Below, piece by piece: positions 1 through 64,000 of a stretch of DNA of 64,000 bases. A model generated the notes under the pieces. It was not told the origin of the DNA, ran no database searches, and worked only from the letters and a program-made list of their open reading frames with translations. A program made the translations under genes and the position numbers. Source of the DNA: Antitrichia curtipendula (Eukaryota; Streptophyta; Bryopsida; Hypnales; Leucodontaceae); contig OX579639.1 in NCBI GenBank assembly GCA_951230915.1, positions 7,006,001-7,070,000 on the forward strand. The letters run 5' to 3'. Numbering within the stretch: the first letter of the stretch is position 1; every line of letters starts with the position of its first letter.

Positions 1-255
1 CTGCGAGTTCCCCAGGGTTTCCAGATTTTGGAACTTTCTGGAACTGCGCTGCAGCAGTTCCGTGCCGTGGCAGAGGAACTGCCACGTCATATAAAAATAA
101 TTTTTTTTTATTCATCTTGTTTTTTTATTTTAAAAATTTTAAGAATTTTTTTTTTTTTCTTAAAAATTTATTATAGTAGCCATTCTTTAACTGCTGGGGG
201 AACAGTGTCGGGAACAGGCCCGAAACGGCCCTCCACACCCCAAAAAAAAATTTAA
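1..255. repeat. Short non-autonomous repeat copy, cut by window start
   Basis: GC-rich ends (gttccccagg near the start, cggccctccacacccc near 227) enclose an A/T-run core. The same layout occurs at 16840-17110: a GTTCC-rich head, a poly-A/T core and a tail resembling ggcccgaaacggccctcc, there with C-to-T differences. I infer two copies of one short repeat family without coding capacity. The left end lies outside the window. Confidence 0.5.
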
Positions 256-328
256 TGTTAGAGTTTCTTAAGAAAGGGTCAGAATTTGACTGCGGGAGTT
301 AAGTGCCCTTAGACTATTTTCACATAAG

Positions 329-395
329 TTGGAAAATAGTGTTAGGGGTAAAAAACAGGGAACAACACTAATTATCACCCAACACTATTTTCCAA
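329..395. repeat. Small perfect inverted repeat (15-bp arms)
   Basis: The sequence ttggaaaatagtgtt at 329-343 is repeated as its exact reverse complement at 381-395, separated by 37 bases. It is probably the core of a degraded foldback element. No target duplication was recognised. Confidence 0.6.
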
Positions 396-1976
396 TTTCA
401 GTGTATTTGTGGGGATGCTCTAAAAACCTAGCCGAGGCTTCTTGCATACATTAAACAGATGCTTGGTCCTTTAAGAATTAAACTCCTTAAACACTACCCT
501 TGTACATTTGAATTTTGCTTTGTTTTCCTCATGTACCTATATATTGTATTTGAATTATATTATGGCTATAAACTCAATTCAAATTTAAAAAAACATATTG
601 CACCTACATTTCTCCACCACAAAATGCAACCCCCTTCATTACTGGCACCACTTTAAAACAATTCTTCACTTTTGGTGCTCAAAAACTACCCTTTTTCCGT
701 CAGTTTTTTTCATTTCTATTAAAAAAAGGAATAAAACCATGAATCTAAGATGAAAAAGTGCTATGATTACCTTACTCGTTTAAGAGATTGATGAATGTAG
801 AAATGTATTACTTCATCCAAATATAACTGATCGCCATCTTCACACTTTCCCGAAAATGAAAAAGCCCTGGAACAAAGACAAAGACCGCATTGACCCATTG
901 GGAACTCCCTTAGGAGCGAGGGGAACATGAACCTGCTCTTGGGAACAGAGCATGAGCCTTGAGGCCCACAAGCTTCCAAGTCAGGCTTGCCTCCCTCCCT
1001 CCACCTCCTCGCCGCTAATCCATTGCAACTTCGTCTCATAAATTTGTAATTGGGTCTGCCGCATTTTTTACCCGCAGTGTCCAATTCTCACCTGCAGTTC
1101 TTTTTGGTGCATTCCGAAACTGTTGTTGCACAAGAACAATAAGTTACCAGTACATACAAGATTGTTGGAGAAGAAAGAACTCTACGTCGGTGTGTATTGG
1201 AACGCCTTTCAGTCCTGGAACTCTTGAACTTCTTTCATTCGGTATTTAGTCCCGAGTTTTTCCTTCAGAAGAATTTTGTTTCCTTTTTTATTCGGACTGT
1301 GTAGGAATTTGTTGCTCTGTTTCCTTTCCGTGCTTGAGAAAAATCAATCTCTTGGTCACACCCTTGGTGCCAATTTGATCACCTCTTAGATAGTCTTTCG
1401 CAATTCTTGAGCATCCTTGTGAGATGAAATATCTCAGAAGAATGAGGGAGAGGATGGTGGAACAATCAAAATGTCTAGAAGAGAATGGAATGAATTAGAA
1501 CTTTTAAGTTGGAGCTGGAAACATACGTCTTTCACGCAGAAAGATGTCTGTGTGCATGATTGTGGTGTACAAGATTGTTGGAGAGAATAATGGAGAAGAT
1601 GGTGGAACCATTTCATGGCTAGGAGTGAATGGAGAAGCGTAGAATGTCCATTTTATTCTGATTGCGTTTTTTAATTGCATTCTACATTCTTTTTCAATTC
1701 TGTTTACAATTCTGTGAGTATGTTGCAAAACAATAAAAGTATTACCGAACTAGAAATCAGTAACTGGTTGTATTCCATTTTCTGGTAACCCTTTTTGTAG
1801 GAGCCAAAATAAGATATCTTTGTGCGCAATAAATGTATTCTTTTAAGATTGGACTACAGGCCGAAGTATGTCATGAGTTCATAGATAGTCAATTGATTCA
1901 CAAGAGACTATCACACTACTCACAACTCTTTTTTTTTGGGGGGGGGGGCGATAGGAACTGAGAAACTTTGACAAGT
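396..1976. other. Gene-free 5' flank of the DUF1350 gene
   Basis: No convincing gene is visible. There is a local imperfect duplication (gaggatggtggaac near 1448 and gaagatggtggaac near 1592). A run of nine T followed by eleven G lies at 1929-1948, just upstream of the start codon. The promoter and 5' UTR of the DUF1350 gene should lie here, but no TATA box can be assigned with confidence. Confidence 0.5.
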
Positions 1977-4900
1977 ATGTCCCATGCGGTGGGCTTCCGG
2001 CTCTTGCCTCAGACATCATCACGTACAGTGACCCTCGGACAGGAGTGTTCACCAATCAAACTTGCGCACAGGAACTGTGTTGTGACAAAGCAGCAAGCAG
2101 GGAAGAGAGGAGCTTTTAAGGTGCGAGGTTTAGGGTTTAGGGCATGTGGAAGGTCAAGAAGGTCTGTGGTGACGAATGTGGCAGCTCCGGACCAAATGCG
2201 AGGGACTACTAGTACACCGCCGTTTGAGCGCATCAGCGAGTGTCTGGTGTACCCTTCGTTGGACCCTAGTGGAAGGACCAAAGGGTTGATTCATTTCCTG
2301 GGAGGCGCGTTTATTGGGGCTGCTCCCGACGTGATTTACAAGTACCACACCTTCACCATGCCATGTCCAACTTTTTTTCTTGTATATGATAATCTATAAG
2401 GTACTTAGAGTCTCTATTTTCAACCTTGGAATCTTGACCAATGTGTAAATTATTCGATATTACTTGTTCTACTATGGTATTAAGAATCTATCAGGAAGAT
2501 TATTGTATAGTATTATGTTTTATATCTATACCTGCATTGTTCAATATACATTAAATTATAGCAGAGGACAGTATTAAGACTATCCTCAACTAATAGCAGT
2601 GGATAGTATTAGGAATCTTAACCAATGTGTAGGCAATACGTAGGAGTGTGCTCTCATTGGGAGATCACTCGATAGAGCTCACTGAAGTGCTCACTTTGGG
2701 TAGTTTGAGAGCCAAACTCTCTTTAAGTCAAATTTATCTCACTCAATGTATGATGATTTCTTATGTGATCGTTCAATTTAGGAGGTTGTAGGCAATCCAC
2801 TATTGAAGCGACAGTTCCCCACTTCCATTTCGAATTTCGGTAGCTAGAGACATTTAGCCAAGTCATGCTTATACCCAACTTGCTAATTGAAGGTTATTTT
2901 GAGTGTATTGGAAGAGATGAGTTGCTGTTGGTGACAGAGGCTTAGGTTAGAAGCCAGGATAGTGGTTTTAATATCCTCTTCTTTAGTATGTGAATGACAG
3001 AATCTCTGTCTGGTTTGGACGTTTCGAGGTTAGTAAGACTGGTCATGTTCTGTGCATGTAATTTTGCAATATTTTTTATTAGTCTAAGTATTTAGTTACA
3101 TTTTAGGGCATCCGGTTGATGTATGTTGTTGTGTGTTTGGTGTGCATCGGCAAGCAGTGTTTTGATAGAGCTACTGGCGAAGGAGGGTTTTTTGATAGTG
3201 GCAACGCCATATCGTTTGAGTTTTGATCATACTGTTTCGGCTCAGGGCATTCACACCCGTTTCACTAGCTGCCTGGATTATCTGTCGACCTCAGGGTTTG
3301 GGGACCTCTCTGCAGAAGAATTCTCATCGCTTCCTGTGTACAGTGTTGGTCACAGGTATAATAATGCGCCTCCTTTTTTAGATGCTTAAGAGTCTGATGA
3401 AATCTAGAGTGCCAGTAGTCTATAATACTTGGATATTTTTAGCTAGCATAGTTTTTTTCTGTTCTTACGAAGAAATAACTTACCTCGCTCTTATGCACTC
3501 TGTGAGTTGTAGCCTGGGAGCTTTAATGCAGGTGCTCATTGGAAGCACTTGCTCAGGAAGACTGCCTCAGGTACCAAGCACAGTACTTTCGGCATTCATT
3601 TTCAGTATGCATGAAATGTTATTTTGAAAGGTCCAATCGTTCCTTAACTGCGCAAAAGATTTCCTTAGATTCGGTTGGTTGTTTAAAAAAGAATTGCCCG
3701 TGCATATCTTTTGTGAATGCTGAAGGGTATCTGTGATGCATAACGTTCTGCATAACCTTGTTAAGTGTTGAGCCACTTCTAAAAAAGAAAATTATGTGTT
3801 GGTCAGGCGAATGCAATTATTTCATTTAATAACAAGCCTGCTGCAGATGCGGTACCCTTCTTTGGGCAGGTGAGCCGCTTAATCGGTATTTGTGAATGCT
3901 GTTTGTGAATCCTTTTTTTACCGTGGAGCTTTACTAATATGAAGTTTAAGTTATTATTCAAGTTATTATTCAAGTATTACTATCTTCGACTGCAGATGGG
4001 CCCAACTATGGCGCAGGTTGCACCTTTGGTGGAGTCTTCTCCGGTCACTGAATTTGCCCGAGCTTTTAGCTGTAAGTTCTTGCCTAGCTTATGTTGGTTG
4101 GTAATCCTGAAGCTTTTAAAATAGCTGGCAAGATTTTCTCTCGATGTAAAGCTCTCTTATCCACATCGTCAGTACATCTTATTGATGTTAATGAGGCGGA
4201 TCTAATGTTGTGTTTTCAGCAGAGGCGATTAGAGCAGTTTTGGATTTAGGGCTTCCCCTTTCACCCGCTGTTGGTGATAACTTGCAGTCTGTCCGACAGT
4301 TTCTAGACCAGATTCCTGCTGTTTTCGACCAGGTTGCCTTTCTGTTCCTATCTTTCCATTTGCACTTCGCTCTTTTTCTGGTTGATGCTCCAGTAAACCT
4401 GGTCTATGTTTGATATTTCTGCACCTATTTTTCTGTTTCATTGAATTAGGTACTAATGTCCTATAACATTCTTAAGGAGCTACCTGAAGACTCTGAAATC
4501 AATGAACAGTTAGCCTAGGAATAGAATCCAGATTCTTTTGTGCACAATCTACTTGTATTCAATTGATGTCAAAGTGCTGACTTTGCTCTTTCTCAAACCA
4601 ACAGATGTCACAGGGAGTATCTGAGTTCACTCCGACGCCCTCACAGAACCGTGCAACTGCATCTCTTGCATATGCTGTACCCAATAACCTTCTGGTATGC
4701 TCAAATGAAACAAGCTAATTGTGATGACAACACTATATGATCTTCATTTTTCCTTGTTCCATAGAGAAAGTACGGGAATCATATACCTCACACTTGTTTT
4801 CACAGGTGAAGTTCACCCAAGACGCTATTGATGAAACAGATACATTGGAAGAACTCTTGAGGGGTCGCACTGAAGCATTAGGGGGAAAGTTGAACAAAGT

Positions 4901-5633
4901 TGTACTTAATGGGAATCACCTTACCCCAATTGCTCCTGTAAGTGGCCCGACTTTCGTACATCGTCTCTTTTTTTCGTGCGTTCATTTTCTTTACCTGATC
5001 TGAACTCTAAACGATAACAAAGTAATATTAAACTCTGTCAGGAACTTTCAGAAAACATCACTAAGAGAATATTCTTCACGATTCTGAAGTAGGTGACGAT
5101 GTTCATACAAAGGCCCATATCATAGTGTGGTCTTTGTATAATCATTGTGACCATAGGGTGACAGAACTTTACCCAAACCAACCTTCTATTGAAAATTAAG
5201 CCTCTAATTTTTCTAAATCCTTTTCTATTCAATCAAACATCTTGTCTTGGCTATCACTACAGTTGTGTGATTCTTAAATGTTGCTTTCAGACTCAACTCT
5301 CCTCTTTATCTGTTTCGAGTTGATGCCTGATAAGAGTGTCCGAATTTGTTCAAATTCTTAGTATTTGGTTCTGCATTAGGCGTTTGTTTGTGTGAATTTC
5401 TTAGTATTGGCAGGACACCAAGCACAATCCAAGAACACGCACATAGCTTGAATTTGTAAACTTGATACAAGTGAATAACAGAGTAACTGTGCTTCCTTGT
5501 GTAGGATGTCAAATGGCAACCAGGTCGAGAATACAGTCCAGCCGATGCTGTTGCCCAAGTGCTTAGAAATGCGGCTTTGGCGGACTTGCGAGGTCTATCC
5601 AGAAAGATTGCGGATTGGTTTACCTCTCTGTAG
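1977..5633 (+). CDS. Plastid-type DUF1350 alpha/beta-hydrolase-like protein, nine exons
   Basis: Nine exons with GT-AG junctions and a continuous frame: 1977-2341, 3158-3355, 3513-3570, 3807-3869, 3997-4071, 4220-4332, 4605-4694, 4806-4937 and 5505-5633 (TAG stop). The product resembles the DUF1350 family of plants and cyanobacteria. Recognisable blocks include GLIHFLGGAFIGAAPDV, LLAKEGFLIVATPYRLSFDH, a GHSLGAL nucleophile-elbow motif formed across the exon 2/3 junction, ISFNNKPAADAVPFF and GVSEFTPTP. The first ~70 residues are rich in Ser, Arg and Lys with few acids, as expected of a chloroplast transit peptide. ATG 1977 is the first ATG in this frame. The biochemical reaction of the family is not established, so only a plastid-located hydrolase fold is inferred. 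The exons show no damage, so this is probably a working host gene. Confidence 0.93.
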
Positions 5634-8600
5634 TCTACGAGGCAGTCTCCGTCTTTCTACTGCGAATAAGGCAATTTTTCTCATCTCCTGATTTTGCAAG
5701 TCGATGGAAGCTCCATTCTTAGCTCTACTGAAGTTTATCATCACACTGAAACGCTTTGTAGTATGCCGGGTCTGTGAAGCGACGATTGCTGTGAAAATCA
5801 AAACTATTGTAGATTCAAAGCTTCCACGTGTCTTACATTTATTAACGAATGGGAAGTCCTTGACCTTCCTTAATCCACTGAATTTGTCAGAGGATATGTA
5901 AACCTACTATCAACAACTCATCTTTTCATATACTTTTGATTGGACTTATTCACACAAGTGGTGTAAGTATGACTTGGCTAATTGTCGTTGGCCATTCATC
6001 TTTGAATGGAATTGGGGTTGTCTCCCATTACTCCCACGCATCTTTGAATTGCTACAACCTCCTACTTTGAAATTGTATGAGGATTCTACGTGTAATAGAG
6101 TTATTCTTTAATTCAAAGTAGTACAAATCTAAAAATCTCTTGTCACCCCCTCCTTTTTCTTTGTTTGACACAAGGTCAAAGGCCTTTTTGTCCTATTTAA
6201 AGCATTACGTCAAGGACAAAATTTTGATATCAATATATTTGACTCTTGTATTTAGAATAATCTCTCAACAACTCTATGAACAACATTCTTGCACATATAT
6301 TTAAATGGTCCAATGAGCTCTAATAGTATCCTTGACCTTGGAGTTCTCTGAGGTAGCTAGTGCTATGAGCATTCTTTGGCAAGGTGAAATTTTTTGTTTT
6401 TTCTCCACATTTGTTTATGGATATAAAAACATGTCCTATATATTTTGTATCCGTATCCACATCCCAGATCGATGGCTTGAATTAGTGGTGATCTAACGGC
6501 TCTTGTTTTTTAGGGTGGGGGGAGGGCACGACAAGGCTAGAAAAGTCTTTTCAAGTGACTTACACATTGAGAGGCCTAAGAATGTAGGCGTGAATATGAA
6601 TGATATTGGATATTCTCTTTGATTGGTTGATGGATTTTCATAGGTGGATTGGAATGAATGGATGATGGAAGAAATTAAGGCCCTAACTCCTCCAATGTTA
6701 TTTGAACTTCTAACTTTGTATGGTTCTCTTTAAAAAAAATTCAATTTTAATCACATACACAATTGTACAAGTATATTTAAAAATCTTTTGAAAAGAATAC
6801 ACCTACATATCTATATTTAATAAATAATATTTATAAATAATATATATTTTTATCTAGCCAATTGGATAGATGTAGTCACGTTGTCTGAGTATTTTCTTTA
6901 GAATTCTATACAATTATTTAGAAGTAACTAAATACTTTATTCCTACTAGACATGTTTGTTTGTATATAATCCCCAAAGTCTTAGAATGGATATTTTAATC
7001 AAGTGTATTTTAGGGGGATCATTTTGTACGATGTTTATTTGTAAAGGTTTGTACTAGCTATCTAGAAGGGTTTTTTTTAATTATCGCATTAAATGTTCAA
7101 TATAAAAGTTATGTTATTCTATGCAAAAATAATCAACTTTGGGCAGTAATAAAAAAAACTAAGCAAAAAATCATTTATTCACATGTCTACATGAAAAGTT
7201 TTTATTTATTCCACTTTGACTAGTGGTATAAAGTTAAAAAAAAGGTTTTTTGGGGGACAACTAGAACATCTTTCAAGGACTTGAAGAAATAATTATTAGA
7301 ATTTGTCTTTTATCTTAGTTTTTGCAATTTCCAAAAGCATAATATTGTAGCCTTGATTTAGATTGTTTGATAGAGTAATCTAACCATGAGGGTTGACTTG
7401 CTTCAATTTGGTCCATTTTATATCTATTAATAATTTGGTTTATCTTTCTGTCTTGTATCTATTTCTCATTAACAATTTTAAGGAATAAAAATGCTAAGTT
7501 CATTTTTGAAAATATTTTCCTAGATGTTCAATTCAACTATCCTTGATAAAAATTTATACCTCAAAACTCTCTAGTACACATGTTTTTAATTAGGAGGATT
7601 CAAAATTTGAAAATATGCTAATGTATAAATATGCCAAGGGTGGAGGGTTTTTTTCACTTTGAACACTAATATCTCAAAATCTAGATGCCCAAAAATTTGG
7701 AATTTTTCTATACATCTTTATACAATTTCAGTGTTAAATTTGGTGCTTGGATACACTAAAAAAATTATTTTGTTCATCTTAGCTCTTTGTTCTCATCTAA
7801 AAAATGTCAATCTTGGAGTGGTTTTTGGTAGAATATAGTCATGGAACTTAAGAGTTTAATAATTTGAATATGAACGAAATTGCAATTTCTATGGATAAGT
7901 TTACAATTTATTCACTAGAGTATGTATGTATTGTATCCTACTGGTTAAGAGAATTCTATTTCATTATTTCATTATTTAAAATATTCAAAGAAATAAGTGC
8001 AAAGGATATTTTCTAAAAAATGTATTTCATATAATAGTGAAAACATTGATTCTCTAAAGCATAGAGCAACCAAGATAGAAATTTGAGGATATATTGTAAT
8101 GTTTGATATATGATACATTCTTCAGGCTTCTTCATCCACTTTTCAATTAGACTATCTTAACCCTTTAAGGATTAGTGTGTTTTTTACAAAAAAAATATCC
8201 AAAACTGCCACTATCTAGTGCATTGAGCATAATTGAAATATTAAAACATTTTTCAAACTTTCAACCATAAATATTTGTACTAGACTACTTTTCAAATTTT
8301 CTAAAAAAAAATTTAGCCTGTTGGATGACTTGGATCCTGTTGATTGTGAAATTATAATGTTTGAAGTTAGAAGAAAAGAAATTATGGGCCCTACCCAACA
8401 AGGTTAGCATAGTTTGACTCAACTTTCTCAAGAAGTAGGGACTATTAAATTTTAGGAACTTGGACCATTAGGTATTTATTTATGTTAGTTACTTGCATAA
8501 CAATTTTTTAAAGATAATGTAACTGTTTAATATACCCCAATTTCCCAAATCATCTTGCATTGAAAAGATGTCCCTCCCCCAAGCAACTACATGAGCAAGA

Positions 8601-10443
8601 TTTCAATTTTTTCAAAGAACTCATATTATGGAAGAATCAATATTGTAATGATAAACAAAGTTTTCCTTCTCTTAACCCCCAAAGTCCCATTGTCCCCTCA
8701 AAGGAAAAAATGGATTTCGGGCAAGCACCTATGATCTCAATATTTGTTGTATTTTTTAGAATTGTTTTGTAAAAGTAGAAAATACATTAGATTTCCAAAA
8801 ATATAATTTTTATTTCAATTGGAGACCAAGAATAAAAGTTATGGCACAAAAAGTCCTTTTCTTAGTTTGGAGGGCAGAAAAAAACCTTCAAAAAAATTTA
8901 AAGTAAAAAAATTTGAAAATTGTTTTATATAAATTATATTTTTATGTACATGCAAAGATTTGATTTATTTCATTTGGATTTGTTCTGTGAAAGTTATGGA
9001 CAATCTTATTTTTCAAGCAATTAGAGCATCTTCTTGAAAAAATTATTTGTAGGATTCATTTCTAACCTCAATTTTTACTATTAAAAAAGAAAGTTTCACA
9101 AAGTTAAGATCTCTTGCTAGAAAAATCTCACTATTGAGATTAGTATATTTCAATTCCATCTTAGAGCTATTTTACCCCTCAAGGCCCAGGGCCTTTTGGG
9201 GTTTAAAATCATCTTTGCTTTTAAAGTGTTATAGTTCAAAATGTCACTAAGGTATAGAAATCTCAACCATACAATCCTAAAGTGTAAGTGTTGTAGATGA
9301 TGTCAATTAATTTGGAGTCATTTGGCCACATAGATTGCAAGACCATAATGTTTGTGTAGAAAAAGGATGTTGAAATTTTCCTAGCAATACATTTGGAGGT
9401 GAAATTTGATTTCTAAACCTACTTTGATGAAAAAAAGTTTAACTATAAAGTGATTCAAAAGCAAAATACAAACACATTGGTGAAAGAAAATATTAATGAA
9501 TTAACTCATAGTGTCTTCAAAATGGATTTGAAATGTCAAAAAAAGCTAGAAAAGTTGCAAAAAATACAATTGAGGCTGAACCGCCTTTCACTAAAATGCT
9601 TCTCATTCACTCATAACCTATTGGATTGATATGAATTTTAGACACACAAACTAAACTAATATAGGCAACTTTTCCAAAAAAAACTTATCGGAAACCAACA
9701 CTTTATGAAGAAGAAACAAGCCCTCAAAGTTCACTATAATCCATAAATGTTGGGATTTTGAACTTTGAGTTGTCCCAAACATTCAAAACAACTTAGATTG
9801 GCATAAAACTTTTACTACACTAACTAGACTTCAAGGGACATAATCCAATAAATTTTATTGAAAATGAACATTGGATGAAGGAGATACAAATCTCCAAAGT
9901 TGTAGACATCAAATGCAATTTGGCAAACTCAAATTGAACCTTTGAACTTTGATTGGCTTACAAAAATCAGTACATCCATTTAATGCATTGAGTGAAAATT
10001 AGAAAAAATAAAATTTGTTGTTATTTTCAAATACATGTTGCTTTTCTATGCTCCTTTGAGATTGTGTGGAAAAAATTTCAGACCATTTGGCTATATAGAT
10101 TGCAAGATATAAATGTTCAAAGTTAATGGAAAAAAATCAACTTGCTTGACTACTTGTGTAACTACTTCCTGTCTCTATTAGCACTATGTCCTAAGCTACC
10201 TGTAGATTTTTTAGCCCATAACTTTTGACTGAGGCACCCGATTTGGAAAAGAATTATATTTTGGAGAAGCTTAATTTCAAACATATTCATTTTCCGTAAG
10301 AATTTCACTTTCATCTATATGACAATGATTGCACATGAACGTATCGATATCCGAGCTTTCAAAAAGCTCCTCGGGAGCTTAAAATTTTTTTAGGAGTTCA
10401 TCAATCCCAATAAGATCATTTCTTATAGTTTAAGTTATATACT
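5634..10443. other. AT-rich gene-poor stretch
   Basis: Beyond the likely 3' UTR of the DUF1350 gene there is no credible coding sequence. The DNA is AT-rich and carries decayed fragments of a dispersed non-coding repeat, such as the phrase atagattgcaaga near 9331 and again near 10095. Several short CCCTTTAAGG-like boxes are present, for example near 8160. Nothing else was recognised. Confidence 0.6.
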
Positions 10444-12690
10444 TGAGTTAAGTAGGTAACTGATGTGGGACTATTTACCTTAATTATTGCATTTAAGATG
10501 ACCGTATCTTTACAAAAAAGCTACAAGGGGCATATTTCCAATCCCCTATGGTTTTTGTAAATTCATTCATGCAATTTTTCAAGTGGAGCTATCTTAGTAT
10601 CTTATATATAAAATTTAAATGTCCATTTTTTTCGTGTCCCCACTTTTTTTCACAAATTTCCCCTACCCTCTACTACATAATTATGTGTACGTGGTATACA
10701 TTGTGAAACCAACAACAATCAGTTGAATCTAAGTGTCATTGACCAAGTAGCAATTTTTAACCCCTAAAGGCCAATTGTCCATTGAATGAACAATTGAAAA
10801 TCTAAGTACGTTCTTATAAAGCCAATTTTGGTCAAATGTTAATGAAAAATTGATACAAGATTTGAACATGTTATCCCATAGTGAAAATGTAATTTTTTTC
10901 CACCCTAAATTTTTTTGGCAACCCTTGCAACTTGGGCATCTTTGGAGCATCTTTTGCAAAAATTTTCATCAACTATTGATATTTGGCATTTATGTAATTA
11001 ATAAACTATGACATACAATTGTCAAAAAAAATTCAGTTTTCAAATTATACTCTTAGAGAAATCAAATTATTAGCTAAGTTGGGGTGCTTCAAGAAAAAAT
11101 CTTTCTTCTAACCCTGAGTCCTATTATATTGCAATATATGAACTTGTGAAGTCAACAGTTCTTGAAAATTTTGCTACATATTCCAAATGTTTGTCTCTAT
11201 GTTTTTGCCATTTGGATTTCAAGAAGAAAAACAATCTTCATTGCACAAAAAATCATCAAAAAATGATTAGTGTACTACCAATGTACTCAACCTCCTTGTA
11301 TTGTAGGGTGATTTAGAGTAAGCTAAACTCTACATTTGCCTTTGAAATATTTCATGAATAATCTAATAGTCATCATATAATTATAAATTGTCAAAATCCT
11401 CATTTTTGTGTAGACCAACAATTTTATCTTGAGAGGGCTCAAAGTCTACTAACCCTAGTTTGTAAGAATTAAAAAAAGATTCTTACTTCAACCATTATAA
11501 TCTTTCAATCCACGTGCTTAAATGGGTTGAACTTTTCCCACACATTGCCTTAACTAAATAATACACAGTTGAAATTTAAAATAAATAATTAATTAATTTT
11601 AAAATAAAATAACATATATATATAACACAATGTACTGAAAAGACGCGAATGTTTGTTTCCCCCCCCTTCTCCGGAAAAATCAAGAGTCATTGATCTCTCT
11701 CAAGAAAAAATTCCCCCCCTTCTCTAATGATGTTGATTTTTTTTAAAAACATCCACTGTTGATCGGAAACAATCTTAGCCATTGGATACATACATGTATA
11801 CAAATTGCGGATATGGATATAAAATATAGGATATGTATACAAGTTGTGGATACATAATACATGCTACAGGTTACAGATATGTACAAATGGGGGCAAATAG
11901 CCCATATTGAATGGTGGCAAAATTGCCTACTACAAATACAAAAAGGGGGGGTTGACTAGCCAAGTGATTAGTTGGCTAGGTGGTGGGTGGCTGGGCGGGT
12001 GGGTCACTGGGTGACAATATGTACTCTTTTTGGAGAAGCTAATGATGAATGGGGTATTGCTACGTGGACCCCCTTTGAAAATCCACAACATTTTGGTTGG
12101 AAATTGACATTTCTGCACAATGTATTCAAAAGATGCAGTAATTGCTAACCTAATAGGCCGGTTGTATATATATATATATATATATATAAATGCATCAAAA
12201 ATTGGTAGTTTTGGATTTTCCTCTTTCAATACATTCTTTGACCTTTCAGGGGTTAATAACATTGAACCCTTTAGAATCCCTCTTGAAACTATCCCATGAA
12301 CACCTCATTCAATATGAATGTGATTAACATACATAGATTCAAAAATTGGAGTTAAATAGACTATAAATTCTATTTTCATGTTGTACAATTTTTAGTTTGT
12401 TGAATGTACCATAGTAAACCTCTCTATTCATGCAATGCAACAGTTTTGCCACTTTTGGTTGATGTCTTACACTTACACATAATTTTTTTGATATATAGAA
12501 TACTAGTATTGTGGCACAATTTGAGTCAACCACCCTTCATTGTAGATTTTCTTGACTATGTTCATTTTATCATCCATATGAAACTATCCGTGCACATCTA
12601 TACTCATCATATTATGAAAAATTTGCACGACCCCTATCTATCAAGGCTAACTTGTTCATTAATAAATCCTATTACATGATGTTTTTACAT
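10444..12690. repeat. Large dispersed repeat block, copy A
   Basis: This block aligns in the same orientation with 16048-17970. Matched stretches include the text around 10457 (ctatttaccttaattattgc in both), 10690-10810 and 12240-12680, at an estimated 85-90% identity by eye. Copy A has ~600 extra bases around 11560-12200, including a TA run and C-rich runs. Copy B instead has the insertion at 16840-17110. Neither copy has an intact long ORF, so this looks like a non-coding or decayed mobile element or a segmental duplication. Confidence 0.75.
12164..12188. repeat. (TA)n microsatellite
   Basis: An uninterrupted TA dinucleotide run of about 12 units lies inside the extra segment of repeat copy A. 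Confidence 0.9.
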
Positions 12691-13063
12691 AGCCTAATTT
12701 ATATATATATTAGAGTATTTAGCATTTCATAGACTCTACAGTAGCCTTATATATTATATAAAAATTTCACCCTTTGAATTAAATGAACTCTATCTTTTAA
12801 AGCACGTAGTTTTCCAAAAATCAATAGTGATCTCTCAGGTATTTTTCACTTATTCAAATGTAACTCCCCCATTGATTGTCACTATTGTATCAAAGTCTGA
12901 ATACTTATACCACACATTAATATTCTATCCTTGAATACATACCATTCTATACCTTATTTGCATTGGACTCTCAAACCATAATGACTACAATGAGATTGCT
13001 ATTTTCTTACAAGTTCAAATCTTTATTAAAAAATTAAAAAAAAAGACGTTTGTTTCAAGGTGT

Positions 13064-14587
13064 CTATGTATTCCTAGGATTTAACAGATTTTTTTTCTTC
13101 AAATCCTCAAATTCGCCACCGGAGTTCATCATCGCCGTAAAATATTTCTCTTCAAATATAAATGCAGTATCCTTGTACTCTTCTGAAATGTCTGCAGGAA
13201 GTGACGCCGTTGTCGTAGGATCTTGTTCGTTACAAACCCCCGGCAACTCTTCTGAATTCTGTGCATCCGGATGATTGTTATGACTTTGAGATTGTGCAGG
13301 TTGGAAGGGGGGTCGTTGATTTACAGTTGGCATCACATAAGTTTGTTGATTGATATGAATTTGATATGAAGGGTGAGGGTAGCGTTGCTGAATTCCAGTT
13401 GGAATTGGTTGTTGCACAGTAGTTCTCTGCGGATCATTACAAAAACTCTGTGGAATTCGAGATTGGTGGTGCAGTTGCTGATTTCGTGGTGCAATTTGTT
13501 GTTGTTGCTGAATTATACTAGTTGTTTGATGACGAAGATTGTTTTGAAATGAAGGATGAGAGTGGGGTTGCTGAAATTCAGTTCGCACTTGTTGTTGCTG
13601 GAAATTTATTTGATCCCAGTGGTTGTTATAAACGAAAGGTTGATGATGAGGTGGATGAAATCGAGGTGCAAGTTGTTGTTGCGGAATAGTTGTAGGATTA
13701 CCTTGAAATGAAGGTGTAAAGTGGTATAGTGTGATTCCAGTTGGAATTTGTTGTTGCGGAGGAGGTACTGGATTAGAACGATAACAATGAATTAGATCTT
13801 GAAGTTGAGGTTGCTCGTTTTCATGTGCAAATTGCTGTTGCAGAGTAGTTGTTTGATAATTATCATTGTGTTGAACTGGATTTTGAAGGTGGGTTGGTTG
13901 AAATCCAGGTGGAATTTGCTGTTGCAGTGATGAAGGAATTTGTTGATGCGACGCTTCTGACGTTGCTGGTTGCGTTTGAAATTGATTCGCTTGCTGATTC
14001 TCAAGTGCAATTCGTTGTCGCCGAGTAGGTATTTGATAATTATTATGTTGTTGAACTGGATTTCGAAGGTGGGTTGGTTGAAATCCAGGTGGAATTTGCT
14101 GTTGCAGTGATGAAGAAATTTGTTGATGCGACGACGCTTCTGATGTTACTGATTGCGTTTGAAATTGATTCGAAGATTCATCAGTTTCCACCACGCGCAC
14201 AGACTTTGATTTTTTGAGGGGTGAAAAGAGTCTGTTGCATCCTCTGCACACATACCGCGGTTGCTTCATCTTTCCATTGTTGAAGCCTCTAAATTTCGCT
14301 TTGTTTACCGTGCCACACTTGTCACACACCTTGTCAAGAATCTTCAATTCCTCTGGTTCTTCTTTCGGTAGTTTGGCATAACCATCCTTGTGGTGTTGTC
14401 GCTTTGGATTAGGGTTGAAAAAGTAGGGCTTGCCGAGAACGGAAGAGCAATCCAAACATTGGTAACGTGGTTGATCAATCTTTTTGTTATTAAAAAATTT
14501 AAATTTGATGTTGGAGGATCCACAACGGTTGCATTGCTCTCTCGGCATGTTGATGTCTTCCTGAGCTGATTCTTTGGAACTACCCAT
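13064..14587 (-). CDS. Double Dof-like zinc-finger protein with Gln-rich tail
   Basis: An intronless 507-residue ORF starting at ATG 14587. It contains two finger modules: residues 19-47 (CNRC, 21 residues, CLDC) and 88-117 (CDKC, 22 residues, CRGC). The first matches the CX2C-X21-CX2C spacing of plant Dof DNA-binding domains. Both share the Dof-like core FNN followed by QPRY and a cysteine pair. The Trp/Gly-rich C-terminal extension of canonical Dof domains is missing, and the second finger has one extra residue. Residues ~150 onward are rich in Gln, His and Pro, with an internal tandem duplication (the phrase QQQIPPGFQPTHL occurs twice), as in transcriptional activation regions. Known Dof factors have one finger, so this may be a divergent family. 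A role as a DNA-binding regulator is inferred. The ORF is undamaged but sits between two repeat blocks. Confidence 0.85.
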   Translation of the reverse strand: MGSSKESAQEDINMPREQCNRCGSSNIKFKFFNNKKIDQPRYQCLDCSSVLGKPYFFNPNPKRQHHKDGYAKLPKEEPEELKILDKVCDKCGTVNKAKFRGFNNGKMKQPRYVCRGCNRLFSPLKKSKSVRVVETDESSNQFQTQSVTSEASSHQQISSSLQQQIPPGFQPTHLRNPVQQHNNYQIPTRRQRIALENQQANQFQTQPATSEASHQQIPSSLQQQIPPGFQPTHLQNPVQHNDNYQTTTLQQQFAHENEQPQLQDLIHCYRSNPVPPPQQQIPTGITLYHFTPSFQGNPTTIPQQQLAPRFHPPHHQPFVYNNHWDQINFQQQQVRTEFQQPHSHPSFQNNLRHQTTSIIQQQQQIAPRNQQLHHQSRIPQSFCNDPQRTTVQQPIPTGIQQRYPHPSYQIHINQQTYVMPTVNQRPPFQPAQSQSHNNHPDAQNSEELPGVCNEQDPTTTASLPADISEEYKDTAFIFEEKYFTAMMNSGGEFEDLKKKNLLNPRNT

Positions 14588-16047
14588 GACTTTTTTAAAT
14601 TATTTTTTGAAGAAATTGTGGATCAAAACATGTTGTACAAGGTCGATGATATTGAAATCTGTTACACGCTTTTAAATTGCAGTAATTAATTAATGTTGTA
14701 TTCAAAGACTTCATATTCATAATATAAAAAACTTTCTAAACATTGGAGCAGAAAAACAAAATCATTGTCAAGCAAAATATGCCCAAAAGCATTGCATCTT
14801 AGAAATTAAAAGTAAAATTACTTTATTTGATATAAAGTAAATGAACCCTTTATATATACTTAAATTAAGCAAAATATCCCTAAAAATATTGCACCCTAGA
14901 AATTAAAAGTAAAATTACCTTCTTTTATATAAAGTAAAAGAACCTTTATATATTCATATGTTATATTGATGATGTTCATTTATGTAATGTAATGTTCTAG
15001 AAATTAGAAGCATGTTATCAATTTATATGTGACTAGTTGGACATGAGTAATTGTCACATTTGTAACATTTACTTTTTTCTATTTTTGTTTTTGTTTTCTA
15101 TTTTTGTTTTCTTTTTTTAATTTTGGATGATTGCAAGAAACACTTGTCCTATTTTTTTGTCACATGTTAATTTTGGAAGTTGTTTTGTGTCATAAGCTGA
15201 TCACGAAAATGATTGAATGAACATGAAATTCATTCAAATGTAAGCTTCCTATAGCAATAGACATTGTACTTGAATTGTTTCAATTTTTTCAAAATTAATT
15301 TAATGGGTTAGATTGAATTTTGAATATATGTCACACATGTTGTTTGGTTGGATTTTAGTACTATCAAGTACCTTTTATTGAAAAGTTACATTGCTAGTTT
15401 TGGTAGGCTAGCTTTTCTAATAGAAATACATGTTGAAAGTGTGTTTTGCATTGGCTTAAAGTGTGCTATATTTAGGGTGAATTTATGTTGAATGAAAAAT
15501 GATTTTTAGGATTCTATCTTTGATCTTCCTTATTTGCTCCTAGTTGGCAACAATGACTACTTTTTTTAAATTTAAATTAAAAAATTTAAGTGCATTTTCT
15601 AATTTTTAAAAATAGAAATAGAAACGTTTCATTTTTAGCATAAATTCAAATTTGTAGCTAAAGATAGTATTTCATGGTATACAAAAAGACTCAATACTAT
15701 TGTTGTGGGCGCGTAGTGCCTCCAATATGTCAATGTGAGCTATTTTTATGGCAAATTAAGTATTGCCATCCATCCTTGTCTCCAGTGATGACCATCAAAG
15801 TTGTTAGAATAATAGATCTGAAATCCAATCAACCATCCAAATTTCATGTTCCATGCCCCTAAGAGTATTGAAAGTGACTTGTAGTACAAAAAGTATTAAA
15901 ACTTTGAAAATAAAAAATGCAACAAGTAGAATAAGTATTTCTTGCAATCAACCTTTTAGATAAACACTAGTGTAGCCCTCTACCGTTGATCCAAAGTAAA
16001 AGATAATGCCCAAGGAAATCATTCTTTATAATTTAAAATATACACAT
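14588..16047. other. AT-rich stretch upstream of the double Dof-like gene
   Basis: The bases just before ATG 14587 should contain the promoter of the minus-strand gene, but no motif stands out. A ~60-base phrase is tandemly repeated (gcaaaatatgcccaaaagca near 14772 and gcaaaatatccctaaaaata near 14868, each followed by attaaaagtaaaattac). No other gene is visible. Confidence 0.5.
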
Positions 16048-17970
16048 AAATTAAGAGGGTATTTGATGTAGGGCTATTTACCTTAATTATTGCAACCAAG
16101 ATGACCATATTTTTACATAAAAAGCTATGTGGAGCATATATTCAATACCCTATGATTTTTGTAAATTCATTCATGCAATTTGTGAAGTGGGGCTATCCTA
16201 CATATAAAATTTAAATGTTTAGTTTTTCTTCTCTCTACTACATATGTGTAAAGGATATACCTTGGGATATACATTGTGAAACCAACAACAATCAATTGAA
16301 TTCAAGTGCCATTGACCAAGTGGCAATTTTTAACCTCTAAAGGCCAATTGTTCATTGAATGAACAATTGAAAATATAGGTAGGTTCCTATGAAGTCAATC
16401 TTGGTAAGATGTTTATGAAATTTTGACATAAAATGTAACATGTAACCCCTTAGTCGAAATATAATTTTTTTGCCACCTACACATTTTAGGCAGCCCTCAC
16501 AATTTGGGCATCTTTGAAGCATCTTTTGCAAAAACTCTCATCAACTATTGAAATTTGGCATTTATATAATTAATCAAATATGACATTCAACTATCAAAAA
16601 ATCACATCCTAAGAGGAGTCAAACTTTATTAGCTATGTTAGGGAGGCTTTAAGAAAAACCCTTTTCTTCTAACCTCAAGCCCTATTATCTTGCAATATGT
16701 GAAGGCAAAGTTCTTGAAAATTTTCCCATATATTATAAGTCTCTAAATTTTTGCCATTTGGATTTCAAGTAAAAAAATTTCTTCATTGCACAAAAAATCA
16801 TCAAAAAATGATTAATATAGTGACATTAGATGAAATTCAGCTAGTCTCCATGGCTGTGAGTTCCCTCAAGTTCTTGGATTGAGGGAACTTGGCCTCTGAA
16901 TCAAGATGATTGGGCAAAGCAATTGTCACATTGGATAATAATAATAAAAATTAAATTATTTTTATTTTTAAAATAAACAAAAAACTATTTTAATTTTTTT
17001 AAAATTTAAAATTTAAAATTTTAATTTTTTAATTTTATTTTGGCTAGTAGTGGCTAATTCACAATATGGAGAATGGGCTTGAAATGGCCCTCCAATGCCC
17101 CTGAGAAACATCTAATGCAAGGTATTTAACCACCTTGCATTGCAATTTGATTTAGAGTAAGCTAGATTCTTTATTTGTTTCTAAAATTTTCATGAGCGAA
17201 CTTAACATCACATATTTATGAATAGTTAAGATCATCATTTTTGTGTAGACCAACAATTTTATTCCAAGATGCCTCAAAGTCTACTGACTCTAATTCACAA
17301 GAATGAGAAAAAAAATTCTTACTTCAAATATTATAATCTTCAATCCACGTGGTCAAATGGGCCAAATTTTTTCTACATATGCCTTCATTAAATAATATAC
17401 TTTTATTCGCATGGAATTTTTAAAAATTTAAAAATTATTTGAGACAATACATAAAAAATTGGTAGTTTTTAGATTTTTCTTCTTCCAAAACACCCTCTAG
17501 CCTTTAAGGGTTAATAACATTGAACCCTTTAGAATCCCTCTTGAAACTATCCCATGAAGACCTCATTCAGTATGAGTGTGATTAACATACATGGATTCAA
17601 AGATTGGAGTTAAATAGACTATAATTCTATTTTCAAGTTGTACAAATTTTAGTTTGTTGAATGTACTAAGGTAAACCTCTCTATTCATGCAAATGAATGC
17701 AACAATTTTTGCCACTTTTGGTTGATGTCTTAGATTTACAATTATTTTTTTTGATATATACAATACTAGTACTATGGCACAATTTTAGTCAACCACCCTT
17801 CATTGTAGATTTTCTTGACTATGTCCATTTTATCATCTATATGAAATTATTTGTCCACATCTATACTCATTATACTATGAAAAATTTGCACAGCCCCTAT
17901 CTATCAAGACTAACCTATTACTAAAAATTCCTACTATATAATGTTTTTATATAGCCTAATTTATATATAT
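16048..17970. repeat. Large dispersed repeat block, copy B
   Basis: Direct-orientation partner of 10444-12690, on the other side of the double Dof-like gene. The match runs from gggctatttaccttaattat at about 16072 to the segment around 17940. It is interrupted by the short repeat at 16840-17110, which copy A lacks. Confidence 0.75.
16840..17110. mobile_element. Short repeat inserted in repeat copy B
   Basis: This segment is absent from the homologous position of copy A, so it is probably an insertion. It starts near gagttccctcaag, has an A/T-run core (16940-17035) and ends with gggcttgaaatggccctcc. It resembles the copy at the window start. No coding capacity. The exact ends and any target duplication could not be fixed by eye. 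Confidence 0.55.
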
Positions 17971-20900
17971 TAAAATATGTAGCATTCATAGATCCTAATC
18001 TTAGTATTTCTACATATTATATAAATTTTTTTTTTCTTTGAACTAAATGGACCTATTTTTTAACTCACATAGTTTTCTAAAAATCGATAGTAATCTCCCT
18101 AGGAGATAATGAAACCTCCATGTTCCAAAAGTTAAAGATAATTTAATTCAAATCAAAAATTTGAAAATTACTCAAAAATTTATAACCATTACACTATAGG
18201 TTCAAACTCCACAAAATAAAGTTTGTGCACCCCTCTTTGCAAAGAGCTTTTCAAAGACGCCAAAAATTCAATTTTAGGGGTTTTAAAGATCTTATCATAA
18301 CAAACAAAATAAATATGATATCTAAATATAGTAAAAATTCAAATTAATTTGATGTATACTAGTGTGTCCTATGCTGTTGCTATAGTCAAAATAAAAGTAT
18401 AAGTAATTTTAAAATTTTAAGAAAAAAACTCAAATTTTTTTATAGCTTCCACATCATAGGTCCAAATGCTATGAAACAAAGCCCATGCACCTCTACTCAA
18501 AGAGAGTTTTCTAATGGTACTATGAACGTGACTAGAAAATGCATGGTCCAAGATATCTCACCATAATAAATCCAAAAAATCCAAAAAATCCAGTCTAATT
18601 TAAATAAGGATGTTTGAGGCTCAATATCTTCTATCCTAAATATAATAATGGAGTGAAACTTTCTTCCTACACATCCTTCCTAAAAGACTCAATGATATCA
18701 AACAATCCCCTACAAGTTCAGCAATTTTAGAGGTCCCAAAAACAATACAAAACACTAACTTAATAATATTGATGATGTATTGAAGTATCTTGTTAATTCT
18801 CTAAATTTTATCTAGAGTTAAGAAGTTAAGCTAATTATATGTGTGTTAACTATATTTTATCTAATAATTATATGTGGTAGACTTGACTATGTACATTCTA
18901 TATAGACAGTTCTGCATAAATATAGAGAAATTTAAGTAAATAAAAAAAATAAAAAATAAGAGGCAATTTTTTTAGCCAAATCTAAAATAAAAGCATACTT
19001 GGAAGACACGAATCTAAAAAACAAATAAATAGAATAAAATAAAAATTAAAGTGGAGATTCTAAAATAAAGATAATTTTAAAGCAAAATGTAGAGGCAAAG
19101 CCAAAGCTAAAGGCAAAACTATCAATTCAAAGACAAGCTAAAGACAAATGAAGGCAACAATATAATTTTGCATGGAGTCAAAAAATAAAATAAAACAAAG
19201 ATATTAAAATGAACTAAAATGAATTAAACTAGAACTTTGCCTTGTTCCTCACAACCATCAATGATTGTGTTACAAGTAAACTATAAAAGATATTTATTTT
19301 TATATCTTATTTATTTTTTAAATTTATTTATTTATTGCGATTGATTAAAGAATTTTAGGAAGAGACATTGCAAAAATATAATTACACACGCAATTTCATT
19401 TCATCTAGTAATTTATTCCTTAGCAAAAATGATGCCACCAACTAAAGTTTCATATTTCAATCTAGATGATACCTCTCTATTTTAAATATCATTGACAAAA
19501 TTAAAATGTTTAGAAACAATGGTAAAATATTTATTACAATAATTATATACATAATTCAAAGATAGATAATTATCAAGTAAGTAGGTGGATAAAGAAAAAA
19601 ATGAGTAAAATTAAAAACAAAAACAAAAACTGAAAGACACATTTGTTTTTTTCTACTTGGGAAGTGTTGTGTAATCTAAAAGTTATCAAACATTTTATTA
19701 TGAAATTTATGTGTGAAACTTACAAAATCCAAATTATTTAGTTGCTTCAAATCAAAGTTGTAATACATAGTTCTTTTCAATATTAACACAAATATCTTCT
19801 AATCTATGTGCTCAATGTTTGTTTGTTTTTTATTTAAAATTTTACACATCTACACACTATTTTAGTACATAATCCTACATGAATATACAAAATAAATACT
19901 TTTGAAATTATTTCTTACTCTTTGCAATAGAAATGGTCATTTTTGTGAGATTTTAGTAAAAACACAATCATGGAATTTTAGAGGTTACAAATTGTATTCA
20001 AAGATTTTTATTGATAAAATCTAAATCTTTTTTCCTTGATGAAGGGGCTGACTTCTAGTATATTGGTGTGGGTATTATGCTATTAAATGCAAAAGAAAAA
20101 AGAAAAAAGAAAAATGTGCTTGTGCGGGTGGCTTTAGGATTAGTGGTTAGATTTGTTGCTTGAAAGTTGGAAAATCATCTTCAAGGTTGTTTTACAAAAT
20201 ATATCTATCTCAAAATTGTATATCAAGGAAATTTGACATATCTAAAAGGCCGTGAAGGCATTAACCCTTGAAGGACGTTAAGCTGACTAAGGCCAAAAAG
20301 TGGTTGATGGATGGCTTCATTGTTCACTATAAAAATAAAGAATGCACCTATTGGTTCAATAATTGAAGCAATTGTGGTGACTACCTTGGTCATAGAGGCT
20401 TCGTCTTTTAACCCCTACAGGATCGTAACTATGTTTTCACCAAAGACCTCTCAAAATTGCCATTTCTAGTACAAGCATCTAATTTTAGAAGGAGAACATT
20501 TTTGGGCACATGTAACCATAGGATCTTGTAGTATGCTGGTTCAAAAAGATGTGGAAAAAATTTCAGAATTTACACCATGTAAATTGCAAGATATAAGCAT
20601 TTGAAGTGACAAACCCCCTTTTGAAAGCAACTGCACTTTAGAAGATCATTTATGAAAAAATGTCCAAAATGATGGTGTTTCTTTGGATTCATTCTTCAAT
20701 TCAAGTTAGCTAAATGCTTTAAAATTTTCAGATAATTTGGAATTGTACAACATATAGAAAAAAATAGTAAATAGAAAGAAGACAGTAGAGAATTGATTCA
20801 AAATACAAAATTGTTAAACATTTAGTTATGGAGTTGAAAAATGCCAATTCAAATGGTTGGAATGATTTTATATTCTTTTTACATCCTATGATTCTATTTT

Positions 20901-21440
20901 TTTTCAAAAAATATTGAAAATTGACTCAAATAAAGGACTTCAAAGTTTATCTTAGAGTAAAGAATATATAACTAGCCACAAACTAAAACTCCTCATAACT
21001 TTTGACTCATTGATCAAAATGCAATGATTAAAAGCTTTCCACATATATATTATTCTAAAAAACCAATTTCAAATTTTTGTTTATGATAAAAGTAATTTTT
21101 TCTGATCTGCCCAAATTGTCCATTTACGGAAAAAAGTGACATATTAGGCTATAACTTTTTATTCATATTTCCAAATGTCATAAAATTTAGTGCATATAAA
21201 AGATATTCTTTGTCCCTACGTTCTATTAAAATTTCAGCCTAAAATATGCAAATCTCTAATCACATGTACTTGCCCAAAATTTCTATGTTGCCAAAAAATG
21301 CATGCTAATCCTTTAGGGGTTAAGGATTAAAACTAAAATAGAAGAACACGCTTTCAATCAAAATGAAAAAAAAGATGTGAAAATAGGCAACTGAGATAAT
21401 TACAATTAACATTTTCCAGTTGTTTTTTCTTTCAAGAAAA
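17971..21440. other. AT-rich repeat DNA without genes
   Basis: No credible ORF. The part at 20250-20560 belongs to a dispersed non-coding family also seen, reversed, near 34280-34460 and in fragments near 27945 and 46080-46200. A ctttaggggttaagg box occurs at 21312, a motif repeated in other AT-rich blocks. Confidence 0.6.
20250..20560 (+). repeat. Dispersed degenerate repeat, forward copy
   Basis: Diagnostic phrases are tgcacctattggttcaataa (20346), ggtgactaccttggtcat and acatgtaaccataggatctt (20507). The first two recur as reverse complement near 34315-34365. The third recurs near 27945 and 46170. No ORF is associated. Confidence 0.65.
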
Positions 21441-21474
21441 CATTAGAGACCATTTGAGGTCATTAGAAGGCCTT
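21441..21474 (+). repeat. Left terminal inverted repeat of the 12-kb element
   Basis: It begins CATTAGAGACCATTTGAGGT and continues to 21474. It matches the reverse complement of 33370-33403 with two mismatches. Both mismatches are transitions. Confidence 0.9.
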
Positions 21475-21572
21475 ATAGAGCGACCTCGGGCAAGGTGAAT
21501 CTCTAGACTTTTGGGGCGGGCAAGCCTCCAGCTGTGCGTGGGCAGCCATTTGGACGTCTGTATCTCCGTGCT

Positions 21573-21596
21573 GCTGGTACTAAGCCGCGGCCAAGT
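21573..21596 (+). promoter_or_regulatory. Shared GCTGGTACTAA box upstream of the transposase gene
   Basis: The sequence gctggtactaag plus nine further bases recurs at 28336-28359 with three transitions in 21 positions. Each copy lies ~350-400 bp upstream of a plus-strand gene of the element. A shared promoter, splice-branch or transposase-binding function is possible but unproven. Confidence 0.35.
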
Positions 21597-21923
21597 GTCT
21601 GCCTGTGTGTCGCGCATGCTGCCAAAACTCCAGTCACGTCTGGTTGTTTCACCGAGTGAATTGGCTGCATGTTAGTACAAGTGGTACTCTCTTCGCTGCA
21701 TAAATTATTAATTTCGATGGTTAAAATATTCATTTCCTAGAAGACTAAGTTGGCGCCAATCTCAACGTCTGCTGCCAGCGCACGATAAATTTAGCGTGAA
21801 ATTGAAAGTCAACTCTCTAGCGCATATTGTTTTGGTGGGATTGCGTAAGATGCAGCGTGGACTTATTTTGTTAGAGTACCCCGTTCATGAGAGTGCTGCA
21901 GTAACAGCTTTACGTGCGTCAGC

Positions 21924-24566
21924 ATGGCGTTGAGGGACGTGACAAACACTTTGGGTAGCTATTATGTGCCTCAGATTAAGTTGCACCCGAAGTATGCTCC
22001 TCTTATTCGGAGAGGCCAAAAATTGGAAGATCAGCCTAGTCCCGATAGCTTTGAGCAGAGGAGAGCGGCCAGTGAAACTAATTTCGACCTTTGGACTGAT
22101 GGTAGACTGTATCCTTTAGACCCTGCAACTACGAGACGACCAAGCTTTCGAACCACAAAGCAGTACATGGAGTATCTTTATGAGGGAGAAAATGGTATGC
22201 TTGGGTACACAAAGCGGTTGAGGTCTTCTTACGTTAACATTGACAAAAGCATTGGGCAGCATAGTGGAGAGAGAATGGAGGATTCAGTGAGCCGACTTCA
22301 AGCGGAGGTTTCTAGTCAAGAGAGTTGCATTCTTCAGCTACGGGCGCAATGTGATGAATTGCATGTCAGAACGAGTAGCATGGCGCTTGCTGAAGCACAA
22401 CACAGAGAAGAGCGGCTGCAGTTAGAGGCTGACGTGATGGCTTTGGAGATCACATGCGCAAGGCTAAGGGAGCTTGTGGCGGCTCATGACATGACAATGG
22501 CTGAATCTGAGGAACGCGAGGAGCGGGTTGGCGCACTAGAATTCGAATTGACAAGATGTAGAGAGGCCTATGAGAAGCTGGACGAGAAGATGAAGAAAAT
22601 GGTGGAAACGCCTCTGGGCTATAGGGAGCGAGTTCGGAAAATGAAAAGCCTGGATGAGCTTGCACCCGGCTCTGGCCATGCAAAACGAAGGAGAACCGTC
22701 CTGAGATGGCAAATTCAGCCGTCGACGGTGCAGCACGTACAGAAAATCAACAGACGACAGGGGAGGAAGAAGAGGGTGGGGGGTGAAGGAACTTTGCACA
22801 ACAAAACGGCTACGGTTCTAGCATGTTTATTATCTGCTGGCGAGGCCCGCAAGCTTGCAGAACAACCAAGAATGAGTCAGGCGACCACTGCGGCTGCAGT
22901 GGGCATGTTCAGAAAACTACAGAAAACATTAACGGAAGAGGTGATGTTCGGGGCTTGCGATGCATCAGGAGTGAGCAATAGAGGGTATGTGGCAATAAGC
23001 AATGCAATGAAGCATTGGGTTCAGTTGATTGCTCCGGAATTGAGGAGAGGTCTTCTGCCATCAAGGAATTGTCTGTCGCACTTGCGCAAGTAGATGAATG
23101 AGAAACTTCCTCAATTTATAGGAGACTATTACCACATTGAAGGTCGCTGAATAATACCCGAGGTCAGAGTTGGGAAGAAGATTGTTAGAGGAGCTAAAGA
23201 AGTGATTCTTGATAGCAAAAACAATCTCTTTGCTCAACTCGAAGTTGTTCAGCGATCCATGGTTTTGTTCTATGATATGACTGTCCAAGGTATCATTTCT
23301 GATCTCAACTCATTTATGTGCTTGACTAGGAAATAGACTGTAGGTTATTAGTGGGAAGGGCAGTACTTTATAAATTTTAATTCAAGCGGAATTAGATGAA
23401 GCATTGGGCGGTCTTGATGAAGCACAAAACGGTATTAGATCAAGCATTGGGTGGACCTCAAGATATGCATGAGAGAATGGTTTTCATAATATTCCAAACA
23501 GAAGTTCAAGAGCGGCTTTGCAGAGTTCAAGAGCAGTATCGTGTATCTAGTTTATAGATTGCTGAAGCACACCTCAGGAAGATAGTTGGGGATTTCATCA
23601 TTAGACTGATCGCTCTAGCAGTTCTTGAACCTTGCTTAGACTCTCATGGTTTAGGTCTCTTTTAATATAAATCTTATATATGCAGAGTGCAACGGCGGCC
23701 CGCTTGTCTTCGTACTGAAATTGGACGAAGTAGAGGTTTTGCAGGAGAAGAAGTTTGAGCGCGTGAGCTTGACTTTGATGAATCGTGCATTGGATCCAGA
23801 GATTCAGCGTAATGATGAAAGATATTTCTCAGTGCAATCTGAACAGGAGATTTGGCCCATAGGTTGCTTCCAGGTGGGCAAAGAGTCTTACGAAATTCTG
23901 AATTGGGTATTTGAGCAGACGAAATTTCCGGAGGTCATTAAGGCCCAGAACGAAGGGCAAGAGCTAGAGGTACCAGGCCGTGGCAGCTTCACGGTGGAGT
24001 GGCACATGAACGCGGACATGAAGACTATTAAGTGCATGAATGGGCTTCAGCATGGTCCCTCTTGTAAAATGAATTGCATCTATTGTGAGCAGAAGCACGA
24101 GAGAGCAAAAACCATCACTGTTGCGGATGCAGAACACATCGCCATGATTAGAGGAAAGGGCGAATGGCAGGGTGGCTTGTTTGCGTCCAGGATTCAAGCC
24201 GAACCCGTCAATGCAGCCACGCATCCAAGATGGAAACAGGTGTTGCCTATTCCCCTGTTACGAACGCACATGTGCACTCTACATGCACTAGTTCGCATCT
24301 GCGAGAAAATTCTGCATTTGCACTTCATGTTCATTTGGAACATGCAAGACAATGCTAGGAAAGCCCAAGCGATAGACTTCATGGAGAAAACGCTTTCCGC
24401 TATTGGAGTTGAAGCAGAAAACTGTGTGCTGAAGCAGGATGTGAAGAAGTCTGGGAAGTCTGGTAATGTTGTCATGAAACCAAGCCTGCACGGTGGAGTG
24501 GCCATAAAGCTATTTGACTTCCGCACTTGCCTTGCTGAATCGAATAGTCAAGTCTTCAGACTCTGA
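21924..24566 (+). pseudogene. RNase-H-fold transposase, RAG1/Transib-like core, decayed and 3'-truncated
   Basis: Exon 1 runs from ATG 21924 to 23289 and exon 2 from 23686 to 24566, with donor caag|gtatca and acceptor tatgcag. The joined frame continues across the junction. Exon 1 is broken by TAG at 23091 and TGA at 23148, but the frame stays coding-like through both. The N-terminal ~110 residues are unrecognised. Residues ~115-255 are a charged coiled coil, followed by a basic stretch. Exon 2 shows an Asp in VLKLDEVEV (codon 23724), an Asp 97 residues later in MNADMKTIK (codon 24015), then CIYC 20 residues on (codons 24075 and 24084) and a helix with LHALVRICEKIL. As I recall, mouse RAG1 has D600, D708, C727 and C730, so the spacing is very similar. 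The zinc-binding His pair and catalytic Glu expected ~200-250 residues further on are missing. The family assignment is an inference from motif spacing. Confidence 0.7.
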
Positions 24567-25367
24567 ATCTGGTTCTAGATCCGCCAGGCCTTTTCGGGCA
24601 ACTTCTAGTTTGTTGTGAACAATGCGGAGTTTCTTCTCGGCCTTCCCGAACTGCGCTTCGCATTTCCGCAAGCTAGATGCTGCTGCCTTCACCGGTGAGC
24701 TACCAGGGCCATCGTCTGCTTCGGCGTCCTCAATGATGTGGCACAACGCTTGTATCTGCTGCCGCAACGCCACCGCTCCGAGTTTCTTTGGATTACGGGA
24801 AACATAGCCTTCCCGCTTGCCTCGCCGTTCCAAGGCCTCCTCCACCCAGTTCACTTCCTACTTGTGCACAAACGTAGCGTAGCACCCCCGCAAGAACTTC
24901 AGGGAAAAATAATTATTGTCCGGAGTCTCACCATAGACTTTGAACCACTGACTGCAAAAGAGGGTTGCTTCAGCGGGGTCTAGACAGTCCGCTATCTCAT
25001 AGCGTCCACTCTTGGGAGGCCATCTCTCCAATATCTCATGGTCGTTGGTGACTGGTAACTCCTTGAGAGAGATTCCTCGATTGCAAAGTCCCGCCACATT
25101 GACGAAGAAACTCTCGTTGTATACGGCGTTGCGGCCGAGAAGAACCGGGGCTACCTTTATCATAGCCGCCTTCAGCGACGGGGAAGTGTCTCCAAAGTCG
25201 AAGGGTTCCGAAAATTCGGAGTGCGCGATCGCGTGAACCCCCTCCGCTGCGGAAGCATCGTCCACATCGTCAATCGGGTCTTGATTCACTTTACTGCGGC
25301 GCGGCTTCTTTGCTGGGGACTCCTGTCGTGCAGGGGGGCTCCTCTTCGCTTTTCCGCCCTCTGCCAT
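24510..25367 (-). pseudogene. Paralogue of the RING-finger element protein, short form, with one nonsense codon
   Basis: It reads from ATG 25367 to the stop at 24510, with an in-frame TAG at 24860-24858 flanked by CYATFVHK and EVNWVEEALERR. It is homologous to the plus-strand gene at 28743. KVAPVLLGRNAVYNESFF pairs with KRAPFLLGSDRARYPTLFF, NVAGLCNRGISLKEL with HTGGLCNEGLPFQKL, and FVHK-stop-EVNW with FYQKNKNVKW. LRQQIQALCHI matches LREQIQAVLNV. The N terminus is basic and Pro/Ser-rich (KKPRRSK, a likely nuclear signal). The C terminus is a short coiled coil, and the RING domain of the longer paralogue is absent. The 3' end overlaps the transposase 3' end by 57 bp on the opposite strand. No known domain was recognised in the shared region. 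Confidence 0.7.
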
Positions 25368-26689
25368 TGTAGCCAAAATCTGGCAAAACCGGCCAAATTA
25401 GAAAAATGGCAAATTAGAGACAGAAATACCCATAGCGGACCACGCGGCAACAACCGATCACTGAGCATGTAGGATCTGAAATATGGCAGCGTCGAATTCA
25501 ATCCTGAGGTAACTAAATTTTGATTACAAGAAGGTCGTTCGTCCTCAAAAATGTAGCAACTCACCAACTCCTTAACCTCACATTACCATTCAAAAACCTA
25601 AACTCAATGCATGGCCTGCGGCAGCAAACCAAAAGACTAAGCAGGGTATGATTCGAACACTGCTAGCGTTCAATTTCATAACAAAGGAATGTATACTTAC
25701 AAAAGAAGCTGAATATTTGGATGTTCCAGGTGAAGCACCGCATTCAATTTGCTTCCACCAGCAGCAGCGCGTTCAATTTGCTTCCAGCTCCAGCAGCAGA
25801 CACTTCTGGCACAAGCAACGGACACTCAAAACACAACCTGAAACGCTCCACAATTTCGAGTCTCCAACACAAGTACACTCGAAATGCGGGTAAGCTTACT
25901 AAGTGAACTGCAAAGGAATGTCCACAGTAACTTAATTCTTAAAATAAGCCATGCTGAAATAGAGCATTAAGTGCTCTATACAAGCACGGCGGCTGTGCTT
26001 CCAAGTCTCATGAGCCTGTACAAAGGTCGTACCACGTGGCTGCATCATGAACTTAAGCTTATTTGATTAAGCACGAGGCTGATGAGATTCACGTTGATTC
26101 TAATCATTCACTGAGATTGCAGGAAGTCGACATCTTAAGCAACTTATAGCCACCTTAACGGCAGTTTTAACCCCTAAACGTCTCAATCCTTTTCTGAATT
26201 TTTGTACATTTTTTGCTCATATCTTTGTACAGAAATATCATTTACCAAAAATTCATGAATTTGGACATAAAGAAAGGTTATCTTTTCTAATTTCAAATAT
26301 TGCATTGGATGAATGAAAAGTTAGTTGGACTTTACAGTATCTGTGAGAAACTGTATGAGTATATGTTTTTTAATATAATTGTAAACCATTCTTTTATATA
26401 TTTTATGGAATATATATTCTCCATACTTTGTACAAGGTTCAAAAAATAGAGGTTTCAATTCTTTTAATATATTAGAGTTAATTGTAAAGGCACTTGTAGT
26501 TTGAATCCAAAGTGTTAGAGGAAGGTTTAACTAAAATTAGTATAAATAAAACACAATACCAAACTCTATCAGATCCTACACTATAAGAAATTTGTATCAT
26601 TCTGTCGGATGCTTTTTAAGAAATCTATTGGCCGAAGGGCTTTTTTAACAAAAATAAAACTTGATGATTTTGCATTACATTAGCCTCAG

Positions 26690-27150
26690 TAATATACTCT
26701 CTCCATTTTTTTGCCAAAGGGTTAGTAAAACCTCCTCTAGGCTCTCAAAATTTTATTTGGATCAATACCAAAGACTTCTTTTATTCTCCCCATTTTTTTC
26801 CTTGTTAGTTAGCAAAGCAGTCGGCCTCACTCCCGGAAATTTATTTGGATGGAGTCCAAACTTCTCATACCCTCTCCATTTTTTTCCTTGTCAGTTAGCA
26901 AAGCACTCCTTCACTCTTGGAAATTTATTTAGATGGAGTCCAAACTTCTCATACCCTCCCCATTTTTTTCATTGATGGTTAGCAAAGCACTCCCCTACTC
27001 TAAAATAGCTTATTTGGATGAGGTCTACACTTCTCATACCCTCCCCATTTTATTCCTTGTCGGTTAACAAAGCACTCCCCCACTTCTGGAAATTTATTTG
27101 AAGGTAGTCTAGACTTCTTTTACCCTCCCCATTTTTTTCCCTTGGGTTAG
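26690..27150. repeat. Tandem repeat, ~85-bp unit, about six copies
   Basis: The anchor ctccccattttttt (with small variants) recurs near 26699, 26786, 26873, 26956, 27041 and 27125. Between anchors the text is similar: ttagcaaagcactcc, ggaaatttatttggatg, gtccaaacttctcatacc. The copies are divergent and non-coding, inside the 12-kb element. Confidence 0.85.
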
Positions 27151-27899
27151 TAAAGCCTCCTCGAGGCTCCCGGATCTTAATGCCACTTTTAATGATATTC
27201 AGCCATCTTTTTATGAGATGGTAAAACATCTTTTTCATTTTTTTCTTTTGGGGGACATGAATCAATGTACATGGCAAAAAATTGGTGTTGTAATGAACCT
27301 CCGTTTGGAGGAGGCCTAGGATTACGTCAGTGTGAATTAAAATTTTTATAGATGTGGGAGATTGAGGTTACTAGTTCATTTTGGACAATAATGGTTCTTA
27401 CAAATGTTTTTTTGCTAAAGCTAAAATTAGTACTAGCGGTCATTTTGGTAGATGCCACTAGATGACTTCTATTTTTTTAATAAATCTTTCTTCATTGGAA
27501 GGAAAGTGAACTTGTGTCTTTAAATCCAAAATGATTGAAGACACCCCCCCTTCTTTTTTTTAATTTCAATTTACATGGAATTTAGGTTTGGCTTTTTTCC
27601 TATTTGCAAACATTATTTTGAAAGTTCAAAATTTATTCATATAGTATCAAAATCATTCATGCTAAAGTACACAAAAATCTTTTTTTGATTGCTAATGAGA
27701 TTTGAATTCAAATCTAATTTGTGCTTATGGTTTGAATTGGTGATGATTATGGTTGCCTGCTTATCTTTGATATCCAACCATTGCAATTTGGGTTCCATAT
27801 ATTCTTGAAGTATAACTATTCACTTACAATTTTTTCTAAACCCATAAAGTTCCAAAGCCTAGTTTCTATCAAAAGTCACTCATAACTCAAAAACACTCT

Positions 27900-28060
27900 A
27901 TTTCTACATGCAAATTACCTTTCAATTTGTTTTTTTGGAATATGTAACCGCAAGATCTTTGCGCTTGCCTCATGTATAACTGTATGGAAGAAATTTGAAA
28001 AACTTTGACCATGTATATTGTAAGATATTTGCAATTAAAGTAAATAAAGAAAAATTGGGC
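27900..28060 (+). repeat. Dispersed degenerate repeat fragment
   Basis: Contains tatgtaaccgcaagatcttt (27943), followed by tggaagaaatttgaaaaa and tatattgtaagatat. This is the same phrase order as at 20507-20600. Confidence 0.55.
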
Positions 28061-28335
28061 CGCATTGCTCGACTTCCTTTTTTGCCATGTTTCATCTTAA
28101 CTTAAAATTTTTGGACTACTAATATTGGATTTTGAATTTCAATTGCTTTTTATCCCACTTTTGTAGGTGGGAAACGAAGACTACAATACTTATAATGTCT
28201 ATGCTGAAGCATGATGGCAATGGCAGAAGGGCAAACGTCTCAGTAAATTTATCATGGGTCATATGGATTTGGGACACGGCATGGCTTAATAATGAGAGTT
28301 ACAACAGGTGATGACTGATTGGACTTACCAAGGCG

Positions 28336-28359
28336 GCTGGTACTAAATCACGGCCATAG
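28336..28359 (+). promoter_or_regulatory. Second copy of the GCTGGTACTAA box
   Basis: It matches 21573-21596 over gctggtactaa and the following cggcca, and lies ~400 bp upstream of the ATG of the RING-finger gene. Its function is unknown. Confidence 0.35.
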
Positions 28360-28742
28360 TTTATGAATAAACTATTGTAAGGCGTCACCTTACAACCTCG
28401 CTGTCTGTGTTGCTTTTTTGAATTCCCTCATGCTCCAGCTTACTGGAGGCTGCAGCACGCACTTGCATTCCCCTTCTCCGCTGCATCCGTAGTTCAATTG
28501 TTTCCCACTGATAGTGCTCTAGCCACAGGTTGCTGTGTTTGTCAGACATTGTTTAGTCGTGTCCACAGAGTACTTGAGAGAACCTAGAAGCAACCCCTTC
28601 AGAGATACATTTCTTGTTGATCGAGTGTTGCAGCCGCAAGTTGAATTGCAAGTTAGTCTTCGTGCAGCTTATTTACGAGGATCTTCAAATTGCACCCTTC
28701 GTCCTTTCGATTAGATTACAGGGTGATCAAGTGCTGCAGAGC

Positions 28743-30647
28743 ATGGCTTCAGGCCACAGATCGGGGCGTCAATCCGAGAATGTTGTAATTCAGCTTGAGT
28801 CTTCCAATGATGACTCAATAGAGACGGAGGATGATGCAAGTGCGGAGGAACTTGTGAGCGATTCGGAGGCGAATTTTGTCACAATATGGTCACACGCATT
28901 CGACCTTGGGAAGTTTCCCCAAGCCATGTCGCTGGAGCTGATCAAGCGCGCTCCATTTCTCTTGGGAAGCGACCGTGCTCGTTACCCAACTCTATTCTTC
29001 CAACACACTGGTGGACTCTGTAATGAGGGCCTGCCATTTCAGAAGTTGGCTAATGACAGCCTCTTTCCATTGGTTGACCTTGTGGGCATGTATCCGCTTA
29101 GCAAGAAGGGAAATCGACACCCGCTGAAGCTGATTGCAAACAAGGCTACGGCTCGGGACGCGCTGCACATGTACCAGCGAGTCTACGGCGGGACACACCC
29201 GGACAATGGCGAATTTGGGACCAGCTTCATCCGCGGACTTGCGTTGTTCTATCAAAAGAACAAGAATGTCAAATGGGCGGATAAAGCAGCGTTGCTGGCA
29301 AAGACACGAGCGTCTTCCCCTGGTAAGAACCCTATGAAGCTCACCCCTCCATGCTTGCGGGAGCAAATTCAAGCAGTGCTGAATGTTTTTGCGTCCTATT
29401 TTGAAGAGGCTGCTCGTCACAGTGACCGCCCCAGTGAAGTTGTCTCAGTTGCACCTCGTCCGCTCTTAAACCCCGTTCCTCTAGCAACAAGGGTACCCTC
29501 AACTGCAACAGTGCCCGCACATGCTCCTCTGCAGAAGCGTAAGCGGTCGCCTCCGGACCAGCCGATTGCTCCATCCGCAAACAAGGCTCCTCCTGATGTG
29601 CGTAGTCCTTTGGCTTCAGCACAACGGAATGTCTCCAAGATGGAAGCCCTCATTCAAAAACGTCGGGTTGTGGATGACAACATTGCTGGGTTGCGGCAGA
29701 TTGAGGACAATTTGCAAAGGGCGGTGGCTGTTGCGTTAGTGGACTGCAGGAATTTTGCTGAAGCAGAAAATCTTCTCTGGGATGAGCAAACGGAACTGCG
29801 GAAGCAATCGAAATTGGTTGTGGACAACTTCGGAGAATGGGCCCGATTAAATGCCGCTGTCAGAGCAAAATCTCGAGAAGCAAACGACGTCAGCGTTGCT
29901 CTGGAAGCTGCTGAAGCTGTCGTCACCCAAAAGAGGACTGAAGCATTGTCTGTCCAACAGTCGCTGCAGGACTTGAAAGCAGAATCTCGGGAGCTCAGCA
30001 TGTTGATTGACAAGCTAATTGTTCAGAACAGCTCCATTCGGCCGCAAGCTCTCTTGGAGTTATTGCCCTCGGAGTCCACCGGCATGGATCTTCTTGCGAC
30101 AAATGAGCCATGCGCTAGTTGCAGCAAGTTCTTTGCGGATCAAGCATTTGCATCATTCAGTTGTGGGTGCTTATTCCACCCCCATTGCATGTTCAAGACA
30201 GCTCTTTCAAGACCGCCTTCTTGCCCAAGGTGTGCGGCATCTCCAAGCAGGGTGTGGATGGAGCAGTGGGGATTTACAAATACCTCGGAGGCAATGAGGG
30301 TTCTCTTTAAAGTCTCAAAAGAACGTATAGTGGCTCAACGGGAGGATACATGGGAAGTGTCAAAACGGCAGTGTGCATCCTCAGGTGCCAGTCGAGTCGT
30401 CACCGATTTTGAAGGCCGGAGTCAGAATGAAGGTTTCAATGAAGCGTTAGCAGCAACAGATGGAGGCTCAAAGACAGCGATGGCATTATCAGCTCCAATC
30501 TGTGCGGAAGTCACGGTAGCAACACCAACAAAATGCAGTGTGGACAAGGCGGTAGCACCAAAGGCCGGCAGTGTGGACGGGGCGGCATCAACCAGTGTGG
30601 ACGGGGCTTCAGCAATAGATGTAGGCTTGAGCGAAGTGGAGGAATAG
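28743..30647 (+). CDS. Element-encoded protein with novel N domain, coiled coil and RING-type finger
   Basis: 634 residues from ATG 28743, the first in-frame ATG. The open frame extends back to 28614 without an ATG, and an acceptor-like attacag lies near 28720. Residues ~20-45 are very acidic. Residues ~49-210 form the domain shared with the minus-strand paralogue at 24510-25367. KRKR near residue 265 is a likely nuclear signal. Residues ~298-425 are a long coiled coil. Residues 457-497 form a RING-like finger (CASC, then CGCLFHPHC, then CPRC), with several of the expected Cys/His pairs present. The tail is Ala/Ser/Val-rich with short repeats (CSVDKAVAPKAGSVDGAAST). A RING suggests E3 ubiquitin-ligase activity or scaffolding, which is inference. 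The N-terminal family is unrecognised. The reading frame is intact, unlike most other genes of the element. Confidence 0.8.
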   Translation: MASGHRSGRQSENVVIQLESSNDDSIETEDDASAEELVSDSEANFVTIWSHAFDLGKFPQAMSLELIKRAPFLLGSDRARYPTLFFQHTGGLCNEGLPFQKLANDSLFPLVDLVGMYPLSKKGNRHPLKLIANKATARDALHMYQRVYGGTHPDNGEFGTSFIRGLALFYQKNKNVKWADKAALLAKTRASSPGKNPMKLTPPCLREQIQAVLNVFASYFEEAARHSDRPSEVVSVAPRPLLNPVPLATRVPSTATVPAHAPLQKRKRSPPDQPIAPSANKAPPDVRSPLASAQRNVSKMEALIQKRRVVDDNIAGLRQIEDNLQRAVAVALVDCRNFAEAENLLWDEQTELRKQSKLVVDNFGEWARLNAAVRAKSREANDVSVALEAAEAVVTQKRTEALSVQQSLQDLKAESRELSMLIDKLIVQNSSIRPQALLELLPSESTGMDLLATNEPCASCSKFFADQAFASFSCGCLFHPHCMFKTALSRPPSCPRCAASPSRVWMEQWGFTNTSEAMRVLFKVSKERIVAQREDTWEVSKRQCASSGASRVVTDFEGRSQNEGFNEALAATDGGSKTAMALSAPICAEVTVATPTKCSVDKAVAPKAGSVDGAASTSVDGASAIDVGLSEVEE

Positions 30648-31718
30648 TTCGCTCTTCTAGACTAACATACGCGACAGGTCTCCCCCCAAACAAGTGTATA
30701 GTGTATATCGCATTAGTGCAGTAGGAAGATGGAAATCACAACATTATAAGCACCTCTTCAAATTCAGCATAATGTTGCTGACATTGATGAGGTGTTTGTT
30801 ATTTTGAGACGTAGGGAGTGCAGTTTTGGTATTCATCTGCATTGCAACTTTTAATAAAGGATACCGTTTGCCTAAAACTGTTGTATGTCAAAATGCATGT
30901 CATCCTCTTTCTGTGTGTGAATTCAGCAAGTGCAAGTTACAAAAGCGGTGTACCACAAATTGTCATTCTCTCGTCTTCTGTCTTCCAAAGTGTTTTGTTG
31001 AATCATTCAACTAATGGCACGCAAATTTCATCTTTGAATTCAGTTCCATATAAAAATGTCATTCATCCTCTCTTCTTTTCTATTAGTGTGAGCTGCTGAA
31101 GCATTCCTCTGCTGTCGCACTGCCTAAAAACCCTGTATATCCCTGTATATCCTGTCAGTGTCATTTTTCTGTATCATTTACTTTCATTGTGTGACTGTGC
31201 TGCTGAAGCATTCACCAGTTCATGCATTGTCTAAGAAAACCATTTCCGTCAAAGGTGTTGTCTAGTCTGAATGTGGCACGTAAGCTTCATAAAACGAGCT
31301 AGTGAACCAAAGATTGATCATACTGCACTACAACCACATAAGCGGAATATATAGACAAGACCTCTGCACTGAATTCAATATACAATTTTATAGCCTCCAT
31401 CAAAATTGAGAGTTACAAGTGAATTGAACGCATCCCTGGGCTTTAAAAATGGAAGACGTTTCTCACACCTGCTACACCTTTACAAAATCCTAGACAACGC
31501 AATGTTACGATAGCCACCTACAAATCGCCTCGGGAGTCACACTGTCTACCGTGCTGAAGCCTTGCTGAAGCATGACTCCTACAAAACCATCTTGAATCTC
31601 GCTCCTAGTGGCATCACGGCTTGGATCTCAGTGCACCGTTCCAGCCGATGGTTTATTTGCGGCAAGCAGCAATTCAAGAACTCATTAGTATAGTGAAGTA
31701 GATGTCATAAGCAGCAAT

Positions 31719-32903
31719 TCACAAATTTTCCTTCAATGTGGGAAAACAGCATACCTTTCTGTCGGGTCGACCAGGCCGCTCGATAACGAGGTCGTAGTAG
31801 TCAGGGATGACATCTCGTGGCAATAGAATAGCAATCTCGTTCCGAATTTGGAACACAGGCCAGGACTTCCCTACCTCGAAAGCAGGCATTACTTCATCCC
31901 TGAACACGACCTCCACCCTCACCATGTCTGGAAGCACAGTCTAATCCATCGCCACCCACTGTGGCCCTTCACGCCTATACCTCACATAGCAAAAGTTCAT
32001 GTACAGCATCTGCCGTGCTAGATGGTAACGAAATCCCACACTGCCTTTGCTGACAACGCATTTGATGATGTCTTGTCCGCTTTGCCACTTTTCATCCCAC
32101 CCAGGATCCATTAAGCTCGCCAGAAGCAAGGCAGAGGGAGATCGGAAGACATACATTGCTGGAGTGCGGCGAATGTCGTCTGCTACCGCAAACAAATCGG
32201 CCATTACGTGCACTGGCAGGAACCACTGAACGTGTGCAATCTTGCTTCCCGTGCTCCCCTTCATTGCGGCCGCAACGTCATGGGACATCTTCAAACGAAA
32301 TGCCTCAGACGTATGCATGTCAGGTATCGGCCAAAATACGTCACTGAGCTTTGGAAGCAGCAACGGCTCCAAACTTCCATACAACTCAGAGCCAGACCGA
32401 GGTACATACACTGCTCTAAGAAAGAAAGTGCCATTCTGCAGCAGCTGTCTATGACTCCTCGCATTGCGTCCAGGTTTGCCAATTTCGTGGTGTAGCACCA
32501 AAATGACATCCAAAATCGACGAGGGCGGCACCAAGTCATCCCAATATGAGGCATACAAGTAGTTGCATGCGCGTGGCTCGCTGGCTAGCGACACTGGATC
32601 CAGGTCCAATTAGCGACGTTAGTAAGCATGGCGCACCTAGATTGCCACCAGCTTCTGTACATCCCTGCCTCCAGTGGTGCTGGCATGAAACTTGAAGCGG
32701 ACAACCTGCGCCTTCCACGCGCCCGCAAAGGATTCCTCACCGTGCACACAAGTATCCTTCGACCAAGGACCGCTAGCTGCAGGCTTCAAAGTAACCCATG
32801 AGCCAATCTCAATCCGTAGAGGAATCCACCTTCCGGCAGCATCCTTGTCGTTGTGAATCACAACAGACTGCACCTCAGCTGCTGGGTTATCCTGCCCTAC
32901 CAT
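31719..32903 (-). pseudogene. Third gene of the 12-kb element, unrecognised, broken or spliced
   Basis: One minus-strand frame runs from ATG 32903 to 31719. It is interrupted at 32639-32637 by TAG, followed by two TAA codons, and at 31943-31941 by TAG. The first part (RIEIGSWVTLKP, GAWKAQVVRF) looks like a compact beta-rich domain. The middle part (DLDPVSLASEPRACNYLYA to GPQWVAMD) is long and open. The last part (LPDMVRVEVVFRDEVMP to FPTLKENL) ends normally. The interruption near 32640-32582 has a donor-like TAG|GTGCGC, a perfect TACTAAC and a possible acceptor CGCTAG. It might therefore be a very short intron rather than damage. The same-frame continuation supports one gene. No family was recognised, and no function is proposed. 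Confidence 0.5.
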
Positions 32904-33369
32904 GATTCCACTATTCAAAATTTTCAACTATCAAGCACGCTAATGTTGGCAGCTGAACCCCCTTCTTTGCTTTGACCTCAACGTAACTACTGCTTGCGCT
33001 TCCAAAGCATGACTACTATCCATGTGGCGCCTTGTGGCAATTTTTCCGCTACAACAGGTCCCCATCTGTGCGGCCAGTAACGCCGTTCATAGCTTATTAT
33101 ATTGAAGTTATTCAATTTAAAAGTGTTTATCCTTCGAGCATGTGTACAAGGAACTCGAGCACAAGAGTGTTGTCAGCTGCCGTGCTTCCATAAAATAATC
33201 GTAGTTTATTGACCCGCAAATTGTCCGCACTCCACCAGGGTTTGGGTCAAACCTTCCTCATTGGCCGCACCCCCAGAAATTCTGACATCGTTGGCAGCAT
33301 GACAGCATTGGTAGCACAGTGGAGAGCAGAGGTGGCACCGTCCTTTTCTCAGCAAGTGGCTGCCCCGCA

Positions 33370-33403
33370 AAGGCCTTCCAGTGACCTCAAATGGTCTCTA
33401 ATG
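33370..33403 (-). repeat. Right terminal inverted repeat of the 12-kb element
   Basis: Read on the minus strand it begins CATTAGAGACCATTTGAGGT, identical to the left end over the first 22 bases. Over 34 bases it has two mismatches. Confidence 0.9.
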
Positions 33404-35103
33404 GCACCTTAACACGAAAATAAAGGAAATTTGGATGATGAGAGAGTAGCCTTGCTTGAATCTGCTTCTCAATATTCATTGTCATTACTATCATTTGATT
33501 ATGGTCACTCAAATGTAATACCAAATTAGACATTCTTGCACTTGGCCAAGTGGACTAGTCACACGTACAATTGAGTGTCAAAAATGAATTTTTAATTTTT
33601 TTTTGTACAACCACATACTTCAAAACCACGTATTCTTTGTTCCATCATGTAATACTGCTTGGCGTATGTCATTTATTTGATGGGGGTTCTTATTCTTCTT
33701 TATCACAATAAAACATGAATTCCAATTGTTCTCTTCAGTTTCTTCATTAAATGAACTCTTAGTCTTTTATGCTTTTATTTTCTACCTTTGTATAGTACCA
33801 TGACATGATTTCTGGTTTTTATTCAGCCAATTTCACTTATACTCCAATAGTAACTGCAATCACTTACACAATCATTCACCAAAATAATATGAAATGGGAG
33901 TAACATTTATTACCTCTCCATTTTTTATATTGTTTATTGTGCTCATACCTAGTTGTTGATTGGGATCTGCCTTAAGAGTCTTCAAACTGTTCTCATCATT
34001 GTCACCACCACTCCTAATTTAGCAAGATCTCCATTTCAATCTTCTGTTACTGAGCTTGCAATTTCACCATCCTTTGGAGCAAATTTGTGTTGAATCCTCT
34101 CTTCTTGCAAGGGTGAGACTTAAATCTCCATTTAGTAGGAAGATCCTTTGATGTGCTAAGATTGCATGTACCTAGAATTCAAATGTATTATGAAACAAGT
34201 AGTGAAGCATACATCACATGAGCGGATTTTTTTACATAATTTTACACTTAAATCTAATATTGTGTAAAGTTTTTTGACTCTAGACTTAACCCTAGAAGGA
34301 CACGGCCCTCCATGACCAAGGTAGTCACCAAAATATTCTGATTATTGGACCAATAGGTGCACTTTTTAGTTTCTACACTTAACCACGTAACGACGGAACA
34401 ACCCAAAAGTGTCCAATGGATGACAAGGAATCCTTCTATGTATGACAAAAATGTTGATCGTATTCATCCTTAAAGTTTATGTGAAAAAGGGAGGTCTCAC
34501 ATAATAGTTTGACCCCCAATGAATGCTCTTGGTTTTCTTTTATTTAAGTAAGTGATTTACACAGTACCAAAAAGGATGGTTATTTTCCACAAGAACCACT
34601 CGGCGTTCCAGGATCAACAATGAAGTCATCCAGCGGACCTTTTATGTTTGCAATATCTGTATAGGTTTACAAGAGAGGAGAATTTGCATTCAAGAAAAGC
34701 TACATCTTACATCCCAAGTGAGAGAATGCACCGGCTTGGTGTAATCAAAAGGATTTATTTATCAACCTTCCTCTAGCTAAAACCAATATTGAAAATGCAT
34801 TAAATGTAATTGGAGTAAACCTTCCATTTAAGTTTACTCTAGTTATACATAACAGTTCAAGTGGCCAGAAGAGTCTGACTGAGTGCACCACCTCTCCCTC
34901 AAAAATCAGCACAAATTCAGCACAACAGAAAAATCAGCACAAATTCCAGTTTTATCAATTCATCACTGCCTTCTGCAAAGCTGAACACGTATCTGATTTT
35001 ATTGAATACAATGGAATACAATCATCACTCTTCTTCTGGTGAGTCTGGAAAGTGTACTGTACTGAACTGTACAATACTTACTGTACGCACACAAACGAAG
35101 TCT
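33404..35103. other. Gene-free spacer between the 12-kb element and the reductase gene
   Basis: AT-rich DNA without a supported gene. A reversed copy of the dispersed repeat lies at ~34280-34460. The last few hundred bases before 35104 should contain the 3' UTR of the minus-strand reductase. Confidence 0.5.
34280..34460 (-). repeat. Dispersed degenerate repeat, reversed copy
   Basis: Reverse complement of this segment reads tgcacctattggtccaataa, then ggtgactaccttggtcat. This matches 20346-20400 closely. No coding capacity. Confidence 0.65.
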
Positions 35104-38100
35104 TCATGTCAAGAACTTGTGCTCTTTGAAGCTTGCAACCATTTCCTGAAGAACCTCCTCCAAGGGCTGAAACTCCACTCCCAAGTCCTGCGCTTTCTTG
35201 GTGGAGAGGACAAATGGGGAAGCTCGCGGTTTCTGATTCTCATCTTCCCTGCATTGCTCAAGAGACATCGAGAAATCTCAGTATAGGAAACTAAGCAACT
35301 TCTGTTGTGGATTCTCGATGCAAATTCCTAGAAAACATTTTGACTTATTGACACAAGAAATTATGGTCAGCTAAAGTTGAACTTTGAACCTTGCAAGCAA
35401 ACTTCAATTGCAGTTTGGCTCCCTAAGGGTTACTGGAATCTAAATGCAAATCCATCTGAAGGACAAGAAGTACTGGCATATTCAAACACACTCATGTGGG
35501 GTGTCCTGTGTTCCTGATTTGCAATGAAATGTACTTTGATTGGCATTTTGTGTCCCGAAATATAAAACTGCACGTGAAAAAATGAGAAGGCATGTGGAGG
35601 ACTGTACTGTACAGTATAGTCCAATTTCGTACCTGGTCTCGATGTTGTATTGCGGAAACAGCTTCTTCAGAAGAGCAGCAAGGTCACCGTAATGCATCAC
35701 TTTTGCGTTAAGGATGTGGCGGCCTTCAGCTTCAGGCTTCTCATACCCCAAAATGTGTGCCTTCACCACATCCTTCACACCAACCCAACAGCCCACAATA
35801 TTGGGGATGTCCTTCATGGTTCCTGCAGGATGTGACCAGTCACATTCTTCAGTCCATATGCACACAGGGCCGGAATCTCCTTTGCAGGCAGACAGGACTT
35901 GTATTGGCTAAAGATATCACCAGGTTTCACCGAAATTTCTGTTCTATCTTGATAGCCTCTAGGAACTTCAGGAAGGGTTGATAAAAGTGATGATTTGCAA
36001 AAGAAACTAGATTCTATCTACCCACAGAACGAAACCATAATTCTGCAAAGTTGGCCACCATTAGTTACACACTCGTAGTCACCCCAGCAATAACTCGAAA
36101 CTAAAAGAAACTCAAAACTCAAAATAATGCACATAGGAATCTCCACAGAATAGGAATTAAGGACTTGCACCACAATTGCATAATTGATTCACAGTGCAGG
36201 AGCGTGCATCTGGGAGAAATTCGTACCATTAATAATATTGTATTGAAATTCGTTCGTCGAGTTCATGGTATCGAACAGCGAGGGACCAACAACAAACACG
36301 GGGTTCATCACCACCATGTTCAAGTCGTGTTTGTTCACAAAGTCCCAGGCTGCTTTCTCTGCCAGCGTCTTGCCAAGGGCGTAGGATCCAAACTCTGGAC
36401 CCTGTCACATAAGTAAACAATAGGCGTATTAGATGATAATGTGGTTCCAAAACAGTTGAAAGCGTGATAACACGCGGGACAGATGCATAATTACCTCCGT
36501 ACAAACCACAGAGTGACAATACAAACATGCATGAAATTCTAGATGCTTATGAATTCTGGGACTGAGGAGTTGAAGTGGTCCTGACCAGTTTTGCGCGAAG
36601 AATGTCAGGCACACTCCAGAAGCTCTCATCAATGACAGCTCCTGGAACATTTTTGGGTGTTATGAGAACAGACAGAATTGATGAGGTGAGCACAATGCGC
36701 TTCGGGCGTGCCTTGGCGCAGGATTCCAGCACGTTCAGTGTCCCCTGGAGTGCTGGCTCCACGAGATCGGCCTGCATTCATTCCATTCACACAAGTCAGC
36801 CCTAATTATAGTCTCCAGAATCCTCACAATTTAGGGCTAGGAGCTAGAAATGTGCTCGAAATGGCACGCGCAACACTCTTATTTTTCAACAGAATTCATT
36901 TCTGGCTCTTCACTGCAGGAGAGAAGCTAGGAATTGCATCAACACAAGCTACAGTGAAATGAGAAAGTATGAGTAGGTTCTTTTGTACAGTTGTTGCTAC
37001 TCAAAACTTGAGCCCTAAACCCTAAGAGGATCGAAAATATGAAAAATCTCTAGTGCAATTACAGTACGAAACAAGCTTCAAATTCAAGCCTCTAGTAGCT
37101 TTGTTTCCTGCACCACGAATGGGACACAGCCTCTCTCATTGCACAGCCCAATTCCACAATCGTAACCCCTTTCCACTTACAAACGACACTCTATTAGAAA
37201 GGGGCAGTCTATTTCATGGCTAGTACGATAGAATGCTTCATCAAATGGAATGCAGGTCGATGATAGGAACATGCAAGTTGACAATCGAAGCTTCAACAAC
37301 TGTCAACAAAAGGACTCTTCACTTACTTCGGGGTTAGCCAGAGTGACGCCAGGCTTCATGGATACCACGGGAGATGCAGTGTGGAAGACACCATCGCAGC
37401 CCTGCAAGATGGAGTCGAAGGAGCCTGGGATGAGGATATCAGCTGCGCACAACTGCAGACGCTCCTTGGCACCTGGCAACTCTAGCAGGAACTTCGCCTT
37501 CTCTGCAAAAATTAACACCCAGCACAAGAAAAAATTCTGGAGTTCTTAGAAATAAATCAAAAGGGTACTTTGGGGAGTGATCACGATCAGACACTCGAAA
37601 TTCTGATCGATGTGATACTAAAGTTTAACATTTCACATGTGGTGCATGATGGGATCGATACGTACAGAGGAGAAGATAGCAACACAAGATATTAGAACTG
37701 ACCGATTTCAGTGAAATTTACAATTCAGATGATCGAGGTGAAAATGAATTGGTATCTCCAGAAGCAGTAACGAGCAATGCAAATAAAGTGAAAATTAGAT
37801 AGAAAACCATACGAGTCCCTCAATGATCCACCCAAAAGTGCTAAAAAATCACAATTAATGGCCAATTTCAGCCTGTAGGGATCAAGGTAGGTACGTGCAC
37901 ACTGAATTGAGTTGTCAATCGAAATGTACAGCAAAACATTCAAGTTTAAGCAGCGATTCAAGGCGTGCATTCCTTATTACTTCACTGATAAATTTTCACT
38001 GATCTGAACCCTTTTTGCAAGCCCTGATCACAGCTAAGAAACCGGTGGAAGTTAGTTGGACTAGCACTCCGAATATTGTGAGCTACATTGGGATGCAAGC

Positions 38101-38594
38101 AGAATCTACAAATTAACGTCATCTCATTATTTTGCAGCAAACGATCGACACTAACATGACGCCCTCACTAACAGTCTAGGATAAATCAGTGTAGTAAAAC
38201 TTATGTCTGCACGTCATGCAAACAATTTGTAGAGGACAAATTGCAAGGAGCTTCGTAAAAACTGATTATACGCTATCAGTTAAATCAGAATTTCGTTAAA
38301 ATGGTGGTGTTCCACAGCCTTGGCAGTTTTACGTTTTAAACCGGACGGTCTGAAATCTATATCGGTCCTAGACTTTAGAGGTAAAGAACGAAATGAATGG
38401 AAAAATGGCGTACGGAATCCCTCCATTTTAACGAAATTTCCCATGCAAACTGATACCCACATACCCAACAAAGTCCTCACCTGGATTCCGAACGGTGCCC
38501 TTCACATTGTATCCTTTCTCCAACAACGACTTGACCAGCCACGAGGCGATGAATCCCGAAGCCCCTGTCACTGCCACGTTTCCCCGGGCGCCAT
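35104..38594 (-). CDS. Cinnamoyl-CoA reductase / dihydroflavonol reductase-like NADPH oxidoreductase, six exons
   Basis: Exons on the minus strand: 38594-38481, 37502-37327, 36771-36586, 36401-36227, 35822-35633 and 35248-35104 (TGA). All have GT-AG junctions and matching phases. The product, ~328 residues, is an extended short-chain reductase. It has the NADPH motif [20 protein letters not shown], then [12 protein letters not shown] and [14 protein letters not shown], a catalytic YALGK (YxxxK) and the late motif VVGPSL. The CCR-specific NWYCY signature is not present, so a CCR-like, tetraketide-reductase-like or DFR-like role in phenolic metabolism is more likely than true CCR. Oddity: the only plausible start (ATG 38594) is out of frame by one base with the NADPH motif. 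One nucleotide appears missing in the GCGCCCGGGGAAAC run, unless an upstream exon supplies the start. Confidence 0.92.
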
Positions 38595-38974
38595 TTCTAG
38601 CTAGCTAGTGTATGCACAAGGTTAGCTTTCTTACGTACAACGAGATGATTGAATAGAAAATGATCGATTGCACTAGCTGAAGACTGAGGTATGTTGTCTG
38701 TCACTCGGATGTATAATTTGAAACCTGAGTGCCTTGGGATGTTTCTTATATTCTGTGCATTCTGGACAGAGCTTCTCTTGGATCGGACTGCCCATGACAA
38801 GAATCAGTATTGCTGCGTATTGGCTGCAGGGATTGGAATTCGCCTTCGAGGTCATCCGCGCTGCAACTGCCTAGGAAAATTCCGAAGACTCGACAGGGAA
38901 ACGGGGAGGCCATCACCCCCCTCCCGGTCTCGCCGGGAGTGCGGTTTCTTAACCACCCCCTGTCTATGGAATAC

Positions 38975-39387
38975 TAAGGTCGGACCACCCATTACCAACC
39001 AGGGATGGATTTCCAACCTGTAGAGGTAAGCTAATTCCGACCAGGCAGATTTTTTTGAGAATCGCTAGATTTAATGACATGCACGATACCCAAGGCTGCG
39101 AGGAGCAATTGCTAAATGTCACGTGTTAGTTTGAAATTTGTATACATGAGTAGGAAGTAGTCTCTTCTATGATCGGAATTGCAAGACTCTACATATTGGG
39201 TATTAGTTCAGAACACTTTTTGCCTTCTTAAATTCACAGAAATTTCAGTTTTGCAAATAAAATTCTGAAAATTCTGCAATCACAATATTTTCTATCTTCC
39301 TACATGGGAAAAAATTCCATTGCACTAAAGAGTTCACCATTTTCTCTACAGATCCTTAAGTGATTAGGTATGGGTGGTCCTACCTTA
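38975..39387. repeat. Inverted repeat pair at the left end of the second element
   Basis: taaggtcggaccacccatta at 38975-38994 is inverted at 39368-39387 (17 of 20 positions match). The 373 bases between are non-coding. This may be a nested foldback element or a duplicated terminus. Confidence 0.6.
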
Positions 39388-40045
39388 TTTGCACAGGGAG
39401 ATTCTGAGGCTATGTACGCTCTGAGTTTCTACTTTTTAGGGTTCTGTAACCTAGAAACTTTATGCTCAAAACGTACTACTGGACACGACCTTAGGTGGAC
39501 CAGACCCGTTTGCACAATTGGTATTAGGACCAAATCCAAGACCGGAAGTGTCATGTATTTGGTCCAAATCCCTGAAGATTTGGTTAGGGGCAGTGAGGGG
39601 CAGTCGATGAAAAAGTTATTCGGAATCACTCATTGGGAACGCGGTTTGGGTAAAAAACGACGACCAGACACAGAGGATGATGTGGCCGTTATGGCAAGGC
39701 AGCGAATTTTCGTTCGTTCGTTCGTAGATCAGTCGCCGAAACTTGTAGAAATCTTGTTCGTTCGAGACGTTCGTTCGAAACAATCATCGGCCGAGGCTAG
39801 CGGTCAAATTGTGGTTCGTTTCAGACGTTCGTCGCCGAAGGTGGCTCCGGCATCATCGGTGAAGGCATGTTGATTTAAGGTCAACCGGTCGAGCGGTTTA
39901 TAATCGGCCGAGTGGTCAACTGGTTTAGGGTCGAGCGATTGAGCGTGGAGTTAGTTCGACCATACTTTGAGAGCACTTTTAGAATTTTCTGTAATCTGTG
40001 AAGTTAGTTCAGAGGTTTAGGGTTGGCTTGGCCGTAATCTCTGAA

Positions 40046-40240
40046 GTTCTTTTCTATGTTTAAGAATTGGTCCTAATTCCTGAAGATACTTGATATGTTC
40101 AAAATTTGATCCTAATCCCTGGAGTTCTTTTATATGTTCAGGATTAGATACTAATCCCTGAAGTTCTTGTATATGTTCAGGATTTGATCCTAATCCCTGA
40201 AGTTCTTGTATATGTTTAAGAAGTGGTCCTAACCCGTGAA
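40046..40240 (+). repeat. Tandem array, 39-bp unit, five copies
   Basis: Units start at 40046, 40085, 40124, 40163 and 40202. A typical unit runs gttcttgtatatgttcagga then tttgatcctaatccctgaa. The half gatttgatcctaatc is the near-palindrome that also occurs singly at 39556 and near 50582, 51072 and 51104. The array is therefore an amplification of that motif. Confidence 0.9.
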
Positions 40241-41760
40241 GTTATTTCGCACGGAGATTATCCCAAGTTCCCTTAGGAAAATCATCGCTATCAGGGAATG
40301 GACTGATGAGCGGTATAACCGTATAAGTGAATTTTTGTGTGGGGGAATCAATTCCCGTACAAGAATTCACGCTGCAACTTGCAATTACGGTGAAAACACA
40401 GAAAGCTGCAGAATTCTATCAAACGAAAGATTGTTTTCAAAATTTAGGCAAAGATTTTTCTTTTGACTGATCGTAAACTGGAGCTAAGGCGACAGATATC
40501 GCACAGCAAGATTACAGCACAATTACTACACGATCACAACACGATCACAACGGTGGAGACCTCCCATATTTCCAGGAAAACATTCATGGTGGAATTAAAA
40601 TCGCGCCAAGAAATGATAGCAGAGATCAATTACCCTTAGAGGTCGGGTGACGACCAACAACGACCAACGGGAAAGAAAAAAAATGAGGGCATGACTGTTC
40701 ACCCACCCTCCGGCAGTTCCAAAAAAAGAGTCCACGACACAAATGCATGGACCATCACATCCTTCGCGCATCCCTGATAGACCCCAACACGCTCCGAAAT
40801 GAAATCTACACTTGCAAGTTTGTTCTCTCATCCTAGCTCTACATCCCCCAAGCTCAAAGAAATTACACACGAAGATCTTTCCTAAAACCTTTACCCCTTC
40901 ACAAACCTGTAACCCAGCTCAACAAATGGAAACAACCCTGTCGATCCACTCGCGCCGCTCCCATCAACATCCAACATGCAAACCGTCAAACTCCCAACAA
41001 CCACCACAAATAACGGTTCTCGAAGAAAAAACAACGATTGTCTTAAGTAGTGGGGTAATACAAAAAATTGGAGATTGGGACATTGTACACTTTGATGCAC
41101 CCGAAAATGGGACGTTGCATCGATTCTGTACTTCAATCTTTGTGTTCAATATCTATATCCTCCTACAAACTGTATAGGGTGTACAAACTATACAAATCTC
41201 ACTACTCAAGGCTTCAGCATGACCTAAATAATACTGCATTAGCCCCAGCCTTCTTCCATCTATAGAGTCCTGCAATTCTGCAGACATGGATTGGTGAAAA
41301 CTCTCAATTGAACCGACTGACGGATGCAACTGGAATGTTCCCGGATTTCCAAGTCAGCTGCTTCCGAGGAGTTGCTTTGGCTTGCTTCATCTGCATTGAC
41401 GAATATGACATTTCCATTAGCATTCAACCGACGGAACGATGAATCCATTACCAAGAGCATGCCATAAACAGTTGAGTGATTGAGGTACATTTAGTTCAGT
41501 CATCCACCCTCATTCAGGTCACCATTCGAGCGGTCGGTGTCCTTACCTCGACGGACGGTTTGGACCACAAACCCCTCCTGGCCTCCTGTGCATGAACCGC
41601 ACGATCCACGTACTGAATCAAGTGGGGCCTGTGGATCCAGCGACTGGGTCCACTCCGTTCGTTCGATCAATGCAAAGTATGGGAATACAAGGGAATTGGA
41701 TAAGTAGTGGACGGCCATGACAACAAATACGCTAAAAGGGGTTTTGTGAAGACGTACTAC

Positions 41761-42353
41761 CTTCCGATAGATCAAGAAGGTTGCCTACTGTCTCCCAACG
41801 ATCATGTTGCTTTGCACCTGTTTCCAGTTCTTCATGAAATGCGCGTTCTTGTCATCAAAACGCACCCAACACTTTGACATGTTTCCAGCAGGTGAGGCCG
41901 ATCTCTTCCACACAAACGAGATGTAGTGCTTTCCGTAGTAGCACCCCAGGGCCCCCAGCTTATACTTGGACGCATGTGTGTCGTTCACACTGCAATTGCC
42001 GAACATCGACCTCATGTCTAGACTGCATCTAATTGCATTCACAGTTGACTTCATGATTTGGACATTGTCCTCATCATCTCTGTTCCAAATCACACCTGGA
42101 CCAAGAAGATAACTTTAGCACATTACAAGAAATATGTAGCATACAACAGAATACATATCTGAACTTCCGAAATCCAGTTCTGGACCGTAAATAAACCGAA
42201 CTTACTTATTACTAGAAGCTCCGATAATGTCTGAAGTTCTTTCCTCTCGTAATTTTTCGCTCCACATCCGCCTTCCTCAACCAAGCAGGCCAGCTTGACC
42301 TCGTGCGCCTGAGCTAACGCCTTCTCGAAGGTAGTTCCTAGCATAAACCTCAA
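41761..42353 (-). pseudogene. USP (C19) deubiquitinase C-terminal fragment with nonsense codon
   Basis: Two exons are visible: ~42353-42206 and 42095-41761 (donor aataa|gtaagt, acceptor ggtccag). The joined frame reads GGCGAKNYERKELQTLSELL, then VIWNRDDEDNVQIMKSTVNA, then GALGCYYGKHYISFVWKR, WVRFDDKNAHF, NWKQVQSNMIVGRQ and, after an in-frame TAG at 41787-41785, ATFLIYRK. This matches the His-box half of ubiquitin-specific proteases related to plant DUF629/UCH proteins and animal USP53/54. The CYYGKHY segment carries the catalytic His and FDD follows. The Cys box is not visible upstream, so the gene is incomplete or its N-terminal exons are unrecognised. The stop replaces a Gln expected at that position (CAG to TAG). 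It lies inside the second candidate element. Confidence 0.78.
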
Positions 42354-44781
42354 ATCACTTCAGAGTTTGCAAACAAAAGCGAGCATACTCCAGCTCCACA
42401 CCCGAAATTTTCAAACCAAACTTACATCCAAAATGAAATCTTGACGCTTATTCATTAGAGTGTAGATGAACGTCAACCCTCTAATAAAAGAACAAAACAA
42501 AACACATCATCCACAGGTTGAATAAATTCAAGGACCCGGTGTCGAGTAGAGAGGCCTTGCCTTGGAAAAGCGCCGGGCTTCTAGCTGCAAGTAGACTTGG
42601 CCGAGAAATAAAAAGGACTGTAATTTAACAAAAATATGTGTGCATAGTCACAAAATCTTCATAATCCCCCATAAAGTCCTCATATAACATCACATGCTTG
42701 TACAAAATAGTTGGAGTTGCTCAAAAGTTGCATAAGTTCCCTTCTAGGAAGGTCCCTCCACTAATATGAGTGCCACAGCCACTCCAAAATTCCAAATTGA
42801 GAATAAAACATTTTTCTAGAAAGCTAACAACAATATCTACAAAACCTCCAAAATTCAACTTAAACTATCATATTGTCCGACTTTTATAGTCGGTCAAAGT
42901 TTGCTCTCTTCAACTCCAAGGCAGCTCATCACTACTCTTCTCCCAAGACCATAAATCTCACATATGAACTCCAAATTGATCTTGTGATATCTCTATAGAA
43001 ATCTAACATTATAATCTACACACCTCTCAAATTTCAACACAAAATAAGATATTGTCCGATTTGTACAGCCGTTTAAAGTTCTCTTTCTTCAAATCAAAGG
43101 CAGCCTCTCACTATTTCGCCTCTAACCCTATAATTTTTGTATAATACCTTCAAATTACAAGAATGGTATCTCTTTAGAAAGCTAACATCTAGATACACAC
43201 TCTCATAAAATCTCAAAGCAAAAAAACTTCTCACACAAAAGTTATGAGCCTTCAAAAAATCTGTCCTCTCGCTCCATGGCAATTATCCATCTTTCACTCC
43301 ATCAAGCATAACTTCCACACAAAAAACTTCAAATTGAGCGAGTGATAGGCTTTTGGAAACCTCAAAACAAGATAAACAAACTCACAAAACTTCATTACCA
43401 AACTCTTTTGTACAAAAAAGCTATCCCTCTCCAAAGTTCGGTTCCCTTAAGCAAAACTAAGAGGAGGAAGAAGAAGGCCCTCCACTTTATCTTCCACCTC
43501 ACCCCCCATCCCCTCCACCTAAGCAAATTGCCACATGCCATTAAAGATCACATGGACCACAATTTGTCCATTGACCACCCCTTTTGCCTCATAACTCTAT
43601 CCTTATCTCCTACGTGGTGATTACATGGCCTTCAAATCTCTTCTAAAATCCAAAAGAAAGATAAAACAATCTTTATCTTTCCATTTAACAATTTTTAAAA
43701 TCTACAAACAAAGTTTAAAATGCTTTCAACTAAAGAAATAAAAGATCTAGTGCCTAATGGTTATCTAATAGAGGTAAAAGAGGTAGAATCTTCTCCATGT
43801 GGATCTTTAGACTCTCCAAAAAATCCTCTAATTTGACAACATTTAATTATTTTTACATAGTGTATGTATACACGATGCGGCACCGGCTACGCTCAAAATT
43901 TCACTATTTCAAAGATTGGAGCAAATAAATGGAATCAAGTATAAAGGCCAAACATCTCAATCTTATCAGCCGACTCAAGATTGGCAAGCAGAAGACCTAG
44001 GTGCTCCCATTTTTAGGGTTATGAGTTCCAACATGCCAGAAGATTGACCATCCCACCCCAAAACACCAAATACAAGACGCCCTTAACCCTGAATCTAAAA
44101 AACCTCCTCCATTTCCGAACACTCAGACTCCGATCGTTCAATCCTTAGAATACATATGGGCTAGCTTCTTTACACAATTCTCCTTTTTAATACATGTGGC
44201 ACTTTGCGCAGTTCAATAAAATTTGACAACTTTTGAAAATCACTTGCGAAATTGAAAGTTTGACAATTATCACGAGAAATTTTATAACTGAAGTTCACGG
44301 TCTTATAGAAACGCAAAAGCAACCAAAACTTTATTGAAGTCAAAAAGTGGATACAAACATTGTCCCTGAGGCTAGGCACAGCTTGACTCTAACCAATTGA
44401 ACACTCAGTTTGCCTCACCGGGATGCTCCAGCAAAGTCACTTCATTGTACTACACACGTCACTTTGTTGATGCTACAAGCTCATCTATTGGCAACATCTA
44501 TCTAGCATCGCTGTTAAGTCCACAATTGGTGCGTCGTTGGAAGGCAACTGTATCGATTTCGCAGAGCAAACAGATTCCCGAACTACACGCATATCATCGT
44601 CCATCCACCGAACAATGGTTCGACCTTGTGAAGATATGTCAACCTGTGTTGTCAAGTATATTGGTCTGCCAAACTAAAAATGGTTTTCATCTGTTGAAAC
44701 TAGCACAATAGCATTGGAAGATTCTCCATCTTGAACCCATGGCCAACCCTTCCCCCCAATCCAGACAGATAGTGTCCGAAA
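42354..44781. other. Gene-free stretch inside the second candidate element
   Basis: No supported ORF. At 42840-43240 there is a phrase repeated three times at ~180-bp spacing: tatcatattgtccgactttt (42868), agatattgtccgatttgtac (43047) and related text with aagctaacat. The phrase includes catatgaactccaaattgat and variants. This is probably decayed repeat DNA. Confidence 0.45.
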
Positions 44782-45327
44782 TCAGTAACCTGTGGACAAT
44801 GGACGATCCAAAATTCGCAAAACTAGCGAATTTGGGATTGGCATGCGGTCATAGTTTGGACGCCACCAAAACACATGCAATTGTGGAGGGCTCAGTGGCA
44901 CATTGTTGGCATGAAAGATAACAAAAGCATTGGAGGTGTCCGGCATCATGAAGGTTGGCTGAGATCCTACACCAAATGTATTATCACGACCAGTCATGAT
45001 TTGAGGTTTCATTCTGTCTTTGATCCATGCTCCAGATTCTTGACAATATTTGTATAGACCAATGCAACGACCACGGTGTTGCCAGCCGATAGGTAATATA
45101 TGGCCCTCTGATGAAGTAGCAATAATGTGTGACACACAAAGTATCCACACACCACGCCAATTCTCATAGTCACTAAAGCACAACGCATCGCTCCACATAT
45201 AAACTTCAACAATGTTATCAACGTCAAGCGTGACAAGGATGTCTCCACAAACTGGTTCAAAGGAGAACAAATGAGAATGTATTGTACCAAAATTTAGTGG
45301 CACAATCTCTACCACGGCCTCTGCCAT
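44782..45327 (-). CDS. Unrecognised 181-residue protein in the second candidate element
   Basis: The ORF starts at ATG 45327 and ends at TAA 44782. The sequence is compositionally normal and rich in aromatic and Cys residues (YMWSDALCFSDYENWRGVW, IGWQHRGRCIGLYKYC, LHVFWWRPNYDRMP). No family, signal peptide or membrane segment was recognised. It may be the first exon of a longer gene. It lies between the USP fragment and the HECT gene, on the USP strand. Confidence 0.45.
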   Translation of the reverse strand: MAEAVVEIVPLNFGTIHSHLFSFEPVCGDILVTLDVDNIVEVYMWSDALCFSDYENWRGVWILCVSHIIATSSEGHILPIGWQHRGRCIGLYKYCQESGAWIKDRMKPQIMTGRDNTFGVGSQPTFMMPDTSNAFVIFHANNVPLSPPQLHVFWWRPNYDRMPIPNSLVLRILDRPLSTGY

Positions 45328-45418
45328 TGATGCAAAACTAATGCAAAAGCCACCCTAGTGATGACGATGAATGGAGAAAACCCTTCGAGGGTGGTACCTT
45401 TACTGATTTTTACGTCCG

Positions 45419-45535
45419 AAGGCAGAACAAGCGCCCAAGGGCAGGAATAAACGCCTGAGGGCTGGAGCAAATACCAGGAACAAACTCCCGAGGGTAGGAA
45501 CAGACGCCCAAGGGCAGGAAAGGCCAGGAGCAGAA
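45419..45535. repeat. Degenerate purine-rich tandem repeat
   Basis: cgcccaagggcaggaa and variants (cgcctgagggctggag, ctcccgagggtaggaac, cgcccaagggcaggaa) recur at ~21-55-base spacing just upstream of the ATG of the minus-strand ORF. Non-coding. Confidence 0.7.
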
Positions 45536-47183
45536 ACACCACGGAGGGCGGGAGAGAGGAGAAAAGCAAACCAGAGGCACCAGAGGCAGGAGTGCAACCA
45601 GAACGAGAGAAGCAGACGGGAATGATGACGATGAATGGGGAACAATGCGAATGCTACAAACATCATGTATAGCAACTCGGGGGAAGCTGCATGTTGTGGC
45701 CGTCACCAAAGATTGACATCCATATTTCAAACATTGTTCATGATTGTAGCATGTTGAATATTTTAACAATAATTTATATATTTTGAATTTCCGTACTTTC
45801 CGCCTGTCATCTTCAATTCTTCATAAGCATGATGTTATTTTGCCGTGGATTGTACCAAGATGCATTATGGGGATATGTAAAGTACAAGGATCAAGTAGAA
45901 ATCTGGCTAAGGACACAATACTAATACATTGCAAGGTATATTATTGCATGCATGCAAGGAAAAACCAGAATAAGCTTCACATCAAATCCAGGATATACAA
46001 CTTTTATAGGGATCACGAGCATCAATAGGGCTTAGAAAATCATAGCTTTTATAAAAATTATATCAAATTAACCCCCAAATGTTTTGGACTATGTTTTCAT
46101 CAAAATTACTCCAAAATTGCCATTTCTAGTGCCAGTATCAAAAAAAAATTTAAATATATTTTTGGACACATGTAATCAAAGGATCTCGTAGTAAGCTTAT
46201 TTGAGAGTATGGGAACGGGAAAGGTATTATACTCTCGAAGAAGAAGCTGCTGGATCCGGAGCTTCCAGGGAGGCACTCGGCCTCCAACCCTGCATGTGAA
46301 GGCACCGCTGTACTTCCGTATCAATCGAATCGTGCATCGCAGAGGCTTTTCCTAGAAGAGAACCAACGATCTGGTGATGCCCACATACATTTCCACGACA
46401 CTGCTGATGTTTCAGGCTCTCACTTGCCTGCAACGAGCACTCCTGCACAGTGGGGTCAAGCCTCCACTGACGAATCCGACCCGGACTTCCAATGTCTTTC
46501 ACGAAGGCGTTTATATAAGAAAAATCGGCAAGAGAATTCAGTGGTGTCCGGAGGATCCGGAAATGATCGATCGAGAAGGCGGACATGCTTGAGTTCGCGG
46601 AGCCTACCATAGCCCCTACCAGTCGCCATCAAGGTACTGTGGAAGTGACCGCACTAAGACGGACGATGATGACTTCGATACTGACGGTTGTCATATTGTG
46701 TATGAGTCGGACCAAGAAGAGGAGACATTGGAGTTCTTCGATTCAACGATAACACCCTGAACACGGCGGCTGATTGAAATTATGCGTGTGAACTCCGGTG
46801 GGCGCTCTGCAACAACCAATTTTTCATCATTGCAGGTACCTACATATACTCAGAGACGACATGAATGAAGTCTTATCGCATAAAGAATTTCTAATTTCGA
46901 AGGGGACCTATGAGAAGTATATTAATCTAAATGCCAAATAAACAAATATGGCCCCTTGTAATGGATATTTTGCTTATACAGTACAATAGAACAACCTAAA
47001 TCCTAAACTACATTGGTAAATTGCATGTCCGTCATGTGCACAGCGACAGGACAGCATGGCTATAGCCCGACGGACGACGAGGGCGGTCACCCCAATGGCT
47101 CCAAGCAGTGCTGAGCGACCAGTTCTCATATCTCCAGATAGAAGACAGACGATGTAATTTGTCCCTGCTCACACAGAATTGAG
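45536..47183. other. Region upstream of the HECT gene
   Basis: 46060-46200 carries a fragment of the dispersed repeat (ccaaaattgccatttctagt, acatgtaatcaaaggatctc). 46230-46780 is more GC-rich with several short open stretches on both strands (for example SCTQ-type and MPATSTPAQW), interrupted by stops. It may hold a decayed N-terminal exon of the HECT gene, but no exon can be defined. Confidence 0.4.
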
Positions 47184-49725
47184 ATGGCCAAGTACGATGA
47201 CTTGTGGAGCGCTTCTGAGACCGAGCATGAAGCGCTTTGCCGGGCGGCTGAACTACCCTCAAAGTGCTCGAATGAAGAGCTGCAGAAGAGCTCCGTAGAA
47301 ATTGAAACGACTCGCTTCTGGGCTATATTTGAAGAATGTGTCGTTTTGGCAGGCACTGCGGCAGCAGGAGAGGAAGAGCAACGTGATGCATTTAAAAAGC
47401 TTTTAGAATGGTTCATATTGTGTCGCGGGTTGACCGAGTCCCTTCTTAGAGGAGAGGTGGCATGTATATTGCAGGTCGAAGGATTTCCGTATAACCTTCA
47501 GCAAGTGGTTTCGGCATTTTCAGCAAATGCCCATCTAGATTGGGAGAAATGGGATCTTATTGAGAAATCAGGCGGGTGTGATGGGGTGGACATTACTTCC
47601 ATGAGTGCGGATGACCTATAGGAACTCGTGAGCATGTGCCCAATGGCGTCCATGTTGTCGGCTGAGTTGGTCAAACAAATGATGGAACGATATAGCAAGT
47701 GGAAGGCGCGAAAACTAGAACGCCAGCCATTTCAAGCGGAAGCTACTGTACTTGCTTCTCTACGTTGCATGGAGGAATTTTGGAGTAACTATTGCTTGTG
47801 CTACTTTCGATGCACCGCTATGGCCGATTACAATGAGGCACTAGCCCTCCACGGCAACTGTGTGTTACAGGTGCATACAGTGATCCTAACTCTAAAACCG
47901 CATTGCCCTTGTCAGATTGTCATATAGCTGTGATATGAGATTCAATGGTAGTCTTCTAATACTCAATCGAACGTGCCACTTCATCTTGCAGAACAACCCT
48001 TCAACATAGTCGTCATAGTGCATATTATGGTTCTCTGATGTCATATAATTCCTGAAATATTCTATTTGATCTAGTACAAAAACACAGGTAGATCAAGGAG
48101 AGGAGCTGAGCATGCTTTGAAAGCAATTTTTGAGGTTGAAGAGTACGGACGGTGCTTTTTATCCGAGCACTCGCTACCACTACACGTACACATGCCTGGT
48201 TCTTCGGAGAAAGGTCTGGAAGGAGTCATTGATGTTGGAGGCCCAACGAAGGCAGTTTTATCCCGAGTGTTCTCTGATTTCTTCTCGTACTCTGGGATAA
48301 GTGAACTATACATTTGCTGCCTATTGTTAGAGCCTTCAAATGTGTCGGAAACCTCTCTACATCGGCACAGTTGCTTCTTTGTATCCTTACGATCCCTCGG
48401 GTTCAGAATTATACACATACTACATACAACAATAATGATCCCGTTGTTGCATGCAATTGTTATCATATTTTACATAACAGGCTTATGAAGACATCTTCAA
48501 GACAAGGGAAGATGGAAACTTGCAGCACTTAAAGGCTCTGCGATTGTTCTCGAATAAGGTACAGGATAAGGTGGAGTTCTTTGGATTCATGCTGTTCCTC
48601 CTACAGATCCATAGTGTGCGTGTTCCCAGATGTATCACGTTTGCAACTCTAGCACACACCACCAGGAGAATGCCATCAAATCGAGACGATGGATCATTCT
48701 CCAATTGGGAGGCAGACTTCCAAGCCATGCAACTGACCGAATGGAAGGTCCTGAAGCAGCTACAAACGGACGATATAGTAGCACAGGAGTTGGCATTGCA
48801 GTGCATCACAGAAAACAATGCATGGGTAGAAGCATTGTGGCAACCGGTTATGGCATTGAAGCCCGGTAAAGGCTTCTTTGCTCAGGCTGAGGGCATCATG
48901 AGAGCTCGCGTACATGCCACATTGTTTGACGATGTTGCAAAGATGGGGGAGTCGCTGCGTTCCGGGTTCAACTGGGTTGTGGTGTCTTTACAGGTAAATA
49001 AAACCGCAAGGCAGCTTGCTTCCGTCACGTAATATGGGGTTCTATCTCACCAACATTGGTAATTGTGACTTCTACCTTGTCTGTTAGGTCGATCTGTGAA
49101 AGCATTTACTAGTTTAATAGCACCGTCTACACCGACCTTGACTTACAATTTTTACAACATGGTTGTAAAGAATGCCCCTCGACTCAATGCCGCAACTCGG
49201 AAGAAAATCCAATCCCAGGCCAACAAAAACATACCGGAGCAACTCTAGTTCATCTTCGGTGCATCTGTTGGAGTAGAAGCTGAGCAGTTTTTATCTGTTT
49301 GCGTTTTCGATCGAATACCACAATCGATTGAGGTAAGACTCTATGAATTGCTTTTAACTTTGGCCACTATTGCCGTGCATTTCAATAGAATCGATAAGCT
49401 GCCTCCAGTTCAAAAAGCCATTTTGGACCTACACCCTTAAGTTAAATCAATGTAACGAAGCCTTGAATTGCATGCTAGATTCCGCGTTGCGATTGGGCGA
49501 ATGACTTATGTGGAGCGGACAAGATTAAACAACTTTGTGACCGACTCCAAGTACTTTTCGTTCAAGGAAATCACAGTGTGTGGCGTTGCAAGCTGGCGCA
49601 CAAGTCGATTCCCACAAGCGATGACGTGCAGCAACACTTTGTCCATCCCGTTGTATGAATCGGACGACAATATGCTCTTTATGCTCAATGCAGCATCCAT
49701 GCATTTAGGCTATGGATTTGCATGA
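47184..49725 (+). pseudogene. HECT-type E3 ubiquitin ligase, multi-exon, decayed
   Basis: The first open stretch starts at ATG 47184 (MAKYDDLWSASETEHEALC) and runs in frame through TAG 47619 to ~47870. Then 48088-48300 carries LPLHVHMPGSSEKGLEG followed by IDVGGPTKAVLSRVFSDFF, the start of a HECT N-lobe. 48482-48993 continues (AYEDIFKTREDG, FFGFMLFLLQIHSV). An exon at ~49090-49332 is coding-like except for TAG at 49246. The last part, 49468-49725, ends with RFPQAMTCSNTLSIPLYE, then ASMHLGYGFA and stop. This is the HECT C-lobe with its catalytic Cys in MTCSN and the typical FxxA terminus. HECT enzymes form a ubiquitin thioester before transfer to substrate. Several in-frame stops and an unresolved exon phase at 48088 show that this copy is no longer functional. 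Confidence 0.8.
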
Positions 49726-51750
49726 CCTGATTAATTTTGAGGAATTAGGCAGCGTCTTAGGTGTGGAGCATAATATAGGATGCATGTTACCTACACCGTC
49801 GTATGACCTTGTTGCATTTCAGTTCTCTATGTTTAACCCCCTCCATTCCTTATGTTCATGGACTTCAACAACATACCTTAAAGAAGCCTTTTTACTACAT
49901 TGACTATATATCCATGTGAAGATTATGTAATAAATGTTTGACTTTGTATGATGTGAGAACAGCAGACACAAAGCTGATCCGATGCTACATTGATATTGTT
50001 CATAGAAGCGAGCGTGAGTGTCCCTCCCGATCAGCAATAGGAAGCAGTAAAACCTTAATTGTGTTCAGGTAGTCAATGCTGAAACATGACACCGTTAGAA
50101 GATGAAAGTCAGGTAGACTATACACTATCACCAACAGCAGCTGACTTTCTGTCGCAGTGAGAGAAAATTCCACAGTTGCGGCGACCACGGTCACCCCCGA
50201 TAATACCTGATGATGAACGATGAGTCGCTGAGCGTCTCGCTGAACTTAGAGACGCGCTTATTGATCTCTCACAGAGGGACTGAACATATATATTGCTTCA
50301 GGACGATTTATTACATCGACACTTCCAATGCCTGGATCCCAAACTTACACGAGAGATAAACTCCTCCGGATAAACGTGTGAACATCGGTGATGCAATTCC
50401 ACGCTCATATATATTGAGTACAGAGCGAACATGGACGCATTCCATTGAACGAACGGAGCCCGAAGACGTGAAGTAAAACCTTGGGTCTTAAACTTCTTGG
50501 TTGCGGGACACAAATATTGGTGCATACTAGACACCGAATGCAACATCACTACCATTCCGTTATCACTACAACTCAAAATAAGGTATTTGGACCAAATCAC
50601 TGAGTGAAACATTTAGGTATTTGATCCACATCCCTGAAACTGGTCCAGAAGGATTGTACCACTAAAGAATATAGTTTTTAATTTTTCGCTCAAAGGAAAG
50701 TTTTTGACAGTGTCTGTCTGTCTTCATCGTCTCTTAAATTCGTTCATTCGATTGCTCGCTCGCTCGGTCTTTCGCTCTCTCGCTTGTTTGTTCGCTTGCT
50801 CGTTTGTTCGCTCACTCGTTTGTTCTGGTTACTTGTCGTTCAGTCCGACCGAACGAACAAACGAACCGTGCTGGGAACGCACGGTCACCACGGGAACGCC
50901 AATCCACATTTGTACTACCCAAACGGGCAACGCAAAAAATTAGGTTACAAGGTGAAGGAATGAAAAATCTCTTCTTTTAAGACCTTTTTCAACCGACCAT
51001 ATTGTACACTGGGGGGCTTCGGGAACAAGTTTTTCAGAGTAAAGTTTTTCGGGCCCAAACCCACAAAACTAGGTATTTGGACCTAAACCCTCATGCTGGT
51101 ACCAAGGATTAGGTCCAAATACCTACTGTGCAAATAGTATTCCATACCCCTCCATGTGGGGCCGAGGAGTATTCAGAAAGTCGTGCTTGAAATACCAGGG
51201 GGGGGTAAGGTAACATGTCCAGAAATCGCCCACCTAAGAGCTGAAACTGGATTTTTGGGAAGGCAAAACTTCTTGAAATATTTTTCAGTAAATTTTCCTT
51301 GAAATAGAAGTGGATTTGGCATCCAACCTAAAGTCGTTTCATATTTTCTGGAGCTTTATGAAATTAGTTATGAAATTATGAAGTTCAACTGGCATAGGGC
51401 TCCAAAATCATCCACCCCGGAAATGTACACTGTTTTTACATCACATCACTGAAGGCTATGAAAAAACAGCATGTACAAATCGTGTACATTTTACAGGTGG
51501 GCCGTTCTTAATGCCCGAACTATTCTCGAGCGCAGAACGCGACAGAATGGAACCGGCTACGAAGAATGGATTGAAGCACTTTTAAGACTTTGCTTGTTGT
51601 TGAAGCAACTTTTGAAGCACTTTCTGTTTAGGTTGCACAAGCTCTTGTACTGGCAGACTGAGGTACAAGGACTCCCAGTACGTTTCTTACCCTTCAAAGA
51701 ATGGCCGAAGCAAACTAGAGAATTAGAGATTTAAAAAGAAATTGCAGTAC
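49726..51750. other. Right flank of the second candidate element
   Basis: No gene is supported. The segment has the palindromic ATTTGGNCCAAAT-type motif near 50582, 50616, 51072 and 51104-51120, and the TTCG-rich run at 50735-50870. The element appears to end at ~51146. Confidence 0.5.
50735..50870. repeat. TTCG/CTCG-rich low-complexity run
   Basis: Repeated tetranucleotide-like units (ctcgctcgctcgg, ttgttcgcttgctcg, gaacgaacaaacgaacc). A similar cgttcgttcgttcg run is at 39715 near the opposite end of the candidate element. Confidence 0.7.
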
Positions 51751-52437
51751 AGGCAATATACTTACATAAAACTTAATTTTAATTAAAAAAAAAAATTAAT
51801 GCTTAATAAATTAATAAAATTATTAGTGACAAGAAACTTTTCATGCAAGTAAATTAAACTTCTCAAGAGTTTTTAGTAATTAGTGTAATAAGAATTCATT
51901 TTATGATTTTTTCATGAGAATTTTAAAAAAATGCAAACTTTTGTTAAGTGAAATACTACTAACTAAAAATTAAACTCTAAGTTCTTATATTTCTTGTAAT
52001 CCACTCCAAGAATCTCCAAAAATTGTTAAAAATTGGAGAAGTGCATGAATTGTTTCTAACTTGATTTCTAGTTGTAGTTTTCAAATGGAATTATTAGAAA
52101 TGGAAATTTAGAGTCACAATGCTGTCAATAGTATTTCACAAAATTCTGAAAGTCCTAAAATTCTTACCAAAAAAATATAAAAAAAATTCTCAATACACTA
52201 ATTACTAAAATTCTTGAGAAGAATTTACTTACATAAAAAGTTTCTTGTTGTTAATAATAGTATTAAGTTTGTGATTAAACTATTAAGAGATTAAAAACTA
52301 TTATTTTTTTTTTGGGAAATCACTATATATATATTTTACATATAATTGAGAATTTCTGAAATTTGAAGCTATTTCTAATTTCTTTCTTAGTTCCAACAAT
52401 TTTTGGAAGTATACAAATTTTTATGAGATGTATATTA

Positions 52438-52691
52438 CTCCCTCTCTGTCTTGAAATGAATGTCCACTTAGAATGTCATGTTTTTTTAAGGTTGTTTTGA
52501 GTAGGTCAAAAGAACACTTCGTTGTGTCTAATTGTATTTAAGTTGCAATGAATACATGCAATGTTCTTCATGGATTCTAGTAATGTGAAATTTTGAAGCT
52601 TTTTTAATTATATTTTTTATAATATGATCAATAAAATAGGCTCAAAAAACTATCAACAAAATTGTGTACAATCATTTCGGGACGGAGGGAG
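52438..52691. mobile_element. Stowaway-type MITE
   Basis: Terminal inverted repeats starting ctccctc: ctctctgtcttgaaatga continues on the left, and the right end reversed gives ctccctccgtcccgaaatga. The element is 254 bp with TA on both sides (52436-52437 and 52692-52693). This is the classical plant Stowaway/mariner-type MITE signature. No coding capacity. Confidence 0.92.
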
Positions 52692-55600
52692 TAGAACTTA
52701 GCGTCATCGATTATAATTTCAAAATTATTACTAACTAAAATTTAAATCTGAAATTATTATGTTCTCATAATTCCCTCCAACAATCTCCTAAAATTGTGGA
52801 AAATTTGAGAAGTGCATGGAATGTTCATACAATTATTTTTTTACATTTCTGGAGATTTTCACATAAAATTGCAGGAACTCTATGATAGAGAAACTATATT
52901 ATTTTTCTCTATAGTATTTCACTTCATTAACCCCTAAATGCCCGAGGCACCCAAATTTGGTGTTTGCAAAACTTTGAAGTTAAATAAAACCTAAATAAGT
53001 TGCTATTTTTAGTAGTTTATATTTTTGGAAAGTTCTTTTTGAAGTCTAGTTTTAGCATTAAAAATCTGATCTTGAAAATAAGTGATAGTGATTTTTCTAT
53101 TCAAGATTTTGTACAAGGGTACCCATTGCAATCTTGACTTCCCGTAGTGTTGAAAGCTCTTGGAAATGAGCCTCAAATACACTAGATCTTGGAGAAAAAA
53201 TCACATTCAAAATTCATTTAAAAAAGTTATAGAGTAGATTTTAAGAAGCCATAAATTGATTGGGGTTATACATGTTAGGCCCTTTAACATCATATTTTTT
53301 TTGGTTACGAACTTTTTAGATTTGACTTGTGAAAAGAGGATTGAAAGATTTGTACAGTTTTAACACCTTCAAGGTCAAACATTATAATCTTTCACTCCAT
53401 AAGTAATATTGTCATGTTTTCTTTTCCTATGAGATCTCTAACATGTCTAATTTGAATTTGTACCGTTACAATTCAAAAAAAATTGATACAACTTATCAAA
53501 ATGTTGGCATTTTGTTCAATTTAGAGAAAATTCCAAGCAACTCAAAATAGGCCTTGGGCAATTTAGGGGTTAAATTTTGAAATTCGTGAAAATATTTTCT
53601 AAAAATAAAAAAGAATTATAATTCCACTTATTTGAAAGTCTTTGAAAATCTATGCCATTCCTACATGTCACTTTTACAGTTTTAATTACATAGTCTAAGA
53701 CCTATACTGTTCCAAGATTTCTAAAATCAATATTAACTCAAGATTTATGAATATTAATGTGGGTCCTACATGGTACTTTTATGGATCAAATCAGATGGTC
53801 TAGAAATGGCACATGGAATATTGCCATTTTAACAAAATTCTATATAAAGCAAGTTTGATTCGTACATTGCAGGACTAAATTATTTGACATTAAACCTTTT
53901 TAACTTGAATTCTTTGCACTAAATTTTTTTGAGGTTTTAATCTTTGTAGTAGCCTAGTAGGGAATTTAATTGAGAGTCCAATGGCCGAAAATTTATTAAA
54001 AAATTAATCTTCATTTTTTTTTTTAAATTTAAGAAAATGTAGGTACAAGATAGAAGAAACACCTAAAATATTAATATTCCTAAGGAGGAATTAAAACGCA
54101 TTCACCCTAATGGTAAGATCTAAAAAACAAACAATGTAAATCATGTAGAATTTTATTTTTTTAAGTTGTCAAACTTGCATTTAGAAGTGAATCCTACAAA
54201 AATAAAAATAAACTTAATTTCTAAGATTGCCCACAAAGCAAGATGATCCATAATTTTCACAACACTTATCCAAGTGGAATGAATCAAAACTTTTCATATG
54301 ATCAACAATATAGTTCATAAGAAAAGAATTCAAATTCAAATAAATTCAAATAAATTCAAATAAATAATTTCAAATTTTCAAATTTATTTCCTTGCCCAAT
54401 CTTCCATGTTTTCAAGCTTATTTGAATGTATCTTTTCCTCCCAAGCACCAATTGAAAAAATTATATATATCGTAGAAAGCCAACCAATTTTTCTATATCC
54501 AAAAAGAAGTTTAAAAAATCATGACAACACTTGAGACTATAAGTAATTGTCCAAAATCCAATTCGTCTCCCGAGGGGACAAATTTCCTTTACGGATTAAT
54601 TTATTTATAAACATTTATTTTTCTAGAAATTTGATAAACAATCATTTCATATTGTTTTTAATTTATGAAATATAAAAGATATAATTACCAAAGACTTTGA
54701 CATCTCCAATAAAAATTTCAAGTTCATCAGTCTTATGCTTCAAAAGTTATAGAAGATGATACAAGAAACACTTTCACTGTGACGGGAAATACTTACGGTG
54801 TTTCTTGCAATTACCCATTCATATTCTTTCCTCCAAAGAGTTTCAATGGAAAATCAAAATCACTGGGGTTTTAAAAACTTTGAGAAACTTTTGTAGAAAC
54901 TTTGAGAATTAATTTTTTTAATGCACAAAGGAATGTAAGTGTTTTCTCATATTGTTAGAGGTTGCATTGTTGATAGCAAGTGAAAACTTCTTGTACAATG
55001 GAGCGCAAGGGGTTAATTTTAAGTCTTGAAATTTTCAAACGTAGACACTTGATTTTATTTATTAATTTTAGTTATTCAATAGGAATATTCCAAAGATTGT
55101 ATGCAAAATTAAATCACAAATAGGTCTAAAAGTTAATTGAAACACAAAAATCCCAATCCTAAGTTTGTTTTAGAAAACGCAATTGATCTTATCAAATAAT
55201 TTTTTGGAGATACTATGAAAATTGTCTTGAAAAATTATATTCAAATGCCACAAAATGAAGCCCTTGCACTCCTTCATGCATACAAGTTTCTATTTGTAAT
55301 AAGGACAAAACCTCTTACTATGGTATAGTAGTTAATGCATTACAAAATTCCAGTGAATTAAAAAATTGCAATTGCAATTACTAAGATCAATTGCATATGA
55401 ATGCAAATTCTTATATTTAATTCTTAGAGATGACGTCATACCATCATATGTCCACTAAAGGTCAAATTATTTTCAAAATTTACTTGGCAAAACTTGAAAT
55501 TTTTGTGAATTTGTTAAGAAAAAAATGGAATGTAACGTCATGGTATTAAAAAGTTATCATGTCACTCTTAAATGCACTGTCCAAAAACCACTATTACAAA

Positions 55601-55799
55601 CACTTTCGTAATGAAATATTTAAATTTGATAGTTCTTCTATATTTCACAATTGAATTCAAATTGCACCTGATGATCTTCATTCCAAAAGAATTCAAATTT
55701 AGAAATGTTATAGGTGAGAAACCAATTCAAGAGTAAATTATAGCAAAAAACAAATAAAATACAATGTACCAAAGATTCACACATTATTTCCTACAACTA

Positions 55800-56249
55800 C
55801 ACTAAAGATGATATTTAGTGTCTTATACACTAAATACGAAGGCATACACTAAAAGCCAATTACCCTATGAAAGTAAGTAACATTAAATGTCAATTCAAAC
55901 ACTAAATGTGAACTAGAGTTGTCATATCAGACGGAATATCACTGTTCACGGACAGAATCGGACCGATTAGGGCTAGGCGGCTGCAAACTTCAGAGCCTTG
56001 TAACTTTTGCAAAAATTTCTTCAAATAAGGAAAATGAGATGTTTTTTGGCATCTGCAGTTTTTGTAGATGCCGAAAAACATCTCATTTTCCTTATTTGAA
56101 TAATTTTTGCAAAAGTTACAAGGCTCTGAAGTTTGCAGCCGGCACATTCAAGTCTAACACTAATTGTGGACAAGTTCAGATTTAGTGTTGTAGCTAGTAG
56201 GGGGGTAAAAACACTAAATGTCACTCAACACTAAATATCATCTTTAGTG
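55800..56249. mobile_element. 450-bp foldback MITE with a long internal hairpin
   Basis: Perfect 21-bp terminal inverted repeats start CACTAAAGATGATAT, flanked by TA at 55798-55799 and 56250-56251. Several subterminal CACTAAA repeats follow. The centre is a near-perfect hairpin with ~80-base arms (55978-56057 and 56063-56141) around a 5-base loop. The TA target duplication points to mobilisation by a Tc1/mariner-type transposase. Confidence 0.92.
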
Positions 56250-58472
56250 TACCAATTCTGTTTTTTTGGCTATCCAGCAATTTCATGGAACTCACTATGA
56301 ACGGGATTTTTTATTTTTGTTCTTAGAAATTTTCTCGCATCATGTATTCAAAGAGTACTACTTTGAAGGCTCAACAATTTTATAACTTTTGATTACATTG
56401 TTAAAAAGTTATTGTATGATATATAGTTTTTTTTCCTAAACCAAGTAGTACAGACACATAAAAAAAGAAGCATTTTTTAAATTCAAAAATTTGAAATGGA
56501 TTTATTAGATTTATATATACGTGGAAAGCTTTGAATCATTTCATTTTCATTTTTGAAATGAAATTTACAAGGAGTTATCGTTTGGAGGCAATTACGAAAC
56601 AACCTACTCTTAAATAAACTATAAAGTGCTTTATTTAACTCATTTACAAATATTCTTGAAGGAAAAAAATCATACACTACACATTACAACCATTGGGATT
56701 CGCATTTTCCAATTCTATAACTAAACTCTTAAAAATTTGATTTTTTAATCATTCTCTACTTCTTTCAACCTACTGTATTTTTTTTTATTTTTTTATAAAT
56801 GAGGTACAACTCTAAATGATGTGAATTTTATTAAAGTTTTCCAAACTTACAAAAATCTAGAAAACCTTATTCAAATTTAAAATTTTTAAAGCTTTGATCT
56901 ATGCGACTACTTATAATAACCATTGTACATTGAGGTGTACTTCATTTGCAAACTTGCGATTCTAACATTCACATTTTTTTCATCGTAAGACAAAGAATTG
57001 AAGTTTGTCATCTTGGAAAATTAACTTTCAATTTTTATGCAAATCCTTGCAAAGAAGACAACTTTAAGTTACAAAAAAGCAAAATTCCATTCTTAGTAAA
57101 TTTTTCAAGCCAATTTTTATGGTTGAATCACGTAATATTTTATTGAAAACAATTAGTAATGAATTTATTAAATTTAGTGGCATAGATATCTTCCTTCAAA
57201 GATTAAATATGCTCCTCCAATACACAATATGGCATTCATGAAGTATAAAAAGAGGGTAGACATTGAATTAACTTATGTACAACATCACGTTGCAATTTTC
57301 TTTAGAGTTACAAAAATAATCATAACTATGTATTCCTTCAACCGTTAAATTGTATATTAAAAGAAGGTATTACAATGTAGAAAATTATTTTCATCAACTC
57401 CATTAAGAACTTCTGACATTCCAAACCATTTTATAATACAAAATTTAACAATTGTCCCAATAATTACAATAATTGTAAAGAGGGGCTACATTGTACAAAT
57501 TCTAAAAAAATGATTCATTCCTTTCACTAGTACAAGACATGAACTTATGTTCTTCTTATTTCTAAGGTATTCCTAAATAAACTCAACGCTAACGTACTTC
57601 TTCCATTGGCCCTATACATTTCGTAGGCTATAGCACGGTTTCTACTAATATCGACTCTCATAAATTTATGTTGAATCATTTGTACTGGTTTTATGCTTGT
57701 TTCATTAAATGGATAGAAGATATCAGTTTCTACTACATTCATGCCAGTCAATTCATCTATGTCATCCTAGTATCGACGTGATGTTGCAATCTAAGTTTGT
57801 TGTAATTTGTAATAGTTTGTCGCAAAGTGCACTCTAACTTCTTCATCGGTATGATGAAACACAAATTCTATAATTCTACACTTCCACGGGGTTCCTTGCG
57901 GATCATCATTCCTAGTGACAACCACATCCTCTCTAATTCTTTGCAAGTTTCATCCTATTTTTTTCATTCATGTGGTAGATAAGATATTCTTGGGGACATG
58001 CATGGGAGTCTTGCTAGAAGGGAAAGCTTACGCTACCACGTGTTCTTTATCTCGGAAGATAGAGAAGGCACCAGAGGCTACACTTCCGCACTCTTGTACT
58101 CACGGCAAAGCTTGCTTATTTGTTTACTTCTCTTTGTGTACGGCTTTGTGAGTGAAATTGTAAGAGTTTTTTTACGTAGAAAATTGCTTTGTGTTAAGAG
58201 TGGATTTGAGTGTGAGTGGTAAGTGCTTCAACGGTGGAGAGTTTTAGCATTGGAGTGTGTCACTGTGGGTGACTCTGGAAGCAGAGGAATAAATGACATT
58301 TTATACTAAGACATCTGAACAACGCGGTGGTTTGAGGTACAAGAAATGTTTTTGGAGTATGCTTCTTATGATTTTGTGAAGGTTGTGAGTTAGTCAATTT
58401 CTTATTTTGTTAATTCATTAAATTTGAATAACCTTCCTTCTATATTCCTCTTTCCTCTTCTTACCTCAAAAA

Positions 58473-59189
58473 ATGTTAGAAGTTGGGGACATTGTGTTGA
58501 TCCCACAAATAGTGCATCATGATCGGGGTGAAAGAATTATAACCGAATACAATCAAATTTTTAGGCCACCTCCACTGATTCATAGGCTTGAAGGAAAAAA
58601 GTATGGACATTTATTTTTGTATGATCATTATACAACAAAATGGTTTAAATACAATAGGAACATGAAAAAGCAACTATATGGCTCCAACATTCTTTGGAAC
58701 ATTGTCCACAAGGAGTAGGCAAAACTAAACGAGAATGATTGAATGAGGATAATTTGTTATTAAGAGATTGTCAAAAATGATAAAATGGAGACTTTAATTT
58801 TCTATGGGGTGAGTGTGACATGGGAGGTAGAGGACATTCTGACACATTTAGTAGAGAAACTTGATCAATTGCGTAAAAGGAAGAATAGAAAAATTCGTAA
58901 GGACAAGGAAAACGAAGTACCGGAGGAGGTGAACACAGTGAGTGAAACAATTGTTGATTCTGTCAAGGTAGATGTAGAGATTGATGATGAGAAATTAGTG
59001 ATGGAGGAATTGAACAAAAATGTACACACGGTGAGTGGTATATTGTTTATTGAGATAAAACAATTGAAAAAATTTATTCCTCAAAAAAGACAATTTGACG
59101 GATACATGTCAAAAATAGACAAGGAACAAAAATATATGATGGCGGAATACTTTCAAGAGAAACGAAGGTTTGATCAAACTATAGATTGA
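58473..59189 (+). pseudogene. Unrecognised ORF pair in one frame
   Basis: ATG 58473 opens an 81-residue stretch (MLEVGDIVLIPQIVHHDRGE to NILWNIVHKE) ended by TAG 58716. The same frame reopens after TGA and TAA as a 134-residue stretch from ATG 58785. That stretch is highly charged and probably coiled-coil (LRKRKNRKIRKDKENEVPEE, IEIKQLKKFIPQKR). Because both lie in the same frame with coding-like composition, they may be halves of one gene broken by three stops, or two exons. No family was recognised. The neighbourhood is repeat-rich and no function is proposed. Confidence 0.35.
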
Positions 59190-59460
59190 GCATGAATTTT
59201 GTACTCGTGTAGACATTGATTATTGGCCTTCTTGAAGAGGCTTTGGATGTATTTGAGAGTGTAAGACTCTTGTAATGTTTCTATACATCTCTTTATTGTT
59301 ATATTTGTATTTCATTTTATTTCATTTAATATTCTATTTTCATTTGGTTGCAATCATATTTTTCGTCATTCTAGTATTCTGGTGATTTTGCAAAAATTCC
59401 CCTTCTCAGTCATACATTTATAGGTGGGAGAGATTATTGTTTCCTTCCAGATTTCCATTT

Positions 59461-60180
59461 CAGGTGAAGGAATTTGCAGGATTAACTTTGGAGCTTCTCA
59501 ATCCTGTTGCTATGGTGAGTGCTCGAATGTAAATAGTTATGAAACTGTTCTTTTGTACAATTCTAAATGATGTCTGTTGTTGTTAATTGTTCTGCAGGTA
59601 GTGGATATTGACGATGTATTTGAAGATGCAGTTATTTGTTGTGTATATGCAACAAATGGAATGTTTCTTGAGCTTCCAAGCAAAAGTGAATATCGGTGAT
59701 GTCTAAGTCCATGTCAATATATTTTGAAAATATCATCATTTGTGGACCAGGTTTGTCTTTAAATTATTACAAATATTCTTTATTTACTTAGTTGGATGTA
59801 TTTACTCTAAGTGTAGGGTAATTTGATGCTCGCACCAACAAACTTACTTGATGTCAATGATATGAGGTGGTATTTCATCAAAGTTGACCAGGAGAATATC
59901 AGCATGACATTGGTGATGAACGTCAGCCTCATGTGTGAGCCACACGATGATTTTGTAGAGTGCGTCGTCTCTAATCTATTTCTCAAGGATGCCAAGAAGA
60001 GAGTGCTTCTAAAATTCCCCATTCGGTGCTCTCTCGTTGATGTTCGTCCTACAATTCCCTTGGATGGTGATCCAAGCAGATGTAGCTTCCAGGTGGTGCT
60101 TCTCGCTACAATGTGTGAGATTATGATGCAACAAACTTGTTTGTGTATGCATCATCCGGGATTGAATGGCGGGGATTGAA
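59461..60180 (+). pseudogene. Decayed multi-exon coding fragments, unknown family
   Basis: Three exon-like pieces. The first, at ~59464-59512, reads VKEFAGLTLELLNPVAM before a gtgagt donor. The second, at 59599-59697, follows tctgcag and reads VVDIDDVFEDAVICCVYATN to a TGA. The third, at 59823-60179, is open for 118 residues (LLDVNDMRWYFIKVDQEN, HDDFVECVVSNLFLKDAKKR). The junctions look like real plant splice sites, but the pieces do not join into one uninterrupted frame. No domain was recognised. It may be a gene fragment carried by a mobile element. Confidence 0.35.
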
Positions 60181-62221
60181 TGGCGGGGATTGCAAAATTC
60201 GCCCGAGGAGTTTGTAGCGGAACTTGTTTGGTCAGCCACTATCCTTCACGATTCACGAACATTTATATGTATTTAGTATTTTGAGTGCCATTGAATGAAT
60301 TTTCCTGTGAGACTAGTGATTATTATATTGTGTTAACAAGTTTTCTTAATGTTGTCTATGTTTATCAATTTCATTCTTCCTTAATGCTAACTTGATGACG
60401 AGGGTGTACTTGATTTGGAACAAATATAGAATGTTTCATATGAGCATACTGAAAAGTTTGAAAAGAAGTTCAATGATCCCTGAAAGCTTAGACTCATTGC
60501 ACAAAATCTGTAGTCTTGGATTGCTCTTCAACTTTACGGAACGGAGAATCCGGTTAGTGAGGTGATTCATCAGAAGATGGTAAGTTGCTGAAACTGCAAG
60601 TTGTATGAACCTTAACATTACCTTGTATTTTTGTTGTTTTTGTGAATCGCTTTAATATCGTGAAGCATAAGTACCGGGACAAATATTGTGAAGCATAAGT
60701 GTTCCTATATTGAACCAGTACACATTGTTCATGCATGATTTTTTTATTTCGCCTTATTGTGCATGATTTTTTGTACAGGAGGTTAAGTAACATGCTCAGA
60801 AGAGTTACAACAATGTTATGTAGGCTTAGAAGAGGTACTTTTATCTTAACATTAATTTCATTGTAAAATATGAGTGTACTGTAAAACAGTTTGGGTGCTA
60901 TTTTGAGTGTAAGAAGAAACTTTGGTTAATGGAAGCCATGTTTACCATCTTCATATTTATTAAAATGATAGATTTTGAAGAGATTGGTTTTTAAATTTTC
61001 CAAGGGCCGGATTGAAATATCAGATGTATCCATGTGTTTCATAATATATATAAATTTCAGATGTATACTAGTGAAGGTTTTGAGCTTTTTGCACTTGAAT
61101 GTGTAAGTTTTGTTGGTTTGAATACACAAAATAAAATAATATGATCATGTTTTAACATGTGTGCAGGTTTTGGGAACACCTGAAAATCTTTACCTAAGTT
61201 TTCTTTGTTGATGTAGGGGATTTAAGGACAAGCATAGAGAATGGTTGAATTAGCATGCATTCCATCTACAACTCCACAGGCCAATGCATGAGACAGATAG
61301 ACCCACTGTTACATATTCTGGAGAGAGAAAATATTATCACTGATTGGCGCAATGAGGTTGGGTTGCCTACACTACATTATATGAAGTCTCTTGCATTAAC
61401 TCATCTAGTTCAATAGTAAATTAAACTAGTTTTCCAGAAGATTTTGCCATTGACAACCTTGCAAGAGAATATGGTTAATTTTGGTTTAAAAGGACTTTGT
61501 GCTTGTCATTAGATTATGGATTAGATAATACTCAACAGCTGGGAGGCTCAAGAGCGTTAAGGTGGAGGGCTCAAAAACAGTTCGGGCATTAAGGACCGCC
61601 CCTATAAATGTGCAGAAAACAGTCCAGAGGGACTGTAAAATTGAATGAAGTGGTTGGTCTAGAAAGTACAGGTCCTAACTGTGTGCTTTTTGAATGTGCA
61701 TGGGTCCAAAGGAGTGACCATAATGTCTGGTTCTCAGTCAGATATGAACGCTCATATGAAGACGGAAGTGCAATTAATGGATTGCATGAAAATCCAATTT
61801 AGAATGAGGAGTGATTTGTTTGGCAATGTGGTCTGAACCATTTTTTAATGGCCATAAAATAGAAAGATGGATTTGGCACTGACAAGCATTCAAGAAAGTG
61901 ACGCTTGCTGAACATTTTTAAAATGGGAAGGCGTGCTTTCTAAGGTTGAAGCCGTCGCTTTTAGAAACTGAGGTGATGGATTTTGTTTAAAAAAAGGAAT
62001 GTCCATTAATTTAATGAAAAAATTGCATCCCATGAAATGGCGATAAGACATCCATTTTCAATGGAGGCGCACGGAGAGACTTTGTGCTTCTATAGTCCCA
62101 TGCATTGCAGAAGTGGGCGATAGCACATCATAGGAATTTTGTGAACTCACATTTTGCACTTTGCTTCTAAGATTCATGAGCAAAGCTTTCTCTGAGCGGA
62201 GCAAAGTTTGACAGTAGCATC
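60181..62221. other. Gene-poor stretch before the pogo-type transposase
   Basis: Short coding-like scraps only, for example WIALQLYGTENPVSEVIHQK ending at a gtaagt donor near 60579, and VLFECAWVQRSDHNVWFSVR around 61700. No complete gene can be defined. The terminal inverted repeat of the pogo-type element may lie here but was not identified. Confidence 0.4.
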
Positions 62222-64000
62222 ATGAGTGATTCAAGTAACTCAGACAAAGCAAGCGATGGAAGTGAAGGCAATTGGCACAGAAGGAGAGAATGGGGAAGTA
62301 GTCAGTCTGATTACTGTGAAGATGAAGACGATTTCCCAGATGAGCTTAATGAAGAATTATTTGAGTGGTCGAAGCGTGAAGAAGAGAAGGACTGGTTTGA
62401 TCAGATGGCGGCTTGTGAATTAGAAGACAGTTTAGGTGGCGCTGTAGTGCATGCCGAAATTGTAGAGCCCCGGAGAATACTCCACCGCAGACCACGCAAA
62501 GCAAGACAGGCAGAACTTGGCCGCGGCAGCAGCGCAGAAGGAGTGGAGGCTGATGAAGGGCGCTTTCAGAAGGACAACCTGCAGCACCAACAACTCCACC
62601 GCGTACCGAACATCAAGGGATGTGGTGGTCTCTCTGTGCAGCACGGAGCCCACTTCAGCGACAATGCTGGAGTCCAACATGGACAGCGACGCACTGAACG
62701 TAGTAAGGAGGCGGAGGAGGTCAACTCTGGCAGCGAAGACCATCGACAGCGAGGACATGCCCCCACCAGAGCTGCTCGGCAATTGAGGAGCGCAACGACG
62801 CGGAAGGACGACACCAACGCCAGAACAGCATCGACGTCACACTTCCACAATATTGGGCCCAGTCTGATGTCCGCCCAAGGTATGCCTCCCTGTCCGCCAT
62901 CCTCCAGAGGTCCACAAACTTCAGCAGGTGCCCGTCATTGCAAGAAAAATGGCAACTGGACAACAACGGAGTTGAGGAGTGCCATTTTTGATGTGGACGA
63001 TGGAATTCCAATTAGAACTGTTGCAAGAGATCATGGTATTCCTACATCCACATTAAGAGGGCACCTTTATGGAATTACAACAGACAGAAGGAGGGGAAAA
63101 ATGGGCGTCTTAACACATGCAGAAGAAGAAGAGCTTGTGCAGTATTTGGTTAAAATGCAGGAGTTGGGATTCCCCCTAGCTTTATTACAATTAAGAGAGA
63201 AAGTAGGAATCCTAACCCAAACCAGAGTGACCCCTTTCCAAGATGGTATTCCTGGTGCAGGGTGGGTCAAGTGTTTCAAACGACGACATCTTGAGCTTAC
63301 CATCAGAAAAGCACAAGCTCTTAAGCAAAATAGAGCAAGGAACTTGTGTCCAGAAGCTGTATTTTCTTTCTATGGGAATTTGCAAAGACTATATAAAGCA
63401 CACAATTACCCAGCAGAACACATATGAAATTGCGATGAGAGTGGCGCCCAAGCTGGCAAGGGAGGTGGCGCTCTAGTGATTGCAAAAAGAGGATCAAGAA
63501 GTGTCCATATGGTAACTCCTGACCAGAGAGAGTGGCTCACAGTTCTTTGCTGCATCAATGCAAAAGGACTAACTCTACCAAATTTCTACGTTTTCAAAGA
63601 AAAAAGAAAAACTAGAATTTTTTTGAGAATGACAGGGGAAAAAGGAGCTGTCTTGGCTATGCAGCCCAAGGCCTGGATGACCAATGAGTTATTTCAAGAA
63701 TGGATGTTACATTTTCTGTTCAACATTTCAGAGTTGTATAGCATATCTCCTTCCAACAGACATCTGCTTATGATGGATGGACATGGAAGTCATGTCAATC
63801 TAGATGTCATCAAATTAGTTATGTCCAAACGGCTGGACTTGCTTACATTTCCATCACACACGTCCCATGCCATGCAATCTCTAGATGTCACCTGCTTCAG
63901 ACCTTTCAAACTATCATTTAGAGCCTATAGGGACAAGTGGTCACTTAGCCATAAGGGTCAAATGCCAATGAAGGAGGACATAGCCCAATGGGTCTCTCAT
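62222..64000 (+). pseudogene. Pogo/Tigger-type DDE transposase, one nonsense codon, cut by window end
   Basis: Open from ATG 62222 to TGA 63425-63427, then open in the same frame to the window end. The N-terminal ~230 residues are acidic then basic and low-complexity. At ~63000 comes a helix-turn-helix (GIPIRTVARDHGIPTSTLRG), then a CENP-B-like second DNA-binding region (GWVKCFKRRH). The DDE_1 catalytic core follows: NCDESG just after the stop, then HLLMMDGHGSHVNL, then FPSHTSHAMQSLDV. These supply the three acidic residues expected. The stop replaces the Trp usual before NCDE (TGG to TGA). The 3' end lies outside the window. Such enzymes cut at terminal inverted repeats and integrate at TA. 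This copy would be inactive unless the stop is a sequencing error. It could in principle have mobilised TA-flanked MITEs like those at 52.4 and 55.8 kb. Confidence 0.9.

What the first reader, a model, noticed from the sequence alone, without database searches (positions are those of the whole stretch)
23686..24566. RAG1/Transib-like catalytic core in a plant transposon
Seen: an Asp (codon 23724), a second Asp 97 residues later (codon 24015) in a hydrophobic RNase-H-strand context, a CX2C pair 20 residues after that (codon 24075), and a following helix with LHALVRICEKIL. Recalled knowledge: mouse RAG1 uses D600 and D708, with zinc ligands C727 and C730, so spacings of 108 and 19 compare with 97 and 20 here. 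The beta strand VSLTLMN and a preceding ES-E-L block also occur in the RAG1 order. RAG1/Transib-type transposases are best known from animals, so a plant copy with its own gene set would be notable. A convergent RNase-H superfamily with a zinc insertion is the main alternative.
Basis: partly seen in the sequence, partly recalled or inferred. Interest (0 to 1): 0.88.

Follow-up and report, generated by a model that had tools for sequence, protein, structure and literature searches.

The report
RAG1-like transposase in plant transposon
A plant genome carries a many-copy, recently active family of multi-gene jumping DNA whose cutting enzyme is predicted to be built like RAG1, the enzyme that assembles our antibody genes, which points to a strongly diverged branch of this kind of enzyme in plants.

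Summary
Observation confirmed. ORF 23655-24566(+) carries D24, D121, C141xxC144 and LHALVRICEKIL with the stated spacings. It is one exon of a decayed transposase gene inside an 11,963-bp element (21441-33403) with a 21-nt perfect inverted repeat at its ends. At least 132 matches lie in the same 400-Mb genome. One relative, F20 (10,209 bp), has 17 copies with identical left ends. Relatives supply the missing last exon with H-x4-H and the third acid. AlphaFold plus Foldseek of relative P0078 gives 13 RAG1 chains and HzTransib as the 14 PDB hits at E<=0.001 (best 5e-9; next hit 1.1). The window's own exon also ranks RAG1/RAG1L first. Profile alignment puts RAG1 D708, C727, C730, H937, H942 and E962 on identical residues.

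So the RAG1-like reading holds for fold and active-site plan. Membership in Transib does not: no 5-bp target duplication (0 of 14 insertions), very low sequence similarity. It fits the broad CACTA-Mirage-Chapaev-Transib (CMCT) clade as an apparently new lineage with extra genes B (RING-like) and C (possibly BAH). One own-genome CACTA showed no profile similarity. Canonical Transib-like proteins in plants were already reported (PMC9435367).

The parts
21441..21474 (+). Left terminal inverted repeat, begins CATTAGAGACCATTTGAGGTCA
   Evidence: 21-nt ATTAGAGACCATTTGAGGTCA exact at 21442 (+) and 33382 (-), 0 expected in 100 shuffles; arms 51 nt, 80% complementary; the 120-bp left end matches 8 other places in the genome
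21924..23090 (+). Gene A exon 1: N-terminal part of the transposase (MALRDVTN..., coiled coil)
   Evidence: tblastn with F20 exon 1, 32% identity, E 1e-52; in L009 the same N-terminus and the catalytic core lie in one open frame of 845 codons
23073..23289 (+). Gene A exon 2, continuous here with exon 1, with in-frame stops TAG 23091-23093 and TGA 23148-23150
   Evidence: tblastn 41%, E 5e-13; stops read
23686..24515 (+). Gene A exon 3: RNase H-like catalytic core with D1 (23724), D2 (24015), CxxC (24075, 24084), CTLHALVRICEKIL
   Evidence: 97.5% DNA identity with L023 over 21440-24515, ending there; fold search
24516..25367 (-). Gene B1: gene of type B, convergent with gene A, with an in-frame stop (TAG 24858-24860)
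   Evidence: 66-68% identical to the antisense gene that follows gene A in L024, L028, L029; 37% to F20 gene B; stop checked
28578..30647 (+). Gene B2: 689-codon open frame, coiled coil and RING-like C-terminal Cys/His cluster
   Evidence: 29% identity with F20 gene B, E 1e-43; F20 gene B matches RNF8/RING2 chains only weakly, E 0.08 and above
31761..32885 (-). Gene C, broken here (stops inside), convergent with gene A; N-terminal part possibly a BAH domain
   Evidence: tblastn 35-53% identity with three F20 gene C pieces, E 5e-13 to 1e-61; best PDB profile match is the BAH domain of BAHCC1, E 0.23 / 0.091
33370..33403 (-). Right terminal inverted repeat, ends ...TGACCTCAAATGGTCTCTAATG

Best explanation
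The finding is exon 3 of the transposase gene (A) of a decayed DNA transposon, 21441-33403, from a multi-gene lineage of DNA transposons in a plant genome. [quoted passage not shown] Likely mechanism: protein A dimerises on the two CATTAG ends, cuts the element out with its D-D-E site (through hairpins as RAG1, Transib and hAT do; inferred by homology, recalled) and joins it to new DNA without leaving a target-site duplication. Genes B (coiled coil plus RING-like) and C (possibly a BAH chromatin reader) travel along and probably help targeting or regulation. Shown: ends, copy number, recent amplification, gene content, purifying selection on the core, predicted fold, conserved active-site and zinc-type residues, no duplication. 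Inferred: catalysis, zinc binding, hairpin step, roles of B and C. The window copy is dead: gene A has in-frame stops and has lost its last exon.
Confidence: 0.8

Rival explanations
1. It is a diverged CACTA/EnSpm (or Mirage/Chapaev) transposon; RAG1 tops the fold search only because RAG1, RAG1L and Transib are the CMCT members with solved structures (as far as I recall).
For: The CMCT lineages share C(2)C, H(3-4)H and mostly 5'-CA..TG-3' ends (PMC12730594, passages); this element has CATTAG..CTAATG ends, CxxC, H-x4-H and E. CACTA is abundant in this genome: 150 scored hits of PF02992, a lower bound.
Against: The core profile against one own-genome CACTA (two exons joined) gives 18.8 over 14 columns, within the range of shuffled RAG1 (mean 16.5, maximum 26.1), against 36.0 over 316 columns for RAG1. 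No CACTA Pfam family in the complete lists of 12 relatives (P0078 and P0098 at E<=10; ten more at E<=0.5). No 2- or 3-bp target duplication above chance. In the stretch D1 to CxxC, however, RAG1 itself scores no better than shuffles, so that stretch does not discriminate.
Confidence: 0.3
2. It is a true Transib/RAG-transposon family member that invaded a plant.
For: Best fold matches are RAG1, RAG1L and HzTransib. Genes A and C are convergent, as RAG1L and RAG2L are in ProtoRAG. Transib-like proteins were reported in plants (PMC9435367, passages).
Against: 0 of 14 insertions have a 5-bp duplication. Identity is 12-16% in fold alignments, against means of 26-37% within RAG1L and Transib (PMC9435367). 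No RAG1 Pfam match in the complete lists of 12 relatives.
Confidence: 0.12
3. An unrelated RNase H-fold transposase (hAT, P element, MuDR or other) gained a zinc insertion by convergence.
Confidence: 0.06

Closest known systems
RAG1 core (V(D)J recombinase, mouse/zebrafish PDB entries)
   Same: Predicted fold over 410 residues; D-D-E order; [quoted passage not shown] second His to E 18 residues apart in P0078, 19 in RAG1, in a GS-x3-W-x3-G-x-E block
   Different: About 14-15% identity; N-terminus is a long coiled coil; no RAG2-type gene recognised in the element
Transib transposons (HzTransib 6pqr/6pqx)
   Different: No 5-bp target-site duplication (0 of 14), three or four genes in the element, ends CATTAG
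RAG-like transposons (ProtoRAG; AanRAGL of a pelagophyte alga, PMC9435367)
   Same: RAG1-type gene with a second gene convergent to it (here gene C; in ProtoRAG RAG2L)
   Different: Gene C shows no kelch or PHD match; weak BAH match only; no duplication of target
CMCT clade: EnSpm/CACTA, Mirage, Chapaev, Plavaka, ESTA, Lanisha (PMC12730594)
   Same: C(2)C, H(3-4)H, D-D-E, CA..TG ends; some carry extra genes
   Different: No detectable profile similarity to one own-genome CACTA; CMCT elements are said to leave 2-5 bp duplications, this one none

Membership tests
RAG1/Transib-type transposase (works like) | RNase H fold with D-D-E and a zinc-type insertion between second D and E | tested here: met
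   Fold searches; residue pairs; D411, D508, C528, C531, H761, H766, E785 invariant in 7 of 7 sequences of A3. The H-x4-H and E are placed by sequence only; zinc binding itself is untested.
Transib superfamily (is a member) | 5-bp target-site duplication | tested here: not met
   0 of 14 F20 insertions with both ends match over 4-8 bp; 1 of 14 over 2 bp against 0.81 expected, 1 of 14 over 3 bp against 0.44. 3 of 17 copies dropped: one right end off the contig, one masked, one without the right repeat at the expected place. The window copy has none either.
Transib superfamily (is a member) | Sequence similarity to RAG1/Transib at ordinary profile sensitivity | tested here: not met
   No RAG1 Pfam match in the complete lists of 12 relatives or among the 25 shown of 47 families for 42 members; best PDB profile E 0.41. 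Only hhalign gives E 7e-4 for one pair.
Transib superfamily (is a member) | Bipartite RSS-like ends (heptamer/nonamer type) | not tested
   Ends of two subfamilies were read (CATTAGAGACC.., CATTAGAAGAAAATTC..) but not compared with RSS models
RAG transposon (RAGL) | RAG2-like beta-propeller gene | tested here: inconclusive
   No kelch or PHD match for genes B and C in Pfam; neither was modelled in 3D
CMCT clade | C(2)C and H(3-4)H between second D and E | tested here: met
   Alignment A3, 7 of 7 sequences
CMCT clade | 5'-CA..TG-3' ends | tested here: met
   Window and F20 ends
CMCT clade | 2-5 bp target-site duplication | tested here: not met
   The paper states this for these lineages in general (passage)
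CACTA/EnSpm | Transposase_21 (PF02992) homology | tested here: not met
   No match in the complete lists of 12 relatives; not among the 25 shown of 47 families for 42 members; hhalign with one own-genome CACTA at noise level
Chapaev / Mirage / Plavaka | Transposase sequence homology | tested here: inconclusive
   Only Pfam profiles were scanned, no hit seen; no sequences of these families were at hand

The most novel reading that the evidence does not exclude
A separate, deep plant branch of the RAG1/Transib stem: a transposon whose RAG1-type recombinase is paired with a convergent chromatin-reader gene (BAH in place of RAG2's PHD) plus a RING-type gene, and which inserts without duplicating its target, possibly into imperfect palindromes. 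It would show that the pairing of a RAG1-type enzyme with a chromatin-reading partner arose more than once.
Probability: 0.22. Interest if true: 0.88.

Novelty: new variant of a known kind. Interest (0 to 1): 0.7.

Why it matters
A many-copy plant lineage with the whole D-D-E plus C2H2 plan, not recognised by Pfam in the relatives scanned, suggests that the RAG1-type fold is older or wider than sequence searches show. Its near-identical copies would let excision, hairpin formation and the unusual duplication-free joining be tested, and its accessory genes may be a parallel to RAG2.

Tried and rejected
Pfam and PDB sequence search of the exon alone: only chance matches. Profile A2 (42 rows) without a good last exon against PDB: no RAG1 up to E 10. 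hhalign with the A2 core, whose tails past the splice site were misaligned: E 0.021, probability 2.3; trimming the tails and adding own-genome last exons raised it to 7e-4, probability 26.5 (39 rows; P0079 and P0093 dropped for lack of the start motif). RAG1 cut in three: only the C-terminal piece is significant, which weakens 'whole-core sequence homology'. Only part of the homologues went into alignments: A1 36 of 74 proteins plus the window exon, A2 41 of the 99 found plus the window exon; of the 99, three (P0078, P0080, P0098) hold the C-terminal block.

Insertion into palindromes: a first look suggested it (14 flank pairs fold better than mispaired ones, permutation p 0.003 at 15 nt, 0.017 at 20, 0.060 at 30, 0.098 at 50). 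A stricter dyad count had its best value at p 0.008 among 27 tests. Kept as a lead only.

Gene C as BAH: E 0.23 for the whole, 0.091 for its N-terminal part; designed proteins follow at 0.12 and 0.35; Pfam gave only chance matches or none. Lead only. Gene B: the best PDB rows (a V antigen, E 0.0013 and 0.0049) fall on the coiled coil and I take them as chance; RING rows begin at E 0.08.

Virus structure library: no hit at E<=0.001, best 0.024. First idea that the antisense frame 24510-25397 was a foreign insertion: dropped, since a convergent B-type gene follows gene A in L023, L024, L027, L028 and L029; loss of exon 4 by a deletion is the simpler reading. In VIA, families not listed are not excluded.

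Papers seen: PMC9435367 (passages; section 1 part 1), PMC4411706 and PMC8355894 (passages), PMC12730594 (passages); all others as search listings only. Searches for a moss, bryophyte or plant RAG1/Transib element: of which 10 of 10, 20 of 61, 25 of 33, 15 of 402 and 10 of 152 papers were listed; apart from the plant Transib-like proteins of PMC9435367 I saw none. That is not proof of absence, and Repbase was not searchable.

Full report
What was checked. The exon's identity (97.5%) with an intact relative (L023) stops at 24515; the remaining codons to 24566 lie outside gene A.

The element. A 21-nt inverted repeat is exact at 21442(+) and 33382(-), none expected by chance. With the outer C/G the element runs from 21441 to 33403, 11,963 bp, ends CATTAG...CTAATG. 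Inside lie gene A (+; exon 1 from 21924, exon 2, exon 3), gene B1 (-; 24516-25367), gene B2 (+; 28578-30647) and gene C (-; 32885-31761). Gene A here has in-frame stops (23091-23093, 23148-23150) and no exon 4 was found in the window; B1 has a stop and C is broken. The copy is dead.

Relatives in the same genome. The host assembly is 400 Mb in 303 contigs; the window lies on C7. I take it for a plant from its Dof gene (13064-14599, E 1e-18; that Dof factors are plant proteins is recalled); the species is not known to me. Exon 3 finds 132 places (a lower bound), 18 of them with the same score and a 395-codon frame. One of this group, 'F20', is 10,209 bp. Six other copies are 99.74-99.81% identical to its first part over about 7.2 kb, and 17 places have an identical 120-bp left end. 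Families differ in layout within the 10 kb fetched: A(+) with a convergent B in L023, L024, L028, L029; A(+), B(-), B(+) in L027; A(+) with convergent C in L009, L025, L031, L032; only A seen in L026 and L030; A(+), B(+), C(-) in F20. Between families the core is under purifying selection: dN/dS 0.09 for L010/L027, 0.07 for L003/L005; five other pairs were saturated at synonymous sites; window against L003 is 0.63, as for a dead copy.

The whole transposase. In F20 exon 3 ends ...HVTHYM|GTGAGT and exon 4 begins tag|HNLVRHGPWYVETYGSLAVWNNQGMEKSH. Exon 4 was found in 19 of 19 loci examined, which are 17 different places (L003/L023 and L008/L024 are the same place). Of 99 database proteins three carry core and C-terminal block: P0078, P0080 and P0098. 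In seven core sequences D411, D508, C528, C531, H591, H761, H766 and E785 (P0078 numbers) are invariant.

Against a nearer plant relative. CACTA is common in this genome (150 scored hits). One CACTA transposase (two exons from L066 and L067) scores 18.8 over 14 columns with the core profile, i.e. noise. That is one sequence, not a family profile. Kojima 2025 (PMC12730594, passages; [quoted passage not shown] the present family has these. So 'apparently new CMCT lineage with RAG1 as its nearest relative among those compared' is the safest wording.

Target sites. 17 left ends and 16 right regions were fetched; 14 copies have both ends. None has a duplication of 4-8 bp; one of 14 matches over 2 bp and one over 3 bp, as expected by chance (0.81 and 0.44). 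The window copy has none either (CTTTCAAGAAAA|CATTAG, CTAATG|GCACCTTAACAC). Transib is described with about 5 bp and CMCT elements with 2-5 bp. How the gap is avoided is unknown; a blunt joint or trimming on repair are guesses.

Likely working. By homology, A binds the ends as a dimer and cuts with metal ions held by D-D-E; the zinc-type insertion would position the site. That flanking ends pass through hairpins is inferred from RAG1, Transib and hAT (recalled). B and C are conserved fellow genes: B RING-like (weak), C perhaps BAH (E 0.09). If C reads histone marks it would be a counterpart to the PHD of RAG2, but this is a lead, not a result.

Verdict. As filed here it is a new variant of a known kind: a diverged CMCT/RAG1-type plant lineage with several genes and no target duplication. 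Canonical Transib-like proteins in plants were already reported (39 proteins; PMC9435367, passage), so the presence of RAG1 kin in plants is not by itself the news.

Noticed in passing
window 13064-14599 (-): A 511-codon frame with two Dof-type zinc finger stretches (PF02701, E 1e-18) and a Gln-rich rest; recalled: Dof factors usually carry one finger.
   Followed up: no
window 62180-63427 (+): Tc5/pogo-type transposase DNA-binding domain (PF03221, E 2.7e-6): another transposon near the window end.
   Followed up: no
window 26694-27161: Four to six tandem copies of an 84-87-bp unit between genes B1 and B2 of the element.
   Followed up: no
flanks of F20 copies, loci L033-L065: Some insertions sit in imperfect palindromes (e.g. 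L035/L051, L039/L055, L042/L058); pooled statistics are weak.
   Followed up: partly
genome G000: CACTA transposases (PF02992) are very common, 150 scored hits from 580 candidates.
   Followed up: partly
L009:3693-6224: A copy in which exons 1, 2 and 3 of gene A lie in one open frame without introns, unlike F20: introns were lost or gained between families.
   Followed up: partly
window 39364-39873 (+), 44782-45354 (-), 47142-47621 (+), 48478-49032 (+): Open frames of 159-190 codons; the first three had no Pfam match at E<=1, the last was not scanned; not identified.
   Followed up: no
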